Shown in pieces: positions 1 through 64,000 of a stretch of DNA of 64,000 nt (position 1 is the first letter of the stretch; every line of letters starts with the position of its first letter). Source of the DNA: Shinella sp. H4-D48 (lineage in GTDB: Bacteria > Pseudomonadota > Alphaproteobacteria > Rhizobiales > Rhizobiaceae); NCBI RefSeq assembly GCF_022637395.1, contig NZ_CP093338.1, positions 62,001 to 126,000 on the forward strand, read 5' to 3'. The notes below the pieces were generated by a model. The model was not told the origin of the DNA. It ran no database searches and was given only the letters and a program-made list of their open reading frames with translations. The translations under genes were made by a program, and so were the position numbers.

Positions 1-132
1 GGGCAGGATGAAGCGTTGAACATGCTGCGCGCGTTCACCATCCGCCGCCTTGAGGCCGTCTGCGAAAGCCAACGCCTCGGCAAGCGTCTTGTTCATCTTC
101 CAGCTTGTGCCGACCCAGAGCGATTTTGCCAT
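1..132 (-). CDS. Triose-phosphate-isomerase-like tetrulose-phosphate isomerase, N-terminal part (cut by window edge)
   Basis: Only the first 44 codons lie in the window. The start reads MAKSLWVGTSWKMNKT, matching the first strand of the TIM barrel with the catalytic-lysine motif. The GTSWKMNKT form, rather than the GNWKMNGT of true triose-phosphate isomerases, is typical of the EryH/LerI (TpiA2) branch, which interconverts tetrulose phosphates in erythritol catabolism. That family assignment is from memory. The gene starts 14 bp after the EryC-like gene and is the last visible gene of the aco-type operon. A canonical tpiA is present separately at 20996-21766, which supports a distinct role for this paralogue. 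The rest of the active site cannot be checked here. Confidence 0.75.
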   Translation of the reverse strand, partial: MAKSLWVGTSWKMNKTLAEALAFADGLKAADGERAQHVQRFILP

Positions 133-146
133 GTCTTCTTCCTTCC

Positions 147-1079
147 TCAGCCGCGAAAACCGTTCATGCCGGTATCGATATGCGGTTCCCAATAGGCGAC
201 CGATTCCCGAATCATCTCGACCACGCGTCCATCCGTCGGTTCGCGCTCGCGGAATGACAGTTCCATGCAGATTTCGTTATCCGCGCCGCCGGCCTCCCTG
301 ACGGTGCGGATCAGCTTTTCAGGCTGGATGCGGCCGTCCTTGTTGTGTTCGGCGGTGAAAGGCCAGTGCCCGCCCTTGTTCATGGAGGACTGCTTGACGT
401 GGATGATCGGCGATTCCTGCGGGAATGCCGCCGCCCAGGCATAGGGGTCGGTATCATCGGGGTTCGAAGAGGTCACGTCGCCGTGGTCGATGTCCACGAT
501 CATGCGGAACGGTATGGCGAAACCCGCGCTCGCAAGCCGCCGGTCGAGCGTGCGGCACGCGGCAATCGTCTGGCCGAACTCACGGCCAACCGACATCGGC
601 TCCCAGAAGATGTATTTGAGCCCAGCCGCCTTGCCCTGTTCGGCCACGTCCTTCCAGCAGTCGATCACGGTTTCGATGAGTTCCTGCCGCCGCGTCTGGT
701 CGTTGTAGTCCTTCTGCGTGAACACCGCGAACTGCGAGCCCATGCCGTCCGCGCCCAGTTCACCGGCTATATCGGCCAGCGTACGGAACCATTCGAGATA
801 ATAGGCGCGCACATCGGGGTCGGAATGACCGAAATGATTGAGGCGACCGTAGGTGCTCGTCATGACGGACGTGACCCGCACGCCGGTTCGGTCCAGCGCG
901 CGGCGGAAGGCGCGAACACGGCGCGTAATGACGGAGGCCGGCCACGACGGATTGATGAACTCAGGGGTCAGCTGGATATGACCGATACGGATTCGCTCTG
1001 CGATGGTTTCGATGAGATCATCGACATCGGCGAACCGGTTGACCAGCGGATTGGTGTTGAGCGACAGCCGCAGCGCCAT
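147..1079 (-). CDS. EryC-like sugar-phosphate isomerase/epimerase (xylose-isomerase-like TIM barrel)
   Basis: This 310-residue protein resembles EryC of the Brucella/rhizobial erythritol pathway, a tetrulose-4-phosphate racemase. The start MALRLSLNTNP and the phrase IQLTPEFINPSWPA are typical. Candidate metal and acid ligands sit in FWEPMSVGREFG, IVDIDHGD, HVKQSS and CMELSFRERE, spread as expected for an AP-endonuclease-2/xylose-isomerase fold. I chose the ATG at 1079 over the upstream one at 1091 because GGAGAAGAAA lies directly before it. It sits between a HAD phosphatase and an EryH-like isomerase, so it most likely epimerises a ketose phosphate made from the imported polyol. The exact substrate is inferred; the family is fairly sure. 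Confidence 0.75.
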   Translation of the reverse strand: MALRLSLNTNPLVNRFADVDDLIETIAERIRIGHIQLTPEFINPSWPASVITRRVRAFRRALDRTGVRVTSVMTSTYGRLNHFGHSDPDVRAYYLEWFRTLADIAGELGADGMGSQFAVFTQKDYNDQTRRQELIETVIDCWKDVAEQGKAAGLKYIFWEPMSVGREFGQTIAACRTLDRRLASAGFAIPFRMIVDIDHGDVTSSNPDDTDPYAWAAAFPQESPIIHVKQSSMNKGGHWPFTAEHNKDGRIQPEKLIRTVREAGGADNEICMELSFREREPTDGRVVEMIRESVAYWEPHIDTGMNGFRG

Positions 1080-1128
1080 TTTCTTCTCCAAGAGTTATGC
1101 AATGCCGGCGCCGGCCGGCATCAGGATG

Positions 1129-1812
1129 TCATGTTTCCGCCAGCCGGCGCGCCTGTAGCGAGGCGATAGCGTCGGGCAGTTCCGCGAAGGCATCGATGAG
1201 CCGGTCGGCGCCGAGATCGTCCAACGGCGTTTTCGTATAGCCGTAGGTCAGCGCAATCACCGGCACCCCAGCTGCCTTTCCGGTTGCGATGTCGACCTCT
1301 GAATCGCCGACGAAAAGAACCGGATGCGCGCCGCCGGCCGCCGCCGCGGTTTCCGTCAGATGGCGGGGGTCCGGCTTGCCGACGCCGAAGGTGTCCGGCC
1401 CTGCAACCACGGCAAAGAAGCGCGAGAGGCCGAGGTGATCGACGATCTGTCGGGCGAAGCGCTCCATCTTGTTGGTGCAGACCGCCATCTTCCAGCCCTC
1501 ACCCGCAAGCTGCTCCAGCACGGTCTCGACATCGGCATAGGGCCGTGTCTCCTGAGCGACGCGTGCGCCGTAGATTTCGGTGAAGCGTTTGACGGCGGCC
1601 GCGCCGGCGTCGTCCTCCCATTCCACACCGCGCTCGCCCAAAGCCCGGCGCACCAGGTTCGGAATACCGTGGCCGATCAGCCTACGGGCGGTTTCGACAC
1701 CGATCGGCGCCAGCCCCCTTTCGGCCATCAGCGTGTCGAGAGACCCTGCCAGGTCCGGTACGCTGTCTACCAGCGTGCCATCGAGATCGAAAACAATCGT
1801 GCCTTTGCTCAT
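1129..1812 (-). CDS. Gph-like HAD phosphatase
   Basis: A 227-residue HAD hydrolase, subfamily IA. Motif I is FDLDGTLVDS near residue 8, motif II is the CTNK threonine region, and motif III/IV is GKPDPRH followed by VGDSEVDI. The overall sequence resembles phosphoglycolate phosphatase (Gph). The Lpd gene stops at 1822 and an AGG lies 6 nt before the ATG at 1812, which is preferred over the one at 1818. Inside a sugar-phosphate operon it may remove toxic or misrouted phosphates, such as a 2-carbon phosphate from side reactions, or dephosphorylate a pathway intermediate. The substrate cannot be read from the sequence. Confidence 0.8.
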   Translation of the reverse strand: MSKGTIVFDLDGTLVDSVPDLAGSLDTLMAERGLAPIGVETARRLIGHGIPNLVRRALGERGVEWEDDAGAAAVKRFTEIYGARVAQETRPYADVETVLEQLAGEGWKMAVCTNKMERFARQIVDHLGLSRFFAVVAGPDTFGVGKPDPRHLTETAAAAGGAHPVLFVGDSEVDIATGKAAGVPVIALTYGYTKTPLDDLGADRLIDAFAELPDAIASLQARRLAET

Positions 1813-1821
1813 GTCCATCCT

Positions 1822-3231
1822 CTATGCGTGAATCGCGCGTGAATCGGAGGCCAGCGTAGCCTCATGCAGCGCTTCCGACAGCGTGGGATGGGGAAATATC
1901 GTGTGGAGAAGATGCTCGCGCGTCGCGCCCATGGTCAGCGCAAGGGAAAAGACGGGCACGAGCTCGCTGACCGAGGGACCGATCATGTGCGCGCCGACGA
2001 GCCGCCCGCTCACCTTGTCGAACAGGACTTTGACGAAACCGTCTGTTTCGTCAATGGTGACCGCCTTGCCATTTCCGCGAAAAGCGAAGCGGCCGATATC
2101 GACGACAAGCCCTTTTTGAAGAGCGGCCTCTTCCGTCAGGCCAATGGAGGCGACCTGTGGCGTGGCGAAAATGCAGGACGGGACCGGCCCCATGCCAGCG
2201 TGCAATCCACGTCCCGCGATCGCCTCGACACAGCGCACGCCCTCATGCTCGGCCTTGTGTGCCAGCATGGGCGGGCCGGCAACGTCGCCGATGGCATAGA
2301 GTCCGGAAATGCTGGTCCGGCCGGCCGCATCGGTAGCGATTGTGCCGTTGCGCAGGGCGATCCCAAGCTTCTCCAAGCCAAGCCCGTCGACATTTGCCAC
2401 GACACCCGCGGCGGAAAGAAGCTTATCGGCTGTGATTTCGCGAGGACCATCGGGTTGGCTGAAGCGCACCGTCACGCCGGCCACATCGGGCGAGACCTGC
2501 GAAATTTCAACGCCGGTCAAAACCTCGATGCCCCGCTTGCGCAGGGACTTGCTCATCTGTTCGGCCACCTCGGCGTCTTCCTGCGGCAGGATACGAGCCA
2601 GACGCTCGATCAGCGCCACTTTCGCGCCCAGCGAACTGTAGAGGCTTGCAAACTCCACACCGATGGCGCCGCCACCCACAATGGCAATGGAAGCCGGCAG
2701 CGCAGCCGGCGTCATCGCATGATGATAGGACCAGATGCGTTCGCCGTCGGTAACGATGCCGGGCAGGCGGCGCTCGGAGGCGCCAGTGGCGATAATGATA
2801 TGTGCCGCATCGTAATCGCCGGGTGCAAGCGTGCCCTTCGGCGCCTCGCCCTCAACGGCCGTGACGCGCACCATGCCGGGCGCCAGGATTTCGGCGCCCC
2901 CCCAGATGACGTCGACCTTGTTCTTGCGCAGCAGGAACTGCACACCGGCATTGAGCTGGCCAGCGACCATGCGCGAGCGCGCGACAACGGCCGGAAAATC
3001 GACGGAGGGCGTTTCGCTGCGAATGCCGAAGGTAGCAGCATGACGGACCTCATCCAGAAGGGCCGCAGAATGGAGCAGCGACTTCGTGGGAATGCAGCCC
3101 CAGTTGAGGCAGACGCCGCCGAGATGCCTGCGCTCGACAACCGCCGTCCGCAGACCCAGCTGCGCCGCACGAATGGCCGCGACATAGCCGCCCGGCCCAG
3201 CGCCGATCACAATGATATCATAGGCCGGCAT
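1822..3231 (-). CDS. lpd: Dihydrolipoamide dehydrogenase (E3)
   Basis: A 469-residue flavoprotein that reoxidises the dihydrolipoyl group of the E2 protein with NAD+. The FAD-binding GAGPGG is at the N-terminus, the redox disulfide is GGVCLNWGCIPTKS, the NAD-binding motif is VGGGAIGVEF, the second FAD motif ends in AIGDVAG, and the active-site base is in FPHPTLSEALHE. Length and motif order are those of normal Lpd. There is no extra lipoyl domain. AAAGGACTGCC precedes the ATG. It is encoded 82 bp downstream of the E2 gene in the same operon, so it is likely dedicated to this complex. The gene name refers to the family; a housekeeping copy is expected elsewhere. Confidence 0.93.
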   Translation of the reverse strand: MPAYDIIVIGAGPGGYVAAIRAAQLGLRTAVVERRHLGGVCLNWGCIPTKSLLHSAALLDEVRHAATFGIRSETPSVDFPAVVARSRMVAGQLNAGVQFLLRKNKVDVIWGGAEILAPGMVRVTAVEGEAPKGTLAPGDYDAAHIIIATGASERRLPGIVTDGERIWSYHHAMTPAALPASIAIVGGGAIGVEFASLYSSLGAKVALIERLARILPQEDAEVAEQMSKSLRKRGIEVLTGVEISQVSPDVAGVTVRFSQPDGPREITADKLLSAAGVVANVDGLGLEKLGIALRNGTIATDAAGRTSISGLYAIGDVAGPPMLAHKAEHEGVRCVEAIAGRGLHAGMGPVPSCIFATPQVASIGLTEEAALQKGLVVDIGRFAFRGNGKAVTIDETDGFVKVLFDKVSGRLVGAHMIGPSVSELVPVFSLALTMGATREHLLHTIFPHPTLSEALHEATLASDSRAIHA

Positions 3232-3313
3232 GCGGCAGTCCTTTCGAGGGATATTGGCTCGACGCGGCCACGCACCAGCGAGAGGTGCGTGGCACGGCCG
3301 GGAGGCGAAGCGC

Positions 3314-4639
3314 TCAGCCGGCGCTTCGAATGGCCTGCGACACGAGGCGCCCGACGAGTGGAGCGGCTTCGAGTTGCGGCAGATGCCCGACCTGCGAGAG
3401 ACGATGCAGCCCCACATGCGCCGGCAGCGCATTGCTGTGCTCTGCCGGTACGATGCGATCCTGCTCCCCGACGATGACGCGGGCGGGCCCGCCGAAACGG
3501 TTCAGAGCATCGCGCACGGAGAAGAGCTGCGTGCTTCCCGCAAAGACACCGGCCGCAAGCCGCGTCTGGTTCGCCACCATACCCGTTCCTTCGCGACCGG
3601 AAAGTGTCGCGCGGACCAGGACACCGGGCAGGCTCGCCGGTTCATGAACCAAAAGGCCAAGCCAAGCCTGAAGCGCCGCCTCGCTGTTGGCAGACAGGAA
3701 CCCGCTCACATAATCGCCGTTGATCTTGGGTCCGAGGCCGGCCGGCGCAATCAGCGTCAGCGACCGCACGTCGAGATCCCCGCCGCCTGCGATGGCCGTG
3801 GCGACTGCCGCGCCGAGCGAATGGCCGACCAGATGCAGTCGTTCGATCTTCTCGGCGGCAAGTGTGGCTCGTACGACGGAGACAAGATCGTCGAAGCTGT
3901 CGGCCGATGCATTCGCCGCGCCACCGTGACCGGGAAGGTCGATCGCGAGGATCGGATTGGTCACGCTGATATGGCCGATGAACGACCGCCAGGCGGAAAG
4001 TTCGGCGCCGAAGCCGTGGATGAACAGCACCGGGTCTCCCACACCGGCTTGCAGCGTCTTGAGGACGCTGCGGCCGCTTGAAGCCGTGGAAGCGGCGCCG
4101 CCGAAGTTGACGAGCGTGCCCGAGCCTGGGGAGCGCTTGAATGCCTCCACGTCGCGCTTCACCACAGCACCGCGTGGGCCGGAGCCGGACACCCGCTTTA
4201 TGTCGATGCCGGCGGAGGCGGCAATCCGTCGGGCAAGCGGCGAGGAACCCCCGGCGCCCGATTTCAGGAAGGCCGTCTCGTTTTCGCGGACGGACTCCCG
4301 CGGGAAGACGGCGAGGTTCTCCTTGGCCGTCTCGACGATGGACTGGGCATCCTCGCCGGAGAAAGCTGCGACAGGAGCGGCGGCGACTTCCAGCTTCTCG
4401 CCCTCTTCGCCGACCATCATGAGGGGTTCAAGAACAACCCCCATGTCGCCGACATTGTAGCGTATCTCGAGGATCGTACCCGTCTCGAAGGCCTCGACCT
4501 CAAAGACCGCCTTTTCGGATTCGACTTCAGCGACGATGTCGCCCTTTTTGACCTTGTCGCCGACCTTGACGAGTATAGCCGTGATCTTGCCTTCGGTCAG
4601 GTCCTGACCGACCTGCGGCATCAAAATGGGACGTGCCAT
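3314..4639 (-). CDS. Acetoin-dehydrogenase-type E2: lipoyl domain, E3-binding domain and alpha/beta-hydrolase domain
   Basis: A 441-residue E2 component. Residues 1-78 form a lipoyl domain with the lipoylation site ESEKAVFEV (Lys43). Residues 131-168 look like a peripheral subunit-binding domain (SPLARRIAASAGIDIKRV, then GPRGAVVKRDV). From residue 192 an alpha/beta-hydrolase fold follows, with LFIHGFGA, nucleophile Ser274 in VGHSLG, Asp394 in GEQDRIVP and His419 in QVGHLP. AcoC proteins of acetoin dehydrogenase use this hydrolase domain, whereas PDH/OGDH E2s use a CAT-type acyltransferase with an HHxxxDG motif, which is absent here. The acyl group transferred to CoA is therefore probably acetyl or similar, derived from an acyloin rather than a 2-oxo acid. 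Lipoylation may depend on the local lipA. Confidence 0.85.
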   Translation of the reverse strand: MARPILMPQVGQDLTEGKITAILVKVGDKVKKGDIVAEVESEKAVFEVEAFETGTILEIRYNVGDMGVVLEPLMMVGEEGEKLEVAAAPVAAFSGEDAQSIVETAKENLAVFPRESVRENETAFLKSGAGGSSPLARRIAASAGIDIKRVSGSGPRGAVVKRDVEAFKRSPGSGTLVNFGGAASTASSGRSVLKTLQAGVGDPVLFIHGFGAELSAWRSFIGHISVTNPILAIDLPGHGGAANASADSFDDLVSVVRATLAAEKIERLHLVGHSLGAAVATAIAGGGDLDVRSLTLIAPAGLGPKINGDYVSGFLSANSEAALQAWLGLLVHEPASLPGVLVRATLSGREGTGMVANQTRLAAGVFAGSTQLFSVRDALNRFGGPARVIVGEQDRIVPAEHSNALPAHVGLHRLSQVGHLPQLEAAPLVGRLVSQAIRSAG

Positions 4640-4652
4640 GACGGTTCTCCTC

Positions 4653-5873
4653 TCAAGCCACGCGACGGTGGAGCGTTTCGACGGACTGCGCGACGAAATC
4701 CACGGTCTTGCGGGTGGCGGCTGCGAATTCCGCTGCCGTTGCAGCGAAGGCGCCAAAGCGTGAGAACTCCTCCGGCTTCATGCCGTCGAATTCATAGGCC
4801 TGGCGGAAATAGGGAATGCGCAGCAGCTTTTCGATGAGCTCCGCCGACGCGTCCGTATCGATTGCGGCAGGATCGAAATCCGGCAGCCGGTCCTCGGCCT
4901 TCATGAGCTGCGCGATGTAACCGGGCGGGCAGGTATAGACGAAGTCGCCGCCGGCGATCAGCGCGATATGGCCGCTCGATGCCTTGCCGCCCTCCCCTTC
5001 GTCCTGCACGCGCATGGAGCATTGCAGCATCTTGCTGGGATGGTTTCGATCCTTTCCGTAGCGATAGGCACGCTTCAGCACCGCCATCTCGCCTAGCAGG
5101 ATTTCCTCCGGCGAAAGCGCAATGCCACGCGCATCGGCCTGGGCCTTGAGGTCCCCGACATTCCCGAGACGTGAGGACATGTGGGTGATGACGGAGCGCC
5201 ATTTCGACAGATCGACACCCGCTGCCTTCGCCCGCTCAAGGCCGCGTGAAACGGCGTCCATGCAGGCGACATATTGCGGAACGGTGAAGGACGTCGTGTT
5301 GTTGGTGGAGATGCCGCGGGCCGTCAGCTCTTCGATGACCTCATAGCCTTCCTTCGAGCCGGGGATCTTCACCATGACGTTCGGCGCGATCTCTGCAAGC
5401 TGAAGCCCCTGCTCCAGCATGCGCGTCTTGTCCGTGACGAAACGCGGGTCGACCTGGCCGGAGACATAGCCGTACTTGCCGCCTGATGTATCGAAGACCT
5501 TGCGGATCATCGCCGCGCCGCGGCGCACGACATCGAGATAGACCGCCCAGTAGATATCCTCGACATCATCAGCGTTGCGTGTCGATGCGATCTTGCGGAT
5601 CTCGTCCGCCCAGAAGGCCGGATCGGCCTGAATCGCCTGCAGCGAGAGCGGCGGGTTGGTCGTGACGCCGCGAAAACCCATCGTGCCGTCACGGGCAGCA
5701 GTTTCCGCGTCGAAGAGGCGCGACAACTGCGCCTCCCAATCCGCCCGCTTTCCGGCAGGCGCATCCTTCAGGACAGAGGCTTTCCAACCTTCGTAGATCA
5801 GGGGTGAGGAATCCCACCAGATTTCACAGTCCGGATTTGTGGCTGCGAGCTTTTCCAGCACATGCAAGGACAT
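4653..5873 (-). CDS. Transaldolase-like protein, 406 residues, inserted between the E1 and E2 genes
   Basis: A class I (Schiff-base) transaldolase-family protein. Visible family signatures are the strand-1 aspartate in IWWDSSPL (Asp21), TTNPPLSL at 71-78 (TTNP motif), the Schiff-base lysine Lys169 in VMVKIPGSKEG, and NNTTSF at 191-196. It is longer than TalB (about 317 residues) and clearly divergent. Transaldolases move a dihydroxyacetone unit from a ketose phosphate to an aldose; some relatives act as simple aldolases. The gene lies 22 bp after the E1 beta gene and 13 bp before the E2 gene, inside the dehydrogenase operon. This implies that it makes or uses the same intermediate. The specific reaction is unknown. 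Confidence 0.8.
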   Translation of the reverse strand: MSLHVLEKLAATNPDCEIWWDSSPLIYEGWKASVLKDAPAGKRADWEAQLSRLFDAETAARDGTMGFRGVTTNPPLSLQAIQADPAFWADEIRKIASTRNADDVEDIYWAVYLDVVRRGAAMIRKVFDTSGGKYGYVSGQVDPRFVTDKTRMLEQGLQLAEIAPNVMVKIPGSKEGYEVIEELTARGISTNNTTSFTVPQYVACMDAVSRGLERAKAAGVDLSKWRSVITHMSSRLGNVGDLKAQADARGIALSPEEILLGEMAVLKRAYRYGKDRNHPSKMLQCSMRVQDEGEGGKASSGHIALIAGGDFVYTCPPGYIAQLMKAEDRLPDFDPAAIDTDASAELIEKLLRIPYFRQAYEFDGMKPEEFSRFGAFAATAAEFAAATRKTVDFVAQSVETLHRRVA

Positions 5874-5895
5874 GGTCGTCTCCCGATCTCTCTTC

Positions 5896-6900
5896 TCACT
5901 CAGCGGCTTGCGCGAGCGGCTTCGAATGAAGCGTGCGGCGCACGGCAAGCACGATGTCGTCCACCTGTGGAACGCTCGCCTTTTCAAGCTCGAGATTGAA
6001 CGGGATCGGAATGTTGAGGCCCGCGACGATCTCGATCGGCGCGTCCAGCTGGTAGAACGCCTCTTCCTGGATGATGGACGCGATGTCCGAGGCGACGCCG
6101 CCGCGGCGCACGGCCTCCTGAACGATGACGGCGCGGTTGGTCTTGGCGACCGAGCCGAGGATCATATCCTTGTCGAGCGGCACGAGCGTGCGCGGATCGA
6201 TCACCTCGGCATCGATGCCTTCGGCAGCCAGTTTCTCGGCCGCTTCCAGCGTACGGGGGATCATGTTCGACCAAGCGATCAGCGTCACATCCTTGCCCGG
6301 GCGCTTGATATCGCCCTTGCCGAACTCGATGACGTGCTCGCCATCGGGAACGAGGCCCTTTGTCATGTAAAGATGCTTGTGCTCCAGGAACATGACGGGG
6401 TCGGACTGGCGCAGCGCATATTTCAACAGGCCTTTCGCGTCCGCAGGGGTCGACGGCATGACGACCTTCAGACCGGGAATGTGGTAGAACAGCGCCTCGA
6501 GGCTCTGCGAATGCTGTGCCGCCACACCGCCGCCCGTACCGCCCTGCGTGCGCATGACGAAGGGAACCCGACCGTCGCCGCCGGTCATCAGACGGAACTT
6601 GGCGGCCTGGTTGACGATCATGTCCATACCGAGCATGGCGAAGTCGATATAGAGAATTTCCACGATCGGCCGGGCACCGGCAATGGCCGCGCCCACGCCG
6701 ACGCCGATCATGCCGGCTTCGGCAATCGGCGTGTCACGCACGCGCTTGGGACCATATTTCGACAGCAGCCCTTCCGTGACCTTGTAGGAGCCACCGCGTT
6801 CGGCAATACCTTCGCCGATGATGAAGACGGTGCTGTCGCGTTCCATTTCTTCGTCGATCGCCTCGCGCAGCGCATCGCGGTACATGATTTCTCTGGCCAT
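5896..6900 (-). CDS. Acetoin/pyruvate-dehydrogenase-like E1 beta subunit
   Basis: The 334-residue beta subunit of a two-subunit thiamine-diphosphate E1. The N-terminus MAREIMYRDALREAIDEEM and the phrases GEGIAERGGSYKVTEG, DTPIAEAG and QGGTGGG are typical of the transketolase-like pyrimidine-binding domain. The C-terminal transketolase domain contains VIDPRTLVPLD and IVQEAVRRGG. It forms an alpha2beta2 enzyme with the gene product just upstream (21 bp gap) and hands the acyl unit to the lipoyl E2. AcoB of acetoin dehydrogenase is the closest type I recognise, given the AcoC-like E2. A clear RBS, GGGGAGG, precedes the ATG. The true substrate is not determined. Confidence 0.88.
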   Translation of the reverse strand: MAREIMYRDALREAIDEEMERDSTVFIIGEGIAERGGSYKVTEGLLSKYGPKRVRDTPIAEAGMIGVGVGAAIAGARPIVEILYIDFAMLGMDMIVNQAAKFRLMTGGDGRVPFVMRTQGGTGGGVAAQHSQSLEALFYHIPGLKVVMPSTPADAKGLLKYALRQSDPVMFLEHKHLYMTKGLVPDGEHVIEFGKGDIKRPGKDVTLIAWSNMIPRTLEAAEKLAAEGIDAEVIDPRTLVPLDKDMILGSVAKTNRAVIVQEAVRRGGVASDIASIIQEEAFYQLDAPIEIVAGLNIPIPFNLELEKASVPQVDDIVLAVRRTLHSKPLAQAAE

Positions 6901-6921
6901 GGTGTGATCCTCCCCGTCTGC

Positions 6922-7908
6922 TCAGTAGGCTTCGACGAATTCGTTGAACTCGGCCAGCGTGATCTCACGGCTCGCCTTGGAGAATTCGACGGCATCCTCG
7001 AATTCCTGCTTGATCTCGTTTTCGATCGCTTCGATTTCGGCCTGGTCGAGACCCACGATCTCGACGAGAGCATTGCGCGCGCGGTCGACCGGGTCGCGTT
7101 CCTTGTAATAGGCCAGCGTGTCGGCCGGCATATACTTGCCGGGATCGTTCACATGGTGGCCCATGTGGCGGTAGGTCTTCGCCTCGATGAGGATCGGGCC
7201 TTCTCCACGGCGGCACTTTTCAACCGCATCCTGCATGAGGTGATAGACGGCGAGTGAGTCATTGCCGTCGACCTGATGGCTTTCGACGCCGATGGCGAGG
7301 CCGCGCTTGTAAAGATCGACGTCGCGCGTCGATTCCTCGATACGCGTTGAGACGGCATATTGGTTGTTTTCCACGACGAGCACGTAGGAAAGGTTCCAGA
7401 TCGCCGCCAGATTGAGTGATTCCAGAAACGTGCCGTTGTTGGAGGCGCCGTCCGTCGAGAAGGTCACCGTAACGGCATCGTTACCCTTGATCTGGTTGGC
7501 GAGCGCCGCACCGACGCCGAGCGGCGTACCGGCGCCCACGATGCCGTTTGCGCCAAGATTGCCGGCCCTGATGTCGGCGATGTGCATGGAGCCACCGTAG
7601 CCGCGGCAGTAACCCGTCTCCTTCTGCAGGAGTTCGGCCACCATACGCTTCACATCGGCACCCCAGGCGATGCAGTGGCCGTGCCCGCGGTGGGTCGATG
7701 CGATGAAATCGCCCTCCTGCAAGGCGGCGCAAACGCCCGTCGCGATGCCCTCCTGTCCGAGATAGGGATGGAAGTATCCACGGATCAGCCCCTGACGATA
7801 GAGCTTGATGCCTTCGGACTCGAAGACACGGATTTTGTAGGCCGTCCTGAAAAGTTTTTCCAGAAGCTCCCGCGAGGGTGCATTCGCCTTCTGAGCCTGC
7901 GCTGCCAT
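6922..7908 (-). CDS. Acetoin/pyruvate-dehydrogenase-like E1 alpha subunit
   Basis: The 328-residue alpha subunit of a thiamine-diphosphate dehydrogenase. Recognisable parts are STHRGHGHCIAWG at 71-83, KETGYCRGYGGSMHI, and the ThDP/Mg motif region 151-182 beginning TDGASNNGT and ending VVENNQYAVST. In most relatives the motif begins GDG; here the first glycine is replaced by threonine (STDGASNNG). KTYRHMGHHVNDPG corresponds to the phosphorylation loop of PDH E1 alpha. It is the first gene of the operon, with RBS GGGGAGAGAG upstream and a 440-bp divergent promoter region shared with the RpiR regulator. With E1 beta, E2 and E3 it would decarboxylate or cleave a substrate and transfer an acyl group to CoA with NAD+ reduction. 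Confidence 0.88.
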   Translation of the reverse strand: MAAQAQKANAPSRELLEKLFRTAYKIRVFESEGIKLYRQGLIRGYFHPYLGQEGIATGVCAALQEGDFIASTHRGHGHCIAWGADVKRMVAELLQKETGYCRGYGGSMHIADIRAGNLGANGIVGAGTPLGVGAALANQIKGNDAVTVTFSTDGASNNGTFLESLNLAAIWNLSYVLVVENNQYAVSTRIEESTRDVDLYKRGLAIGVESHQVDGNDSLAVYHLMQDAVEKCRRGEGPILIEAKTYRHMGHHVNDPGKYMPADTLAYYKERDPVDRARNALVEIVGLDQAEIEAIENEIKQEFEDAVEFSKASREITLAEFNEFVEAY

Positions 7909-8348
7909 GGATTTCTCTCTCCCCGATATGAAGATCGCTTGTCGATGAATGGCGTTCTAACATCCGAAAAACATGTTGTCGAGAAAATTTTCTTCATAAA
8001 TGAAAGCGCTGAATTCAGCGGGGAAATCACTCACAAACAGCTGACGAGCAACCAATATCGTTGTTTTTTAATGGTTTTTTGTGTCGCATGGGATCGCAAA
8101 CAAAAAATGGAGTGAAACTTCTGCCTTGTGCCGCCTGCGAAACCAGCAGAGAAATCCAGTAAAAAGTAAAATTCTTTCCACAATCTGACGCGCGTGTTTA
8201 TGGCGCAGCAAAACGAGCGATCACGCGGTGAGCTTTTCGCTGCACGTACCGACTTGAAAAGCAGAGAGTAAACTTTTCTTCCTCAGTCGATAGTGCTACC
8301 AATGTTCAGCAGACCTATCGGCCTCGGCCGGCACCTTGGATTGAAGTC
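7909..8348. promoter_or_regulatory. Divergent promoter region between the aco-type operon and rpiR-family gene
   Basis: This 440-bp stretch has no convincing gene; the reading frame through 7909-8115 continues from the antisense of acoA and has no RBS. It is AT-richer than its surroundings. Two elements stand out: a palindrome-like GAAAATTTTC at about 7984-7993, and GTAAAAAGTAAAATTC at 8159-8174. The second is related to the GTAAAAAAT motif in two other promoter regions of this locus. Both are plausible binding sites for the adjacent RpiR regulator. No clear sigma-70 boxes were assigned. Confidence 0.45.
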
Positions 8349-9260
8349 ATGACTGATGCTCGACCGTTGAGCGACCTTAAGCAGAGCGATCTTCTGGAAC
8401 GGATTCAGGAACGCTATGGCACGCTCAGGAAATCGGAGCGCATCGTCGCGGACTTCCTGCGGGAAAATGCCGGACGGCGTCTCGATTCATCCATTACGGA
8501 ACTCGGCCGCACGCTTGGCGTCTCGGAAGCCACGATCAGCCGCGTAAGCCGGGCGCTTGGCTATGACGGCTATTCGGACATGAAACTGTCGCTTGCCGAG
8601 GGCGCACGCGCACGCGCGAGCTTCGTCAACCTGCCGCTCGAGATCGAAGATACGGACTCCCTGATCAGCACATCGAGCAAGCTTGCCAATCTTCTGATTG
8701 CCGGCGTCGACGGCACGCAGCGCATGCTGGACGCCCACAGGCTCGAGCAGGCCGTGGAAGCGTTGCGCAATGCGCGCAAGATCGTCTTCGTCGGCGTAGG
8801 GGGTGCGGCGGCGATCTGCGACGAGGCCGCCCATATGTTTATGAAGGCGGGCTTCGAGGCCACCAGCCTGCGCGACGGCTATACCCAGACGATCGTCGCC
8901 GCGACGATGACCGAGAAGGACGTGATGGTCGGCATCTCGCATACCGGCACCACCGAGACCGTAACGGACGCTTTGCATCTGGCACGTGAGCGAAAGGCAA
9001 CGACGATTGCCATCACGAGCAATGTCGGTTCGGAGGTCGGGCGCGCTGCCGATGTCGCACTGACCACCTGGAGCGCGGGACAGCAGCTCGTCCCGCTGCA
9101 CGGCGACTTTCTGGAGGGACGGCTCAGCCAGCTGTTTTTGATCGACTTGCTTTATGTCGGCACGATCTTTCGTGCGGGCGAAGAACCGGCCAAGGCGCTG
9201 AAGGTCACAGGCGAGGCCCTCGAGAAACGCTATCGGCATAAAGGCGGAAAGGCCGGCTGA
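8349..9260 (+). CDS. RpiR-family transcriptional regulator (HTH plus SIS domain)
   Basis: A 303-residue regulator. Residues 1-80 are an HTH_6 domain (KSERIVADFLREN, then LGVSEATISRVSRALGYDGYSDMK). Residues from about 130 on form a SIS sugar-phosphate isomerase fold (IVFVGVGGAAAICDEAAHMF, VGISHTGTTETV, TIAITSNVGS). SIS domains of this family bind phosphosugars, so the effector is probably an intermediate of the surrounding pathway. It is divergent from the dehydrogenase operon and convergent with the phosphatase/aldolase operon. Shared GTAAAAAAT-like sequences in three nearby promoters make it the best candidate for the local regulator. Whether it activates or represses cannot be told. Confidence 0.9.
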   Translation: MTDARPLSDLKQSDLLERIQERYGTLRKSERIVADFLRENAGRRLDSSITELGRTLGVSEATISRVSRALGYDGYSDMKLSLAEGARARASFVNLPLEIEDTDSLISTSSKLANLLIAGVDGTQRMLDAHRLEQAVEALRNARKIVFVGVGGAAAICDEAAHMFMKAGFEATSLRDGYTQTIVAATMTEKDVMVGISHTGTTETVTDALHLARERKATTIAITSNVGSEVGRAADVALTTWSAGQQLVPLHGDFLEGRLSQLFLIDLLYVGTIFRAGEEPAKALKVTGEALEKRYRHKGGKAG

Positions 9261-9277
9261 ACGAACGGCCGGCCTTT
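9248..9277. terminator. Hairpin between convergent rpiR-family and cbbY-like genes
   Basis: AAAGGCCGGC at 9248-9257 pairs perfectly with GCCGGCCTTT at 9268-9277 around a 10-nt loop. It overlaps the regulator's stop codon. The run of T is short, so termination strength is uncertain, but its position between convergent genes fits a bidirectional terminator. Confidence 0.65.
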
Positions 9278-9301
9278 GATCGCAAAGCGGAATGCCGATC
9301 G

Positions 9302-10003
9302 TCAGGCGTCGATGAGTGCGCGGCAAAAAGAGATATCGACGTTTCCTGCATCCAGATCATCCACGACCCGGTCAGCGAGCGAAAAATCCTCCTCGCCGGT
9401 ATAGGACGAGATCGTCACGACGCAGTGCATGCCGGCCGCTTTGGCCGCGCGCAGCCCGTTGTTGCTGTCCTCGATCACCACGCAATGACCCGGATCGAGC
9501 CCGAGCGTCCGGGCGGCGAGGTTGTAGATATCCGGCGCCGGTTTCTTGGCGGCGACCACGTCGCCCGCGAAAACTCTAATCTTCTCGGACCTTTCAGGTC
9601 CAAGCATCACATCGACCACCGCCTGGACGGCCTTCTCGTTCGAGGTCGAGCAAACCGCGAGCGTGATACCGTTTGCGACGGCCTCGTCTACGATGCGTGC
9701 GATGCCAGGCCGAAGCGGGAGACTGCCCTCTTCGATCAGGCGCATGAAGATTGCGGTCTTGCGCTTGTGGATCGTCGCGATCAACGCGTCCCGGTCCTCG
9801 GTGCCCGCGGGCCAGCCCGTCTCATCGAAATGACGCCGCATGCGTTCCTTGCCGCCAGCGGTCAGAAGCAGTTCGCCATAGCGCTCGACCGACCAGACGC
9901 AGTCTATGCCGAGTTCGGCAAAGGCCTCGTTGAAGGAAACGCGGTGTCCGTCGCGCTCCGTATCGACGAGAACGCCGTCGCAATCGAAAATCAGAGCCTG
10001 CAT
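9302..10003 (-). CDS. CbbY-like HAD phosphatase / beta-phosphoglucomutase family
   Basis: A 233-residue HAD-IA protein. Motif I is MQALIFDCDGVLVDTERDGHR, cut here to its core FDCDGVLVDTE; a cap domain follows, then VCSTSNEKAV (motif II), AAKKPAPDIY (motif III) and VIEDSNNGLRAA (motif IV). This is the pattern of CbbY, which in Calvin-cycle bacteria degrades xylulose-1,5-bisphosphate. No RuBisCO or other Calvin gene is present, so here it more likely removes a bisphosphate or a misphosphorylated ketose made by the nearby aldolase or kinases. It starts 4 bp after the aldolase stop codon, so the two are surely co-transcribed. Confidence 0.82.
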   Translation of the reverse strand: MQALIFDCDGVLVDTERDGHRVSFNEAFAELGIDCVWSVERYGELLLTAGGKERMRRHFDETGWPAGTEDRDALIATIHKRKTAIFMRLIEEGSLPLRPGIARIVDEAVANGITLAVCSTSNEKAVQAVVDVMLGPERSEKIRVFAGDVVAAKKPAPDIYNLAARTLGLDPGHCVVIEDSNNGLRAAKAAGMHCVVTISSYTGEEDFSLADRVVDDLDAGNVDISFCRALIDA

Positions 10004-10007
10004 CGTT

Positions 10008-10883
10008 TCACGCCCCCGCAGCATGCGCGGCCTTGCCGGCCGATCCGAAGATGCGGATCATGTCAACGACGTCCTTCTTCATGGCGTCATATTGTCCGAC
10101 GATGAAAGGAAGCGGCTCTTCCAGCTTGGGCTTTTCCGCACGCACGCCGATAAAGCCTTCGATGAAGCGATGTTTGTGCATGGTCGAGATGTTGACCTTC
10201 GCGCAGCCGCCGGCGATGCAGCGGTCGAACTGTTCCTGGCTGAGCCCCGTCCCGCCATGCAGCGCAATCGGCACGGAAATCGATTGCGTGATGCGCTCGA
10301 GAAGATCATAGGCGATCTTCGGCTGCCCTTTGTAGAAACCATGTGCCGTCCCGATGGCGGGCGCGAAGACTGCGAGGTTCGGCATGTCCTTCACGAAAGC
10401 GAGGCATTCGTCGTAGTTTGCAAGGATCGCGGCATCCTCCGCCACGAACTTGTCGTCCTCGACGCCACCGATCGCACCGATCTCAGCCTCCAGCCCGACG
10501 CCGGCCTGTTCGGTCATGCGGTAGATTTCCTCCGAGCACGCCTTGTTCTCGGCAAAGGGCAGCGAGGAACCGTCGAACATGACCGATGACCAGCCGGCAT
10601 CGATACAGCGACGGATCACGTCCGCATCACTGCAATGGTCGAGATGAAGCGCCACCGGAACATCGACATCATCCGCCAGCATGCGCACCCAGGTGGCGAT
10701 CGCTTTGTAGCCCCAGTGCTTGATCGTCTTGACCGAGACCTGCACGATGATTGGCGCATCCAGCTCCGCCGCGCCCTCGATGATCGAGCGCACGCTGTTG
10801 TAATCGATCATGTTGAAGGCGGCGATGCCGTAGCGGGCCGCCTGCGCACGCTTCAGCATCGGACCCATAGTGACGAATGCCAT
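10008..10883 (-). CDS. Class II (zinc) fructose-bisphosphate/ketose-bisphosphate aldolase family
   Basis: A 291-residue class II aldolase. Zinc and catalytic motifs are visible: ALHLDHCSD (catalytic Asp and first Zn histidine), GLEAEIGAIGG, the second Zn histidine in GTAHGFYKG, and the phosphate-binding loops LHGGTGLS and KVNISTMH. Such enzymes cleave a ketose 1-phosphate or 1,6-bisphosphate to dihydroxyacetone phosphate and an aldehyde. The ATG at 10883 has GGAG 9 nt upstream and is preferred over the GTG at 10892. The length and the gene context (RpiR regulator, polyol transporter, CbbY-like phosphatase) suggest a pathway-specific aldolase rather than the glycolytic one. The real substrate is unknown. 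Confidence 0.87.
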   Translation of the reverse strand: MAFVTMGPMLKRAQAARYGIAAFNMIDYNSVRSIIEGAAELDAPIIVQVSVKTIKHWGYKAIATWVRMLADDVDVPVALHLDHCSDADVIRRCIDAGWSSVMFDGSSLPFAENKACSEEIYRMTEQAGVGLEAEIGAIGGVEDDKFVAEDAAILANYDECLAFVKDMPNLAVFAPAIGTAHGFYKGQPKIAYDLLERITQSISVPIALHGGTGLSQEQFDRCIAGGCAKVNISTMHKHRFIEGFIGVRAEKPKLEEPLPFIVGQYDAMKKDVVDMIRIFGSAGKAAHAAGA

Positions 10884-11097
10884 GACTTTCACTCCACCTG
10901 CCGGTTTTCGCCGCCTACGCCATGCGACGAAGCAGCACTATCGCTACAATCTCCCTAGCAAGAAGATGTATTCTTGTAAATTATTTTCTTAGCCGGAGCT
11001 GCGAAAAATCATTTGTCACACGCAGTTTAGCGCATAACTCAAAGAAGCCGCGACGCGATGCGCTCTCAACAGTCCCATCAATCTTCAAAATCATGAA

Positions 11098-11108
11098 ATA
11101 TTTTTTAC
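11098..11108. promoter_or_regulatory. Candidate operator ATATTTTTTAC upstream of the aldolase operon
   Basis: Read on the minus strand this is GTAAAAAATAT, followed by TTC. Near-identical copies occur at 19144-19154 and, in a longer imperfect palindrome, at 19102-19118. The surrounding 10884-11128 stretch has no gene. It is AT-rich and should hold the promoter of the aldolase and CbbY genes. The motif lies about 210 bp before the aldolase start. Confidence 0.35.
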
Positions 11109-11128
11109 TTCACCGCCACGACATGCAA

Positions 11129-11152
11129 ACGGCCGGGGCATGCCCCGGCCGT
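11129..11152 (-). terminator. Terminator after the polyol-binding protein gene
   Basis: A perfect 24-bp palindrome with the core GGCCGGGGCATGCCCCGGCC lies 25 bp beyond the stop codon of the binding protein, which is transcribed leftward. On that strand the stem is followed by TTTG. It would separate the transporter operon from the aldolase operon. Confidence 0.7.
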
Positions 11153-11177
11153 CGCCTTGTCTCAAAAGGAAAGAACC

Positions 11178-12899
<1,722 letters not shown>

Positions 12900-12981
12900 G
12901 GTATCCTCCCTAAGGTTTTGCGATTGCGACTGCATGTGCGAAGGTCCCTCCACTCTCTCCCGGGACCTTCATTCCTTTGCC

Positions 12982-13401
12982 TCACACGAAGCGGAACACG
13001 CCGATGGCGTAGACCACGGACAAGGCAAGAGCCCACCACAGGTTGGGACCGACAAGCCCCAGCCATGCGAGATGAATGAACGCCGAACCGAGCAGCGACA
13101 CGAACAGCCGGTCGCCGCGTGTCGTCTCGAAGCGCAGGATGCCGATGCGCGGCGAACCGCCGGGCCGCGCATATTCCCAGACCGCCATCAGCGCGATCAA
13201 CAGGAAGATGGTCAGGAAGAACATGGCCGTCGGGAACGACCAGGCCATCCAGCCGCCGGGGATGAGCGAGGCGAACCAGTCGCGCGCACCGTCCTTGACG
13301 GGCAGTGCGGCGACGAGAAGCCCGACAATCACGGCATAGAGGACGAGCACGGCGGCGAGTGCGACCGGCCAGCGAGTGTTGCGGTTGGCGACGGCGACCA
13401 T
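12982..13401 (-). CDS. Small membrane protein, DUF2160 / GlpU type
   Basis: A 139-residue protein with about four hydrophobic segments: a segment starting WPVALAAVLVLYAV, one around FPTAMFFLTIFLLIALMAV, and two C-terminal ones ending in WWALALSVVYAIGVFRFV. It corresponds to GlpU of the rhizobial glycerol ABC operon in size and position between permease and binding protein. Its function is not known; it may assist assembly or stability of the permease complex. The ATG at 13401 follows the permease stop at 13415, and the longer upstream frame overlaps the permease without an RBS. Confidence 0.78.
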   Translation of the reverse strand: MVAVANRNTRWPVALAAVLVLYAVIVGLLVAALPVKDGARDWFASLIPGGWMAWSFPTAMFFLTIFLLIALMAVWEYARPGGSPRIGILRFETTRGDRLFVSLLGSAFIHLAWLGLVGPNLWWALALSVVYAIGVFRFV

Positions 13402-13414
13402 AAGCCCCTCCCCT

Positions 13415-14305
13415 TCAGACCCGGCCAAGGGCAAAGCCCTTGGCGATGTAGTTGCGCACGAAGTAGATGACGAGCGCGCCCGGAATGATCGTCAGCACGC
13501 CGGCCGCGGCCAGCACGCCCCAGTCCATGCCCGACGCCGAGACCGTGCGGGTCATCGTGGCGGCGATCGGCTTGGCGTCCGTCGTCGTCAGCGTGCGGGC
13601 GATCAGAAGCTCCACCCAGGAGAACATGAAGCAGAAGAACGCCGCCACCCCGATGCCCGACGCAATCAGCGGCACGAAGATCCTGGTGAAGAAGCGCGGG
13701 AACGAATAGCCGTCGATATAGGCGGTCTCGTCGATCTCCTTGGGCACGCCCGACATGAAGCCTTCCAGGATCCACACCGCCAGCGGCACGTTGAACAGGC
13801 AATGCGCGATGGCCACCGCGATGTGGGTGTCGATCAGGCCGAAGGCCGAATAGAGCTGGAAGAACGGCAGCGCAAACACCGCCGGCGGCGCCATGCGGTT
13901 GGTCAGGAGCCAGAAGAACAGGTGCTTGTCGCCCAAAAACCGGTAGCGCGAGAACGCATAGGCCGCCGGCAGCGCCACCGACACCGAGATCACCGTGTTC
14001 ATGACCACATACAGGATCGAGTTGATATAGCCCGAATACCACGCCGGATCCGTGAAGATCACCGCATAGTTCCTCAGCGTCGGGTTCGCCGGCCACAACG
14101 ACACCGACGTCATGATCTCCGTGTTCGTCTTGAAGCTCATGTTCACAAGCCAGTAGATCGGCAAAAGCAAAAACACGATGTAAAACGTCGGCACAAGCCA
14201 GGACAGGCCGGCTTTGCTCTTGCGGCGGCCGAGCACGAGGCTCGTTGCCGGACGGCTTTGGGTATGCCCCGCATCGAGGGCCGCCGTCGAGGTGTTGAGG
14301 CTCAT
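13415..14305 (-). CDS. ABC transporter permease, GlpQ type
   Basis: A 296-residue inner-membrane permease of the carbohydrate-uptake-1 class (MalG-like). It has six predicted helices and the EAA coupling loop near VPKEIDETAYIDGYSFPRFFTRI. The first helix begins around LSWLVPTFYIVFLLLPIYWL. It pairs with the next permease upstream to form the translocation channel. The gene is followed after 13 bp by the GlpU-like gene, which supports one transcript. Confidence 0.9.
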   Translation of the reverse strand: MSLNTSTAALDAGHTQSRPATSLVLGRRKSKAGLSWLVPTFYIVFLLLPIYWLVNMSFKTNTEIMTSVSLWPANPTLRNYAVIFTDPAWYSGYINSILYVVMNTVISVSVALPAAYAFSRYRFLGDKHLFFWLLTNRMAPPAVFALPFFQLYSAFGLIDTHIAVAIAHCLFNVPLAVWILEGFMSGVPKEIDETAYIDGYSFPRFFTRIFVPLIASGIGVAAFFCFMFSWVELLIARTLTTTDAKPIAATMTRTVSASGMDWGVLAAAGVLTIIPGALVIYFVRNYIAKGFALGRV

Positions 14306-14375
14306 CGCATCGTCCTTTCGAAGTTCGCGGAACAGGCGTGGTTCAGGCTGAAAACTGGAGTCGATAAGATCGGGG

Positions 14376-15239
14376 TCACGCCTGATCCCCCTGTGTCATG
14401 ACCGTATAGAAGATCCAGGAAAGCAGCAGCACGATCAGGAAGTAGACGATCGACATGGCGGCTGCCGGACCCAGGTCGAACTGACCGACCGCCATCTTGA
14501 CGAGATCGATCGACAGGAAGGTCGTCGATGAACCGGGGCCACCGCCGGTAACGACAAAGGGCTCGGTGTAAATCATGAAGCTGTCCATGAAGCGCAGCAG
14601 GATAGCGATGAGCAGAACACGCTTCATCTTCGGAAGCTGGATGTAACGGAAGACAGCGAGGCGCGACGCACCGTCGATCTTGGCTGCCTGGTAGTAAGCT
14701 TCTGGAATGGAGACGAGGCCGGCATAGCACAGCAGCACGACAAGGCTCGTCCAGTGCCAGACATCCATGACGACGATCGTCACCCAGGCATCGACCGGGT
14801 CGGCGGCATAGGCGAAGGGAAAGCCGAGCTGGGTCAGCCCCCATCCGACAAGGCCGATATCGGCACGGCACAGCAACTGCCAGATCGTTCCTACGACATT
14901 CCACGGAATGAGGAGCGGCAGCGCCATGAAGATCAGGCAGACCGGCACGCCAAGCCCGTGACGCGGCATGTTGAGCGCGATGAAAATGCCCAGCGGGATC
15001 TGGATCGCCAGAATGACCGCAGAGAAGGCAAGGTTGCGAACAAGCGAATCCCAGAAGCGGGCGGAATCCAGCACCTGCGTAAACCAGTCGGTCCCCGCCC
15101 AGAAGAACTGGTTGTTGCCGAACGTATCCTGAACGGAATAGTTTACGACCGTCATCAGTGGGATAACCGCCGAGAAGGCGACCAGCAGCAGCACCGGTAG
15201 CACCATGAACCAGGCCTTGTTGTTCCAGGTCTTATCCAT
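14376..15239 (-). CDS. ABC transporter permease, GlpP type
   Basis: A 287-residue inner-membrane permease (MalF-like). Hydrophobic segments start at WFMVLPVLLLVAFSAVIPL. The EAA loop reads SIPEAYYQAAKIDGASRLAVF, cut here to its core EAYYQAAKIDGAS. It starts 3 bp after the stop of the ATPase gene, so translation is likely coupled. A 70-bp gap to the next permease is the largest inside the operon and holds no obvious promoter. Confidence 0.9.
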   Translation of the reverse strand: MDKTWNNKAWFMVLPVLLLVAFSAVIPLMTVVNYSVQDTFGNNQFFWAGTDWFTQVLDSARFWDSLVRNLAFSAVILAIQIPLGIFIALNMPRHGLGVPVCLIFMALPLLIPWNVVGTIWQLLCRADIGLVGWGLTQLGFPFAYAADPVDAWVTIVVMDVWHWTSLVVLLCYAGLVSIPEAYYQAAKIDGASRLAVFRYIQLPKMKRVLLIAILLRFMDSFMIYTEPFVVTGGGPGSSTTFLSIDLVKMAVGQFDLGPAAAMSIVYFLIVLLLSWIFYTVMTQGDQA

Positions 15240-15242
15240 GGC

Positions 15243-16313
15243 TCAGGCTCCCCTTTCGACGCGCCAGCTGTCGGCATAGATGTTGATGGCTTTGGGATCG
15301 AAGGCGATGCGGGCGTCCGCCGGCACCTCGTCCTCCTCCGGCATCACCGCCGCAACGGACTGGCCGGCAAATGTTGCGCGCACGATCTTGTGCCTGCCGA
15401 TATCTTCGACCTTGTCGATGCGGACGGGATGGCCCTCTCGGCCGATGCGGACGAATTCGGGGCGAATGCCCAATTCCAGTTTAGCAGCGACCTTCGGAGA
15501 CGGAGCGAAGCCGAGATCGATCCGCTCGCCGCCGATCACGGCAGTCGCGCCATCGACCTGCATTGGCAGGACATTCATGCCGGGCGAGCCAATAAAGTAG
15601 CCGACAAAGGTGTGGCGTGGTGTCTCGAAGAGCTCGGCTGGCGTGCCGATCTGCACGATCTGGCCATCGTACATGACGACGACCTTGTCGGCAAAAGTCA
15701 GCGCCTCCGTCTGGTCGTGGGTGACATAGACCATGGTAAAGCCGAACTGCCGGTGCAGCTTCTTGAGCTGCGAGCGCAGCTGCCATTTCATGTGCGGGTC
15801 GATGACGGTGAGCGGCTCGTCGAACAGGATCGCGTTCACATCATTGCGCACAAGGCCGCGGCCGAGCGAAATCTTCTGTTTCTGGTCCGCTGTCAGCCCG
15901 CGCGCCTTGCGGTTTGCCCGGTCAGCGAGCCCCGTCATCTCGAGAATCTCCTCGACCCGGCGCTTCACAGCACTCTCGGCCACGCCACGGTTACGCAGCG
16001 GGAAGGCCAGATTATCGTAAACGGTCATGGTGTCGTAGATGACCGGGAACTGGAAGACCTGTGCGATGTTGCGCGCTTCCGTCGGAAGGTCCGTCACATC
16101 CTCGCCATCGAACAGGATGCGACCCTCGGAAGGCTGCAAGAGGCCGGAGATGATGTTGAGCAGCGTGGTCTTGCCGCAACCGGAGGGGCCGAGCAGCGCA
16201 TAGGCCCCGCCGTCGCTCCACTCGTGATTGACCTCGCGCAGTGCGTAGTCATTCGGTGCTGAGGGGCGGATCCCATAGGCATGACGGATGTGATCGAGCG
16301 TGATGCGTGCCAT
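15243..16313 (-). CDS. ABC transporter ATPase with non-canonical signature motif, GlpT type
   Basis: A 356-residue ATPase with an N-terminal nucleotide-binding domain and a C-terminal TOBE-like regulatory part. Walker A is GPSGCGKTT, Walker B is AILFDEP, and the switch histidine is present in VYVTHDQTEA. The ABC signature is not LSGGQ but LTADQKQK. It is 12 bp after the second ATPase gene. In a heterodimer, this subunit's intact Walker A/B/His site would face the intact signature of the partner, while its own altered signature would face the partner's altered switch loop. Confidence 0.9.
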   Translation of the reverse strand: MARITLDHIRHAYGIRPSAPNDYALREVNHEWSDGGAYALLGPSGCGKTTLLNIISGLLQPSEGRILFDGEDVTDLPTEARNIAQVFQFPVIYDTMTVYDNLAFPLRNRGVAESAVKRRVEEILEMTGLADRANRKARGLTADQKQKISLGRGLVRNDVNAILFDEPLTVIDPHMKWQLRSQLKKLHRQFGFTMVYVTHDQTEALTFADKVVVMYDGQIVQIGTPAELFETPRHTFVGYFIGSPGMNVLPMQVDGATAVIGGERIDLGFAPSPKVAAKLELGIRPEFVRIGREGHPVRIDKVEDIGRHKIVRATFAGQSVAAVMPEEDEVPADARIAFDPKAINIYADSWRVERGA

Positions 16314-16325
16314 GAACTTTTCCCT

Positions 16326-17408
16326 CTATGCCGCCATCGCGACCGGCGCGCCGAGCGCCCTGCCATCCATGCCGAAGGCCATCAGATGGCGTGTATCGAC
16401 ATGGACGGTGATCAGCGCATCGGGCTCGATGTCGTGAATGCCGGGCGACAGCATGACCCAGCGGCTACCCTCGAATTCGATATGGACGAAGCTCTCCGAA
16501 CCCGCGATTTCCGAGATGGCAGTGCGCGCCTGAAGCGGCGCAGAACCTGGCGCCTGGCTGGAAAGCGAGAGGTGGTGCGGGTGAAAGGCGATGGTGCAGG
16601 GACCGTCTGCCAACTGGGACAGGTGCGGCGGCACTGCCAGAAGCGGCCGATCGCCGGCGGTGAACTGACCATTCCGCTTGACGACATCCATGGCGTTCAG
16701 CGGCGGATCGGCAAAGGTGCGTGCCGTCAGGAGATCGTTCGGCCGGCGATAGACATCGATAGTGCGGCCGAACTGCGTGATGCGGCCTTCGGACATCGTT
16801 GCCGTGTTGCCGCCCAGAAGCAGCGCTTCCGAAGGCTCCGTCGTTGCATAGACGAAGATCGCGCCGGAGGCGGCGAAGATTTTCGGCAGTTCCAGGCGAA
16901 GCTCCTCGCGCAGCTTGTAGTCGAGATTGGCAAGCGGCTCGTCGAGCAGCACGAGGCTGGCATTCTTGACGATGGCGCGGGCCAGAGCCGTGCGCTGCTG
17001 CTGGCCGCCGGACAGGTTGAGCGGCGTGCGGTCGAGATAGGGTGTGAGCTTGAGCAGTTCGGCCGCCTTGCGCACCTCGCGGTCGATGGTCGCCTTGTCG
17101 GCACCCTTGATGCGCATCGGCGAGGCGATGTTCTCGTAGACAGTCAAGGCGGGATAGTTGATGAACTGCTGGTAGACCATGGCGACGCCGCGATCCTGCA
17201 CGCGCACGCCCGTCACATCCTTGCCGTCGAACCAGACGGACCCCGCCGTCGGCGTGTCGAGCCCGGCCATCAACCGCATCAGCGATGTCTTGCCCGACAA
17301 GGTCGGACCAAGCAGCACGTTCAACGAGCCGCGCTCCAAAGCGAGCGATGTCGCATGGACATGCGTATCCCGGCCCACGATTTTTTCCACATGGCGCAAT
17401 TCAAGCAC
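16326..17408 (-). CDS. ABC transporter ATPase with non-canonical switch loop, GlpS type
   Basis: A 360-residue ATPase. Walker A is GPTLSGKTS, the signature LSGGQQQR is canonical, and Walker B is LVLLDEP. The switch-loop histidine is replaced: the usual VYVTHDQ appears as VYATTEPSEAL. The C-terminal domain carries a TOBE-like fold. Together with the next ATPase it would energise the polyol importer. The complementary defects in the two subunits suggest one active and one degenerate ATP site, a fixed feature of the GlpS/GlpT type as far as I recall. Confidence 0.9.
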   Translation of the reverse strand: MLELRHVEKIVGRDTHVHATSLALERGSLNVLLGPTLSGKTSLMRLMAGLDTPTAGSVWFDGKDVTGVRVQDRGVAMVYQQFINYPALTVYENIASPMRIKGADKATIDREVRKAAELLKLTPYLDRTPLNLSGGQQQRTALARAIVKNASLVLLDEPLANLDYKLREELRLELPKIFAASGAIFVYATTEPSEALLLGGNTATMSEGRITQFGRTIDVYRRPNDLLTARTFADPPLNAMDVVKRNGQFTAGDRPLLAVPPHLSQLADGPCTIAFHPHHLSLSSQAPGSAPLQARTAISEIAGSESFVHIEFEGSRWVMLSPGIHDIEPDALITVHVDTRHLMAFGMDGRALGAPVAMAA

Positions 17409-17443
17409 GGTTCAGTCCTCTTCAATGCGGTTGGGCGATGCGC

Positions 17444-18985
17444 TCAGCTTGCACAGGCAAGCGCCTGATCGCCGCTGCCGGCCGACCAGAGATCCGCCAC
17501 CATGTCGATGGCCGTGAGATAGGTCTTGTATTTCTGGCTGAGCACGGCCGCGCGTGCGCCATCCGGCTCGAGCCGCTGTTCGACATGGACCATGTTGGAG
17601 ATCGCGGTTGCCACATCCGGGTAGACGCCCGTTGCCACGGCCGCGCAGATCGCACCGCCCTTGGCGCCGAATTCACTGCCATTGGCGATTTCGACAGGTA
17701 GGCCGAGACCGTCGGCAAACATCTGCGCCCAGACACGACTGCGCGTGGGACCGCCCGCGAGCCTAATGACCTCGGGGTTGGCCGCATCAGGTCCTGTCAG
17801 CAGGTAGGTCATGTCGTAGCGATGGGCGAAGACCACGCCCTCATAGACCGCGCGCACAATATCGGGAAGCTGCACGCCGGCGCGAAGCCCGAGGAAGCCG
17901 CCCGGCGCACCGCGCGGGCCGTCATAGAGGAACGGGAAGAACAGGATGCCGTTGGTTCGGTCAATGGCGCCGGCGACGAGTTCGTTGCACACATCATAGA
18001 TGCTACGCCCCTCCAGCACCGCGCGCTGCGCTTCCGCCGACAGCATGGTCTTGCACAGCCATTCGAGATTGCTGGCCGAGGTCGGCGTCGCCGTCGTTGC
18101 CAACACCTGCCCATCGACGGGATAGGGTGTCTGGATCGTCGGGAGCGGGTTAAGTGCGGGCTTGCGATGGACCGTCGAATGGATGCTGAACGTGCCGGCA
18201 ACCGCTGCAAGCTGCCGGGAACTCACGGCACCAGACGCGAGGGCACAACCGACGACATCATACACGCCGCGCACGACGGGCGTTCCTTCACGAAGTCCGG
18301 TCAGGGCCGCAACGGATGCTGGAATATAACCTACCACCTCGACGGAAGGCCGAACCGGCGGAAGCTTTTCGAGCCACCCCTGCATGCCGGCGGCCTCGAA
18401 GGCCTCCCGGGAAATATCGGATTTCGTGACGTTGATGATGCCGGCACAGCCGCCGTCCGTAGGGTCCGTCGAGATATCGCCGCAAAGCCGCATGCGCAGG
18501 AAATCCTTGCAGGGCAGCATGTATCTGGCACGCCGCATCACCTCCGGCGCATTCTCCTGGAACCAGGCCATGATGGGAAAGGTCTGGCCCGGCCAGACCT
18601 GCTGCTCGATATGCCGCGAGACTTCGGCGGCAAGTCCAGAGCGCTTCCAGCGCTCGATAAGCGGTATGGAACGCGTATCGGTGGAGACCAGCCCGTTGGC
18701 GACCGCATTACCTTCCGCGTCGACGAAATACGCACCGCCACCATAGCCTGACGGCGTGACCGCAATGATGTCCGCGGGGTTGGTTCCGGTCTTTTCAAGT
18801 AGCACGCGCAGGCACTCGCAGGTCGCGCGCCACATGACGTCGGCGTCCCGCTCGGTCCAGCCCTCTTGGGGCAAAAGCATGATGTTTGGGCGACGCTCGC
18901 AGGCGAGCTCGTTTCCCTTGACGTCGAACAACACGACCTTGGTCATGGTGCCACCGGCGTCGATGCCGATCAGGCGTTCCCGCAT
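17444..18985 (-). CDS. FGGY-family polyol/sugar kinase
   Basis: A 513-residue two-domain kinase. The N-terminal phosphate-binding loop is LIGIDAGGTMTKVVLFD; DTRSIPLIERW and GYIPASVAALTGL lie in the middle; the C-terminal nucleotide-binding part includes IRLAGGPTRSRVWAQMFAD and EFGAKGGAICAAVA. The family phosphorylates glycerol, erythritol, xylulose and similar. Being first in the transporter operon and divergent from the EryB/GlpD-like dehydrogenase, it probably phosphorylates the incoming polyol. The ATG at 18985 has GAGGAGGAACC directly upstream, so the longer frame to 19027 is rejected. EryA-like and ribulokinase/xylulokinase-like roles are both possible. Confidence 0.85.
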   Translation of the reverse strand: MRERLIGIDAGGTMTKVVLFDVKGNELACERRPNIMLLPQEGWTERDADVMWRATCECLRVLLEKTGTNPADIIAVTPSGYGGGAYFVDAEGNAVANGLVSTDTRSIPLIERWKRSGLAAEVSRHIEQQVWPGQTFPIMAWFQENAPEVMRRARYMLPCKDFLRMRLCGDISTDPTDGGCAGIINVTKSDISREAFEAAGMQGWLEKLPPVRPSVEVVGYIPASVAALTGLREGTPVVRGVYDVVGCALASGAVSSRQLAAVAGTFSIHSTVHRKPALNPLPTIQTPYPVDGQVLATTATPTSASNLEWLCKTMLSAEAQRAVLEGRSIYDVCNELVAGAIDRTNGILFFPFLYDGPRGAPGGFLGLRAGVQLPDIVRAVYEGVVFAHRYDMTYLLTGPDAANPEVIRLAGGPTRSRVWAQMFADGLGLPVEIANGSEFGAKGGAICAAVATGVYPDVATAISNMVHVEQRLEPDGARAAVLSQKYKTYLTAIDMVADLWSAGSGDQALACAS

Positions 18986-19251
18986 GGTTCCTCCTCCTCG
19001 CCGACGCGCCGTCTCCACCCGGCACATGGACCATTCGGTCTCATCGGCTTTGTTCCTCGTGAGCTAGGCTATTGGACGAGCCTGAATTGTCAATCGAATT
19101 CGTAAGGAAATTTTTTACAGAAATAAATAACTGATATTACGTGATATTTTTTACATTCCGGTTCGCGACCAAAACATGACGCCTTTCAAAAGTAATAAAA
19201 TGCCATTATAGCAGCCCCATCTTCTGAGGATGACGGTCAAGAGGGGCTTTC
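18986..19251. promoter_or_regulatory. Divergent promoter region with two GTAAAAAAT-type sites
   Basis: The 266-bp gap separates the kinase/transporter operon (leftward) from the dehydrogenase-tpiA-lipA operon (rightward). It is AT-rich in the middle. The imperfect palindrome GTAAGGAAATTTTTTAC sits at 19102-19118, and a second copy GTGATATTTTTTAC at 19141-19154. These match the site at 11098-11108. Two adjacent copies between divergent operons is the arrangement expected for a shared regulator, most simply the local RpiR protein. Confidence 0.5.
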
Positions 19252-20985
19252 GTGCGAAACAGAACAGAAGCAATCGCCGCGTTAAGGGCTGCCACAGCCG
19301 CACAACCGGTCCTTATTGTCGGCGGCGGCATCAACGGGATCGGGCTCTTCCGTGACCTGTCCCTGCAAGGCGTGCCCTCCGTCTTGGTGGACAAGAGCGA
19401 CTTCGCCTCCGGCACCAGCGCGGCGCCCTCGCGGCTCATCCATGGCGGGCTTCGTTATCTCGAGACGGGCGAGTTCGCGCTGGTGCGCGAATCGGTCATC
19501 GAACGCAATCACCTGGTGCGAAACGCCCACCACCTCGTCAAACCCCTGCCCGTTTGGGTTCCAGCCTTCAGCTGGTTCGGCGGGCTGTTTTCCGCAGGCC
19601 TGCGTTTCCTCAAGCTGAAGAAAACGCCGGGCGCCAAGGGAATTGCGGTGGTAAAGCTGGGGCTGGTGTTTTTCGATCGCTTTGGGCGGGCCACGAGCGC
19701 GATGCCAGGCCATCGTATCGTTTCGCGCGGCGAACTACGGACCCGGATGCCCAGCCTTTCGCAGCGGATCAAGGCGGTGGCCGAGTATTATGACGCACGG
19801 TTGACCCACCCGGAACGCCTCGCGCTGGAACTCATCAAGGACGCCGAACGGGATTGCCCCGCATCCATCGCCGTACCCTATATGGCGCTGGCGGGTTCAG
19901 ATGGCGATCAGATCATCCTGCGCGACGAGATCAGCGCAGAGGAGATTGCACTGCGGCCACGTCTCGTCATCAACTGTGCGGGCCCCTGGGCAGACGAGGC
20001 AAATCGCAAACTCGGCATCGAAGGGCGGCTGATCGGCGGCACGCGCGGTTCGCATATCGTCCTGCACCGGCCTGACATCGCCCGCCAGCTGGGCGATGGC
20101 ATGCTCTACTTCGAGACCCGGGACTTCCGCGCGTGCCTCGTCTATGCGCTCGACGCGGAGCACATCCTCCTCGGCACCACCGACATTCGTGCAAGCGATC
20201 CTGATACGGTGCGCTGCTCGGACGAGGAAATCGACTATCTCTTTGATGTGCTGGAACAGATCATGCCCGGCGCGGCCGCACGGCGCGAAGAAATCGTCTT
20301 CACCTATGCCGGGGTTCGTCCGCTTCCCTATAGCGGTGAAGGAACGACCGGCGCGATCAGCCGCGACCACTTCCTTCGGGATTTCGAGCCGGAGGGCAAT
20401 CGGCGCTTCCCCGTGTCAACGCTGGTCGGCGGCAAGTGGACCACCTATCGCGCCTGCGCAGAACAGATCGCCGATACGGTTCTGACGCGCCTTGGCGTGA
20501 GCCGCCGATGCAGCACGCTGGATGTGCCGATCGGCGGAAGCGCTGGGCTCGACAACGACGCCCAAAAACGCCTTCCCTTCATCCATGGGCTGATGGCCCG
20601 CCACGGCCTCAACGAGGCCGTCTGCACAGCACTCGTCGAGCGGTACGGCAGCCAGGCCGATGATGTCGCGCGTCATGTTTCGGCCGATGGCGGCGAGACG
20701 GTGGGTGAGGCCTCGCTCTATCGCGCAGGCGAAATCCGCTGGATCGTGGCCGAGGAGCGCGTCACCAGACTTTCCGATATCGTGCTGCGCAGAACGCTCA
20801 TGCCGTTTGAAAACGCCGTCACGCGGGCGAGTCTTGATGCCATCGCGCGTATCGCCGCAGATGCGCTCGGTTGGGACAGGCAGCGCCGCGAGGCGGAAAT
20901 TGCCGCGACGGTAACGATGCTCGACGAGCGGTATCGCGTGGAATTGCTGCCGGTGCCAGCCGCCCTCCGTTCCAACGCTTCCTAG
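19252..20985 (+). CDS. FAD-dependent polyol-phosphate dehydrogenase, GlpD/EryB-like
   Basis: A 577-residue flavoprotein of the glycerol-3-phosphate dehydrogenase family. The FAD motif [16 protein letters not shown] is followed by [22 protein letters not shown] (core [11 protein letters not shown]), later [30 protein letters not shown] and VGGKWTTYR. It oxidises a polyol phosphate to a ketose phosphate and passes electrons to the quinone pool at the membrane. EryB of erythritol catabolism belongs to the same family. The GTG at 19252 is supported by AAGAGGGG upstream. The operon (dehydrogenase, tpiA, lipA) has a 10-bp and a 1-bp spacing. A second GlpD-like protein at 30651-32174 belongs to another operon. 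Confidence 0.88.
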
Positions 20986-20995
20986 GGATTCTCAC

Positions 20996-21766
20996 ATGAC
21001 ACCCGCTATCAGACCCCTCCTCGCCGGCAACTGGAAAATGAACGGCACGGCCAGCGCACTTGCGACCCTCGACGCAATCGCCGAGGGGATCACGCGCCTG
21101 CCGGACGTCTTCGACACTTTACTCTGCACTCCGGCAACGCTTGTCCACCGAGCCGCCTCCTCAGCAAAGGCAAGCCGGATCCAAATCGGCGGTCAGGATT
21201 GCCATCCCGACCAGGTTGGTGCGCATACCGGCGATGTCTCCGCTGATATGCTTGCCGATTGCGGCGCCCAGTTCGTCATCGTCGGCCATTCAGAGCGGCG
21301 GACGGATCACGCGGAAACGGATGGACTCGTTTGCCGCAAGGCGCTGGCGGCCATCGCCTCGGGCCTGACCGCCATCATCTGCATTGGCGAGACCGGCGGA
21401 GAGAAGGCCGAAGGCAAGACGCTTGCAGTCGTCGAGCGGCAACTCCTGAAATCCGTGCCGGATAGCGCGACAGCGCAAAACGTCGTTATCGCCTATGAAC
21501 CGGTCTGGGCGATCGGCACCGGCCTCACGCCTACCGTCGAGGATGTCGCGTCGGTGCATCGCTTCATACGCGACCAGCTGGTCGCGCGGTTCGGCGCCGA
21601 GGGTGCCGGGATGCGTCTGCTCTATGGCGGGTCCGTAAAGGGCGCCAATGCGCACGAGCTGATGGCGATCGATCATGTGGACGGTGCGCTTGTCGGCGGC
21701 GCGAGCCTGAAGGCGGAGGATTTCCTGGCGATTGCAAGCGCATTTCCTGTTCTGGCAGAGGCCTGA
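20996..21766 (+). CDS. tpiA: Triose-phosphate isomerase
   Basis: A 256-residue canonical triose-phosphate isomerase: [11 protein letters not shown] with the catalytic lysine, IVGHSERR with the electrophilic histidine, [10 protein letters not shown] with the catalytic glutamate, and LLYGGSVKG for phosphate binding. It interconverts dihydroxyacetone phosphate and glyceraldehyde 3-phosphate, which fits an operon whose aldolase or dehydrogenase products enter at the triose level. This is a different paralogue from the EryH-like gene at the left edge. A related tetrulose-phosphate activity cannot be excluded, but all standard TIM motifs are intact. Confidence 0.92.
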
Positions 21767-21767
21767 A

Positions 21768-22736
21768 ATGGTCACCATTCTCGACCGCACCAATCTCGAT
21801 CCGAACGCGCCGCGCGTGCGCCATCCGGAGAAGGCCCACAAGCCGGATACGGAAGTGTTGCGCAAGCCGGAATGGATCCGCGTCAAGGCGCCGGTCTCCA
21901 AGGGTTACCAGGAGACGCGCGAGCTGGTGCGCTCCCACAAGCTGGTGACGGTGTGCGAGGAAGCCGGCTGCCCGAATATCGGCGAGTGCTGGGACAAGAA
22001 ACACGCCACCTTCATGATCATGGGCGAGATCTGCACCCGCGCCTGCGCCTTCTGCAATGTCGCGACCGGCAAGCCGAACGCGCTCGACATGGCCGAGCCG
22101 GAGAATGTCGCCAAGGCCGTCAAGCAGATGGGACTTTCCCACGTCGTCATCACCTCGGTCGACCGGGATGATCTGGACGACGGTGGCGCCGAGCATTTCG
22201 AGAAGGTGATCTGGGCCATTCGCGCGGCGTCGCCCGCAACGACCATCGAAATCCTCACTCCCGACTTCCTCAAGAAGCCGGGCGCGCTGGAGCGTGTCGT
22301 CGCTGCCAAGCCCGATGTGTTCAACCACAATATGGAGACCGTGCCGGGCAACTATCTGACGGTGCGTCCGGGCGCGCGCTACTTCCACTCCGTGCGGCTT
22401 TTGCAGCGCGTGAAGGAGCTGGACCCGACCATGTTCACCAAGTCGGGCATCATGGTGGGGCTCGGCGAGGAGCGCAACGAAGTGCTCCAGCTGATGGACG
22501 ACCTGCGCACGGCCGATGTCGACTTCCTGACCATCGGGCAGTATCTCCAGCCGACCCGCAAGCATCATGCCGTCATGAGCTTCGTAACGCCCGACGAGTT
22601 CAAGTCCTATGAGACGGTAGCCTATTCCAAGGGCTTCCTGATGGTCTCCTCGAGCCCGCTGACGCGCTCCTCGCACCATGCCGGAGACGATTTCGCCCGC
22701 CTGCGCGCCGCGCGGGAGAAGAAGCTGCTCGGTTGA
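21768..22736 (+). CDS. lipA: Lipoyl synthase (radical SAM)
   Basis: A 322-residue radical-SAM enzyme that inserts two sulfurs into octanoyl groups on E2 lipoyl domains. The auxiliary cluster cysteines are C63, C68 and C74 ([12 protein letters not shown]), the SAM-cluster cysteines are C89, C93 and C96 (CTRACAFC), and the C-terminal RSS motif is [15 protein letters not shown]. The sequence is close to standard rhizobial LipA as I recall it. The ATG lies one base after the tpiA stop codon, so it is translated from the same message. Its presence in a catabolic operon is unusual. The likely reason is to supply lipoylation for the AcoC-like E2 made from the facing operon 17 kb away. A chromosomal lipA probably exists elsewhere. 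Confidence 0.95.
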
Positions 22737-22748
22737 CGATATGAAGAA

Positions 22749-22776
22749 GCCCGTCCTGCACAGACGGGCCATTTTT
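22749..22776 (+). terminator. Rho-independent terminator after lipA
   Basis: GCCCGTC at 22749-22755 pairs with GACGGGC at 22763-22769 around a 7-nt loop, followed by ATTTTT. It ends exactly at the stop codon of the convergent FGGY kinase gene, separating the two catabolic loci. Confidence 0.85.
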
Positions 22777-24389
22777 CATTCGGCAGGTTGCGCCATGGCC
22801 GTGCGCGGCGCGGTATCGGGCAAAGCAAGATCTACCGCCTTGCCACTCCTTGGCGTGTCGTGTCCACGCCGCGCCATCCGGTGCATGAGTGGCGACAGGG
22901 CCTCGTGGGTTTCCCGGTAGAACTCGAACACCGCGCCATAGGCCTCGTTGCGGCCCATGTCGGGTTCCACGACATGGCTTTCTTTCACCATGTGTCCCGA
23001 CGCCTCGGGCAGCGAGCCATAGAACCCGGCGCCGACCGCCGCATTGATCGCGGAGCCGAAGGCCGTCGCATCCAAGACTTTGGGAACGGCAATCGGAATG
23101 CCGCAGACATCGGCATGCATCTGCGTGAGGAACGGCGTTCGGGTGGCACCGCCGCAGATCACCATCGTTTCAATGGAAACCGCATGCGCCCGCAGCGTGC
23201 GCAGAATGTTTTCCGTGCCGTAGGCGACGGACTCGATCAGCGCGCGCAGCATGTGGGCGGGCGTGTGCTTCAGCGTCAGCCCCCATAGCGCGCCCTGAAG
23301 TTCGTAATCGGTATAGGGATTGCGGTTGCCCTGCCAGAAATCAAGCGCCACAAGGCCGTCGGCGCCGATCGGCATGCTCTCCGCCTGGCGAAGCATGTCG
23401 CCGTAAGTGTCCGCACTCCCCTGGCCGAGCCGGCCGATATGATCATGCCACCATCGCACGATGGACCCCGAAGAGACCTGCCCGCCTTCCATAACGAACA
23501 GGCCAGGCACCACGCAATCGGGATGCGGCCCGAAGATGCCCGGCACCTCCACATCCCGGTCCGTCATCGGCAGGACGAGATGCGAGGAACCGGTGATGAA
23601 GGCCGTGCGACCGGGGCGGCAGACGTCAAGGCCCACCATCGCGACATAGGCATCCGTACCGCCGCACACGACGAGCGTTCCCGGCAAAAGGCCCAACTGG
23701 TCAGCGGCCTCGGAGGTCAGCGGCCCTATCGGTTCGGCGAGCGGAAGAATCTCATCCGGGAAGCGTGCGGTGATGTCGTCAAGGCCGATCCGGGTGAAGA
23801 AATCCTCCGGCCAGCCACCGCGTCGACCGTCGTAGAACCATCGGTTGGTTATGTGGTTGAGGCCGAGTGTCAGCCGTCCCGTGAGGCACAGTGCAAGATA
23901 GTCCGTCATCTCGACGAACCAGCGGGAGCGCTCGTAGATCGCTGGCGTCGATTCCTTGATCCAGAGGATTTTCGGCAGCATCCATTCGGAACTGACGCCA
24001 AGGCGCGACCGGCGAAGCGCCGCATCGTTGGTCTGCGTCATGCGGCGGGCCTGCTGGGCGGCGCGGCTGTCCATCCACAGGATCGCCGGCATGGTCGGCT
24101 GTAGATTGCCGTCGAGTGCAACAAGCGTGCTGGACGTGCCGTCGGCGGAGATGGCCTTGACGGCGGCTACGGGTATACCCGCTTCTCGCACCGCCTGACG
24201 AACCGCCAGGCACGCGGCGCGCCACCAGTCGGCGGGCGTCTGCTCGGCCCAGCCCGGACGTGGAAATGTGGTCTCGTAGTCGTGCGTGGCCATCGAAACG
24301 ACGTTGCCGTCCTGATCCACCACGATGGCCCGGGCGCCGCCCGTGCCGCCATCGAGCCCGACGAAGTAGGCCTTGCCGTTCATGGTCAT
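22776..24389 (-). CDS. FGGY-family carbohydrate kinase (second copy)
   Basis: A 537-residue FGGY kinase. Signatures are YFVGLDGGTGGARAIVVD at the N-terminus, ILWMDSRAAQQARR, GGTDAYVAMVGLDV (hinge/ATP region), and VICGGATRTPFLTQMHAD and DATAFGSAINAAVGAG in the nucleotide-binding half. It resembles ribulokinase/erythritol-kinase-like members more than glycerol kinase. Its start codon overlaps the permease stop by 4 bp (ATGA), so it ends a nine-gene operon. The operon also encodes a xylulokinase-like enzyme, so two different phosphorylations, or two substrates, are implied. Confidence 0.85.
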   Translation of the reverse strand: MTMNGKAYFVGLDGGTGGARAIVVDQDGNVVSMATHDYETTFPRPGWAEQTPADWWRAACLAVRQAVREAGIPVAAVKAISADGTSSTLVALDGNLQPTMPAILWMDSRAAQQARRMTQTNDAALRRSRLGVSSEWMLPKILWIKESTPAIYERSRWFVEMTDYLALCLTGRLTLGLNHITNRWFYDGRRGGWPEDFFTRIGLDDITARFPDEILPLAEPIGPLTSEAADQLGLLPGTLVVCGGTDAYVAMVGLDVCRPGRTAFITGSSHLVLPMTDRDVEVPGIFGPHPDCVVPGLFVMEGGQVSSGSIVRWWHDHIGRLGQGSADTYGDMLRQAESMPIGADGLVALDFWQGNRNPYTDYELQGALWGLTLKHTPAHMLRALIESVAYGTENILRTLRAHAVSIETMVICGGATRTPFLTQMHADVCGIPIAVPKVLDATAFGSAINAAVGAGFYGSLPEASGHMVKESHVVEPDMGRNEAYGAVFEFYRETHEALSPLMHRMARRGHDTPRSGKAVDLALPDTAPRTAMAQPAE

Positions 24390-25393
24390 GATGCCTCCGG
24401 ATGTTGGGACTGCCGGCCATTCACGGCCCGCATGGCGACGGTAACGCCGATCAGCAGCAGGATGCCTTTGATGATCTGGCGTTGGTAATCGGCCCAGCCC
24501 AGTAGCGCGCTGCCGCTGACGAGAACGGCGAGGATAAGGATGGCGGTGGTCGTGCCGAGCACATTGGGCTTGCCGATCCTGAGCATCATGCCGCCGAGCA
24601 GCACCGCCGTCAGGCCGTCGATGAAATAGGACGACCCGATCATCGGCTGGCCGGAAGAAAGGCTCGCCGCCAGCAGCACGCCGGTCAGCGCCGACATGAC
24701 CCCGGAAAAGACGAAGAGCAGCATGAGCAGGTTGCGAACCGAGACCCCCGCCTGATCGACCGCGGCCTCGCTTTGCGCCGTCGCGAAGATATAGTGGCCG
24801 AAGGTCAGCTTCTCCTGGGCATACCAGGACAGGGCGTAGAGAACGGCAACGGCGATTGCGATGACCGGCACGGGACCGATATTGGTGAAGATGAAGTCGC
24901 CAAGCGGACCTGGATCGGCGATGCGGATGGATGTGCCTTTGCCGAGTGCTGCGGCGATGGAGGCGCAGATGCCGCCCGTCGCGATGGTGACGATCAGCGG
25001 CTGAAGCCGCATGACAGCTACGAGCAGGCCGTTGAACAGACCCGCGATTGCGCCCACGGAGACCCCGGCAAGCCCGGCCACCAGCCAGCCATGACCGCTG
25101 GCAAGAAGATAGGCCGTGGTCATGTTTCCGAGGGCGGCGACATGCATGAAGCTGACATCGATCTTGCCGGCCGCGATCACCCAGGTCAGTCCCAGGATCA
25201 TGATCGCCGTCAAAGCCGAGGAACGCAGGATCGTCGCAATGTTGGAGCTGTCGACGAGTTGCGGTCTGAGGAAGGCAAAGACGGCGACCATGAACACGAG
25301 CGTCGCGAGAAGCCAGTAGCGGCTGACGAGACCGTTCTTCGGCTTCTGCGTATCGAGACGGGCGACGGACCGGTGGGCGATAGCGTCGGTCAT
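24386..25393 (-). CDS. Ribose-type ABC transporter permease
   Basis: A 335-residue RbsC-like inner-membrane permease with about nine hydrophobic segments. It contains the family region LTWVIAAGKIDVSFMHVAALGNM and PLIVTIATGGICASIAAAL, here in truncated form. The usual G-GIDLSVG of RbsC appears as AAGKIDVSFM. It overlaps the upstream permease by 4 bp and the downstream kinase by 4 bp. It forms a heteromeric channel with the neighbouring permease. Confidence 0.9.
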   Translation of the reverse strand: MTDAIAHRSVARLDTQKPKNGLVSRYWLLATLVFMVAVFAFLRPQLVDSSNIATILRSSALTAIMILGLTWVIAAGKIDVSFMHVAALGNMTTAYLLASGHGWLVAGLAGVSVGAIAGLFNGLLVAVMRLQPLIVTIATGGICASIAAALGKGTSIRIADPGPLGDFIFTNIGPVPVIAIAVAVLYALSWYAQEKLTFGHYIFATAQSEAAVDQAGVSVRNLLMLLFVFSGVMSALTGVLLAASLSSGQPMIGSSYFIDGLTAVLLGGMMLRIGKPNVLGTTTAILILAVLVSGSALLGWADYQRQIIKGILLLIGVTVAMRAVNGRQSQHPEAS

Positions 25394-26394
25394 GAACGCT
25401 TCTCCTTCTTGACGGATGCGGGCTGGAGAAAGCTGCCGATATCGCTCAGGAACTCACGCAGGCGGGCATCGAAGAACACCACACCGGCCAGCAGGATCGC
25501 GCTGACGACGCCGTCGCTGTAATAGAACGGAATGCCGAGCAGCGAAAATCCATCGAGCAGCATGGTGATGAGGAATGTGCCGGCAAGCGTCGCCATAACG
25601 GACGTTCGTCCCAAGAGCGCCGTGCCCAGGAAGACACCGGCATAGGCGGGCATCAGCAGGTTGGCGCCTTCATTGGTATCGGCAGTCCCGGATTCCGCGA
25701 GAATGAGCAGTACCGCGAAGACACAGGTCACGCCGCAGGCGACGAAGGCGAGCATGGTGTAGAGCCTCGTCGGCACCCCGGAGTAATAGGCCGCGACCGG
25801 GTTCTCGCCCGTGGCGTAGAAGGACGCGCCATAACGCGTGCGGTGCATGAAGAACCAGGCGACGGCGTAGAGGCCGAGCAGGAAGACGAAGGACAGGCTG
25901 TAACCGAAGACGCGCGCATCGTTCAGATCGAGGATGCCCGACGACATGAAGTTCTGGAAGATCGTGCGGCCATTGGAATAGACGAAGGCGAGGCCTGCGG
26001 CGATCGACCCCGTCGCGATGGTCGTCACGATGTCGGGAAAACGGAAGTAGCTGATGACGACACCGTTAAACGCGCCGATGGCCGCACCGACGACGATGCC
26101 GGCCGGAATCGCGATCCAAAGTGGTTGGCCGAGCGCTATGAGATAGCCGATGGTCATGGCGGCGAAACAGGCAGTTCCGGCAAAGGAAAGATCGAATTTC
26201 CGGACAATGACGACGAATGTCAGGCCGAGTGCCGCCAGTCCGTTCGCGGCCATATGGCGCGTGACGGCAGACATATTCTGCGTCGAGAGGAAGCGTGGCT
26301 CGGCAAGCGTGAAGGCCATCGCAACGAGGACGACGAGAAGCAGGAAAGCAAGAAATCGCCCGCTTCCCGCTGGAAGCGTGAAGGTTCTAGTCAC
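25390..26394 (-). CDS. Ribose-type ABC transporter permease
   Basis: A 334-residue RbsC-like permease. The start is a GTG (VTRTFTLPAG) overlapping the ATPase stop codon by 8 bp (GTGACTAG); the longer frame to 26517 lies inside the ATPase gene. Motifs include VVIVRKFDLSFAGTACFAAM, cut here to RKFDLSFAG, and FPDIVTTIATGSIAAGLAF. Two different permeases in one RbsABC-type system indicates a heterodimeric channel. Confidence 0.88.
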   Translation of the reverse strand: MTRTFTLPAGSGRFLAFLLLVVLVAMAFTLAEPRFLSTQNMSAVTRHMAANGLAALGLTFVVIVRKFDLSFAGTACFAAMTIGYLIALGQPLWIAIPAGIVVGAAIGAFNGVVISYFRFPDIVTTIATGSIAAGLAFVYSNGRTIFQNFMSSGILDLNDARVFGYSLSFVFLLGLYAVAWFFMHRTRYGASFYATGENPVAAYYSGVPTRLYTMLAFVACGVTCVFAVLLILAESGTADTNEGANLLMPAYAGVFLGTALLGRTSVMATLAGTFLITMLLDGFSLLGIPFYYSDGVVSAILLAGVVFFDARLREFLSDIGSFLQPASVKKEKRS

Positions 26395-27907
26395 GATGCA
26401 ATTCTCCCATGATGCCGGCCATAAGCAACTGGTTGCGGGTCTGGAGACCATCCGACGATGCGATCTGGCGGCCCTTGTAGAGCGCGAAGGTACGGTCGGC
26501 GATGCCGTGGGCTTCATCGCAATCGCTTGACAATACGATGACGCCGGCCGTGCGGCTCAACTCGCGCATCAGCCCGTAAAGCTTTGCGCGCGCACCGATA
26601 TCGACGCCGACCGTCGGCTCCACGAAGATGTAGACGTCCGCCTCGGCGAAGAGGCCCTTGGCCACGACGATCTTCTGCTGGTTGCCGCCACTGAAACCGC
26701 TGACCGGCATGGAAAGGTTCGGCGGGCTAAGCGCGAGGCGAGCGGCGAACTCACCGCTGGCAGTGCGATTGCCCGCTCGTTTCAGGATACCGGCGGCACC
26801 TGAGGCGCGCTTGAGATTGGCAAGCGTGATATTGAAAATCGAGGTTTCCGTGAGCGCCAGCCCCTCGACACGTCGATCGCCCGGCACGAGGAAAATCCCC
26901 GCCTTCAGGGCTTCGCGCGGCGAGCGCGGCGCGATGGTGTGCCCTTTAAGGACGACGCTGCCGCCTTCGATGGGGATCGCGCCGAACAAGGCCTTGGCAA
27001 GTTCGTCGGCGCCGGAACCAACAAGGCCGAAAATGCCGAGGATTTCTCCGCGCCTGAGCTCGAAGCCGATGTTGGAAAAAGCACCGGCCGCGGTCAGGCC
27101 ACGCACCGCCAGGACCATCTCACCAATGGCATCAGTTTCGGCCCTGGCTGGAAAGACGTGCTCGAGCGCCTCGCCAAGCATCAGCTCGGCGAGTGAAAGG
27201 TTCTTCGCCTTCACATCGGCGACGGGCATGCTCGCCACCATGCGCCCGCCGCGAAACACGGAGAGCCGGTCGGCGATCTCCATCACCTCTTCCAGGCGGT
27301 GGGTGATATAAAGAACGGAAATGCCGCCGTGGCGCAGCGTGTCGATCAGGCGGAACAGCACCGTTTTCTCGACTTCCGTCAGCGTGGAGGTGGGCTCATC
27401 GAGAATGAGGACACGGATGTGATCGCCGGCGAGTGCCTGCAGGATCGCGACGATCTCGCGTTCGACAGCAGACATCTCCGCCACCGTCTTAGAGAGATCG
27501 ATATCGACGGGAAAACGTTTCAAAAGCGCGTTGGCGCGGCGCGAGAGATCGGTGCGCTCGATGCGCGAGAACAGGCCGGAACGAGCCGACTCGCGTCCGA
27601 GAAAGATGTTCTCGTAGCCTGTGAAATCGGCGACAAGTTCGGGATGCTGCTGGACGGTCGCGATGCCGTGCCGGATCGCTTCCTTCGGATCGCGGCAGTC
27701 AATCGCCTCCCCGCCAACTTCTATGGAGCCCTCATCCTTGCGGTAGACGCCGGAGAGAATCTTGATGAAGGTCGATTTCCCCGCGCCGTTGACCCCGAGC
27801 AAGGCGTGAACTTCTCCGGTCTCGAGAACGAAATCGACGTCGCTGAGCGCATTCACGGGGCCGAAACGCTTTGAAATCGCCCGTGCGCGCAAGGCTGGAG
27901 CCGTCAT
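26387..27907 (-). CDS. Ribose-type ABC transporter ATPase (two nucleotide-binding domains)
   Basis: A 506-residue RbsA-like protein with tandem ATPase domains. The first has Walker A GVNGAGKST and Walker B LILDEPTS with ITHRLEE. The second begins ILGIFGLVGSGADELAKALFG, with a degenerate Walker A as usual in this family, and the signature FSGGNQQKIV. In the second domain Walker B reads YIFVEPTVGVD, so the Asp of LxDEPT is replaced by Val. It energises the import of the sugar or polyol bound by the neighbouring binding protein. Confidence 0.92.
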   Translation of the reverse strand: MTAPALRARAISKRFGPVNALSDVDFVLETGEVHALLGVNGAGKSTFIKILSGVYRKDEGSIEVGGEAIDCRDPKEAIRHGIATVQQHPELVADFTGYENIFLGRESARSGLFSRIERTDLSRRANALLKRFPVDIDLSKTVAEMSAVEREIVAILQALAGDHIRVLILDEPTSTLTEVEKTVLFRLIDTLRHGGISVLYITHRLEEVMEIADRLSVFRGGRMVASMPVADVKAKNLSLAELMLGEALEHVFPARAETDAIGEMVLAVRGLTAAGAFSNIGFELRRGEILGIFGLVGSGADELAKALFGAIPIEGGSVVLKGHTIAPRSPREALKAGIFLVPGDRRVEGLALTETSIFNITLANLKRASGAAGILKRAGNRTASGEFAARLALSPPNLSMPVSGFSGGNQQKIVVAKGLFAEADVYIFVEPTVGVDIGARAKLYGLMRELSRTAGVIVLSSDCDEAHGIADRTFALYKGRQIASSDGLQTRNQLLMAGIMGELHRD

Positions 27908-27974
27908 GTCTCACTCCTTCGCTTTGTCTTGGTCGGATGGGCGGCCCGCCGTAGCGAACCGCCCGACGCTCAGT

Positions 27975-28979
27975 TCAGACGGCGCGCACCCAGCCGAGCT
28001 GGTCGGCGCGGCCCGGAACGTCGAAGTCGTCAGGAATGCCATCCTTCAGCATGGCCTCCTCGACGGCATAGGTCGGCGTGACGACGAGGCGCGGGGTCTT
28101 CTGGCCGGCCAAATGCTGGTGGGCGTAGAACACCGACAGATAGGCCATCTCGTAAAAGCTCTGCGCCATGGAAAGCTTCAGCTGCGAGGGACCGGCGATG
28201 TAGTTGAAGGCCTGCGAGCCGCCGTCGATGCCGGTGATGATGAGATCGGGTTTATTGGCGGCGCGTGCCGCAAGCGTGCCTTCGACCGCAGCCCCATCCC
28301 AGGCGCACCAGATCGCGTCGATATCCGGATTGGCCGTCAGAATGTTGTCGACTGCCTGGCGCGGCGTGACATTGCCCGCCAGTGCGAAGGCCCAGTCGGC
28401 GACGATCTTGATGTCGGGATAGCGGCGCAGCGTCCACTCCATCCCGAGCGTGCGCTGATCCCAGCTTTCGTTCTGCGGCAGCAGGACGCGGGCGATATTG
28501 CCCTTGCCGTTCAGCTTGCGCGCAATGAAATCGCAGGAATAGGCACCCATACCGAAATTGTTGGACATGGACGTCGTGTTGACAGCGACCCCGGGAACGG
28601 CGCTGTCGGCGCAGAACACCGGAATGCCGGCGGCGATGGCGCGCTGCACGGCCGGTGCAATGGCGACGGCATCGGCCGGCGTGATGAACAGCGCCTCCGG
28701 CTTGCTCGATATCAGCGAGTCGATCTGATCGGTCTGGGTTTTGGCGTCGAAGCCGGCATCGGTCGTGGTAAGCGTGCCGCCAAGTTCCTTGACCGCGGCG
28801 GTGAAGCCGTCCTGAAGGTGACGCCCGGAATCATAGGTCGTCCAGCCAAGTGCCGCGGCGAACTTGCGGTCCGCCGCCTCGGCACGGGCACCCGATGCCG
28901 CGAGATATTGTGCCGCAAAGAGCGCGGCACTGCCCCCGAGCAAGGCACGCCGTGAGATATCGAAATTGAACTTGTCCAT
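27975..28979 (-). CDS. Periplasmic sugar-binding protein, ribose-binding family
   Basis: A 334-residue family-2 (RbsB/XylF-like) binding protein. A twin-arginine-like stretch, SRRALLGGSAALFAAQYLAASGARA, forms the signal (core SRRALLGG). The mature part has the periplasmic-binding fold with IDSLISSKPEALFITPADA and DLIITGIDGGSQAF. The ATG at 28979 has GGAGGAGACC at a suitable distance, so the extra 11 codons to 29012 are less likely. A possible Tat signal is seen in some rhizobial sugar-binding proteins. The ligand is unknown but should feed the two kinases of the operon. Confidence 0.87.
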   Translation of the reverse strand: MDKFNFDISRRALLGGSAALFAAQYLAASGARAEAADRKFAAALGWTTYDSGRHLQDGFTAAVKELGGTLTTTDAGFDAKTQTDQIDSLISSKPEALFITPADAVAIAPAVQRAIAAGIPVFCADSAVPGVAVNTTSMSNNFGMGAYSCDFIARKLNGKGNIARVLLPQNESWDQRTLGMEWTLRRYPDIKIVADWAFALAGNVTPRQAVDNILTANPDIDAIWCAWDGAAVEGTLAARAANKPDLIITGIDGGSQAFNYIAGPSQLKLSMAQSFYEMAYLSVFYAHQHLAGQKTPRLVVTPTYAVEEAMLKDGIPDDFDVPGRADQLGWVRAV

Positions 28980-29020
28980 GTCCTTGGTCTCCTCCCAGAT
29001 AGACATTGTCATCCTCCAGA

Positions 29021-29042
29021 CCCGAGCCCTGCTGGGCTCGGG
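29021..29042 (-). other. Intercistronic hairpin before the binding-protein gene
   Basis: CCCGAGCCC at 29021-29029 and GGGCTCGGG at 29034-29042 form a perfect 9-bp stem with a 4-nt loop in the 109-bp gap upstream of the binding-protein gene. It has no T tract. Such hairpins often protect or process the message so that the binding protein is made in excess over the other subunits. Confidence 0.5.
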
Positions 29043-29088
29043 AACAACCCGCGCATGACCCGACCTCCTCGGGGCGCAACGCGGTATT

Positions 29089-30567
29089 TCAGGCCGCCTT
29101 TCCCAGAGCGACCGAAGCCCGGCGAACCTCCGGCATCACCGAAAGCCAGGTGTCGTATGCATCTGCATAGGCCGGTGCGAGGTTCTGCACGGGGGAAATC
29201 ACGCGCTTGATGCGCGGTGACGTGAGAACGCTCTCCGGGCTTTCGCCACTTTCGGCGATCAGCGCGAGCCGCGCCGCGCCGAAGGCTGCCCCCAATTCGC
29301 TCGCCTCGGGCACGCGCAGGTCCACACCGAGCGACGTCGCGATCATCGACAGCCAAAGCTCCGAACGAGATCCGCCGCCGATCGCCAGCAGGCTACCGAT
29401 GGTAGAGCCGGCAGCACGGAATGCGTCGGCGCATTCACGTAGCGCGAAGGCAACGCCTTGCAGAACGGCGCGCGTGAGGACCTCGTCATCGCAGGAATGC
29501 TGCAGGCCAAGCAGCGCACCGCGGATTTCCACATCCGCCCGCGGCGACCAGCACCCGTCCAGAAAGGGCACGAAAAGAACCGGGCTGGGTGCGCCGAGCG
29601 ACGTGCCGAGTTCAGCGACAAGCTCGGATGCCGGCCGCTTCACGACCTTGGATAGCCAGTTGATGCAGGACGTCGCCGACAGGATCACCGACATCTGGTG
29701 CCAGACACCGGGCATGGAATGGCAGAGCGTTTCGATCGCGTGATCGTAGCTCGGGCGCACCTCGCCGGTGGCCAGGAACAGCACGCCCGATGTACCGAGA
29801 GAGACGGTGCCCTCCCCGTCACGGAAGACGCCTGTGCCGCAGGCGCCGCAGGCATTGTCGCCACCCCCGCCGGCGATGACGGCGCGAGACGAGATTCCCC
29901 AGCGTTCCGCAAGTTCAGCGCGTAGATGCCCCGTCGGATCAATACCTTCGTACAGCTTAGGCATCTGCCTGCGATCAAGATCGGTTGCCGCCAGAAGGGT
30001 GTCGGACCAGTCGCGCGCCGCAAGGTCGAGCCACATCGTGCCACTGGAATCCGCCATGTCGGATGCCTTTTCGCCGGAGAGCTTCAGCCGCAGATAGTCC
30101 TTCGGCAACAGCACAGTGCGGATGCGGCGGAAGGCGTCCGGCTCATGGTCGCGCAGCCAGGCAAGCTTGGGTGCGGTGACGCCGGGCGTCGGCCTGCGAC
30201 CCGCGATGCGACGGATATCTGGCGCTCGCGCTTCCAGATCGGCGCATTCCTTTTCGGTGCGCGTGTCATTCCACAGGATGGCAGCGCGGATGGGCGTATC
30301 GCGTTCATCAAGAACCGTGGCGCCATACATCTGTCCGGAAAGGCCGATTCCTCTGACGGCGCCCATCGCCTTCGGATGGCTTGTGGCAAGCGCGTCGAGG
30401 CTTTCACAGACGGCATCCCACCATTGTTCAGGATGCTGCTCCGACCAACCCCGATAAGGCCGCGACACGCCTATCGGACGCGACGATGATTCTGCAACCA
30501 GCGCCTGGTTCTCATCCATCAGCATGGACTTCACGCCCGACGTTCCCAGATCGATACCGAGATACAT
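29089..30567 (-). CDS. Xylulokinase-like FGGY kinase
   Basis: A 492-residue kinase matching xylulokinase (XylB) features: MYLGIDLGTSGVKSMLMDE, core LGIDLGTSGVK, then GIGLSGQMYGA, AILWNDTRTEKEC, TAPKLAWLRDHEP, LPKDYLRLKL, AGGGGDNACGACG and IGGGSRSELWLSMIA. The ATG at 30567 follows GGAGGAGGAACC; the longer frame to 30774 overlaps the dehydrogenase gene. With a GlpD-like dehydrogenase rather than an isomerase beside it, the kinase may act on a polyol or ketose specific to this operon rather than on xylulose from xylose. Confidence 0.85.
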   Translation of the reverse strand: MYLGIDLGTSGVKSMLMDENQALVAESSSRPIGVSRPYRGWSEQHPEQWWDAVCESLDALATSHPKAMGAVRGIGLSGQMYGATVLDERDTPIRAAILWNDTRTEKECADLEARAPDIRRIAGRRPTPGVTAPKLAWLRDHEPDAFRRIRTVLLPKDYLRLKLSGEKASDMADSSGTMWLDLAARDWSDTLLAATDLDRRQMPKLYEGIDPTGHLRAELAERWGISSRAVIAGGGGDNACGACGTGVFRDGEGTVSLGTSGVLFLATGEVRPSYDHAIETLCHSMPGVWHQMSVILSATSCINWLSKVVKRPASELVAELGTSLGAPSPVLFVPFLDGCWSPRADVEIRGALLGLQHSCDDEVLTRAVLQGVAFALRECADAFRAAGSTIGSLLAIGGGSRSELWLSMIATSLGVDLRVPEASELGAAFGAARLALIAESGESPESVLTSPRIKRVISPVQNLAPAYADAYDTWLSVMPEVRRASVALGKAA

Positions 30568-30650
30568 GGTTCCTCCTCCCATGCGGGCCTTTCGGGCACC
30601 CGCTTTCCCACTTATTCCTCCGCGCGTCTCTCCCGGCCGCGGCGGGCTCC

Positions 30651-32174
30651 TCAACCCGCCAGCGACTGCCGCTTTCCCTCCAGAAAGCGGTCGAGTGCCG
30701 CGATATCTTCCGAACGCATTTTCAAACCGAGCTTGCTGCGGCGGAAGACGATGTCCTCGGCGCTCTGCGCCCACTCCTCCCGCATGAGATAATCCACTTC
30801 CGCTTCCGTCAGGCCTGCGCCGAAGGTCCTGCCGAGATCGGAGAGGCTCTTCGCATGGCCCAGCACGAGGGGAAGCCGGCTTCCGTAATAGGTGAAAAGC
30901 CGCCTCAGCTGCTCTTCAGGCAGGAAAGCATATCGGGCGCGTAGAGCGGCAAGCTGTTCCTCTAAAGCATCGATCGCGAAGTCTCCGCCCGGCAGCGCGG
31001 TCCTGCCCGTCCAGCCGGCACGAGCCGCAACGGCCTTCGCCTTCTCCCGTGCAAGCAGCGGCTCAAGCCTGTCCATCACAGCCTCGGCCAGCCGGCGATA
31101 GGTCGTGATCTTGCCGCCGAAGATCGAGATCAGGCCGATACCGGCCTCCTCGTCCACCTCGATCACATAGTCTCGCGTCGCTTTCTGGGCTGCACTCGCG
31201 CCATCGTCATAAAGTGGGCGCACGCCGGAATAGCTCCAGACGATATCAGCTGTCGTCAACGGTTTATCGAAGCAGCGGCTGACCGCGTTGCAGAGATAGG
31301 CCTTCTCCTGCTCCGTCGCGGAGAACTGGTCGATATCGCCATCGAAATCGCGATCCGTGGTTCCGACGAGCGTGTAATCGCCCTCATAGGGAATGGTGAA
31401 GAAGATGCGGCTGTCGCTGTTCTGGAAGATGAAGCAGCGGTCGTGCGCATAGAGTTTCGGCACGACGATATGCGATCCCTGTACAAGCCTGACCTTGCCG
31501 CGCGCCGGCCGACCCGCGGTGCGCGAGACGATGTCGTTGGCCCAGGGACCGGCGGCGTTGATCAGCGTGCGCGCGCGGATCGTGCGCTGGTGTCCGCCGC
31601 GCGAGACCGTCACGGACCACCCGTCCCCATCGCGTTTCGCCGCCGTCATGGCTGTCTGCGTTTCGACCACCGCGCCCAGTTCGCTTGCGGCCTTGGCATT
31701 CATGACAACGAGACGGTTGTCCTCCACCCAGCAGTCGGAATATTCGAAGCCCGACTTCAGCGACGATGCCAGTCCTTTACCGAGCGCCTGCCCGGCCAGC
31801 CGAACGCTCGTCGTCCCGGGGAGGCGCACGCGCCCGCCGATATGGTCATAGATGAAGAGACCGAGGCGAAGCTGCCATTTCGCCCGCATGCCGGGCATGT
31901 AGGGCAGGACGAAGCGCAGCGGGCGAACGAAATGCGGTGCGATCGCCCAAAGCCGTTCGCGTTCCTGCAAGGCCTCACGCACCAGCTTGAACTCGTAATG
32001 CTCAAGATAGCGCAACCCGCCATGCAGCAGCTTTGTTGACGCGCACGACGTCGCACCGCCGAGATCGCCTTTTTCGCAGAGATAGACATCGAGCCCGCGT
32101 CCCGCAGCGTCGCGGGCAATACCGCACCCATTGATGCCGCCGCCAATGATCGCGATGTCGTAGATCTCAGGCAT
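30651..32174 (-). CDS. FAD-dependent glycerol-3-phosphate dehydrogenase family (GlpD-like)
   Basis: A 507-residue flavoprotein close in length to E. coli GlpD. Motifs are IYDIAIIGGGINGCGIARDA (core IGGGINGCG), [53 protein letters not shown] and FGGKITTYRRLAEAV, with a C-terminal helical GlpD domain. It oxidises glycerol 3-phosphate or a related polyol phosphate and donates electrons to ubiquinone. The ATG at 32174 overlaps the HAD gene stop by 8 bp. As a member of an operon with two sugar kinases, its substrate may be a longer polyol phosphate; plain glycerol-3-phosphate remains possible. Confidence 0.88.
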   Translation of the reverse strand: MPEIYDIAIIGGGINGCGIARDAAGRGLDVYLCEKGDLGGATSCASTKLLHGGLRYLEHYEFKLVREALQERERLWAIAPHFVRPLRFVLPYMPGMRAKWQLRLGLFIYDHIGGRVRLPGTTSVRLAGQALGKGLASSLKSGFEYSDCWVEDNRLVVMNAKAASELGAVVETQTAMTAAKRDGDGWSVTVSRGGHQRTIRARTLINAAGPWANDIVSRTAGRPARGKVRLVQGSHIVVPKLYAHDRCFIFQNSDSRIFFTIPYEGDYTLVGTTDRDFDGDIDQFSATEQEKAYLCNAVSRCFDKPLTTADIVWSYSGVRPLYDDGASAAQKATRDYVIEVDEEAGIGLISIFGGKITTYRRLAEAVMDRLEPLLAREKAKAVAARAGWTGRTALPGGDFAIDALEEQLAALRARYAFLPEEQLRRLFTYYGSRLPLVLGHAKSLSDLGRTFGAGLTEAEVDYLMREEWAQSAEDIVFRRSKLGLKMRSEDIAALDRFLEGKRQSLAG

Positions 32175-32991
32175 GGGCGCGCTCGCGGATCTCGGAGGGC
32201 CGGGCAGCCAGCAAACGGGACGCGATCTGGACGAACCCCTCGCCGCCACGCTCGGAGGCGACAAACGCCGGCAGCGCAGTCTCGCCGCCGGCGAAGTCGG
32301 TCACGTTCGCCACGCCGCAGGAGTTCGGAAAGAACGAGAACATCGGGCCGTCATTCGGGCTATCGCCGGTGAAGATGAACCGTGCCTTATCGGCGTCGAG
32401 ATCCATTCCAAGCACATCGGCGGCGAAACGCCGGGTCATCGAAAGCTTGTCATAGCTGCCGAACCACCCGTTGACGTGGATCGAAGACAGCTTCGCGACG
32501 GCGCCTGCTTCCTTGAAGAGAGCCAGCACGCGTTCCACCTCGCCCTGCGGCAGCGGTTCGACATCCTCGCAGACATCGATGGCTAGGTCGGCCTCGCGGT
32601 AGAGTTGGTCGGAGGCGATGCCTGTGCCGGGCACCTCTTGCAGGATCCGGTCCCGCAAGGCATCAAGCTTCCGGCGATTTTCGCGACGTTCATGTTCAGT
32701 GGCGAAAAAGGCCTGACGCATCTTTCGCGCCTCGCGATCATAGGAAAAATAGAAGGCGCCGTTTTCGCCGACCACGCCTGCAACGGGCCAGAAGCGGGCG
32801 ATCATGTCGCACCACCCGGCCGGCCGGCCAGTGATGGGCACCACGGCGAAGCCTGCGCGCGCCAGCGCCTGCAGGGCGGCGTAAGGTTCGGCGCGAAGCT
32901 GGCCTTCGGAGGTAAGCGTGTCGTCGATATCGGTTAGGACGACCTGCACCTGTGACAGCAAGCCATCGGAAAGCTCGTCGAGCGGGCGCAT
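32167..32991 (-). CDS. HAD-IIB family phosphatase
   Basis: A 274-residue HAD hydrolase with a C2-type cap, between motif II and motif III. Motif I is VVLTDIDDTLTSEG, motif II is PITGRPAGW, and motif IV is FTGDSPNDGPMF, with a lysine at LSSIHVNGW...YDKLSM. The family includes mannosyl-3-phosphoglycerate and sucrose phosphatases. The start ATG shares its A with the stop codon of the preceding gene (TGATG), so it is translationally coupled to the dehydrogenase-like gene. Substrate unknown. Possible roles are dephosphorylation of glycerol 1-phosphate or of another phosphopolyol made in the pathway. Confidence 0.8.
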   Translation of the reverse strand: MRPLDELSDGLLSQVQVVLTDIDDTLTSEGQLRAEPYAALQALARAGFAVVPITGRPAGWCDMIARFWPVAGVVGENGAFYFSYDREARKMRQAFFATEHERRENRRKLDALRDRILQEVPGTGIASDQLYREADLAIDVCEDVEPLPQGEVERVLALFKEAGAVAKLSSIHVNGWFGSYDKLSMTRRFAADVLGMDLDADKARFIFTGDSPNDGPMFSFFPNSCGVANVTDFAGGETALPAFVASERGGEGFVQIASRLLAARPSEIRERAHA

Positions 32992-34337
32992 CAGCACTCC
33001 TCCTCGATGAACTGCTCGAGCAAGCCCATATCGGCAGCGAGGTCGAGCATGGAATAGCGGTTACGCATCTCCTTCGAATAGCGCACCGCATCGCGATAGA
33101 GATCGCGGTCGATACCGATCTCTTGCGGGGTCGCGCCGCCGCCGGCGGCACGGATATGCGCAGCAAGGGTGGCCGAGGGGATCGCCATCTGCTCGAGGGT
33201 TCGACGCAACTGCGGCCAGAGCGCCTCCAGTTGTGCGTTGAACCTGTCCGCAGAGGCGGCATCGAGAACCTTGGCGCGTGACGCCTCGAGGCAATGGTCG
33301 ACCGCGGCGGCAGGATAGCGCGCCCGGATGTCCGCTTCGTCAAAACGGGTCGGCCTAATCTGGGGCGCCTTTTCGCTCGCCAGGATGATCTCCTGAAGCC
33401 GCGCCATCGTCACGGATGACACGCCGACCTGCTGGCCGTGCACCGTGCCGGGATGACGCGCGCCGGCAAAGCTGTCGATCCAGTGGGAAATCTGGTGTTC
33501 GCCCATCGAGCCCGGATGGCTCATGCCGGTCACGCTGATTCCGATTCCGCCAAGGGTCAGGATGCGGTGCAGATAGCCTATGGCGTCATGCTCACGACGG
33601 CCCAGTCCAGCGGACCTTGCCAGCATCTCCCTCTCATCCGCTTCCTGTAAGATGTAGGGAGACGTGGCATAGGCCGTCCTGAGCATGACATGGGAAAAAT
33701 ACCAGTCCACCTGCGCAGTCGAGCGGCAGAGGCTGTCGCCGAAACCGGCGGCGATCAGGTACTGAGGTGCATTCGCGCTGATCTCTATATCGAGGAAGAC
33801 GCCCTTGGCGGCATGTGCGTTCAGCGTCGTCTTCAACCCGTTGTCGAGCGTGATGGATGCCGTCGTCGACGTGTAGCCGTTCATGGACGGCGCAGTGCCG
33901 AAAACGCAGTAGTCCTTGCCATCCAGAAACGTCGTGTATTTGCACAGATCGTTGATTGTGCCCGATCCGACAGCAATGACGGCGTCGGCGTTGCGGGTTT
34001 TCTCCCGAAGCTCGCGGATCGCGGCTTCGTCCGCATGGGGGTGATCGAGCACCACGGTCGTTGCACGCCCGCCGAGGCTTCGGGCAACGGCATAGCCGAG
34101 CGCGTCATAGGTATCGGCGTCCGCGACGACCGCATAGGTCGAGGCCGGCATCACGCTTGCGACATAGTCGGCCTCGCCGCCACGCACGCTTTCCTCGATG
34201 AAGATGGCCTTGAAGGGAACCTCGGCGGCGACGCCGGTATCGGGGTCGATCCACCGTCCGGCACTCACGTCGCGGATAAGCGTGTTCCAGTCTTGCCACC
34301 CGACAGGCCGTCGGGCGGCGGGTGCCGCATGCAACAT
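32991..34337 (-). CDS. sn-Glycerol-1-phosphate dehydrogenase-like protein (AraM/EgsA family)
   Basis: A 448-residue NAD(P)- and metal-dependent dehydrogenase of the iron-containing/3-dehydroquinate-synthase-like superfamily. NAD binding is suggested by AVGSGTINDLCKY. Likely metal ligands are the Asp in GFGDSLCRS and histidines in GMSHPGSMGEHQISH and TVHGQQVGV. Archaea use this enzyme for lipid backbones; in B. subtilis AraM makes glycerol 1-phosphate and is encoded in the arabinose operon. It is longer than most family members by a C-terminal helical extension. I prefer the second of two adjacent ATG codons (34337), five bases after GGAGG. It leads the operon under the SorC regulator. The substrate here is uncertain. 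Confidence 0.82.
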   Translation of the reverse strand: MLHAAPAARRPVGWQDWNTLIRDVSAGRWIDPDTGVAAEVPFKAIFIEESVRGGEADYVASVMPASTYAVVADADTYDALGYAVARSLGGRATTVVLDHPHADEAAIRELREKTRNADAVIAVGSGTINDLCKYTTFLDGKDYCVFGTAPSMNGYTSTTASITLDNGLKTTLNAHAAKGVFLDIEISANAPQYLIAAGFGDSLCRSTAQVDWYFSHVMLRTAYATSPYILQEADEREMLARSAGLGRREHDAIGYLHRILTLGGIGISVTGMSHPGSMGEHQISHWIDSFAGARHPGTVHGQQVGVSSVTMARLQEIILASEKAPQIRPTRFDEADIRARYPAAAVDHCLEASRAKVLDAASADRFNAQLEALWPQLRRTLEQMAIPSATLAAHIRAAGGGATPQEIGIDRDLYRDAVRYSKEMRNRYSMLDLAADMGLLEQFIEEEC

Positions 34338-34509
34338 CATGTCCTCCCAGACTTGTTAATGGCAATTTTCACGCACCCATGCAAAATGTCAACAACATTT
34401 TTCATTGTTGCATGAAATTTGCCAGAACCGCTGCGGGCAGGCGCTCCTGCGAAACTGGACTTGCGGATAAAAAGCTGCCAAATGAGGAGAAAGGAGGCCA
34501 ACGACGCTG
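34338..34509. promoter_or_regulatory. Divergent promoter with inverted-repeat operator candidate
   Basis: This 172-bp gap lies between the egsA/araM-like operon and the SorC regulator. It holds CAACAA at 34390-34395 and TTGTTG at 34405-34410, flanked by ATG-type bases so that the two halves read ATGTCAACAA and (inverted) ATGCAACAA. The spacing suits a dimeric regulator on one face of the helix. The obvious candidate is the adjacent SorC-family protein. Confidence 0.5.
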
Positions 34510-35505
34510 ATGCAATCAGAACACCCTCAGGACCGTAATGGCCGAAAAAAAGCACCACCCATGCAATTCGGCGCGGATTTGCCCTTGTGGGTGGCTTGGC
34601 TTTACTACGAGGAGGGACTGAAGCAGGACGAGATCGCCACGCGGCTCGGCATATCCCGCTCCTCGGTGTTCAACCTGCTTCAGAAGGCGCGTGACGAAGG
34701 CATCGTCACGATCACCATCGACCCGACACGCCTTGAACGCGCCGACCTGTCTGTCGAACTGAAGGAGAAGGGGCAGCTCGCCGAGTGTTATGTCCTGCCC
34801 TCGTCATCGGGTGGGGCCGCGCTTTCCGAACAGATCGGGCGGCTCGGGGCGCGGATTTTCGAACAGAAGCTGGAAAAGGACGACGTCGTCGGCGTCGCGT
34901 GGGGGCGCACGGTCATGGCGCTGTCGAAGGCGCTTTCACCGACCAGCATGCCCGGCGTCACAGTGGCCCAGGTTACCGGCAGCTCGATAGCGACATACGA
35001 CTTCTCCCCCGAACTGTGCACCTCCAACATCGCCGCGCGCCTGAATGCGCGCTGCGTCAACCTGCACGCGCCGGGCGTCGTGTCGAACGCGAACATGAAG
35101 TCGCTCCTCATGCAGGAGCCGATCGTCGGTCAGCATTTCGAACTCCTGCGACACTGCACGAAATCGCTCTTCGGCGTTACCCACATCACCGGCCCCACCC
35201 TGCTGGAAGATACCGGCGTCATGACGGAAGAGCTTCTGCGGCAGTATCAGGACAAAGGCGCAGTCGGCTTCGCCTCAGGCTATTTCTTTGACATCGATGG
35301 CACGATCATCCGCACAGGTTTCGACGACCGCCATCTTGTCATGCCGATCGACGATTTTCTGAATGTGCCGGACCGTCTGTGTATCGGTGGCGGGCCGGAA
35401 AAGGTGGATGCGATCCACGGGATGCTGAAGGCCCGCATCGCGACCATCCTGATCACAGATCAGGAAACGGCAAAGGCCGTCTGCGCCAACCTCAGCGCGG
35501 CGTAG
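34510..35505 (+). CDS. SorC/DeoR-type transcriptional regulator
   Basis: A 331-residue regulator. The N-terminal HTH is in EEGLKQDEIATRLGISRSSVFNLLQ (core KQDEIATRLGISRSSV). The C-terminal sugar-phosphate-binding domain shows VVGVAWGRTVMALS, VTGSSI and IGGGPEKVDAIHG. EryD and other polyol regulators belong to this family and respond to phosphorylated sugars. AAGGAGG precedes the ATG by about 12 nt. It is divergent from the nine-gene operon and most likely controls it through the inverted repeat in the intergenic region. Confidence 0.88.
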   Translation: MQSEHPQDRNGRKKAPPMQFGADLPLWVAWLYYEEGLKQDEIATRLGISRSSVFNLLQKARDEGIVTITIDPTRLERADLSVELKEKGQLAECYVLPSSSGGAALSEQIGRLGARIFEQKLEKDDVVGVAWGRTVMALSKALSPTSMPGVTVAQVTGSSIATYDFSPELCTSNIAARLNARCVNLHAPGVVSNANMKSLLMQEPIVGQHFELLRHCTKSLFGVTHITGPTLLEDTGVMTEELLRQYQDKGAVGFASGYFFDIDGTIIRTGFDDRHLVMPIDDFLNVPDRLCIGGGPEKVDAIHGMLKARIATILITDQETAKAVCANLSAA

Positions 35506-35565
35506 ACCGGCGCGATTTGTCGACTGGACCAGGTGAGCACCGCATTGCGGGAGTTGTATCCGTCC

Positions 35566-35583
35566 CGCTGTTTTAAAACAGCG
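35566..35583. terminator. Palindrome CGCTGTTTTAAAACAGCG after the SorC gene
   Basis: A perfect 18-bp palindrome 60 bp beyond the regulator's stop codon. It has an internal T/A core rather than a T tail. It could be a weak terminator or a protein-binding site ahead of the ECF sigma gene. Confidence 0.35.
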
Positions 35584-35614
35584 TATTCGCGGTATGTCGT
35601 TGCCCGCAATAACA

Positions 35615-35629
35615 TGATTGCAAAACTCA
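35615..35629. promoter_or_regulatory. Candidate iron-responsive (IRO/RirA-type) box
   Basis: TGATTGCAAAACTCA fits the TGA-N9-TCA pattern described for the IRO box of rhizobial RirA-regulated genes. It lies about 100 bp upstream of the ECF sigma gene and nowhere near the polyol genes. RirA represses iron-uptake genes when iron is plentiful. The pattern alone is short, so the support is mostly positional. Confidence 0.5.
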
Positions 35630-35726
35630 TCTTATTATGGCTATCACAGTCACCAACGGCAATCGGGGGTGCCGGAGTCCTGCGAAAGGTAATGCTGGAC
35701 CGTGACGGAAGGCGCTTGGCGGGCAT

Positions 35727-36227
35727 ATGGGCAGTCAGGGACGAGATACGCGCAACGAAGCCTATGTGGCCTATCGCGCCGAACTGGTTCGGTACGCCAC
35801 GCCGATTCTCGGCTCCCGGGAGGATGCCGAAGATATCGTGCAGGAGGCCTTCGTGCGCTTCGTGCCGGAAGCGGCGGAATCGCCCTCCCGCCTCAAATCC
35901 TATCTGTATCGTATCGTACGCAATCTCGCCTTCGACACGAGGCGGCGGCGCCGGCTTGAAGCGCGCGGACATCCTGATGATACACCCTGGTGGGGCCTCC
36001 CACAAAACCATGACACACCGGAAGACCAAGTCCTTCTCTGTGATCGGGTCCGCCAGGTTGAGGCCATCATGGAGACGATGCCGACAGAAAAGCGCATAGC
36101 GCTCGAAATGCATCGTTTCGGCGGCTACCGCATCGAGGAGATCGCGCGTCACCTTGGCGTTTCGACATCAAGCGCCCATCGGCTGATCCAGTCCGGCCTG
36201 GCGGAACTGCTTAAAAAAATACTCTAG
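35727..36227 (+). CDS. FecI-family ECF sigma factor
   Basis: A 166-residue ECF sigma factor. Region 2 covers ATPILGSREDAEDIVQEAF (core EDAEDIVQEAFVRF) and region 4 covers IALEMHRFGGYRIEEIARHLGVS (core YRIEEIARHLGVS). Iron-starvation sigma factors of this size work with a FecR-type anti-sigma factor and a receptor with a periplasmic signalling domain, both encoded directly downstream. It probably drives the receptor, hemophore and secretion genes when heme is bound outside the cell. The proposed IRO box upstream would couple it to iron need. Confidence 0.88.
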   Translation: MGSQGRDTRNEAYVAYRAELVRYATPILGSREDAEDIVQEAFVRFVPEAAESPSRLKSYLYRIVRNLAFDTRRRRRLEARGHPDDTPWWGLPQNHDTPEDQVLLCDRVRQVEAIMETMPTEKRIALEMHRFGGYRIEEIARHLGVSTSSAHRLIQSGLAELLKKIL

Positions 36228-36289
36228 GAAAGAGAAATCGCACCGGATCCTGAGAAAATCCCCGAAGCTATTCGTCTTATAGGTAACGA

Positions 36290-37339
36290 GTGACATTCGC
36301 GAGGGCTTCTGCGGGTACGGGCGAGACGAAAGCGATGACCGGCATGCGCGATACAGGAACGGACATACCCCAGAAGATCGCCGACGAGGCGGCCGGGTGG
36401 ATGATTGCCTTGCAGGAAGAGCCAGGTGATCGCCTCTGCCGGGATCGTTTCGAAAATTGGCTCGACCAAGCCGAACAACATCGGCAGGCATGGGCGCGCC
36501 TGCAGGTCACTTGGCAGGCCCTCGGCGCAACCGCTCCTGTCTTCAAGGAAAGCTGGAAGGACGCCGCACACGCCTCGGCCTCCCCGAAATCCTACCGCCC
36601 GCGCCGCGCAGCCTTGGCACGTCGCGCAGGCATGTTCGGGGCCGCTGCTGCCGCCATGCTCTGTCTCGCGTTCATCGTCGGACCAACCGTCATGCTTCGT
36701 GTGGAAGCTGACTACAGGACACAGACCGCGGAAAGCCGTACCGTGACGTTGGAGGACGGCAGCCTCGTTCACCTCTCCGGCGCCAGCGCCATCGCCACGG
36801 ATTTCAAGAACGGGCGCCGTTCCGTGCGTCTCCTGGCAGGCGAGGCCTTTTTCGAGGTGACGCCGGATAAAAGCCGCCCCTTCACCGTCGATGCCAACGG
36901 GGTCACGGTCACCGTGCTCGGTACAAAATTCGATGTGCAGACAGACGGCGAGTTCACGGTCGTTGCCCTGGCGGAAGGCTCCGTCAAGGCGTCTGTCACC
37001 AACGATGCGGAGGATGAGTTCCTCGTGCCAGGCGATCAACTGACCGCAAACAGCGCCACCGGCGAAGTGTCGCGCACGATCATTCCGGTTTCCGACATCG
37101 CCACATGGCGCGATGGGAAGATATTCGTGGTCGATGCCACAATCGGCTCCGTTGTGGAGCAGATCCGCCGCTACCACCCCGCTTGGATCTCGCTGCCCGA
37201 CGGCACACTGGCCAGCCGGCGGGTGACAGGCTTCTACGACCTTCGCAATCCCGATCAGGCGCTCCACGCGCTCGTGACGCCCTATGGCGGAAAGGTGCGT
37301 CGTGTTTCGCCGGCCGCGCGTCTCATCAGCCGCTTCTGA
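36290..37339 (+). CDS. FecR-like anti-sigma regulator
   Basis: Up to 349 residues. The N-terminal cytoplasmic part has the DUF4880-type region (EAAGWMIALQEEPGDRLCRDRFENWL, core AAGWMIALQEEP) that binds the sigma factor. A membrane segment spans about residues 112-133. The periplasmic FecR domain contains VTLEDGSLVHLSGAS, AGEAFFEVTPDKSRPF and VLGTKFDVQ. It transmits receptor occupancy to the sigma factor. The first in-frame start is a GTG at 36290 with weak AGGT upstream; ATG at 36335 is an alternative that removes 15 residues. Confidence 0.88.
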   Translation: MTFARASAGTGETKAMTGMRDTGTDIPQKIADEAAGWMIALQEEPGDRLCRDRFENWLDQAEQHRQAWARLQVTWQALGATAPVFKESWKDAAHASASPKSYRPRRAALARRAGMFGAAAAAMLCLAFIVGPTVMLRVEADYRTQTAESRTVTLEDGSLVHLSGASAIATDFKNGRRSVRLLAGEAFFEVTPDKSRPFTVDANGVTVTVLGTKFDVQTDGEFTVVALAEGSVKASVTNDAEDEFLVPGDQLTANSATGEVSRTIIPVSDIATWRDGKIFVVDATIGSVVEQIRRYHPAWISLPDGTLASRRVTGFYDLRNPDQALHALVTPYGGKVRRVSPAARLISRF

Positions 37340-37394
37340 TAATAAAAATATGACTGGGATAATCAAGGTTTAGCGTAAACTACGAAAAAAGCCG

Positions 37395-37418
37395 GGAAAA
37401 AATCCGCAGCTGTCCGTC
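37395..37418 (+). promoter_or_regulatory. Candidate ECF-dependent promoter of the receptor gene
   Basis: GGAAAA at 37395-37400 followed 13 bp later by CCGTC at 37414-37418 (in TGTCCGTC) resembles promoters read by FecI-type sigma factors. It is 50-70 bp before the receptor start. The sequence alone is weak evidence; the location between fecR and the receptor is what suggests it. Confidence 0.3.
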
Positions 37419-37467
37419 TTTCCGTTGAGTGCCGCATGAAGCGGCGCTGCAAGGAAGAGACCAAGAC

Positions 37468-40107
37468 ATGCATACCAAGTACCCGGTGACACCAATTGCG
37501 AAAGGCAACGGAACAGGCCTCGCCCGCACAATATTTGTCACAACGACGGCGCTCGCCCTGATGTGCACATTCGCACCGACACTGGGACAAGAGACACAGA
37601 CTCAGGAAAGCGGATCCGAGACCAGTTCGACGGAAACGGCACGAATTGCCTTCAATCTCCCGGCGCAAACATTGGCCAATGCCGTGGGCGCGTTTGGTCG
37701 GCAATCCGGGCTTCAGGTTACCCTTTCCTCGACGCAGGCAGGAAACGTCCGCACAAACGCGGTTAACGGCCGCTTCACACCGTCGCAGGCCCTGTCCCGC
37801 ATGCTCGCCGGCACCGGCATCCATGGTCGTGTCAGTGGCAATTCAGCCATCCTGAGCAGCGACGACCAGACCTCGGATCTCGGGGCGACCGACGGCTCCA
37901 CGGTGCTGGAAACGATCAATGTGGGAAAAGGTCCGCGCAGCGCGGCGAGCGGTGCCGGCTTCCAGGGCACGCCTGACTGGGTCTACGAAACGCCGGCAAG
38001 TGTCAGCGTCATATCGCGCGCGGCCATCGAGAAGAAGCAGCCGCGCAACGCCTATGATCTGTTTTCCGGGGTTTCCGGCGTTTCTGTCGCCGGCGCGGCA
38101 CAGAATCCCGGTGTCGCCATCAATGTGCGGGGCCTGCAGGACCAGACCCGCGTAACGACGACGATCGACGGCGCACGTCAGAACTTCCAGCAGGCAGGAC
38201 ACGGCTACACGTCGAATGTTTATGTCGACCCTGCTCTGATCAGAACCGTGGAGGTTGACAAGAATGCCGGCGCTGGCGTCGGCAGCGGTGGCTCCCATGG
38301 TGGCGTCGTCGGTTTTCGCACGCTGACGGCCGACGATGTGCTTCTTGAAGGCCGCAATGCCGGCGGCTGGATCGATGCGACCAAGGGTACCAACGCCTAT
38401 GAATTCTACGGCTCTGCAGCGCTCGCAGCCCGTACCGATGACGGCATCGACGTCGTGGCGGCGCTCAGCCGCAAGAACCTCGATGCATATGAAATCGGCA
38501 AGAATGGAACGCTGGAAAGCAATCCGGGCGGCGACAAGCCCGTCTTCACCGGCTCGGACACCACGTCCGGCCTCATCAAGGCCGGCCTCGACCTGGAGAA
38601 CGACCAGCGCATCGAGTTCGGTTTCGTCGGCTACGATGCGCGCTTCACGACCAGCACGGCGCTCGCCACGAACGAGAACACCAACCATGTGCGCAATCTG
38701 ACGGGCACGCTGACGTACACCTACAAGCCCGACGATCCCCTCTTCGACCTGAAAGGCCAGCTGTGGTGGAACCGGACGGAAAACCATCAGTGGCGCTCGG
38801 CGCGCAACGGAAGCGGCGCGTTCGATCTCGACTACGGCCTGAGCACGTACGGCTTCAACATCGAGAATACCAGCACCTTCGCACTGGCCACGGGGGATCT
38901 CTCGTTGCACTACGGAACGGAGCTCTTCCTCGATCGCGCCGAAACGGAAGCTGCGGCAGGCAACCCGACTGATGCTACGAACACCTGGTGGTTCACAGGC
39001 CCGAATCCCACCGGCGACCGTTGGTTGTCCAGCACATTTGCCACCGCGAAATATGAGCATCAGGAATGGCTCGAGGCATCGATCGGCGGACGATATGACT
39101 ACTATAAAACTACCGGCTCTTCTCTCGTCAACGGAGGAAGCGAGCTCGTCATCGTCCAAGAGGCATATTGCGCGCAGTACCATCCTCTAAATCCGACCCG
39201 ATGCATCAGACGTATCCCCGCGGTCTATGCCCAGCGCGATATCATTCATAATATATCCATCGACAAATCTGCTGGTCGCTTCTCGCCGGAGGCTCTCATT
39301 GCGCTGAAGCCGCAGGACGGCATCCAGGTTTTCGGAAAGTACAGCGAGGGCTTTCGACCGGGTACGCTCGGAGAGATGCTGCTTGGCGGCGTCCATGTAG
39401 GCGGCATACCGATCAGCAACGCACCGAATGCGAACCTACAGCCGGAAACGTCGAAGACGTGGGAAGTGGGCGTTAACCTCAGCGGCGACGATTTGCTGGC
39501 AGCAGGAGACAGCATTCGTTTCAAGGCAGCCTATTTCGACAAGACGATCGACAACTATATTGCGCTCGGGAGTGTCACGGGCAGTCCAGTCACTGGCGGC
39601 CAGATCGACAGCTTCTATGCTTATACAAACCTCTTGGGCGAATCGCGTTTGCGCGGTGTCGAGATTGAGGGCAACTACGATGCCGGGCCTTATTATTTCG
39701 GCGGCACCTTCACCTACACGAAGGGCGATTTCTCAAAGGTCTATAACGACAATCCCTGGGACAATGCCACGTCCACAGGAAATGGCACTGTCCTGTATGT
39801 TTCCGTCGCTCCGAAGTATCGCTTCACGGCCGATGTGGGCATGCGGTTCTTCGACGACAAACTCAATGTTGGCGCTCGCGCAAACCGTGTCGTTCCCTCT
39901 GAACAGCTTGGCCTCTTCTCGACCGTCTACAAGGCCAAGCCCTTCACCACCTTCGACATCTACGGCTCCTGGGAGTTCAACGAGAACGCCTCGCTGCGCT
40001 TCGCCGTCAACAACCTGACGGACGTCGCCTATGTCGACCCGATGAACTCATCCGATTTCCCAGCACCCGGCCGCACGGCGACCCTGTCGCTCAAGGTTCG
40101 CTTCTGA
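37468..40107 (+). CDS. HasR-like TonB-dependent heme/hemophore receptor with signalling domain
   Basis: An 879-residue outer-membrane receptor. A signal peptide covers about residues 1-41. An STN signalling domain follows (FNLPAQTLANAVGAFGRQSG, then FTPSQALSRMLAGTG). The TonB-box/plug region includes SVISRAAIEKKQPRNAYDLF (core VISRAAIEKK) and VAINVRGLQDQTRVTTTIDG (core NVRGLQDQTRV). The barrel has the heme-receptor region FRPGTLGEML with NANLQPETSKTWEVG, and a histidine (GGVHVGG) between the two motifs. The last residues LKVRF end in phenylalanine. Known HasR receptors take heme from HasA hemophores; the next gene encodes a HasA-like protein. The STN domain implies signalling to the FecR/ECF pair. 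Confidence 0.9.
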   Translation: MHTKYPVTPIAKGNGTGLARTIFVTTTALALMCTFAPTLGQETQTQESGSETSSTETARIAFNLPAQTLANAVGAFGRQSGLQVTLSSTQAGNVRTNAVNGRFTPSQALSRMLAGTGIHGRVSGNSAILSSDDQTSDLGATDGSTVLETINVGKGPRSAASGAGFQGTPDWVYETPASVSVISRAAIEKKQPRNAYDLFSGVSGVSVAGAAQNPGVAINVRGLQDQTRVTTTIDGARQNFQQAGHGYTSNVYVDPALIRTVEVDKNAGAGVGSGGSHGGVVGFRTLTADDVLLEGRNAGGWIDATKGTNAYEFYGSAALAARTDDGIDVVAALSRKNLDAYEIGKNGTLESNPGGDKPVFTGSDTTSGLIKAGLDLENDQRIEFGFVGYDARFTTSTALATNENTNHVRNLTGTLTYTYKPDDPLFDLKGQLWWNRTENHQWRSARNGSGAFDLDYGLSTYGFNIENTSTFALATGDLSLHYGTELFLDRAETEAAAGNPTDATNTWWFTGPNPTGDRWLSSTFATAKYEHQEWLEASIGGRYDYYKTTGSSLVNGGSELVIVQEAYCAQYHPLNPTRCIRRIPAVYAQRDIIHNISIDKSAGRFSPEALIALKPQDGIQVFGKYSEGFRPGTLGEMLLGGVHVGGIPISNAPNANLQPETSKTWEVGVNLSGDDLLAAGDSIRFKAAYFDKTIDNYIALGSVTGSPVTGGQIDSFYAYTNLLGESRLRGVEIEGNYDAGPYYFGGTFTYTKGDFSKVYNDNPWDNATSTGNGTVLYVSVAPKYRFTADVGMRFFDDKLNVGARANRVVPSEQLGLFSTVYKAKPFTTFDIYGSWEFNENASLRFAVNNLTDVAYVDPMNSSDFPAPGRTATLSLKVRF

Positions 40108-40118
40108 TCCCGCGATCG

Positions 40119-40172
40119 CGCCGGTTCAAACCCGAACCGGCGTGAGACCAGCTGCATCCGAGGTCCGGATGC
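40119..40172 (+). other. Two tandem hairpins between receptor and hemophore genes
   Basis: CGCCGGTTC/GAACCGGCG (40119-40127 with 40134-40142) and GCATCCG/CGGATGC (40154-40160 with 40166-40172) are perfect stems without T tails, filling the 90-bp gap before the hemophore start. They could partly terminate transcription or set message stability, so that receptor and secreted hemophore are made in different amounts. Confidence 0.5.
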
Positions 40173-40197
40173 GGCGCATCCTAGAAAGGAAAGCACA

Positions 40198-40980
40198 ATG
40201 GCAACGATCGATTTCAACGACGCCAACAACGATGGCGAAGGCGTCGACTTTCTCGCCTATCTGAACACCTGGGGCACCACCTTCACACCCGGCTACTACG
40301 GCTTCTTCTCCACCAATCCGGTTGACTTCTCAGGTAATCAGTTTGCCGTCGCCGACAGCAACAGTGCGACGGTCGGTGGCGTCGGCGGTGCCGATACTGT
40401 CGTGATCGATTCCGGCAGCGCGGGCGACCTCTATTATGACATGACGTCCCATGTTCTTGCCGGTGCCGTTGATGGCGCTACCTTCGGCCAGGGGCTTAGC
40501 TACAATGCCGGCACGGACACGTTCTCTCAATCATCGTGGGATATCGACATCAGCGGGCTTGGGCTGACGGGCACGGGTGCCGCAAACCCGGTTCACAACT
40601 TCGTCTACGGCATCATGCAGGGCAATCCGGCGAACCTGATCAGCGTGCTGAACAGCCAGAACAATACGTTCAACGGCAGCTCTGGCGACGACGTGATCTA
40701 TAGCTTCGACGGAAACGACACGCTGACTGGCGGCGATGGATATGACCGGTTTGTCTTCAGCGGAACAGACGGCAACGACGTCATCACAGACTTCAACGCT
40801 GCACAAGACATCATCGATATCTCCGCATGGGCGGCCGGCAGCGCACTTTCCGTAACCTACGCCTATGATACCGTCAGCGGCCTCTACGATGCCACCATCA
40901 CGGATGGCGTGAACGGCAGCATTTCCGTCCAGGACATTGCGAACAATTCGCTCGTCAGCGGCTTAAACCTGTTCGTCTGA
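40198..40980 (+). CDS. HasA-like hemophore fused to an RTX calcium-binding domain
   Basis: A 260-residue secreted protein without a signal peptide. Residues 1-153 match HasA in several places: YLNTWGTTF, the Tyr79/Tyr80 and His85 region (DLYYDMTSHVLAG), TFGQGLS and NPVHNFVYGIMQGNP with ISVLN. Residues 155-205 add RTX-type repeats (GSSGDDVIYSFDGNDTLTGGDG, then SGTDGNDVITDF), followed by a C-terminal stretch ending in SGLNLFV, which looks like a type I secretion signal. Ordinary HasA is about 188 residues and has no RTX repeats. The loop that carries the second heme ligand (His32) in Serratia HasA has no histidine here. RBS AGAAAGGAA precedes the ATG. It should scavenge heme outside the cell. 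Confidence 0.85.
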   Translation: MATIDFNDANNDGEGVDFLAYLNTWGTTFTPGYYGFFSTNPVDFSGNQFAVADSNSATVGGVGGADTVVIDSGSAGDLYYDMTSHVLAGAVDGATFGQGLSYNAGTDTFSQSSWDIDISGLGLTGTGAANPVHNFVYGIMQGNPANLISVLNSQNNTFNGSSGDDVIYSFDGNDTLTGGDGYDRFVFSGTDGNDVITDFNAAQDIIDISAWAAGSALSVTYAYDTVSGLYDATITDGVNGSISVQDIANNSLVSGLNLFV

Positions 40981-40993
40981 GAAGTTTGCTGTA

Positions 40994-42811
40994 GTGTTGG
41001 TAGCCCCACAGCAGGCCCCGTCGCAGTCTCTGACTGCGGCGGTCGCCTCACCTCTCAGACGAGCATCCTTGGGGATAGCGCTCATCAGCGGCGTGGTCAA
41101 CGTTCTGGCGCTGACCTCGCCGCTCTTCATGCTTCAGGTCTACGACCGTGTTCTGGCAAGCGGCAGCGTGCCTACACTCGTGGGTCTGGCCGTCCTGGCG
41201 GCAGGGCTATACCTCTTCCAGGCAGGGCTCGATATCGTTCGGGCGCGCATCCTGCTGCGCATAGGCGAGCATGTGGACGGCGTACTGTGCGGCCCTGTGC
41301 ACGATGCTGTCGTGCGCCTGCCTCTTGTCGCCAGTATGCCGGGCGATGGGCTTCAGCCGCTGCGTGATTTGGACAATGTCCGCGGTTTCCTTTCGGGACA
41401 GGGCCCGACCGCGTTTTTCGACCTTCCCTGGATGCCGCTCTATCTCGGCATCTGCTTCCTCTTTCATTTCTGGATCGGCGTGACGGCGCTCGCGGGTGCC
41501 CTCGTGCTCGTCGCCCTGACCATTCTCGCCAATGCGCTTTCGCAGAATCCCGTGCGGGAGAGCATCACCCACAACATGATGCGCAACAGCCTCCTCGAGG
41601 CGTCGCGTCGCAACGCCGAAATCGTGCAATCGCTCGGACTTGCCGGGCGACTGGAAGCGCGTTGGCAGCAGGCGAACGCGGACTACCTCGCCGCCAACCG
41701 CCGCGCCGGCGATATCGCGGGTGGCCTTGGCAGCCTGTCGAGAACCTTGCGCTTGATGCTGCAATCGGCGGTGCTCGGCGTTGGCGCCTGGCTGGTGATC
41801 GAACAACAGGCCACCGGCGGCATCATGATCGCGAGCTCCATCATGGTGGGGCGGGCGCTGGCCCCCATCGATCTGGCGATCGCCAGCTGGAAACCCTTCC
41901 TGATGGCCCGGCAGAGCTGGACGCGCCTTCAGGATCTGCTCGGCAGAATCCCGCCCGTGCCGGAGACAATGGCCCTTCCAGCGCCGTGCCGGGACCTGCG
42001 TGTTGAGAACGTCACCATTCTGCCGCCCGGCGAGAAGCGGCCGACGGTGGCCGGTATCTGCTTCCATATCCAGGCTGGGAGCGCGCTCGGCATCATCGGT
42101 CCCTCCGGATCGGGCAAATCGACACTTTCGCGCGCACTCGTCGGCGCATGGGCGGCGGCTGGTGGCAAGGTGCGTCTGGACGGCGCCAGTCTCGATCAGT
42201 GGGACCGTGCGGCACTTGGGCGACACATCGGCTATCTGCCGCAGGGCGTAGAGCTTTTCGGCGGCACTATCGCGGAGAACATCGCCCGCTTCGAAGAGGA
42301 CGCCGACGCCGAGAATATCGTAGCGGCCGCCCGGACCGCTGGCGCCCACGGCCTGATCCTGCGCTTCGAGGACGGATACAAGACGCGCATCGGTGAAGGT
42401 GGCTCTTCGCTTTCAGCCGGTCAGCGCCAACGTATCGGGCTGGCGCGTGCACTTTATCGCGATCCTTTCCTCGTTGTGCTGGACGAGCCCAATGCCAATC
42501 TCGACGCCGAAGGCGAGGCAGCGGTCGTGCGCGCCATCGCCTCGGTGCGGGAACGCAACGGCATCGCCGTGGTGGTCGCCCACCGCCCGAGCGCCATCGG
42601 CGTGGTCGATCAGCTCTTGATGATGGAGGGCGGACGCCAGAAGGCATTCGGTCCGCGCGACGCCGTTCTCGGGCAGGTGTTAAAGCCGGCGCCTGTCACC
42701 AGAAACGGCTTCACCACAACCGGCCATGGGATCATGCCGCTGCGCGTCGTCGCAAACCCCGCAAAATCCGAAGATCACAGCGAGGCGGATAGGACAGATG
42801 GTAACACCTGA
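40994..42811 (+). CDS. Type I secretion ABC transporter (HasD/PrtD family)
   Basis: A 605-residue inner-membrane exporter. The membrane domain starts with ISGVVNVLALTSPLFMLQVYDRVLAS (core SPLFMLQVYDRVLASGS), typical of PrtD/HasD. The ATPase domain has Walker A GPSGSGKST, signature SLSAGQRQRIGLAR, Walker B LVVLDEPNAN and switch His in VVVAHRP. There is no peptidase C39 domain, as expected for substrates without a leader. The likely start is GTG at 40994 (TTG at 40997 is possible), 13 bp after the hemophore gene. It exports the hemophore from the cytoplasm together with the next gene product and an outer-membrane TolC-like protein, which is not in the window. Confidence 0.92.
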   Translation: MLVAPQQAPSQSLTAAVASPLRRASLGIALISGVVNVLALTSPLFMLQVYDRVLASGSVPTLVGLAVLAAGLYLFQAGLDIVRARILLRIGEHVDGVLCGPVHDAVVRLPLVASMPGDGLQPLRDLDNVRGFLSGQGPTAFFDLPWMPLYLGICFLFHFWIGVTALAGALVLVALTILANALSQNPVRESITHNMMRNSLLEASRRNAEIVQSLGLAGRLEARWQQANADYLAANRRAGDIAGGLGSLSRTLRLMLQSAVLGVGAWLVIEQQATGGIMIASSIMVGRALAPIDLAIASWKPFLMARQSWTRLQDLLGRIPPVPETMALPAPCRDLRVENVTILPPGEKRPTVAGICFHIQAGSALGIIGPSGSGKSTLSRALVGAWAAAGGKVRLDGASLDQWDRAALGRHIGYLPQGVELFGGTIAENIARFEEDADAENIVAAARTAGAHGLILRFEDGYKTRIGEGGSSLSAGQRQRIGLARALYRDPFLVVLDEPNANLDAEGEAAVVRAIASVRERNGIAVVVAHRPSAIGVVDQLLMMEGGRQKAFGPRDAVLGQVLKPAPVTRNGFTTTGHGIMPLRVVANPAKSEDHSEADRTDGNT

Positions 42812-44108
42812 TGTGACGACCGTGACCCGTTCCATCCGCATTCACCTTGCGGCGGGCCTCGCACTTGTCACCCTGCTGACCGGCGGCGTCGGCGGGTGGG
42901 CGGCCACGACGAAACTCGCCGGCGCGGTGGTGGCGTCCGGCCATTTCGTCGTCGATTCCTACCCGAAGAAGGTGCAGCACGCCAAAGGCGGCATCGTTGG
43001 GGAAATACGCGTACAGGAAGGCGAAGCCGTGAAGGCAGGCGCGGTCGTTCTGCGGCTCGACGCTACGCAAACACGGGCCAACCTCGCCATCGTCACGAAG
43101 CGTTTGAACGAGCTTCATGCCCGCCTGGCCCGCCTCGAAGCCGAGCGCGATGACAGGGAAGCCATTGGCTTTCCGCCCGGTCTGAGCACGGATAGCACTG
43201 ATCCAGACATCGTCTCGACGGTCAGGAGCGAGACCCGCCTCTTCGAATTTCGGCGCGACGCCCGCAATGCCCGAAAAGCCCAGCTTGCCGAACGCATCGC
43301 CCAGTATGAGCACGAGATGGAGGGACTGAAAGCACAGGAGATCGCCTATGCCGGCGGACTCACCGTGCTGCGCACGGAAATTGCCTCGCAGGAATCGCTG
43401 CACGACAAGGGCGTCGTTTCGGTCCAGCGGCTCAACGGCCTGAAGACCCAGGCAGCGACCTATGATGGCGAGCGCGGCGAGAAAATCGCCTATCAGGCAC
43501 AAACGCAGGGCAAGATTACAGAGACACGGCTCCAGATTCTCTCCATCGATCAGGACATGAAGACGGAAGTCGGGCGAGAACTGCGCGAAATCCAGGGGCA
43601 GATCGGCGAATATGTCGAGCGCAAGGTGGCCGCGGAAGACGAATTGAAGCGCATCGATATCCTCGCCCCGCAATCGGGCATCGTTCACCAACTCGCCGTG
43701 CATACGGTCGGTGGCGTGATCAATCCGGCTGAAACGATCATGCTCGTCATTCCGGAAGGAGATGATCTAGCCCTTGAGGTCCGCATCGCGCCGCGTGACA
43801 TCGACCAGATCCAGCCCGGCCAGCGCGCAGTCCTCAGGCTATCGGCGTTCAACCAACGCACGACACCCGAACTTTCAGGTCATGTCTCGCGCATCGCGGC
43901 CGACCTCACAGTCGATGAAAGGACTGGCCTCTCGTTCTACGTCGTGCGCATCGCCGTGCCGCATGAAGCGTTGCAGAAACTCGGCGGTCTCACACTGCTT
44001 CCCGGCATGCCGGCCGAGGCGATGATCCAGACCGGGGAACGAACCGCCCTCTCCTATCTCGTCAAGCCGCTTGCGGATCAACTCAATCGCGCCTTCCGGG
44101 AAGAGTGA
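42798..44108 (+). CDS. Type I secretion membrane-fusion protein (HasE/PrtE/HlyD family)
   Basis: A 436-residue periplasmic adaptor. One N-terminal membrane segment (IHLAAGLALVTLLTGGVGGWAATT, core LALVTLLTGGVGGW) is followed by a lipoyl-like/barrel region (VVDSYPKKVQHAKGGIVGEI), a long coiled-coil hairpin of about residues 90-280, and the conserved C-terminal part LDILAPQSGIVHQL-like (IDILAPQSGIVHQLAVHTVG, shown here as IDILAPQSGIVH). The ATG at 42798 overlaps the exporter gene by 14 bp. It bridges the exporter to an outer-membrane channel. Confidence 0.92.
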   Translation: MVTPDVTTVTRSIRIHLAAGLALVTLLTGGVGGWAATTKLAGAVVASGHFVVDSYPKKVQHAKGGIVGEIRVQEGEAVKAGAVVLRLDATQTRANLAIVTKRLNELHARLARLEAERDDREAIGFPPGLSTDSTDPDIVSTVRSETRLFEFRRDARNARKAQLAERIAQYEHEMEGLKAQEIAYAGGLTVLRTEIASQESLHDKGVVSVQRLNGLKTQAATYDGERGEKIAYQAQTQGKITETRLQILSIDQDMKTEVGRELREIQGQIGEYVERKVAAEDELKRIDILAPQSGIVHQLAVHTVGGVINPAETIMLVIPEGDDLALEVRIAPRDIDQIQPGQRAVLRLSAFNQRTTPELSGHVSRIAADLTVDERTGLSFYVVRIAVPHEALQKLGGLTLLPGMPAEAMIQTGERTALSYLVKPLADQLNRAFREE

Positions 44109-44219
44109 AAGCCTTCCTTGGGTTCGCCCGTGCTGGAGTGCAAAATTTCAGCGAATGAATAATACCCCTGCGCCGTCTTGTCTCTGGCAGCACAATAACA
44201 GTATCACCTCAGGCAGATT

Positions 44220-45320
44220 ATGACTTTCCCGACAATCAAGCTTCCCACCCGCCCCCTTGCCGTCAAGCGCGGGACGATCTCCACCCCGTTCGTCTACTAC
44301 TTCTCCATCCCCGTCCTGCTGGCGATCGCCGCCTTCATGATGCTGACGGAAGCACCGGGCATTCTGCGCGATTACACGATCAGCCAGAATCCGGTTTTCG
44401 TCGACGGCAGGATCGACGGCAGCTGCAAGACGCGGAAGGCCATCTTCACCACCTGCGAGGTCGATCTTTCCTACGAGCAGGGCGGCCAACGCTACGAGAA
44501 GGATGTCGAGATCATGTTCGTCGACATCCACAGCGGCGATTACGAGGCCGGCCTTGTCGTGTCGGGTGATCACCCCGAACTCGCGACCATTACGCTCGGC
44601 CTAGACATGCTCTGGAACCGGGTCATCACGTTGTCGATCTTCACCCTGCTGCTCGGCGGCGGCGGTCTTGCCATGATCTTCCTCCTGCTGCGATTCTGGC
44701 GGGTCAGCGGCCAACTGCGCAATCCGGCCCCGCTCACCGTGGTCCCTGTCGAGATCACGGCCATGGACACGAAACGCAATCGTCTGAACGTCACCTATGC
44801 CGACCGGGTCAGCGAACGGAAGACCAAGCGCGTCGCCTTCACCCGCTTCGAGCCGGGTCAGGAGCCGATTATCGTCGGCGATGCCGGCAGCAACGTGGTC
44901 GCGCTTGCCGTCTGGCACGGCAACACATCGCTTCCCGTCTTGCTGGACGACCGCTTGGAGCGGATCGAGATGACGGAGCAGGAACGCGCCGCAGCGCTCG
45001 CTCCGCTTCAAGAACTGGCGCAATCGACTGACCATGCGTCCGCCGCCAGCCGCGCCGAGCCGTCGAACAAAGGCATGTCCCTAGCACGCAGGGCGGGCGT
45101 TTTCGTGCTCGTCCTCCTGCTGCTCGTTGGCGGTATTTTCGGCTATTGGCTCTGGTACGTGACGAGCGCGCCTTCGCAGTACAATTCACCGGGAATGGAC
45201 ATCAACAACATGATGCCGGAGGCCCTCAACCGGTGGGGCTGTGACCAGCTGAAAAGCCGCTTTGGCAACGGCAACGCCCCATTTGGCTGCACAGCCGCGG
45301 ATCATATCAGCTGGAAGTAA
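44220..45320 (+). CDS. DUF3592-like membrane protein of unknown function
   Basis: A 366-residue protein with three predicted membrane segments: residues 24-43 (VYYFSIPVLLAIAAFMML), 133-158 (IFTLLLGGGGLAMIFLLL) and about 302-327 (AGVFVLVLLLLVGGIFGYWLWY). The first periplasmic loop carries two cysteines (GSCKTRKAIFTTCEVDLSYEQ, positions 69 and 79) and the C-terminus two more (WGCDQ, FGCTAADH). The loop between the first two segments fits DUF3592. It sits 111 bp after the secretion adaptor gene and ends in a terminator, so it may belong to the heme system. I cannot assign a role. Confidence 0.6.
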   Translation: MTFPTIKLPTRPLAVKRGTISTPFVYYFSIPVLLAIAAFMMLTEAPGILRDYTISQNPVFVDGRIDGSCKTRKAIFTTCEVDLSYEQGGQRYEKDVEIMFVDIHSGDYEAGLVVSGDHPELATITLGLDMLWNRVITLSIFTLLLGGGGLAMIFLLLRFWRVSGQLRNPAPLTVVPVEITAMDTKRNRLNVTYADRVSERKTKRVAFTRFEPGQEPIIVGDAGSNVVALAVWHGNTSLPVLLDDRLERIEMTEQERAAALAPLQELAQSTDHASAASRAEPSNKGMSLARRAGVFVLVLLLLVGGIFGYWLWYVTSAPSQYNSPGMDINNMMPEALNRWGCDQLKSRFGNGNAPFGCTAADHISWK

Positions 45321-45378
45321 GCTCCCTGCCGGCGCGTTGACCATTCAAGCGCGGTACATTGCCAAGTCGCAGAAGCAG

Positions 45379-45405
45379 GGCGCAGCTGAATATGGCTGCG
45401 CCTTT
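45379..45405 (+). terminator. Terminator after the hemophore cluster
   Basis: GGCGCAGC at 45379-45386 and GCTGCGCC at 45395-45402 form an 8-bp stem with an 8-nt loop and a short T run. It lies 58 bp after the last gene of the cluster. The surrounding 45321-45604 stretch has no other coding signal. Confidence 0.7.
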
Positions 45406-45567
45406 CTCGTGCCGACCACATGGCGCGCTCAAACACATACAGCCGTCGTTTCGAACGGATGCGCTGAAGCTGCGTCTAGAAGTTCATTCAGGGAAAAACG
45501 AAACTGCTCTCTGGCGCCAAAAGGCAAGCGGCAGCAGTACGCACTCGGACTCACCCGGGGCCGGGAT

Positions 45568-45596
45568 ACGGGCGCCGGACTTGATCCGGCGCCCGT
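45568..45596 (-). terminator. Hairpin beyond the cold-shock gene
   Basis: ACGGGCGCCGGA at 45568-45579 pairs with TCCGGCGCCCGT at 45585-45596 around a 5-nt loop, 9 bp past the cold-shock stop codon. No T run follows on the coding strand. It may stabilise the 3' end or terminate weakly. Confidence 0.55.
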
Positions 45597-45604
45597 AATA
45601 TCAA

Positions 45605-45805
45605 TTAGATAACGCGGACGTTCTCAGCCTTGGACTTACCGGTCTTGCGGTCCTGTCCCATGTCGTAGCTCACGCGCTGTCCGTCGCTCAATGCGCCGCC
45701 CTGAACTGCGGAGATATGGACGAAAACGTCGGTTCCGCCGTTTTCGGGTGTGATGAAGCCAAACCCTTTGTCGGTGTTAAAGAATTTGACTGTGCCGTTC
45801 GCCAT
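45605..45805 (-). CDS. Cold-shock protein (CspA family)
   Basis: A 66-residue single cold-shock domain: [20 protein letters not shown] with RNP1 (KGFGFI) and RNP2 (VFVHISA). It binds single-stranded nucleic acid and acts as an RNA chaperone. The ATG follows GGAG by 7 nt. It is a stand-alone gene between the hemophore cluster and an EamA transporter, and is not obviously linked to either. Confidence 0.95.
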
Positions 45806-46183
45806 GATTTATCTCCAGAATTCAGCGATGGACGATGGGGCGCAAACCTACAGGTGCACGGCGGCAGCCGCAATACCCTCATTTGCTTTGAAGCAAGCAA
45901 ACCGTCATTTTCTCTCGTTTTGCTGGTGAGCACCGCGCATTATCATGACACGCGCGGCCGCAACCTGCCGGATTCGGGGCAAATTCGGACGATCGGCGGA
46001 GGTGAAAACGGCCTCCCCCTTGGCAAACCGCTCGAATATGGTCAAACAGACACGTCTTCCTCGTCTGGATACGGCGTTCACAGCCATGTATCGCAGAGGC
46101 CTTCCTGGATCTTTCCGAATGCGCACGCCCTACTTTTTCGCCGACCCGGCGCCGTTTTCCGCCACTTCGGGCAGGAAATCTCC
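45806..46183. promoter_or_regulatory. Gap between the cold-shock and EamA genes
   Basis: This 378-bp stretch should hold the promoter and 5' leader of the cold-shock gene and the promoter of the EamA gene. An open frame runs through it in phase with the transporter, but there is no RBS or membrane segment before 46184. I see no other feature. Confidence 0.4.
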
Positions 46184-47083
46184 ATGAGCGTGGGCCTGAT
46201 CGACTCACGACCGCTGGCCGGGATAGCGCTTGCCTCAGCCGGCTACGCCTGCTTCGCCTTGCAGGACGCACTCGTGAAGTGGCTCGTGGCAACGTATGAG
46301 GTGCCGCAAATCCTCTTCATGCGCAGCCTGGTGATTGTGCTCATCTCTGGGGTGTTGGTACGCTTCTACCGTCATCCGTCGATTCTGAAGAGCCCCTATG
46401 GAGGAACCGTCGTCCTGCGTGCAGCCCTGATGCTGATCGCATGGCTCCTCTATTATAATGCCGCGCGTTATCTCGGGCTTGCGGAACTGACGACGCTTTA
46501 TTTCTCCGCGCCGATTATCACCGTGTTCCTGTCCATCCTCGTCCTCAAGGAGGCAGTTGGGGCTGGTCGGTGGATTGCTTGCGTGGTGGGTTTCGCCGGC
46601 GTGGTGATTGCGGCAAACCCATCGCACTCCCCCAATCTCATCCCTGCGGTCATGTGCCTAGTCGCCGGCTTCTGCTGGGCCTGGAGCACGATTCTCATCC
46701 GGCTGGTCAGCCGTAGCGAAAGCACGCTGACGCAGATGTTTGCGACGAGCCTGCTGTTCGGGCTGGCCTGCGCGGTGTCGTTTCCCTGGATCTGGCGAAC
46801 ACCAGACATGGAAGGCTGGGCGCTGATGCTGGCGCTCGGTCTTATAGCGACGATTGGGCAATACCTGCTTTATGAGGGTTTCCGCTATGCCCCGGCCTCG
46901 GCGCTTGCACCGGTCGAATATACCGGGCTGATCTGGGCTTTCATTTACGGCTATGCGATCTGGGCGGAGATTCCTACCCTGAACGTCTTCATCGGCGCCA
47001 TCTTCATCGTGACCGCCAGCCTCGTGCTGGTCTATTGGGAACGGCGCAGCGACCTGATCGCGAAGAAGCGGCTCATGTCATGA
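46184..47083 (+). CDS. EamA/DMT-family transporter
   Basis: A 299-residue inner-membrane protein with ten predicted helices in two EamA repeats (first repeat from GIALASAGYACFALQDALVKWL, core ASAGYACFALQDALVKW; second from LIPAVMCLVAGFCWAWSTILIRL, core VAGFCWAWSTILIRL). Family members export metabolites or amino-acid-like compounds; RhaT-like sugar roles also occur. The ATG at 46184 follows AGGAAATCTCC. No co-transcribed neighbour helps to define the substrate. Confidence 0.88.
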   Translation: MSVGLIDSRPLAGIALASAGYACFALQDALVKWLVATYEVPQILFMRSLVIVLISGVLVRFYRHPSILKSPYGGTVVLRAALMLIAWLLYYNAARYLGLAELTTLYFSAPIITVFLSILVLKEAVGAGRWIACVVGFAGVVIAANPSHSPNLIPAVMCLVAGFCWAWSTILIRLVSRSESTLTQMFATSLLFGLACAVSFPWIWRTPDMEGWALMLALGLIATIGQYLLYEGFRYAPASALAPVEYTGLIWAFIYGYAIWAEIPTLNVFIGAIFIVTASLVLVYWERRSDLIAKKRLMS

Positions 47084-47401
47084 TACGTCCGCTCGCACTC
47101 AGCGCGCGGGAAACATTACAGGCATGTCATGTGCCGGCGGTCGAATCTGAAATACGGCTGCCGGACCAGTCCGTTGAATCCAAACGACATTTTTCGCCAA
47201 AACCGATGCAGCGCTCCGCGAAATCGGCAATATTTTGGCAAATCCCCCCTTCGGAACTTTATTTAATTGTAACATGACCCCGCGAGCCGGGCGGACCTAT
47301 AAATGATGTCAGGCTGGATGCCGCCGGCGGTTGGAAACCGTGACGCGACGGCACCGGACAGCCTGCCGGGGAGAGGTCTCCCCTTTTCGAGGACACGCAC
47401 C
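47084..47401. other. Intergenic stretch, no gene seen
   Basis: The 318-bp gap between the EamA gene and the small secreted protein has no open frame with an RBS. The last 150 bp are AT-rich around 47225-47280 (for example TTTATTTAATTG), so the promoter for the next gene is probably there. I could not assign clear -35/-10 boxes. Confidence 0.35.
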
Positions 47402-47857
47402 ATGCGCTCGACACTCAAAACCATCGCTCTTGCCGCTACTGCTCTTTCGCTCGCCGCCGGCGGCACCTTTGCTGCCAGCCGACCAGCAAATCCAAATCCG
47501 GCGTTGCAAGAGCACCACCGCTATGACCGCTCCTCAGGGGATCACGACTCCGCTGACGATTTCATGATGCCGGCACAGCCCACCCCCGTACGCATGACGC
47601 CTGCCATGACCTATAAGCCGCGCCTGCACCAGGTTCTTGCCGATGTCCGCTCGGCGGAGAAGAGCATCCGCAGGGAAGAAGCCATGCACAAGCTTTCGGC
47701 CGGCGCCGCAGGCCGTCTCGAAGCCGAGGCCCAAGGCATCCGGCAGCGCGCGATGGCGGTTGCCGACGCCAATCACGGCACGCTTCCGAAGGCGAACTTC
47801 CAGCGTCTGGAAGCCTCCGTCCGCAAGCTCGACCGGGATATCGTCCGTTTGAGCTGA
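47402..47857 (+). CDS. Small exported protein of unknown function
   Basis: A 151-residue protein. Residues 1-24 are a signal peptide (MRSTLKTIALAATALSLAAGG, cleaved near TFAAS). A polar, probably disordered part of about 45 residues follows (HHRYDRSSGDHDSADDF). The C-terminal 80 residues are alpha-helical and charged (RLHQVLADVRSAEKSIRREE, RLEASVRKLDRDIVRLS), possibly a coiled coil. The ATG at 47402 follows the expected gap after GAGGACACGCACC. No domain was recognised. A periplasmic protease gene follows 220 bp downstream. Confidence 0.75.
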   Translation: MRSTLKTIALAATALSLAAGGTFAASRPANPNPALQEHHRYDRSSGDHDSADDFMMPAQPTPVRMTPAMTYKPRLHQVLADVRSAEKSIRREEAMHKLSAGAAGRLEAEAQGIRQRAMAVADANHGTLPKANFQRLEASVRKLDRDIVRLS

Positions 47858-48076
47858 AACATGCCGCAGGCGGATCATCCTTGATCCGCTGAAATCAAGC
47901 CGCCGCCGCGCTTGGCGGCGGCCGGTGTCGCATTCAGGCTTCACCCTGATGCCTTACGCGCCACCCCTTCCACCTCAAAGAAACAACAGGACCGGCCAGC
48001 AAACAGCGCGGCCGGAGCGCTCGCTCTCGCCCGAAGGGCAGGCAGCGCAACACCGAGCAGAACAAAGGAAACGACC

Positions 48077-49576
48077 ATGATCAGGATTCTTCAAAGACAT
48101 CGCGCCGCAGCGCTTCTCGGTGTCGCATTGCTTGCGGTGCCGATCGCAACGTCCAGCCTCGTCGGCGCACGAAACGCGCAGGCAGCAGCACCTGCGAGCG
48201 TCAATTCTCCCCTTGCGGACGGCTCCTTCGCCTCCATCGTTTCGAATGATAAACCGGCCGTCGTCACCATCACGACGGTTTTGAAGGCCGAGAACGCCTC
48301 GGCCGACGGCGCCATGCCGTTTAGCGGAGACTCCCCGTTCGACCAGCAGTTCCGCGACTTCTTCGGTGAACGCCAGGTGCCAAAGCAGCGCAGCGAGAAG
48401 GCGCAGGCACTCGGCTCCGGCTTTATCCTCACCAGTGACGGCTATATCGTCACCAACAACCACGTCATCGACAAGGCGAGCACGATAAAGGTGACGCTGG
48501 ACGACGGCACCGAACTTCCCGCAAAGCTGATCGGCGCCGATCCGAAATCGGACCTCGCCGTGGTGAAAATCGAAAGCGACAAGCCGCTGGCGACGATCGG
48601 CTGGGGCCAGTCCGACAAGTTGCGGGCGGGCGATCCGATCCTTGCCATCGGCAATCCGTTCGGCATCGGCACGACTGTCACGGCGGGCATCGTGTCGGCC
48701 CGTGGCCGCGACCTTCACAGCGGGCCGTATGACGACTTCATCCAGATCGATGCGCCGATCAACCACGGCAATTCGGGCGGCCCGCTGGTCGGGCTCGATG
48801 GCAAGGTGGTCGGCATAAACACGGCGATCTATTCGCCGAACGGCGGCAGCGTCGGCGTCGGCTTCGCCATCCCGTCCGACCAGGCGCAAACCGTCGTCGA
48901 CAAGCTTATGAAGAACGGATCCATCGAGCACGGCTTCATCGGCGTGCAAATCCAGCCGGTGACCTCTGACATCGCCGATGCCATCGGCCTGGCCAAGCCG
49001 GCCGGTGCACTGGTGGCACGCGTCGATGACGGCACGCCTGCTGCTGCGGGCGACATCCACTCCGGCGATGTCATCACCGCGCTTGGCGGCAAGCCTGTGG
49101 GCTCCCCGCGCGAGCTCTCCCGCATGGTGGCCGACCTGACCCCTGGCGAAAAGGAGACCATGACCGTCTGGCGCGACGGTGCGGCAAAGGACCTCGCCGT
49201 GGTCATCGGCAACAATGACGATGGGGGGCAGGTCGTGGCTAACGCCGGCGGCAAATCAGGCAAGGCGGAACAGCGCGTGCCCACCATCGGCGTTCAGCTC
49301 GGTGACCTCACGGCGGACATGCGCCAATCCCTCGGCCTGCCGAAGGAGGAAAAGGGTGCCGTCGTGGAGGGCGTCAACCCCGATAAGCCGGCAGCCGATG
49401 CGGGCCTCCAGCCCGGCGACATCATTCTATCGGTGAACCAGAAGCCGGTCGGTTCGGCCAGCGAGGCCAAGACCGCCGTTGCCGAAGCCGGCAAGGCGGG
49501 CCGCAAGGCCGTTCTGCTCCTCGTGCAGCGACAAGACGAACAGACCTTCGTAACCGTGCCCTTCGCCGCAGGTTGA
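48077..49576 (+). CDS. DegP/HtrA-type periplasmic serine protease with two PDZ domains
   Basis: A 499-residue protein. A signal peptide is followed by a trypsin-like domain with catalytic His (VTNNHVIDKAS), Asp (PKSDLAVVKIE) and Ser (NHGNSGGPLVG). The first PDZ domain starts near GFIGVQIQPVTSDIADA and the second near TIGVQLGDLTADMRQSLGLPK. It degrades or refolds damaged envelope proteins. The ATG at 48077 follows AAAGGAAACGACC, so the upstream in-frame part back to 47912 is rejected. The strong terminator immediately downstream shows that it is the end of a transcript. Confidence 0.94.
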   Translation: MIRILQRHRAAALLGVALLAVPIATSSLVGARNAQAAAPASVNSPLADGSFASIVSNDKPAVVTITTVLKAENASADGAMPFSGDSPFDQQFRDFFGERQVPKQRSEKAQALGSGFILTSDGYIVTNNHVIDKASTIKVTLDDGTELPAKLIGADPKSDLAVVKIESDKPLATIGWGQSDKLRAGDPILAIGNPFGIGTTVTAGIVSARGRDLHSGPYDDFIQIDAPINHGNSGGPLVGLDGKVVGINTAIYSPNGGSVGVGFAIPSDQAQTVVDKLMKNGSIEHGFIGVQIQPVTSDIADAIGLAKPAGALVARVDDGTPAAAGDIHSGDVITALGGKPVGSPRELSRMVADLTPGEKETMTVWRDGAAKDLAVVIGNNDDGGQVVANAGGKSGKAEQRVPTIGVQLGDLTADMRQSLGLPKEEKGAVVEGVNPDKPAADAGLQPGDIILSVNQKPVGSASEAKTAVAEAGKAGRKAVLLLVQRQDEQTFVTVPFAAG

Positions 49577-49584
49577 CGGCCTGA

Positions 49585-49624
49585 GCCGCCGCCCGGCACA
49601 AGCCGGGCGGCGGCTGTCCTTTTT
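49585..49624 (+). terminator. Strong rho-independent terminator after degP
   Basis: GCCGCCGCCCGGC (49585-49597) and GCCGGGCGGCGGC (49602-49614) form a perfect 13-bp stem with a 4-nt loop, followed by TTTTT. The hairpin ends 10 bp before the convergent PepSY gene's stop codon. Confidence 0.92.
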
Positions 49625-49634
49625 CTCGCAACCC

Positions 49635-51047
49635 TCAGCTCAACGCCCTCTTCAGGGGCCGTATGTTGCGGATAACCAGAAGATCCAGCACGAGCACGCT
49701 GACAAGCACAGCCCCCGTCAGCGGAAACAGCAGCGACACCGCCAGCATGACAAAGGCACCGGTTTTCCACAGCGGGCCCGGCTCACTGATGTTCGGCGCG
49801 AAAAGGCGGACCGCCCCCTTGGGACGACGCTTCCACCACATGACGAAACCGCTCACCGACAGGAACACGATCGACAGGCAGAAGAGCGTGTTGAGAGCGA
49901 GATTCCAGAGGCCCATATCGCCCTCGTGAAACGCGATGCCGACGGCCATGGCCTTGCCGGGAAGGCCATAATCCGCAAAGCCGACATCGGCGAGAACCTT
50001 GCCGGTGTATTGATCGACATGAACCGTGCGGTCGGACAACGGGTCGGAGCTGTCATTGCTCATCGTGTCCCGTGCAATCGTCCACACACCGGTTTCGCCA
50101 TTCGGGAAAGTGAGCTGGAAGCGCTGATCGAAGCCGACCTTGCGAGCCAGCGCCACAACGGCATCGATCGTCACCGGCTCGCCTTCGGGCGTTCCCGCAA
50201 TGCCGGCATCCGAGCCCGAGGCGGGCATCGGCGTCTGCTCCAGCGTCCATGGCACCTGCTTGATGCCGCCATGGTTCATGCTGGCATGCGTGAAATCGGA
50301 AAGCGGCACATTGTCCCATTTCTCGGCTGGAAAGGTGCTCCAGGCCTGCGTCATGCGTTCACCCCACACGCCCGCCCAGGTGAGACCCGAAAGCAGGAAA
50401 AGCACAAGAATGAAAGATACATAGAAGCCGATGCTGAGGTGCAACGACTTCCACAATTGTCGGCCCCTAGCCGACAGGTCAGGCACAAGCACTGCGCCCA
50501 ATCGCTTTCCGTCACGCGGCCACCAGAGATAGAGCCCCGTGATGACCAGCACGATACCGAAGCCTGCGGCGATCTCGATCAGCCTGTCGCCAAGTGTGCC
50601 GATGAGCAAGCTGCCATGGATGACGTTGGCGAGATCGTAGAGCGCATCCCGCCGGCTCCACTGGGCGACAACATCAGCGGTGTAAGGATTGACCGCGACC
50701 ATCGAGGCAGCGCCGTCGTGATCGATACGGAAGACCGAGACCCCGTCTGCGGTGCGCGGCGCGATATACTGGATTACCTGCCCGGGTACGGCGATGAAGG
50801 CGGCGCTCGCCTGCTTCGACACAGCGGCCACCGACTGGCCGGGCGCGACCTTGAATGCATTCTCGCCGTCGCGGCCGACGAGGGCGCCAGCCCACAGCAT
50901 GATGAGCCCGGTGATCGCAAGCATGATGAGGAAGGGCGCGACATAGAGGCCGGCATAAAAATGCCAGCGCCAGGCGGTCAGATAGAAACGGCGCGTAAGG
51001 CCGGACGTTTCATTTGAGGGCTTTGACAGCCCCGTTACGGTAGACAT
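49635..51047 (-). CDS. PepSY-associated membrane protein (iron-regulated type)
   Basis: A 470-residue membrane protein with about four membrane segments: after WRWHFYAGLYVAPFLIMLAITGLIMLW (core LYVAPFLIMLAITG), GFGIVLVITGLYLWWPR, around LSIGFYVSFILVLFLLSGL, and near the C-terminus. It carries PepSY-type loops, including WTIARDTMSND. Proteins of this type are often next to siderophore or heme receptors and may act as ferric reductases. The ATG at 51047 has AGAGG upstream and is favoured over 51080. It is the second gene after a small exported Cys protein. Confidence 0.83.
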   Translation of the reverse strand: MSTVTGLSKPSNETSGLTRRFYLTAWRWHFYAGLYVAPFLIMLAITGLIMLWAGALVGRDGENAFKVAPGQSVAAVSKQASAAFIAVPGQVIQYIAPRTADGVSVFRIDHDGAASMVAVNPYTADVVAQWSRRDALYDLANVIHGSLLIGTLGDRLIEIAAGFGIVLVITGLYLWWPRDGKRLGAVLVPDLSARGRQLWKSLHLSIGFYVSFILVLFLLSGLTWAGVWGERMTQAWSTFPAEKWDNVPLSDFTHASMNHGGIKQVPWTLEQTPMPASGSDAGIAGTPEGEPVTIDAVVALARKVGFDQRFQLTFPNGETGVWTIARDTMSNDSSDPLSDRTVHVDQYTGKVLADVGFADYGLPGKAMAVGIAFHEGDMGLWNLALNTLFCLSIVFLSVSGFVMWWKRRPKGAVRLFAPNISEPGPLWKTGAFVMLAVSLLFPLTGAVLVSVLVLDLLVIRNIRPLKRALS

Positions 51048-51265
51048 GGAGAGAACCTCTCGAAAATCTTGTATCGACAAGAAAAATCGTCATGAGAGGC
51101 CGTTCGGGAACGATGCTGCGGAAGCGCTCTGAGGTATAAGGGGTCTTGCCCCTAATTCACGCATGCAGTCGATACCAACGAACAGCCCGGTAAGCCGCTT
51201 CTGGTGGAAGAAGCAGCGAGGCTGCACAGGTCAGCCGCCCCATAGGGTGGCTTTCGGTCCAGCGA

Positions 51266-51658
51266 TCAGGCGACGGCAGGTGGTCCGCGCGGGGTCGCGT
51301 TCGGCGGAAAGAGCTTGCGATAGGTGCCTTCGACCGAAACGGGCAGATAGAAGACGGTCGTGAACGCGATACGGGCGCCGGTGATATCGGCCGGTTCCGG
51401 CACAACGGTATTGCCGGCAATACGGCACGCTTCGCAGGTCGGTGGCTGGCTATGGTCCTTGCCACCGTCGTCATGGCCCGTGAGGCATAGGTCGGGTAGC
51501 GTTCCGTCAGGAAGCGTGTAGAGCGCGATTTCAGCGGGGGTGTAGACTGGGACGGCCAGCGCCGGCGTGCGGTGGCCAAAGCCAATCGCCATCAGAGCGA
51601 TGGTGCAGAGAGTGCACACCGCCCATTGAAGGCTCCAGCTCAATTTCCGCCGCGCCAT
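51266..51658 (-). CDS. Small exported protein with CxxC pair (possibly DUF2946-like)
   Basis: A 130-residue protein. A hydrophobic N-terminal segment (LQWAVCTLCTIALMAIGF) suggests a signal or anchor. The exported part contains a Cys-Glu-Ala-Cys pair (PTCEACRIAG) preceded by LPDLCLTGHDDGGKDHSQP, a pattern seen in small DUF2946-like proteins near metal receptors. The ATG at 51658 follows GAGGGGATGAT. A 218-bp gap separates it from the PepSY gene downstream. Membership in DUF2946 is a guess. Confidence 0.55.
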   Translation of the reverse strand: MARRKLSWSLQWAVCTLCTIALMAIGFGHRTPALAVPVYTPAEIALYTLPDGTLPDLCLTGHDDGGKDHSQPPTCEACRIAGNTVVPEPADITGARIAFTTVFYLPVSVEGTYRKLFPPNATPRGPPAVA

Positions 51659-51739
51659 ATCATCCCCTCGGCATAGCGAGACAGCCGATAGCAGCAACAT
51701 GGCCCCGTCGCAACATCAAGATTGCCGCAGGTCCAGGTG

Positions 51740-54700
51740 CTAGAACCGCATATTAAAGCCTGCTCTTCCCGTCAGGGCGTAGCTGTCACCGAGGCTTCTG
51801 AGACTCGTATCGATGATGGCTTCGCCGTAAACCGCGTATCGGTCATTACCCCAGCTATAGGTGTCGCCGAGACCAACGCCGCCCCACAGGGCTTCCGGTT
51901 TGCTCGATAGGCTGACGCCCGAGAGCCTCGTGCGCGCTTCGGCCTGGAAATTGTAGTAGAGGTTGGCGATGCCGTAGGCGTGGAGGCGGCTCGTCTGGTT
52001 CGCGGCATCCTTCCAGCTGTCCTCGTAATCGGCTGAAACGCCCAGGCGTCCCTTGACGTCACGCGATCCCCTGAGCGCGACGTCGCTGCCGAAGACATCC
52101 TTGAAGTCGTCATAGTCCACCGACGAGTAGGTGAGTTGCGCCTGCGGGGTAAGCGACCAGTGTCCGTCGAGTGCTATCTGTTGCCCGGCTTCCAGGCCGA
52201 ACGCATAGCCAGTGCCATCATTGCCTGTGACCAGATTGCGACCGGACGTGGAGGAAAACAGATCGCTGTCATACCATGTCGCATTCGCCTGGGCATCGAC
52301 GTAGAACCCGGCATTGGCGTACCAGGTCAGGGAGCCGCCCACGCCGTAACCCGTGCTGTCGATCGAGCCGGAACCGTAAACCGAAGAGACATCGGCGGAG
52401 ATCGTGCCGTAACGCATCGATAGGCCGCCGATGAGGCTGCCGGCATCGCCCGAATAGAGCGCGCCATCGGCCCCGGCCTGGATCTGCCAGAGAGCGGTGT
52501 CGTAATCGGCACCAGTGGTCGAATATTTCGGGTCGCTGCCGGCGCGGCGCGCCATGATCCGCCCCCACGTGCCGCTTTCGGCACCGACAGATTGGTGCGA
52601 CATATCCGCGTCGGCCGCGCCATCGGACCAGGACCGGTTGCCGAGACGCTGTTGCAGCGTATCAAGCATATTGAAGTTCTGCAGGACACCGGCATAGGCT
52701 TCGTAGAGCGGCGCGCCAGCCTGGTAGAGCGGCGTGGCGGGGCCGCTGGAATTCAGCAGAGCCGAGCGCAGATACCAGTCGCCGTCGGCAGGTGTGCTGG
52801 TGCCACCCTGATACAGGCGATAGGCGTAGGCGCCTGCGACCACGGCCTGCTCACCCTGGAACGTGTAGCTGCCCAGAAGCGTGAAACTTCCAGCGGAAAC
52901 ACCACCCACCTCGATAATCCTGATGCCTTCAGTGGTCTGCGCGCCGCTGCCACCGAGGTTGATCACCCGGACATTGGTGTTGCCGGACGTGTTTCCCGTC
53001 ACCACAAACCTGTCCGTCGCCGAGCTATCGTCGCCCAAAACACTCTCGATCTCGAGTGTGCCGCCGCTGCCGGTATAATCGCCGGCAACGGTCAGCGTGC
53101 CGATAGAATTGCCGGGCGCAATCGTGCCGCCGGCAAAATTGGTCGTGCCGCCCACCTGGCCGGCACCCTGAAGGCGCCCACCTATGACCTCCATCGTCCC
53201 GCCCAGCGATCCGTTGACAGAGAGGATGCCGTTTTTGACCTGCGAAACACCGGCAAGAGCCGAATTGTCGGCAGTAAGCCGGGTCATCCCGGAGCCGACC
53301 TGGTGCACGCCGCCGGTTCCCGCAATCGTTCCACCGAAGATCACGTCGTCGGAGCGATTGAAGGCCAGGATGCCATCATTGCTCACGTCTCCCAGAATGG
53401 AACCTGACGTACCGCCGGCACCCAGTTGCAGTGTACCGAGGCTGATGGTCGTATCGCCCAGATAAGTGTTTGCACCCGTCAATGTTAGCGTGCCCGAGCC
53501 ATCCTTGGTCAGAGCGCCAATGCCCGTCAATTCCGGCGAGATGCCGATATCGTGCCCGTTCGTATCGACAATACCGCCCCCGGCGTCGAGCGTGACCGTC
53601 TGGGTTTTGAAATCGACGAAGAAAGACGTCGTGTTCTGCGTGGCGCGGAGGATGCCGCCGGCGAGGGTGACATCGGCCGTTCCAAGTCCGCCCCGCAGGA
53701 AATTGGTCTCCAGAATGCCGCGCGCACCCGGCAAACCGTTCACGGTCAATGTACCGCTTGACGACGCCCAACTGCCGAGCCACACACCGTCTTTTACAGA
53801 AACCAGCGCTCCGTCTTTGATTATGATCGAACCGGATCCGTAGTTCCCAAGGGTGAGGCTTGAGTCCGTTATATCCCAGCGCGAGCCGGGCCCCGTAACG
53901 GTGACTTCGCCTACCACGCCGGGGCCGGCGCCCACGTAACCCTGTTTGCTGGTGACGGCGGCGGCGGCCTCGATTAGCATGGTGCCGCTGCCGTAGCTGC
54001 CGACTGTAAGCTGGTCCGAGTTGACCCATGTCGAACCCGCGCCGCTCACCTCAACATCGCCATGTCCGCTCGCTCCAACTGTACCGAGGCCGTTGGAGAC
54101 ATGACCGCCATCGTCAATGCGCAGAATCCCATTGTCGATTGTCACGCGCCCCGTGTTTTCCCACGAAGAACCCGTTCCGGAAACACGTGCCTCGCCAAAA
54201 TAATCATAACCGAGCGAGGTATCACTACCGACGATAAGCTTGCCACCATTGAGGATATTGAGTGTGCCTGCTCCACCTTCGCCGACCGTGAAATAATTGT
54301 TGTTGGTCCACGTTGACGCGTTGCCGCTCCCGTCCGTGCCGGAAACAGTGGCCATGCCGGCAACGATCCCGCTGTTGTTGGTAACCGAACCGCCGTCGCG
54401 GATGGTGATTGCGCCGCCGGATATGCGCGTTTCCGTTGCGGTCAACGACGCCCCGGATCCATCAACTGTAACCACGCCGCCGGACTGTATTTCGACGTTG
54501 TCTGCCGCGGCGGCACCCGAAATGGTGGCGTTACCCGTGCCGACCACGACATTGCTGGCAGAATTCGGCTGCGTGTTGCTGTCCCAGTTGCCGTCTACTG
54601 ACCAGTTTCCTGAGCCACCGGTCCAGTTCTGCGCGAATGCCGGAAAGGCAACTCCGGCGATCAGGATGCCTAGCACGGTGGCGCGCGACAGGCGCGGCTC

Positions 54701-54853
54701 CGCCAATTCCAATCCCCGCCCAAGACCTTTACGCCCCGCCGCAGCACGACGTCCCCAAAGCGTCAGGACCGGTAGGGAAGGACAGACATCCTCAGAGAGC
54801 GATGCGGAGGAAATTCCATCTGGCTTCTTCACGCAAAATCGGCTCACGGGCAT
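51740..54853 (-). CDS. Autotransporter (type V secretion, pertactin-like beta-helix passenger)
   Basis: A 1037-residue surface protein. A long N-terminal extension of about 58 residues precedes the hydrophobic signal (ATVLGILIAGVAFPAFAQ). The passenger of about residues 80-730 is built from Gly/Ser/Thr-rich beta-helix repeats. Many have the form ATVSGTDGSGNASTW and EVTVTGPGSRWDITD, with autotransporter-associated strands (LTKDGSGTLTLTGANTYLGD) and the junction region IAPGNSIGTLTVAGDYTG. The last approximately 280 residues form a 12-strand barrel starting SGTWGRIMARRAG and ending in FNMRF with the C-terminal Phe. A role in adhesion or biofilm is likely for this class; the ligand is unknown. 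Confidence 0.9.
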   Translation of the reverse strand: MPVSRFCVKKPDGISSASLSEDVCPSLPVLTLWGRRAAAGRKGLGRGLELAEPRLSRATVLGILIAGVAFPAFAQNWTGGSGNWSVDGNWDSNTQPNSASNVVVGTGNATISGAAAADNVEIQSGGVVTVDGSGASLTATETRISGGAITIRDGGSVTNNSGIVAGMATVSGTDGSGNASTWTNNNYFTVGEGGAGTLNILNGGKLIVGSDTSLGYDYFGEARVSGTGSSWENTGRVTIDNGILRIDDGGHVSNGLGTVGASGHGDVEVSGAGSTWVNSDQLTVGSYGSGTMLIEAAAAVTSKQGYVGAGPGVVGEVTVTGPGSRWDITDSSLTLGNYGSGSIIIKDGALVSVKDGVWLGSWASSSGTLTVNGLPGARGILETNFLRGGLGTADVTLAGGILRATQNTTSFFVDFKTQTVTLDAGGGIVDTNGHDIGISPELTGIGALTKDGSGTLTLTGANTYLGDTTISLGTLQLGAGGTSGSILGDVSNDGILAFNRSDDVIFGGTIAGTGGVHQVGSGMTRLTADNSALAGVSQVKNGILSVNGSLGGTMEVIGGRLQGAGQVGGTTNFAGGTIAPGNSIGTLTVAGDYTGSGGTLEIESVLGDDSSATDRFVVTGNTSGNTNVRVINLGGSGAQTTEGIRIIEVGGVSAGSFTLLGSYTFQGEQAVVAGAYAYRLYQGGTSTPADGDWYLRSALLNSSGPATPLYQAGAPLYEAYAGVLQNFNMLDTLQQRLGNRSWSDGAADADMSHQSVGAESGTWGRIMARRAGSDPKYSTTGADYDTALWQIQAGADGALYSGDAGSLIGGLSMRYGTISADVSSVYGSGSIDSTGYGVGGSLTWYANAGFYVDAQANATWYDSDLFSSTSGRNLVTGNDGTGYAFGLEAGQQIALDGHWSLTPQAQLTYSSVDYDDFKDVFGSDVALRGSRDVKGRLGVSADYEDSWKDAANQTSRLHAYGIANLYYNFQAEARTRLSGVSLSSKPEALWGGVGLGDTYSWGNDRYAVYGEAIIDTSLRSLGDSYALTGRAGFNMRF

Positions 54854-54958
54854 CGCTCTCTCTAAGAAAGAGAATCAAAAATGATAAGAAAAATCCAAAT
54901 TAATCAGAGCATTATATCGTTAATTTCTTCTAAATTGCCGCTCTCACATCGAAGCAAT

Positions 54959-55315
54959 TTAGCCCGTTCCAAAACCAAGCGCGAGCAGCAAACGGGCGGC
55001 GATCAGCAGAGGCGCGTTCGGCGCAAATGCCGCCAACACCGAAGCGGTGCCGAACAGGGTAAGGCCGACGAGAAGGATACGACGGTTTCCGACCCGGTCG
55101 GCCAGCGTGCCCATCGGCACGAGCAGGCCCGCCATCAGCAGGGGATAGATGTCTATGATCCAGAGGACCTGCGTGCTGGAGGCACCGAGCGCCTGCGTCA
55201 ATGTCGGGACGGCGACATGCAGAATGGTCATGTCGAGTACGACGGGCAGAAAGGCAAGCATGACTGCCACGAGGACCAGCCAGCGTCCGGCATGGGGAGG
55301 AGCGGAGGACATCAT
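54959..55315 (-). pseudogene. Truncated MFS transporter, N-terminal fragment
   Basis: A 118-residue fragment of a 14-helix MFS drug-efflux-type transporter (EmrB/QacA-like). The first helices are intact, with VVLDMTILHVAVPTLTQALG (helix 1) and the motif A-like GTLADRVGNRRILLVGL. The frame stops after LLLALGFGTG, where helix 4 should continue. Neither other frame supplies the rest. The following 100 bp is AT-rich and adjoins the autotransporter gene, so the gene was probably cut by a rearrangement at about 54860-54960. The fragment is unlikely to work. Confidence 0.8.
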
Positions 55316-55400
55316 TCACCCGATAGGTATCGCGCGCACGGGTATAAATGGATGAATGCCGATTTCAATCAGAATGTTGACGGTCAGGCAGCAAGCCGCC

Positions 55401-56549
55401 CTATATCAGCCCGCGCGCTGCAAGATTACGCATGAGATGGGAGATGCCGAAGGTCCAGGGCGGGCAATCGGTCGAAAGCTTTACCGTGTTGACGAGCGCG
55501 CCGAGCCGGTCGTTCGAGATCGTCACGACATCGCCGATCTTGTGCGTGAACCCCTCGCCCGGCGCATCGCGATCCTCTACCGGCGCGAAAAGCGTGCCAA
55601 GGAACAACACGAAGCCGTCGGGATATTGATGATGGGCGCCACGGGTCTGGGCGACGAGGTCAAGCGGATCCCGGCTGATCTCCCGCATAGAGCTCTTGCC
55701 GCGCAACACGAAACCGTCCTTGCCTTTCACGTGCAAATCCAGCTCGGCGTTGCGCACGTCTTCGATGGTGTAGGTCTCGTCGAACAGGCGGATGAAGGGT
55801 CCGATGGCGCAGGACGCATTGTTGTCCTTCGCCTTGCCCAGCAAGAGGGCCGACCGTCCCTCGACATCGCGCAGGTTGACATCGTTGCCGAGGGTTGCGC
55901 CCTTCACACGGCCTTCGCTATCGACAGCAAGCACGATTTCCGGCTCGGGATTGTTCCATTTCGAAATAGGATGCAGGCCGACTGCAGCCCCGGTCCCGAC
56001 CGAGGACATGACCTGTGCCTTCGTGAAGACCTCGGCATCGGGACCGATGCCGACCTCCAGATACTGCGACCACAGGCCTTCCTCGATCAGGGCTGCCTTC
56101 ACGCGCTGGGCATCGTCCGATCCGGCCTTGAGGTCGCGCAGGCTGGCGCCGATGATCTGCGACACCTTCTCACGAATGCTTGCCGCACGTGCGGGATTGC
56201 CGGCTGCGCGTTCTTCGATGACGCGTTCGATCATCGAACGGGCGAAAGTAACGCCGCAGGCTTTCACCGCCTGAAAGTCGATGGGAGCGAGCAGGTGGAC
56301 CTGCGAGAGGTCAGGCTCGTTAAGGGAGAGCAGATCTTCGAGCGGACCTATGTCACGGCCCGGCGCATTGTGTGCGGCATCTGCGGGCGCCTCCTGTTCG
56401 AGGAGGTCGCGCATCGTGGCGCAATTCTTCGCCGTTATGTCAAAGAGGCGGCCATCGCGGACCGTCACGAGGACTGGCCCTCCAACCTCGGGAAGCCAGG
56501 CCCGACCGACGAAACTTCCCGTGGCGAAGGTCGAAGTAATATGGGTCAC
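55401..56549 (-). CDS. FAH-family enzyme of the XylX/2-keto-3-deoxy-acid-sugar type
   Basis: A 382-residue fumarylacetoacetate-hydrolase-family enzyme. It resembles the large FAH proteins such as Caulobacter XylX (2-keto-3-deoxy-pentonate dehydratase): VKACGVTFARSMIERVIEERAAG (core GVTFARSMIERVIEERA), GLWSQYLEVGIGPDAEVFTK, WNNPEPEIVLAVD, GNDVNLRDVEGRSALLL and DNNASCAIGPF. Metal ligands are in the WNNPEPE and GNDVNLRD motifs. I chose the GTG at 56549, which has GGGAGG seven bases upstream, over the longer ATG frame. In the fuconate operon it may hydrolyse a diketo acid to pyruvate and lactate, or dehydrate a 2-keto-3-deoxy acid. The XylX-like length argues for a dehydratase. Confidence 0.82.
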   Translation of the reverse strand: MTHITSTFATGSFVGRAWLPEVGGPVLVTVRDGRLFDITAKNCATMRDLLEQEAPADAAHNAPGRDIGPLEDLLSLNEPDLSQVHLLAPIDFQAVKACGVTFARSMIERVIEERAAGNPARAASIREKVSQIIGASLRDLKAGSDDAQRVKAALIEEGLWSQYLEVGIGPDAEVFTKAQVMSSVGTGAAVGLHPISKWNNPEPEIVLAVDSEGRVKGATLGNDVNLRDVEGRSALLLGKAKDNNASCAIGPFIRLFDETYTIEDVRNAELDLHVKGKDGFVLRGKSSMREISRDPLDLVAQTRGAHHQYPDGFVLFLGTLFAPVEDRDAPGEGFTHKIGDVVTISNDRLGALVNTVKLSTDCPPWTFGISHLMRNLAARGLI

Positions 56550-56640
56550 GGTGGTCGATCCTCCCTGTATTCTCATGCCAGTACTACCTTCGCCGAACTC
56601 CACAAAGGCGGAAAGCCTTGATTTTCCCCCTCGGACGAAT

Positions 56641-57918
56641 TCACGGCCTGAATGTGTAGGCCGCAATCGATTCCGGTTTCATCTGGATGGAAAAGCCCGG
56701 CAGCGACGGGGGCATATAGGCGGCGTTTTCGATGCGGCAGGGATCGAGGAAGTGCTCGTGCAGGTGGTCGACATATTCGATCACCCGGCACTGCTTGGTG
56801 CCGGATATGGCGATATAGTCGATCATCGAGAGATGCTGCACATATTCGCAGAGGCCGACGCCGCCGGCATGCGGCCACACCGGCAGGTCATACTTGGCAG
56901 CCATCAGGAGAACGGCGAGCACCTCGTTCAGCCCGCCCATACGGCACGCGTCGATCTGCACGATGTCGATCGCGCCGCCGGCGATCATCTGCTTGAAGAT
57001 GATGCGGTTCTGGCACATTTCTCCGGTCGCCACCTTTACCGGGTGAACCGCATTGCGGATCGCCTTGTGACCGGCCACGTCGTCGGGGCTCGTCGGCTCC
57101 TCGATGAAGAACGGCTTATAGGGCTGCAATTCCTTCACCCAGTCGATCGCCTGCCCCACCTCCCAGATCTGGTTGGCGTCGATCATCATGGTACGCTCTT
57201 CGCCGATCACTTCGCGGGCGATGCGCAGACGCCGCTTGTCATCTTCGAGGTCGCGACCGACCTTCATCTTGATATAGGCGAACCCCTGATCGACAGCCTC
57301 CTGGCAGAGGCGTCGCAGTTTTTCGTCGTCATAACCAAGCCAGCCGGCAGAGGTCGTGTAGCAGGCGTAGCCTTCGTCCTCGAGCGTTGCGACACGCTCC
57401 GCCCTGCCGGCTTCCGCCTTCTTCAGAATGGCCAGTGCCTCCTGCGGCGTCAGCGCGTCCGTCAGGTAGCGAAAGTCGATGATATCGAGAATTTCCTCCG
57501 CGCTCATCTCGGCGATCAGGCGCCAGACAGGCTTGCCGGCCCGTTTGGCAAGCAGGTCCCAGACGGCATTGACCACAGCACCCGTCGCCAGATGCATCGC
57601 GCCCTTGTCCGGGCCGATCCAGCGCAACTGGCTGTCACCAGTGACATGCCGCCAGAAGCGGCCGGGATTTTCCCGCACCCAGTCGAGATCGAGGCCCACG
57701 ACAAGATGCTTCATTGCATCGATTGCCGCGCAGCAAATCTCGTTGCCCCGGCCTATTGTAAAGGTCAGGCCGTGGCCTTCCAGCCCCGCCGCATCCGTGC
57801 CGAGAACGACATAGGCGGCGGAATAATCCGGATCGGGGTTCATCGCATCCGAGCCGTCAAGGCTCAACGAGGTGGGGAAGCGAAGGTCGATCGATTGCAG
57901 GCTGGTGATCTTTGTCAT
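56641..57918 (-). CDS. fucD: L-Fuconate dehydratase (enolase superfamily)
   Basis: A 425-residue enolase-superfamily enzyme that converts L-fuconate to 2-keto-3-deoxy-L-fuconate. The start region FPTSLSLDGSDAMNPDPDYS and FTIGRGNE agree closely with the characterised fuconate dehydratase of Xanthomonas as remembered. Catalytic residues are likely in YIKMKVG (Lys), MIDANQ, FIEEPTSPDD, ATGEM, QIDACRMGG and WPHAGG. It follows the SDR dehydrogenase gene by 62 bp and precedes the FAH gene by 91 bp. The substrate assignment rests on family resemblance and context. Confidence 0.87.
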   Translation of the reverse strand: MTKITSLQSIDLRFPTSLSLDGSDAMNPDPDYSAAYVVLGTDAAGLEGHGLTFTIGRGNEICCAAIDAMKHLVVGLDLDWVRENPGRFWRHVTGDSQLRWIGPDKGAMHLATGAVVNAVWDLLAKRAGKPVWRLIAEMSAEEILDIIDFRYLTDALTPQEALAILKKAEAGRAERVATLEDEGYACYTTSAGWLGYDDEKLRRLCQEAVDQGFAYIKMKVGRDLEDDKRRLRIAREVIGEERTMMIDANQIWEVGQAIDWVKELQPYKPFFIEEPTSPDDVAGHKAIRNAVHPVKVATGEMCQNRIIFKQMIAGGAIDIVQIDACRMGGLNEVLAVLLMAAKYDLPVWPHAGGVGLCEYVQHLSMIDYIAISGTKQCRVIEYVDHLHEHFLDPCRIENAAYMPPSLPGFSIQMKPESIAAYTFRP

Positions 57919-57980
57919 TGGAAGCGGCCCTTGGAAATGGTCGGGTGGCTATCGGAGCAACCCCGATGGCCGTCAATGCA

Positions 57981-58715
57981 TCAGATGGTCCAGCCGCCGT
58001 CGATGGCGTAGGCCTGGCCCGTCGTATAGGTCGCGCCGGCGAGATAGACGGCGAGATCGGCGATTTCTTCAGGCGTGCCGATGCGCCCGATCGGCTGGCG
58101 GGCGATGAAGGCAGTGCGTGCGGCTTCGAAATCGCCCTGTGCGCGCAGGCGCTCCTGCAGAGAGGGGCTCTCCACCGTGCCGGGGCAGATGCAGTTGCAG
58201 CGAATGCCCTGTCCGACATAATCGGCTGCGACCGATTTGGTGAGGCCGACGACGGCCGCCTTGGTGATGGTGTAGGCGGCCCGGTTTGGCACGCCCTTAA
58301 CGCTGGAGGCGACCGACGCCATGTTGATGATTGCGCCGTCCTTCCTTTCCAGCATCGCCGGCAGCACCGCACGGATGGTTCGCACCATGGCGCGAACATT
58401 CAGGTCGAAGGCGAAGTCCAGGTCTTTATCGGGCATCTCGAGGATCGTGCCGGCATGCACGAAGCCGGCGCAGTTGAAGAGAACATCGAACGGACCATTG
58501 GTCGAAACGACGCGGTTGACCGCCTCCTCGCTCAACACGTCGAGAAGACACGTTTCGATTTGGGCTTCGCCGGCAAGGCTCTTCAGCGCCTCGGCGTTGA
58601 TATCGGTCGCGACGACCGTCGCACCGGCACGCGCAAAGGCGAGTGCGCTCGCCCGGCCGATACCCTGGCCGGCCGCGGTCAGAAGGACACGCTTGTTTTG
58701 GAGTGAAAGGCTCAT
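57981..58715 (-). CDS. SDR-family 2-keto-3-deoxy-L-fuconate dehydrogenase
   Basis: A 244-residue short-chain dehydrogenase. The nucleotide motif is LLTAAGQGIGRASALAF (the first Gly of TGxxxGxG replaced by Ala, as in this subfamily), NCAGFVHAG marks the NNAG region, the active site is YTITK with Ser in ASVASS, and the C-terminus is YAIDGGWTI. Known relatives oxidise 2-keto-3-deoxy-L-fuconate at C4. It is the first gene of the leftward operon and faces the IclR regulator. AAGGAGCAGCC precedes the ATG. Confidence 0.87.
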   Translation of the reverse strand: MSLSLQNKRVLLTAAGQGIGRASALAFARAGATVVATDINAEALKSLAGEAQIETCLLDVLSEEAVNRVVSTNGPFDVLFNCAGFVHAGTILEMPDKDLDFAFDLNVRAMVRTIRAVLPAMLERKDGAIINMASVASSVKGVPNRAAYTITKAAVVGLTKSVAADYVGQGIRCNCICPGTVESPSLQERLRAQGDFEAARTAFIARQPIGRIGTPEEIADLAVYLAGATYTTGQAYAIDGGWTI

Positions 58716-59065
58716 GGCTGCTCCTTGACTGCATCAGGCGCCCGGACTGCGCTCGACGATATAGATATGATGGGCGATGAAAACGGTCTCGCCCTGAACG
58801 GAGGCTTTCGCCTCATTCGGACACGCCCGACTTACCGGCAAGATCTGGTACGCTCGCGATTATGGTATCGTGACAAGAAGCCCTCGATCCAGGGCGAAAA
58901 ATCTCGACATAAGCTCCTCCCAAACCGCTCACCAGCCTCCACTGGCCCTCCAATAATTCAAATACAAATCAGTTATTCATTTGCAGTCAAGTGATATATG
59001 CCTCGCACTCATTGTCAGTGACTTTTCATGCGTATATGAATTTATCGATTTACAGGAGATGACGG
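58716..59065. promoter_or_regulatory. Divergent promoter region, fuconate operon and IclR gene
   Basis: A 350-bp gap with no gene. The part from 58950 to 59050 is AT-rich. CAAAT at 58959-58963 and ATTTG at 58979-58983 form a loose inverted repeat that could be an operator, but its pattern is not strong. It probably holds both promoters and the binding site of the IclR regulator. Confidence 0.35.
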
Positions 59066-59854
59066 GTGACTGACGACGAGAACGACCGCTACCGGGCGCC
59101 GGCTCTGGATAAAGGTCTCGACATCCTTGAACTGCTCGCCGCGGTAGATGGTGGATTGACGCAGGCGGAAATCGCCAAGCGGCTCGATCGCAGCCCGAAT
59201 GAATTCTACCGCATGCTCGATCGACTCGTGAAGCGAGGCTATGTCACGCGCATCGACGGCGACCGCTTTTCTCTGACCCTCAAGCTCTTCGGCCTCGCCC
59301 AGCTCCACGCTCCCGTCAGACGGCTGGTCTCCTTTGCGGTTCCGCTGATGCGCGAGCTTGCGGAGACATCGCGGCAGGCCAACCAGCTTGTCGTTTTCGA
59401 TCGGGGCAATCCTATCGTCATCGCGCAACAGGAGGCGCCGGGATATTGGGGTATCTCCATCCGCGTCGGCTCGCGCATCAGCCTGTTCGATACGGGTTCG
59501 GGTCATGCTCTGCTCGCCTTCCGCTCACCGGAAGAGCGCGCGCGCATGATCGCCGAGCATGTCGGCGGTGGCGGAGGCGATGCGCGCGTGACGCCTGAAT
59601 TCCTGGCGCGCCTCGATCTCATCCGCACCCGCGGACACGAGATGATGCCAAGCGCCCAGACGGCCGGGGTCATCAACCTGTCGGCCCCTGTGCTTGGTGC
59701 CGACGGCACGGCGATCGCCGCGCTGACCGTGCCTTACATTACACTCATCAATGCGCCGGCCGCACCCGACATCTCCACCACGATCCAGCTCCTGATGGAT
59801 GCGACGAGGACGCTTTCGGATATGGCGGGCGCCGGATTCTCGGCTGAAAGCTGA
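59066..59854 (+). CDS. IclR-family transcriptional regulator
   Basis: A 262-residue regulator. The N-terminal winged helix (ALDKGLDILELLAAVDGGLTQAEIAKRL, core LTQAEIAKRLDRS) is followed by a ligand-binding domain with the IclR pattern INLSAPVLGADGTAIAALTVPY. The GTG start at 59066 is set by AGGAG seven bases upstream; an ATG just before it at 59059 meets a stop after four codons. It is divergent from the fuconate operon and probably responds to an acid-sugar intermediate. Confidence 0.9.
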   Translation: MTDDENDRYRAPALDKGLDILELLAAVDGGLTQAEIAKRLDRSPNEFYRMLDRLVKRGYVTRIDGDRFSLTLKLFGLAQLHAPVRRLVSFAVPLMRELAETSRQANQLVVFDRGNPIVIAQQEAPGYWGISIRVGSRISLFDTGSGHALLAFRSPEERARMIAEHVGGGGGDARVTPEFLARLDLIRTRGHEMMPSAQTAGVINLSAPVLGADGTAIAALTVPYITLINAPAAPDISTTIQLLMDATRTLSDMAGAGFSAES

Positions 59855-59865
59855 GCAACTGCCCT

Positions 59866-60795
59866 TCACGCATTGCGCACAAACGGCTCACCGGAGGCGT
59901 GCTCCGAGCCCAGCCACTCGATGAACAGCCGCGCGCTTTCCTTGACAGGCCTTCGCGCCGGTATGACGACAAAGTAAGCGGCGCGGGTGCGGATCGACGC
60001 ATCGGTCAGGCGCACCAGACGGCCCTGCTGGATGAGATCGGATACGAGACGGCTCCAGCCAAGCGCGATGCCTTGGCCATTCATCGCAGCGTAGATAACC
60101 TCTGTATAAAAGCTGCATCGCAGCCCTCGGCTTTTCTTCGGTGCCTTCACGGAAAATGCCGCCAGCCATTCCTCCCATCCGGTCCAGGTCGGATCGTCGG
60201 CGTCGCTGGATATCAGCGGTTGGTCAACGAGATCCGCCGGCGAAAGGATTGGGCCTCTCGTCTGCATGTAGTCGGGACTGCAGATAGGAAACACCTCGTC
60301 TTCGAACAGGAACACTGCCTGTCCATCCGGCCATGTTCCCATGCCATAGCGCAGCGAGAGGTCTATATCGCCGCCTTCCGTTCCGATGCGTGCATCCTGG
60401 GTTATGATGCGCAGTTTGATTTCGGGATGCGCGCGCGAGAAAGCGGCGATGCGCGGCATCAGCCAGAAATGAGCGAAGGATATGGTTGCGGATATCGCCA
60501 GCTCGTCATCCGGCCCATCTGCGCGCAGGTCCGCCACCGCATCGGCGATCAGGCTGAAAGCATCTCCTGCCGCGGAGAAAAGCAGCCGCCCCTTCTCCGT
60601 CAGCTCGATCCTGCGATGAAGCCGGTGAAACAGCGGAAACCCGAAATCCTCCTCGAGAAGATGGATCTGGCGACTGACAGCGGCCTGCGTCACACCCAAT
60701 TCTGCGGCCGCACGCGTGAAGCTGGCATGCCGCGCGGCCGCTTCAAAGGCCGTGAGTGCGGTCAGCGGCGGGAGTTTCTTCCGCAGATTTGCCAA
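59866..60795 (-). CDS. LysR-family transcriptional regulator
   Basis: A 309-residue regulator of the GcvA-like branch. The HTH is in LTAFEAAARHASFTRAAAELGVTQAAVSRQIHLLE (core LGVTQAAVSRQI), and the effector domain ends RLFIEWLGSEH. The only start candidates in frame are TTG codons; GGAAAGG lies before the TTG at 60795, so I prefer it to the one at 60813. The gene is divergent from the Rieske oxygenase gene and likely controls the betaine-type demethylation operon. The 60796-60931 gap holds both promoters. Confidence 0.87.
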   Translation of the reverse strand: MANLRKKLPPLTALTAFEAAARHASFTRAAAELGVTQAAVSRQIHLLEEDFGFPLFHRLHRRIELTEKGRLLFSAAGDAFSLIADAVADLRADGPDDELAISATISFAHFWLMPRIAAFSRAHPEIKLRIITQDARIGTEGGDIDLSLRYGMGTWPDGQAVFLFEDEVFPICSPDYMQTRGPILSPADLVDQPLISSDADDPTWTGWEEWLAAFSVKAPKKSRGLRCSFYTEVIYAAMNGQGIALGWSRLVSDLIQQGRLVRLTDASIRTRAAYFVVIPARRPVKESARLFIEWLGSEHASGEPFVRNA

Positions 60796-60931
60796 AGCGG
60801 CCGGCCTTTCCAAAACAACGCATTACGCATTACATCCAGTAATGCGAATGTCGCACATTTTTGCCGTTGAGCAACCGATAAACGTGGGCGATGCTGTCAC
60901 GGGAACTCCAGCCTCGACATAAGGTGGCATT

Positions 60932-62185
60932 ATGCTTCAGACGTTCGCGACACCGATCTCCTCCCTGCTTGATGAGAGAGCCGAAGGGCACTCCTTGCCG
61001 GCTGGCCTTTATACCCGACAGGATGTCTTCGAGGCCGATCTGGAGGTCTTCTTCCGCAACCACTGGATCTGCATCGGTCTCGATTGCGACGTGCCGGAAG
61101 CCGGCGACGCGACGGTGGTCGACATCGGCAAGACCAGCCTCATCCTGCTGCGTGACGACGACAACCAGATCCGGGTACTGCACAATGTCTGTCGTCATCG
61201 CGGGTCCCGCCTGCTGGATACCGGCAAATCCATCGTTTCCAAGCTCGTCTGTCCCTATCACACATGGACCTACGAACTGACGGGCGAACTCAGCTACGCT
61301 CCGCATATGGGCAAGGGCTTCGACAAGGAATGCCGCAGCCTCAAACAGGTCGCCTTCAAGTCGATCGGCGGTCTTGTCTATGCCTGTCTTTCAGACAATC
61401 CGCCCGAGGACATCGACCGTCTCGAAGAGGTGATGACGACGCGTCTTGCACCCTACGATATCCGCAATGCCAAGGTCGCCCATGAGACCGATGTGATCGA
61501 AAAAGGCAACTGGAAGCTGACGATCGAAAACAACCGGGAATGCTACCACTGTTCCGCCAACCATCCGGAACTGTGCGTTTCCTTCGTCGATCTCGATTTC
61601 GGCTTCGATCCGGACGCGCTCAGCCCCGAGGACAAGGCGCAGGCGGAAGAGCATTTTGCCTTGTATGAGGCACGAACCAGCCAGTGGGAGGCGGACGGCT
61701 TTCCCTCCGCCGCCGTGGAGCAACTGGTCGATTGCGCCACGAATTTCCGCACGCAGCGCTTGATCATCTCCGGCGCGGGTGAATCCCAGACGCCGGATGC
61801 GACCGCTGCATCCGCCAAGCTGCTCGGCACGATGACCCGTAAAGACCTCGGCGATGTCCATCTGTGGGGCCACAACAGCTGGAACCATTTCATGGGCGAT
61901 CACGCCGTGGTTTCTATCGTCATTCCGCTTTCACCGGACACGACATTGGTGCGCACCAAGTGGCTCGTCCACAAGGATGCAACCGAAGGCGTCGATTACG
62001 ATCTCGACAAGCTGACCAACGTCTGGATCGCCACGACGGACCAGGATGCCGAGCTCGTCGCCCGCTCGCAGGCCGGCGTCGAAGATCCCGCCTACATCCC
62101 GGGGCCCTACTCGCCCTTCTCCGAGACGAACCTCGACAAGTTCGCAACTTGGTACATCGAACGGATGCGTGCCCATGGATACTAG
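60932..62185 (+). CDS. Rieske non-heme iron oxygenase (glycine-betaine/stachydrine demethylase type)
   Basis: A 417-residue oxygenase. The Rieske centre is C87-x-H89 (CRHRG) and C107-x2-H110 (CPYH). The mononuclear iron site has His206 and His211 in NRECYHCSANH. The residue at the usual bridging-Asp position is Glu203, as in GbcA and Stc2-type quaternary-ammonium demethylases. It probably oxidises an N-methyl group to formaldehyde using electrons from the next gene product. Glycine betaine, proline betaine (stachydrine) or a related methylated compound are candidates. The ATG follows AAGGTGG. Confidence 0.88.
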   Translation: MLQTFATPISSLLDERAEGHSLPAGLYTRQDVFEADLEVFFRNHWICIGLDCDVPEAGDATVVDIGKTSLILLRDDDNQIRVLHNVCRHRGSRLLDTGKSIVSKLVCPYHTWTYELTGELSYAPHMGKGFDKECRSLKQVAFKSIGGLVYACLSDNPPEDIDRLEEVMTTRLAPYDIRNAKVAHETDVIEKGNWKLTIENNRECYHCSANHPELCVSFVDLDFGFDPDALSPEDKAQAEEHFALYEARTSQWEADGFPSAAVEQLVDCATNFRTQRLIISGAGESQTPDATAASAKLLGTMTRKDLGDVHLWGHNSWNHFMGDHAVVSIVIPLSPDTTLVRTKWLVHKDATEGVDYDLDKLTNVWIATTDQDAELVARSQAGVEDPAYIPGPYSPFSETNLDKFATWYIERMRAHGY

Positions 62186-63260
62186 GAGCGATATTCTGCC
62201 GGCCGAGCGCGCGCACCACGCCCCCCTCTGGAGGCGGGAAACGGACGAGGAACTCGTCTGCATCGACATCCATCAGGAAACGCACGACGTGAAGACCTTC
62301 ACCTTTGCGTCGCCAGAGGGAAAACGCTTCGCCTTCGAGGCCGGACAGTATTTCCTGTTCGACCTTGACGTGGCGGGCGAAATGGAAAGCCGATGCTACA
62401 GCATTTCCTCCTCCCCAGCGCGGAGCCATGCGTTCTCGATTACGGTGAAACGCGTTGCCGGCGGGAGGATATCCAATTGGCTGCACGACAACCTCATGGT
62501 CCACTCGAAGGTGAAGGCGAATGGGCCGCTCGGTCATTTCATCCGGCCCAATGCGCGCAAATATCTCTTCCTCTCCGGCGGTTCGGGCATCACTCCTGTC
62601 ATGTCGATGCTGCGCGACATCGCCGATACTTGCGAGCCCGCCGATATTGTCTTCCTGCATGCCTCGCGCAGCCCGAAGGATCTGATCTTCCGCGAAGAGC
62701 TGACATGGCTGGCGGAACGCGTGAAGGGTTTGCGCCTCCACTTCCTGCCGGAAACGGTGATGGGCGAGGCACATTGGCCCGGCCTGACAGGGCGCATCTC
62801 CCCGGACTACATGAAGCTTGCCGTTCCCGACCTTGCCGAACGCATCGTGCTGTGCTGTGGCCCTGCACCGTTCATGGCGGCTGCGCGCGCGATCGCAGCG
62901 GAGCTTGGAGTTCCCTCGGCCAACTATCTCGAGGAGAGTTTCGACGCTGCGGTCATCGATGACATCGACCTTCCGGTCGTGACCGAAGCGGCGACGCGCA
63001 GCTTTCAGGTCTCCTTCGCCAAGCAGTCGCGGGAGATTGCGGTATCAGGCGACCAGACAATACTCTCCTGCGCCAAGAAGGCGGGCGTGAAACTGCCGTC
63101 GTCCTGCTCCAACGGCGTGTGCGGAACCTGCAAGTCCAAGCTGATCTCCGGTAGCGTGGACATGAACCACAATGGCGGCATCCGACAGCGAGAGATCGAT
63201 GCCGGCCTCTTCCTGCCCTGCTGCTCGAAACCCCTCAGCGATCTCGTCATCGACAGATAG
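62175..63260 (+). CDS. Reductase for the Rieske oxygenase (FNR plus [2Fe-2S] ferredoxin)
   Basis: A 361-residue protein. Residues 20-260 form an FAD/NAD(P)H reductase (RCYSISSSPARS for FAD, FLSGGSGITPVMSML and CCGPAPFMAAAR for the nicotinamide). Residues 270-361 form a plant-type ferredoxin with C-x4-C-x2-C (CSNGVCGTC) and a later Cys in FLPCC. It passes electrons from NADH or NADPH to the oxygenase, like GbcB. The ATG at 62175 lies inside the oxygenase gene (11-bp overlap); the longer frame back to 62046 is discarded. Confidence 0.9.
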   Translation: MDTRSDILPAERAHHAPLWRRETDEELVCIDIHQETHDVKTFTFASPEGKRFAFEAGQYFLFDLDVAGEMESRCYSISSSPARSHAFSITVKRVAGGRISNWLHDNLMVHSKVKANGPLGHFIRPNARKYLFLSGGSGITPVMSMLRDIADTCEPADIVFLHASRSPKDLIFREELTWLAERVKGLRLHFLPETVMGEAHWPGLTGRISPDYMKLAVPDLAERIVLCCGPAPFMAAARAIAAELGVPSANYLEESFDAAVIDDIDLPVVTEAATRSFQVSFAKQSREIAVSGDQTILSCAKKAGVKLPSSCSNGVCGTCKSKLISGSVDMNHNGGIRQREIDAGLFLPCCSKPLSDLVIDR

Positions 63261-63277
63261 GGACAGCGGTCGGACGG

Positions 63278-63868
63278 TTAGGGCAACAATGCCCAGAAGG
63301 CGAAGAGTGGCTTTTCGCCCGAGCGCATGGCGTGGCGAATGCCGGGCGGATTGTAGAAGGTCCCGCCCACACCCGGCGAAAACCAGCCGGAATCGCCATG
63401 CCGGAATTCACCGTCCGACATGACGAGATAGGTTTCTTCCGGCGCGTGATCGTGATCGGGATAGCGCACATGCGGCGCCAGCAGGCTTACGCCCAGCCAG
63501 ATATCCGCCCGGTCCTCAAGCCCACCGGGGCCGACGATCATGGTATTGGCATGCCCCGATGGGAAATTATCGCTTGCAGTTTCATCAAATTGCGGGCGGC
63601 TCTTCCATTCCAGCAACGGCTCCAGCGCTCTGAACCGTTCCAGCAGACGAGCAAACGGCGGTCGATCGCATCCTGCCGAAAGGGCATCCTCCAGATAAGG
63701 CTCGCAGACCGGCAGCCGCCGGCCGATGTCCTGCCGCTCCGGATGAGGCACCTTCGATGCCGCGACGATCCGCTTGATCGACGCGCGCCCCAGCGCGTCC
63801 GTCACCCGGTCATCGAAGGCGTCGAAGATGGCATCGAGGAAGCCCTGCAGGACATCGCTGCGCGCCAT
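63278..63868 (-). CDS. Cupin protein of the DMSP-lyase-like superfamily
   Basis: A 196-residue protein. The cupin metal site reads YPDHDHAPEETYLV, giving His139, His141, Glu144/145 and Tyr147, with a second-strand His179 in PPGIRHAM. This agrees with the DddL/DddQ/DddW type of dimethylsulfoniopropionate lyases, where a divalent metal and a Tyr act in beta-elimination. The N-terminal 100 residues are helical, as in this family. Many rhizobial relatives are not proven lyases. It is convergent with the reductase gene (17 bp apart) and follows a flavin oxidoreductase by 2 bp, so it probably takes part in betaine or sulfonium compound breakdown. Confidence 0.8.
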   Translation of the reverse strand: MARSDVLQGFLDAIFDAFDDRVTDALGRASIKRIVAASKVPHPERQDIGRRLPVCEPYLEDALSAGCDRPPFARLLERFRALEPLLEWKSRPQFDETASDNFPSGHANTMIVGPGGLEDRADIWLGVSLLAPHVRYPDHDHAPEETYLVMSDGEFRHGDSGWFSPGVGGTFYNPPGIRHAMRSGEKPLFAFWALLP

Positions 63869-63870
63869 GA

Positions 63871-64000
63871 TCAGAGATCCTTTGCCAGACGCAGGGCGTC
63901 GTAGATCGCGGCATGGGTGTTGCGTGCAGCAACCGCATCGCCGATCCGGAAGAGCTGGTAGGTGCCGTCAGGGTTGCGCTGTACGGTCTGAGGCGCTCCT
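63871..64000 (-). CDS. C-terminus of an NADH:flavin oxidoreductase (demethylase-type), cut by window edge
   Basis: Only the last 42 codons are visible. The end FRIGDAVAARNTHAAIYDAL is the usual C-terminus of large flavin oxidoreductases in the trimethylamine/dimethylglycine/N-methylproline dehydrogenase group (DgcA/StcD-like). It ends two bases before the start of the cupin gene, so both are in one operon. With the Rieske oxygenase pair, a stepwise N-demethylation pathway is suggested. Confidence 0.7.
   Translation of the reverse strand, partial: GAPQTVQRNPDGTYQLFRIGDAVAARNTHAAIYDALRLAKDL

Follow-up and report, generated by a model that had tools for sequence, protein, structure and literature searches.

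Organization of the locus

The window analysed here, a 64,000-nt stretch of the genome of Shinella sp. H4-D48, begins with a dehydrogenase operon. According to the ORF list and profile searches, genes encoding E1α, E1β, a transaldolase-family protein (TAL), E2, E3, a HAD phosphatase and an EryC-like protein follow one another in this order, all on the minus strand and in one operon (Table 1). The initial annotation had proposed this order with an EryH-like gene as the eighth member. The order and the families were confirmed by profile matches, with the correction that the EryH-like gene has about 129 bases inside the window and lies mostly beyond its left end. The E2 scored 324.6 bits against NF011457, the model of the acetoin dehydrogenase E2, above the cut-off of 307. 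The substrate-binding protein of the nearby ABC transporter we take to be GlpV-like. Another lipA of the genome is located on C1.

Table 1. Genes of the E1 operon and its surroundings in the window.
Feature	Position	Strand	Basis
E1α, thiamine-diphosphate dehydrogenase	6922-7908	-	PF00676, 246 bits
E1β	5896-6900	-	PF02779/PF02780
TAL/FSA-family protein, 406 aa	4653-5873	-	PF00923, 114 bits
E2, AcoC type: lipoyl, E3-binding and α/β-hydrolase domains	3314-4642	-	PF00364, PF02817, PF12697; NF011457
E3, dihydrolipoyl dehydrogenase	1822-3234	-	TIGR01350, 524 bits
HAD phosphatase, phosphoglycolate phosphatase type (gph)	1129-1818	-	TIGR01449, 191.8 bits (cut-off 180)
EryC-like, tetrulose-4-phosphate racemase type	147-1091	-	PF01261; 62% identity to own EryC
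EryH-like TpiA-family isomerase, start	1-129	-	Remainder left of window, L003:14368-15129; NF000722, 408.6 bits
RpiR/MurR-family regulator with SIS domain	8349-9260	+	PF01418, PF01380; divergent from E1 operon
HAD2, CbbY-type phosphatase, predicted xylulose-1,5-bisphosphate phosphatase	9302-10024	-	298 bits to AtCbbYA 4uav
FBA2, class II (DHAP-dependent) ketose-bisphosphate aldolase	10008-10892	-	TIGR00167 above cut-off, TIGR01859 below; PDB ketose-bisphosphate aldolases
ABC substrate-binding protein	11178-12953	-	ORF; no NCBIfam match; ortholog so annotated adjoins DUF2160 gene
ABC permeases	13415-14305, 14376-15239	-	NCBIfam sugar/UgpA/UgpE/UgpC-type matches below cut-off
ABC ATPases	15243-16313, 16326-17408	-	NCBIfam sugar/UgpA/UgpE/UgpC-type matches below cut-off
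FGGY1, FGGY carbohydrate kinase	17444-19027	-	XylB and AI-2 kinase models, both below cut-off; top PDB match autoinducer-2 kinase
GlpD-like FAD polyol-phosphate dehydrogenase	19252-20985	+	NF008899, 245.6 bits (below cut-off 360)
Second TpiA-family isomerase	20996-21766	+	TIGR00419, 170 bits (cut-off 130.6); 38% to EryH-like
Second lipoyl synthase (LipA paralog)	21732-22736	+	TIGR00510, 365 bits

Conservation of the gene cluster

Conservation was assessed in a TAL-seeded sample, in which 36 of the 80 TAL loci kept encoded an E1β of at least 60% identity (E1 loci). Among the 34 loci from other genomes with a matched E2, 33 have E1β, TAL and E2 as uninterrupted neighbours on the same strand; the sole exception is L099, where TAL and E2 each match as two fragments, which alone accounts for the failure. 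The E1β-TAL-E2 arrangement is not due to chance and is retained in other genomes, and the proposal that a lipoate-dependent acyloin-type complex is linked to sugar or polyol catabolism is supported. An RpiR regulator was found in 33/36 E1 loci and a gph-like HAD (at least 37% identity) near E1 in 22/36. By contrast, EryH was present in 6/36 loci and EryC (at least 50% identity) in 11/36, with L056 encoding it on the opposite strand. The expected co-occurrence thus holds for E1β-TAL-E2, and the eight genes as a single conserved unit were rejected. The conserved core comprises RpiR and E1α-E1β-TAL-E2, usually with the aldolase, HAD2 and a gph-type HAD.

In a survey of 385 genomes of the class, E1β matched in its own genome alone at E ≤ 1e-115, so the association of E1 with TAL is drawn from the TAL-seeded set. 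Among these genomes, TAL occurred in three and HAD2 in four; all three TAL genomes encoded HAD2, unlinked in two. Four further genomes with E1 were found beyond the TAL-seeded set, two with TAL (G080, G115) and two without (G097, G060). The latter two, of one genus, contain E1α-E1β-E2-E3-aldolase-HAD2 and no TAL ortholog, indicating that TAL can be absent where the aldolase and HAD2 are present. Conversely, TAL, aldolase, HAD2 and DhaKL occur with no E1β within the locus in L079 and L111, and in two sphingomonads with no E1β ortholog at E ≤ 1e-115. The module of TAL, aldolase and HAD2 is therefore not tied to E1 alone. The sphingomonad TAL adjoins genes that, by eye, resemble those of the protocatechuate 4,5-pathway, a resemblance to which we attach no functional reading.

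The acyloin-type complex and its relatives

The TAL-linked E1β sequences (n = 34) formed one clade, with support of 99/93 in a tree built without a verified AcoAB sequence. In an alignment of six clade members and ten sequences from outside the clade, E1α of the clade was distinguished by the motifs GYFHPYLGQE and TDG, the latter replacing GDG of the outside relatives. These motifs do not decide between acetyl and glycolyl transfer, and a call from E1 residues was rejected.

The operon might simply pair a plain acetoin or 2-oxoacid dehydrogenase with a tetritol pathway in a shared regulon, with TAL, the aldolase and the isomerases leading into the pentose phosphate pathway. In favour of such a pairing, E1 is a homologue of that of pyruvate dehydrogenase, and the profile score of E2 is that of an AcoC. 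We nevertheless consider it improbable given the near-constant position of TAL between E1β and E2 and the separate E1 clade with its own motifs. Moreover, the loci examined showed no recognisable partner specific to acetoin or pyruvate, and no acetoin genes (acoX, acoR or similar) were recognised by eye in the window, its left flank or those loci.

Related E1/E2 sets, with E1β 52-55% identical, were found in other sugar-type operons, and the initial annotation went too far in confining AcoC-type complexes to acetoin use. Four of these operons encode a DRL-family oxidoreductase or a probable one: L129, where it was identified by PF21135 (227 bits), and L130, L138 and L139, where annotation and position suggest it. 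The DRL-type protein suggests that 1-deoxyxylulose-5-phosphate is involved there. Acetoin-type E1/E2 transfer acetyl groups, and both this and the DRL-family operons are consistent with a route in which the Shinella E1 acts on a 1-deoxyketose phosphate, the products being acetyl-CoA and an aldehyde phosphate, and TAL possibly forms the substrate from hydroxyacetone. This route appears unlikely: the TAL-type E1β clade is separate from the DRL type, the operon has no recognisable gene for hydroxyacetone formation or deoxysugars, and EryC/EryH indicate a tetrulose.

The transaldolase-family protein

TAL has the PF00923 fold (114 bits), and its AlphaFold model (pLDDT 94) best matched the Corynebacterium glutamicum transaldolase 3r5e in the PDB (TM 0.67 by query length). 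In 30 TAL sequences, D21, N73, Q140, K169, N191, R235 and S286 were invariant, K169 being the catalytic lysine. The catalytic glutamate (E96 of TalB) is replaced by the invariant Gln140, as placed by the motif SGQVD against STEVD of the genome's own canonical transaldolase; similarly placed by motif, a Met presumably occupies the position of transaldolase Phe178. E96Q variants of Escherichia coli TalB are present in the PDB and are known for aldolase activity, a parallel that also accords with formation of a 1-deoxyketose phosphate by TAL. Overall, TAL is predicted to be a DHA-transferring or aldol enzyme whose substrate is a phosphorylated aldehyde.

The CbbY-type phosphatase and its partners

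The key clue to the pathway is HAD2, a predicted xylulose-1,5-bisphosphate (XuBP) phosphatase on the basis of its sequence. It shares 60% identity with Arabidopsis CbbYA (138/230 residues) and is identical at 80 of the 87 positions common to AtCbbYA and RsCbbY. One report describes CbbYA as a selective XuBP phosphatase yielding xylulose-5-phosphate, and the preparation of XuBP by aldol addition of DHAP and glycolaldehyde phosphate (PMC10212915). Wherever either gene was seen in an E1 locus (24 loci), HAD2 directly adjoins the class II aldolase; the two are also adjacent in L142/L143 and L157/L158. In G213, HAD2 is present and the aldolase is not adjacent. The pair predicts that glycolaldehyde phosphate and DHAP would be captured as xylulose-5-phosphate.

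Eight of the remaining 12 E1 loci were checked genome-wide. HAD2 was encoded elsewhere in five (L044, L055, L061, L064, L066) and was not detected at E ≤ 1e-30 in three genomes with E1 and TAL that are of MAG or single-cell type and may be incomplete (L048, L077, L100). HAD2 is thus a more constant partner than the loci suggest. Free interchangeability of TAL with the aldolase-HAD2 pair was rejected, as four of six loci seemingly lacking HAD2 (L055, L061, L064, L066) carry it elsewhere.

Together, HAD2 and gph indicate a C2 phosphate. The proposed cleavage of a sugar-derived acyloin to an acyl-CoA and an aldehyde phosphate fits these neighbouring genes; given the indications of a C2 phosphate, the 1-deoxyketose substrate suggested with it is not favoured. 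Such a substrate does not by itself explain the CbbY-type phosphatase, though 1-deoxytetrulose-4-phosphate would.

The aldolase-TAL pair also fits erythrose-4-phosphate (E4P) as the aldehyde, because in Brucella erythritol-derived E4P enters central metabolism via Tal or Fba, according to PMC11508834. E1 could cleave a hexulose phosphate, such as fructose-6-phosphate, to glycolyl-CoA and E4P, or E4P could come from elsewhere, with TAL and aldolase-HAD2 (via sedoheptulose-1,7-bisphosphate) feeding it to the pentose phosphate pathway. While the co-occurrence of TAL with aldolase-HAD2, and the occasional loss of TAL, are in keeping with this, HAD2 belongs to a CbbY-like, XuBP-selective family, gph suggests a C2 phosphate and no EryI-like gene was detected near the operons. 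We regard E4P as a rather unlikely product.

Relation to erythritol catabolism

The same genome has a canonical ery operon elsewhere (L004), EryI included. The EryC-like protein shares 62% identity with EryC of that operon, and the EryH-like protein 72% with its EryH; both are accordingly isomerases of EryC/EryH type, and EryC/EryH lead to D-erythrulose-4-phosphate according to PMC11508834. The kinase FGGY1 and the GlpD-like dehydrogenase share 26% and 29% identity with the genome's own EryA and EryB, respectively, and are not orthologs of them; no RpiB match representing EryI was found at E ≤ 1e-5 in the window, its left flank or the E1 loci. Assigning the substrate from the kinases was rejected, as FGGY1 and its FGGY counterparts elsewhere each resemble more than one sugar kinase, with every match below cut-off.

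A proposed route

From the gene content, order, conservation and homologies described above, we infer each substrate and reaction of the following route. Tentatively, and somewhat short of an even chance, E1-E2-E3 is a complex that oxidatively cleaves an acyloin, namely a ketose phosphate of the type R-CO-CHOH-CH2-OPO3, with recapture of the C2 phosphate. For the Shinella genome, the likeliest substrate is D-erythrulose-4-phosphate or a near analogue derived from a tetritol-like polyol. The polyol would be imported by the ABC transporter, phosphorylated by FGGY1 and oxidised next to the phosphate by the GlpD-like enzyme; the EryC-like protein would catalyse an epimerisation and the EryH-like protein a carbonyl shift. 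E1, using thiamine diphosphate, would cut C2-C3 and release glycolaldehyde 2-phosphate, while lipoyl-E2 and E3 would oxidise the acyl part and transfer it to CoA, giving glycolyl-CoA if R is CH2OH. The aldolase may then join glycolaldehyde phosphate to DHAP, the resulting XuBP being dephosphorylated to xylulose-5-phosphate by HAD2; in parallel, TAL may place a dihydroxyacetone unit onto glycolaldehyde phosphate to give the same product. The gph-type HAD would remove phosphoglycolate arising by oxidation, and transketolase, whose gene lies within the operon in some relatives, would carry xylulose-5-phosphate onward. Within the operon we identified no enzyme that uses glycolate, and the D-erythrulose-4-phosphate model does not explain why EryI would be bypassed. 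Since most loci do not have EryC/EryH, the substrate elsewhere would have to be judged from FGGY2 and a VOC protein.

The route seems to occur, in variants, in other Alphaproteobacteria. It also seems to be undescribed: among the matches listed in a literature search, judged by title and the start of the abstract, no paper on the operon or pathway was found. A broader reading, which we put forward as a possibility more guardedly still, is that tetrulose phosphates are split oxidatively to glycolyl-CoA and free glycolaldehyde phosphate, that XuBP and its phosphatase have a genuine catabolic function apart from the Calvin cycle, and that lipoate-dependent acyloin cleavage serves generally for the breakdown of deoxy sugars, branched sugars and tetroses. 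The last is suggested because complexes of DRL-type operons could cleave 1-deoxyxylulose-5-phosphate from methylerythritol. If the route is real, sugar catabolism would gain a further C-C cleavage, in effect the oxidative equivalent of the transketolase reaction, and glycolaldehyde phosphate and XuBP would serve a productive purpose. The presence of CbbY-type phosphatases in genomes with no RuBisCO-family match would be explained, and lipoate supply would be linked, through the second lipA, to polyol use.

Comparison with known systems

Like EryABCHI of Brucella and rhizobia, the Shinella locus encodes EryC-like and EryH-like proteins, a kinase and a GlpD-type dehydrogenase; it differs in that the last two are distant, no EryI was found and the product would be passed to the E1-E2-E3 complex. 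HAD2 and gph recall CbbY and CbbZ of cbb operons, HAD2 being CbbYA-like. However, there is no surrounding cbb operon, the aldolase adjoins HAD2, and eight of 17 carrier genomes examined had no RuBisCO-large match, all eight encoding HAD2. TAL shares the fold and the Schiff-base Lys, Asn, Ser and Arg motifs of the transaldolase/fructose-6-phosphate aldolase family, from which its length of 406 aa and its Gln in place of the catalytic Glu set it apart.

The DRL-type operons resemble the Shinella operon in having an acyloin-type E1 in a sugar-type setting, with an extra lipA in L129, but have a DRL-type protein where Shinella has TAL, and their E1β falls in a separate clade. Those examined contain a PfkB kinase or a glucitol-type PTS, and their E2 is of CAT type in L129 and annotated as AcoC type in L139. 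Finally, the Shinella complex shares with the acetoin dehydrogenase complex (AcoABC and Lpd) a thiamine-diphosphate E1α/β, a three-domain E2 of AcoC type and E3, and is distinguished from it by its sugar-phosphate context, the TAL gene between E1β and E2, and an E1 clade with motifs of its own.

Gene content and conservation of the operon

The locus encodes an acyloin-type, lipoate-dependent dehydrogenase complex (E1alpha, E1beta, E2 and E3) with a 406-residue TAL/FSA-family protein, TAL, between E1beta and E2. The ABC transporter is presumably GlpV-like. The window corresponds to positions 62001-126000 of contig C2 (G000). Contig C1 of the genome holds a further lipA gene and a canonical transaldolase gene, and an ery operon of canonical type, EryI included, is found in L004. 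The E2 of its second E1-E2 set (L133) is AcoC-like, scoring 306.3 bits, slightly below the cut-off of 307.

Features of the locus and of related regions
Feature	Coordinates	Strand	Arrangement
E1alpha, E1beta, TAL, AcoC-type E2, E3, gph-type HAD, EryC-like, EryH-like TpiA		minus	in that order; largest part of the EryH-like TpiA gene beyond the left edge of the window
RpiR-type regulator			divergent from the E1 operon
HAD2 (CbbY type), class II aldolase, ABC transporter, FGGY kinase			past RpiR
GlpD-like dehydrogenase, second TpiA, second lipoyl synthase		plus	after FGGY kinase
Second lipoyl synthase gene	window 21732-22736		adjoins GlpD-like and TpiA genes within the polyol locus; other lipA on C1
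Another polyol-type locus	window 29089-35505		XylB-like kinase, GlpD-like dehydrogenase, HAD, glycerol-1-phosphate-dehydrogenase-like gene, SorC-type regulator (by eye)
RuBisCO-family gene, own genome (assigned at family level only)	C2:331933
Second E1-E2 set, own genome	L133:7846-11116 (G000:C3)		adjoins apparent amino-acid ABC transporter genes
Class I (DhnA-type) aldolase gene (by eye)	L077:193-1122		adjoins E3 and gph-type HAD; genome without HAD2 match

A TAL scan of genome contigs yielded 150 relatives; the 80 best were retained. Of these 80 loci, 36 encode an E1beta with 60% identity or more and are called E1 loci hereafter. The three plasmid matches in which TAL is 96-98% identical belong to Shinella, and an annotated plasmid of Shinella sumterensis has the identical gene set in identical order. 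Judged by record title, hosts of the E1 loci include Rhizobiales, Rhodobacterales, Rhodospirillales, SAR116 and one Fibrobacterota MAG (L100). Using identity thresholds that we chose for each gene, the 36 E1 loci contained E1alpha (35), E2 (34), RpiR (33), HAD2 (24), the aldolase (24), gph (22), E3 (18) and, by cluster, transketolase (12); many of these loci end at contig or flank limits. In the subset of 26 that span 15 kb or more, HAD2 was present in 20, the aldolase likewise in 20, and gph in 18. Conserved co-occurrence of all eight operon genes, as raised in the initial annotation, was borne out for the core, with E1beta, TAL and E2 adjacent to one another in 33 of the 34 loci that allowed the test, but not for the isomerases behind E3 (EryC, 11/36; EryH, 6/36). 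The remaining locus, L099, has both its TAL match and its E2 match in two pieces. The TAL-linked E1beta sequences formed a single clade in the tree (34 rows; support 99/93). E1beta was not found at the 60% identity threshold in the other 44 of the 80 TAL loci, mostly from sphingomonads and deltaproteobacterial MAGs, some being short or broken contigs. Overall, the operon, its gene order and its conservation are well established.

In sphingomonad loci including L078, L080 and L082, apparent protocatechuate 4,5-cleavage (lig) genes occur close to TAL. In L104, L106 and L108, TAL adjoins aminotransferase-, corrinoid-protein- and MttB-like genes, with a GntR-type regulator in two (all names by eye).

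HAD2, its aldolase partner and TAL

HAD2 matched the CbbY-type phosphatases AtCbbYA (298 bits, 60% identity) and RsCbbY (180 bits, 103/211 aligned residues); in the PDB search, every other family scored at most 54.1 bits. Of the 87 positions common to both CbbY enzymes, 80 are kept in HAD2. The aldolase gene directly precedes HAD2 in all 24 E1 loci showing either gene. Twelve E1 loci lack HAD2, four of them short contigs. Genome-wide checks of the other eight located HAD2 elsewhere in five (L044, L055, L061, L064 and L066) and did not find it in three possibly incomplete genomes (L048, L077 and L100). A RuBisCO-large match was absent from 8 of 17 genomes checked; all eight have HAD2, six within the locus and two elsewhere by genome-wide check. 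HAD2 is thus of CbbY type, adjoins the aldolase and accompanies E1 nearly always where testable.

The AlphaFold model of TAL is confident (pLDDT 94) and had transaldolases as its nearest structures. Mapped by motif, TAL keeps the catalytic Asp, Asn and Lys and the phosphate-site Ser/Arg. An invariant Gln replaces the catalytic Glu, and Met occupies the Phe178 position (TalB numbering); these two substitutions suggest altered, perhaps aldolase-like, chemistry. In G097 and G060, genomes of one genus, the operons (L153 and L154) comprise E1alpha-E1beta-E2-E3-aldolase-HAD2 beside RpiR, without TAL. Genome searches found no TAL ortholog in either (one weak match, E 8e-4, and zero matches, respectively). 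TAL can therefore be absent when aldolase and HAD2 are present; the converse, TAL without HAD2, was limited to the genomes of L048, L077 and L100. Among 385 class genomes, TAL exceeded threshold in three, all with HAD2, and HAD2 in four, a co-occurrence with hypergeometric probabilities of 4e-7 by genome and 8e-5 by genus, which are rough given shared ancestry and analyst-chosen thresholds. In two of the three TAL genomes, G454 and G534, HAD2 lies within an aldolase-HAD2-DhaL-DhaK operon (L157 and L158; Dha names by eye) and TAL elsewhere; E1beta orthologs were not found in these two at E<=1e-115. In G213, the fourth HAD2 genome, the aldolase does not adjoin HAD2.

Predicted pathway and related complexes

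CbbYA is selective for xylulose-1,5-bisphosphate (XuBP), yielding xylulose-5-phosphate (Xu5P), and enzymatic aldol addition of DHAP to glycolaldehyde phosphate has been used to synthesize XuBP (PMC10212915). Given the CbbY likeness of HAD2 and its adjacency to the aldolase, the pair would most simply capture glycolaldehyde phosphate as Xu5P.

The EryC-like and EryH-like isomerases are 62 and 72% identical to EryC and EryH of the same genome; the corresponding values for the kinase (26% to EryA) and dehydrogenase (29% to EryB) are low by comparison. According to PMC11508834, EryC is a tetrulose-4-P racemase and EryH a D-3-tetrulose-4-P isomerase, on a route to D-erythrulose-4-P, which EryI converts to erythrose-4-P. 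We infer, as the central step, that an acyloin-cleaving E1 would split D-erythrulose-4-P; its products would be a glycolyl unit and glycolaldehyde phosphate, the latter being the compound predicted for the aldolase-HAD2 pair. The alternative, a route through erythrose-4-P, is disfavoured mainly because of HAD2 and gph. In a search of the window and the collected loci, this genome's own EryI gave no match beyond L004, its own locus, and L139, which is of the DRL type. For E1 cleavage in loci without EryC and EryH, FGGY2, the kinase of other loci, and perhaps a VOC protein would need to supply an equivalent ketose phosphate. All reactions of the pathway are predicted. Searching an open-access library turned up no paper on this operon or pathway, which is weak evidence of novelty.

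Related acyloin-type E1-E2 operons occur in L129, L130, L138 and L139, with E3 in two and lipA in one. The E1-E2-E3 operon of L129 encodes a DRL-family oxidoreductase (PF21135 profile, 227 bits), and the other three resemble it by annotation and position only. Their uptake genes are of ABC type, with a PfkB-type kinase, or of glucitol-type PTS kind. Possibly, these operons serve catabolism of 2-C-methylerythritol via 1-deoxyxylulose-5-P to acetyl-CoA.
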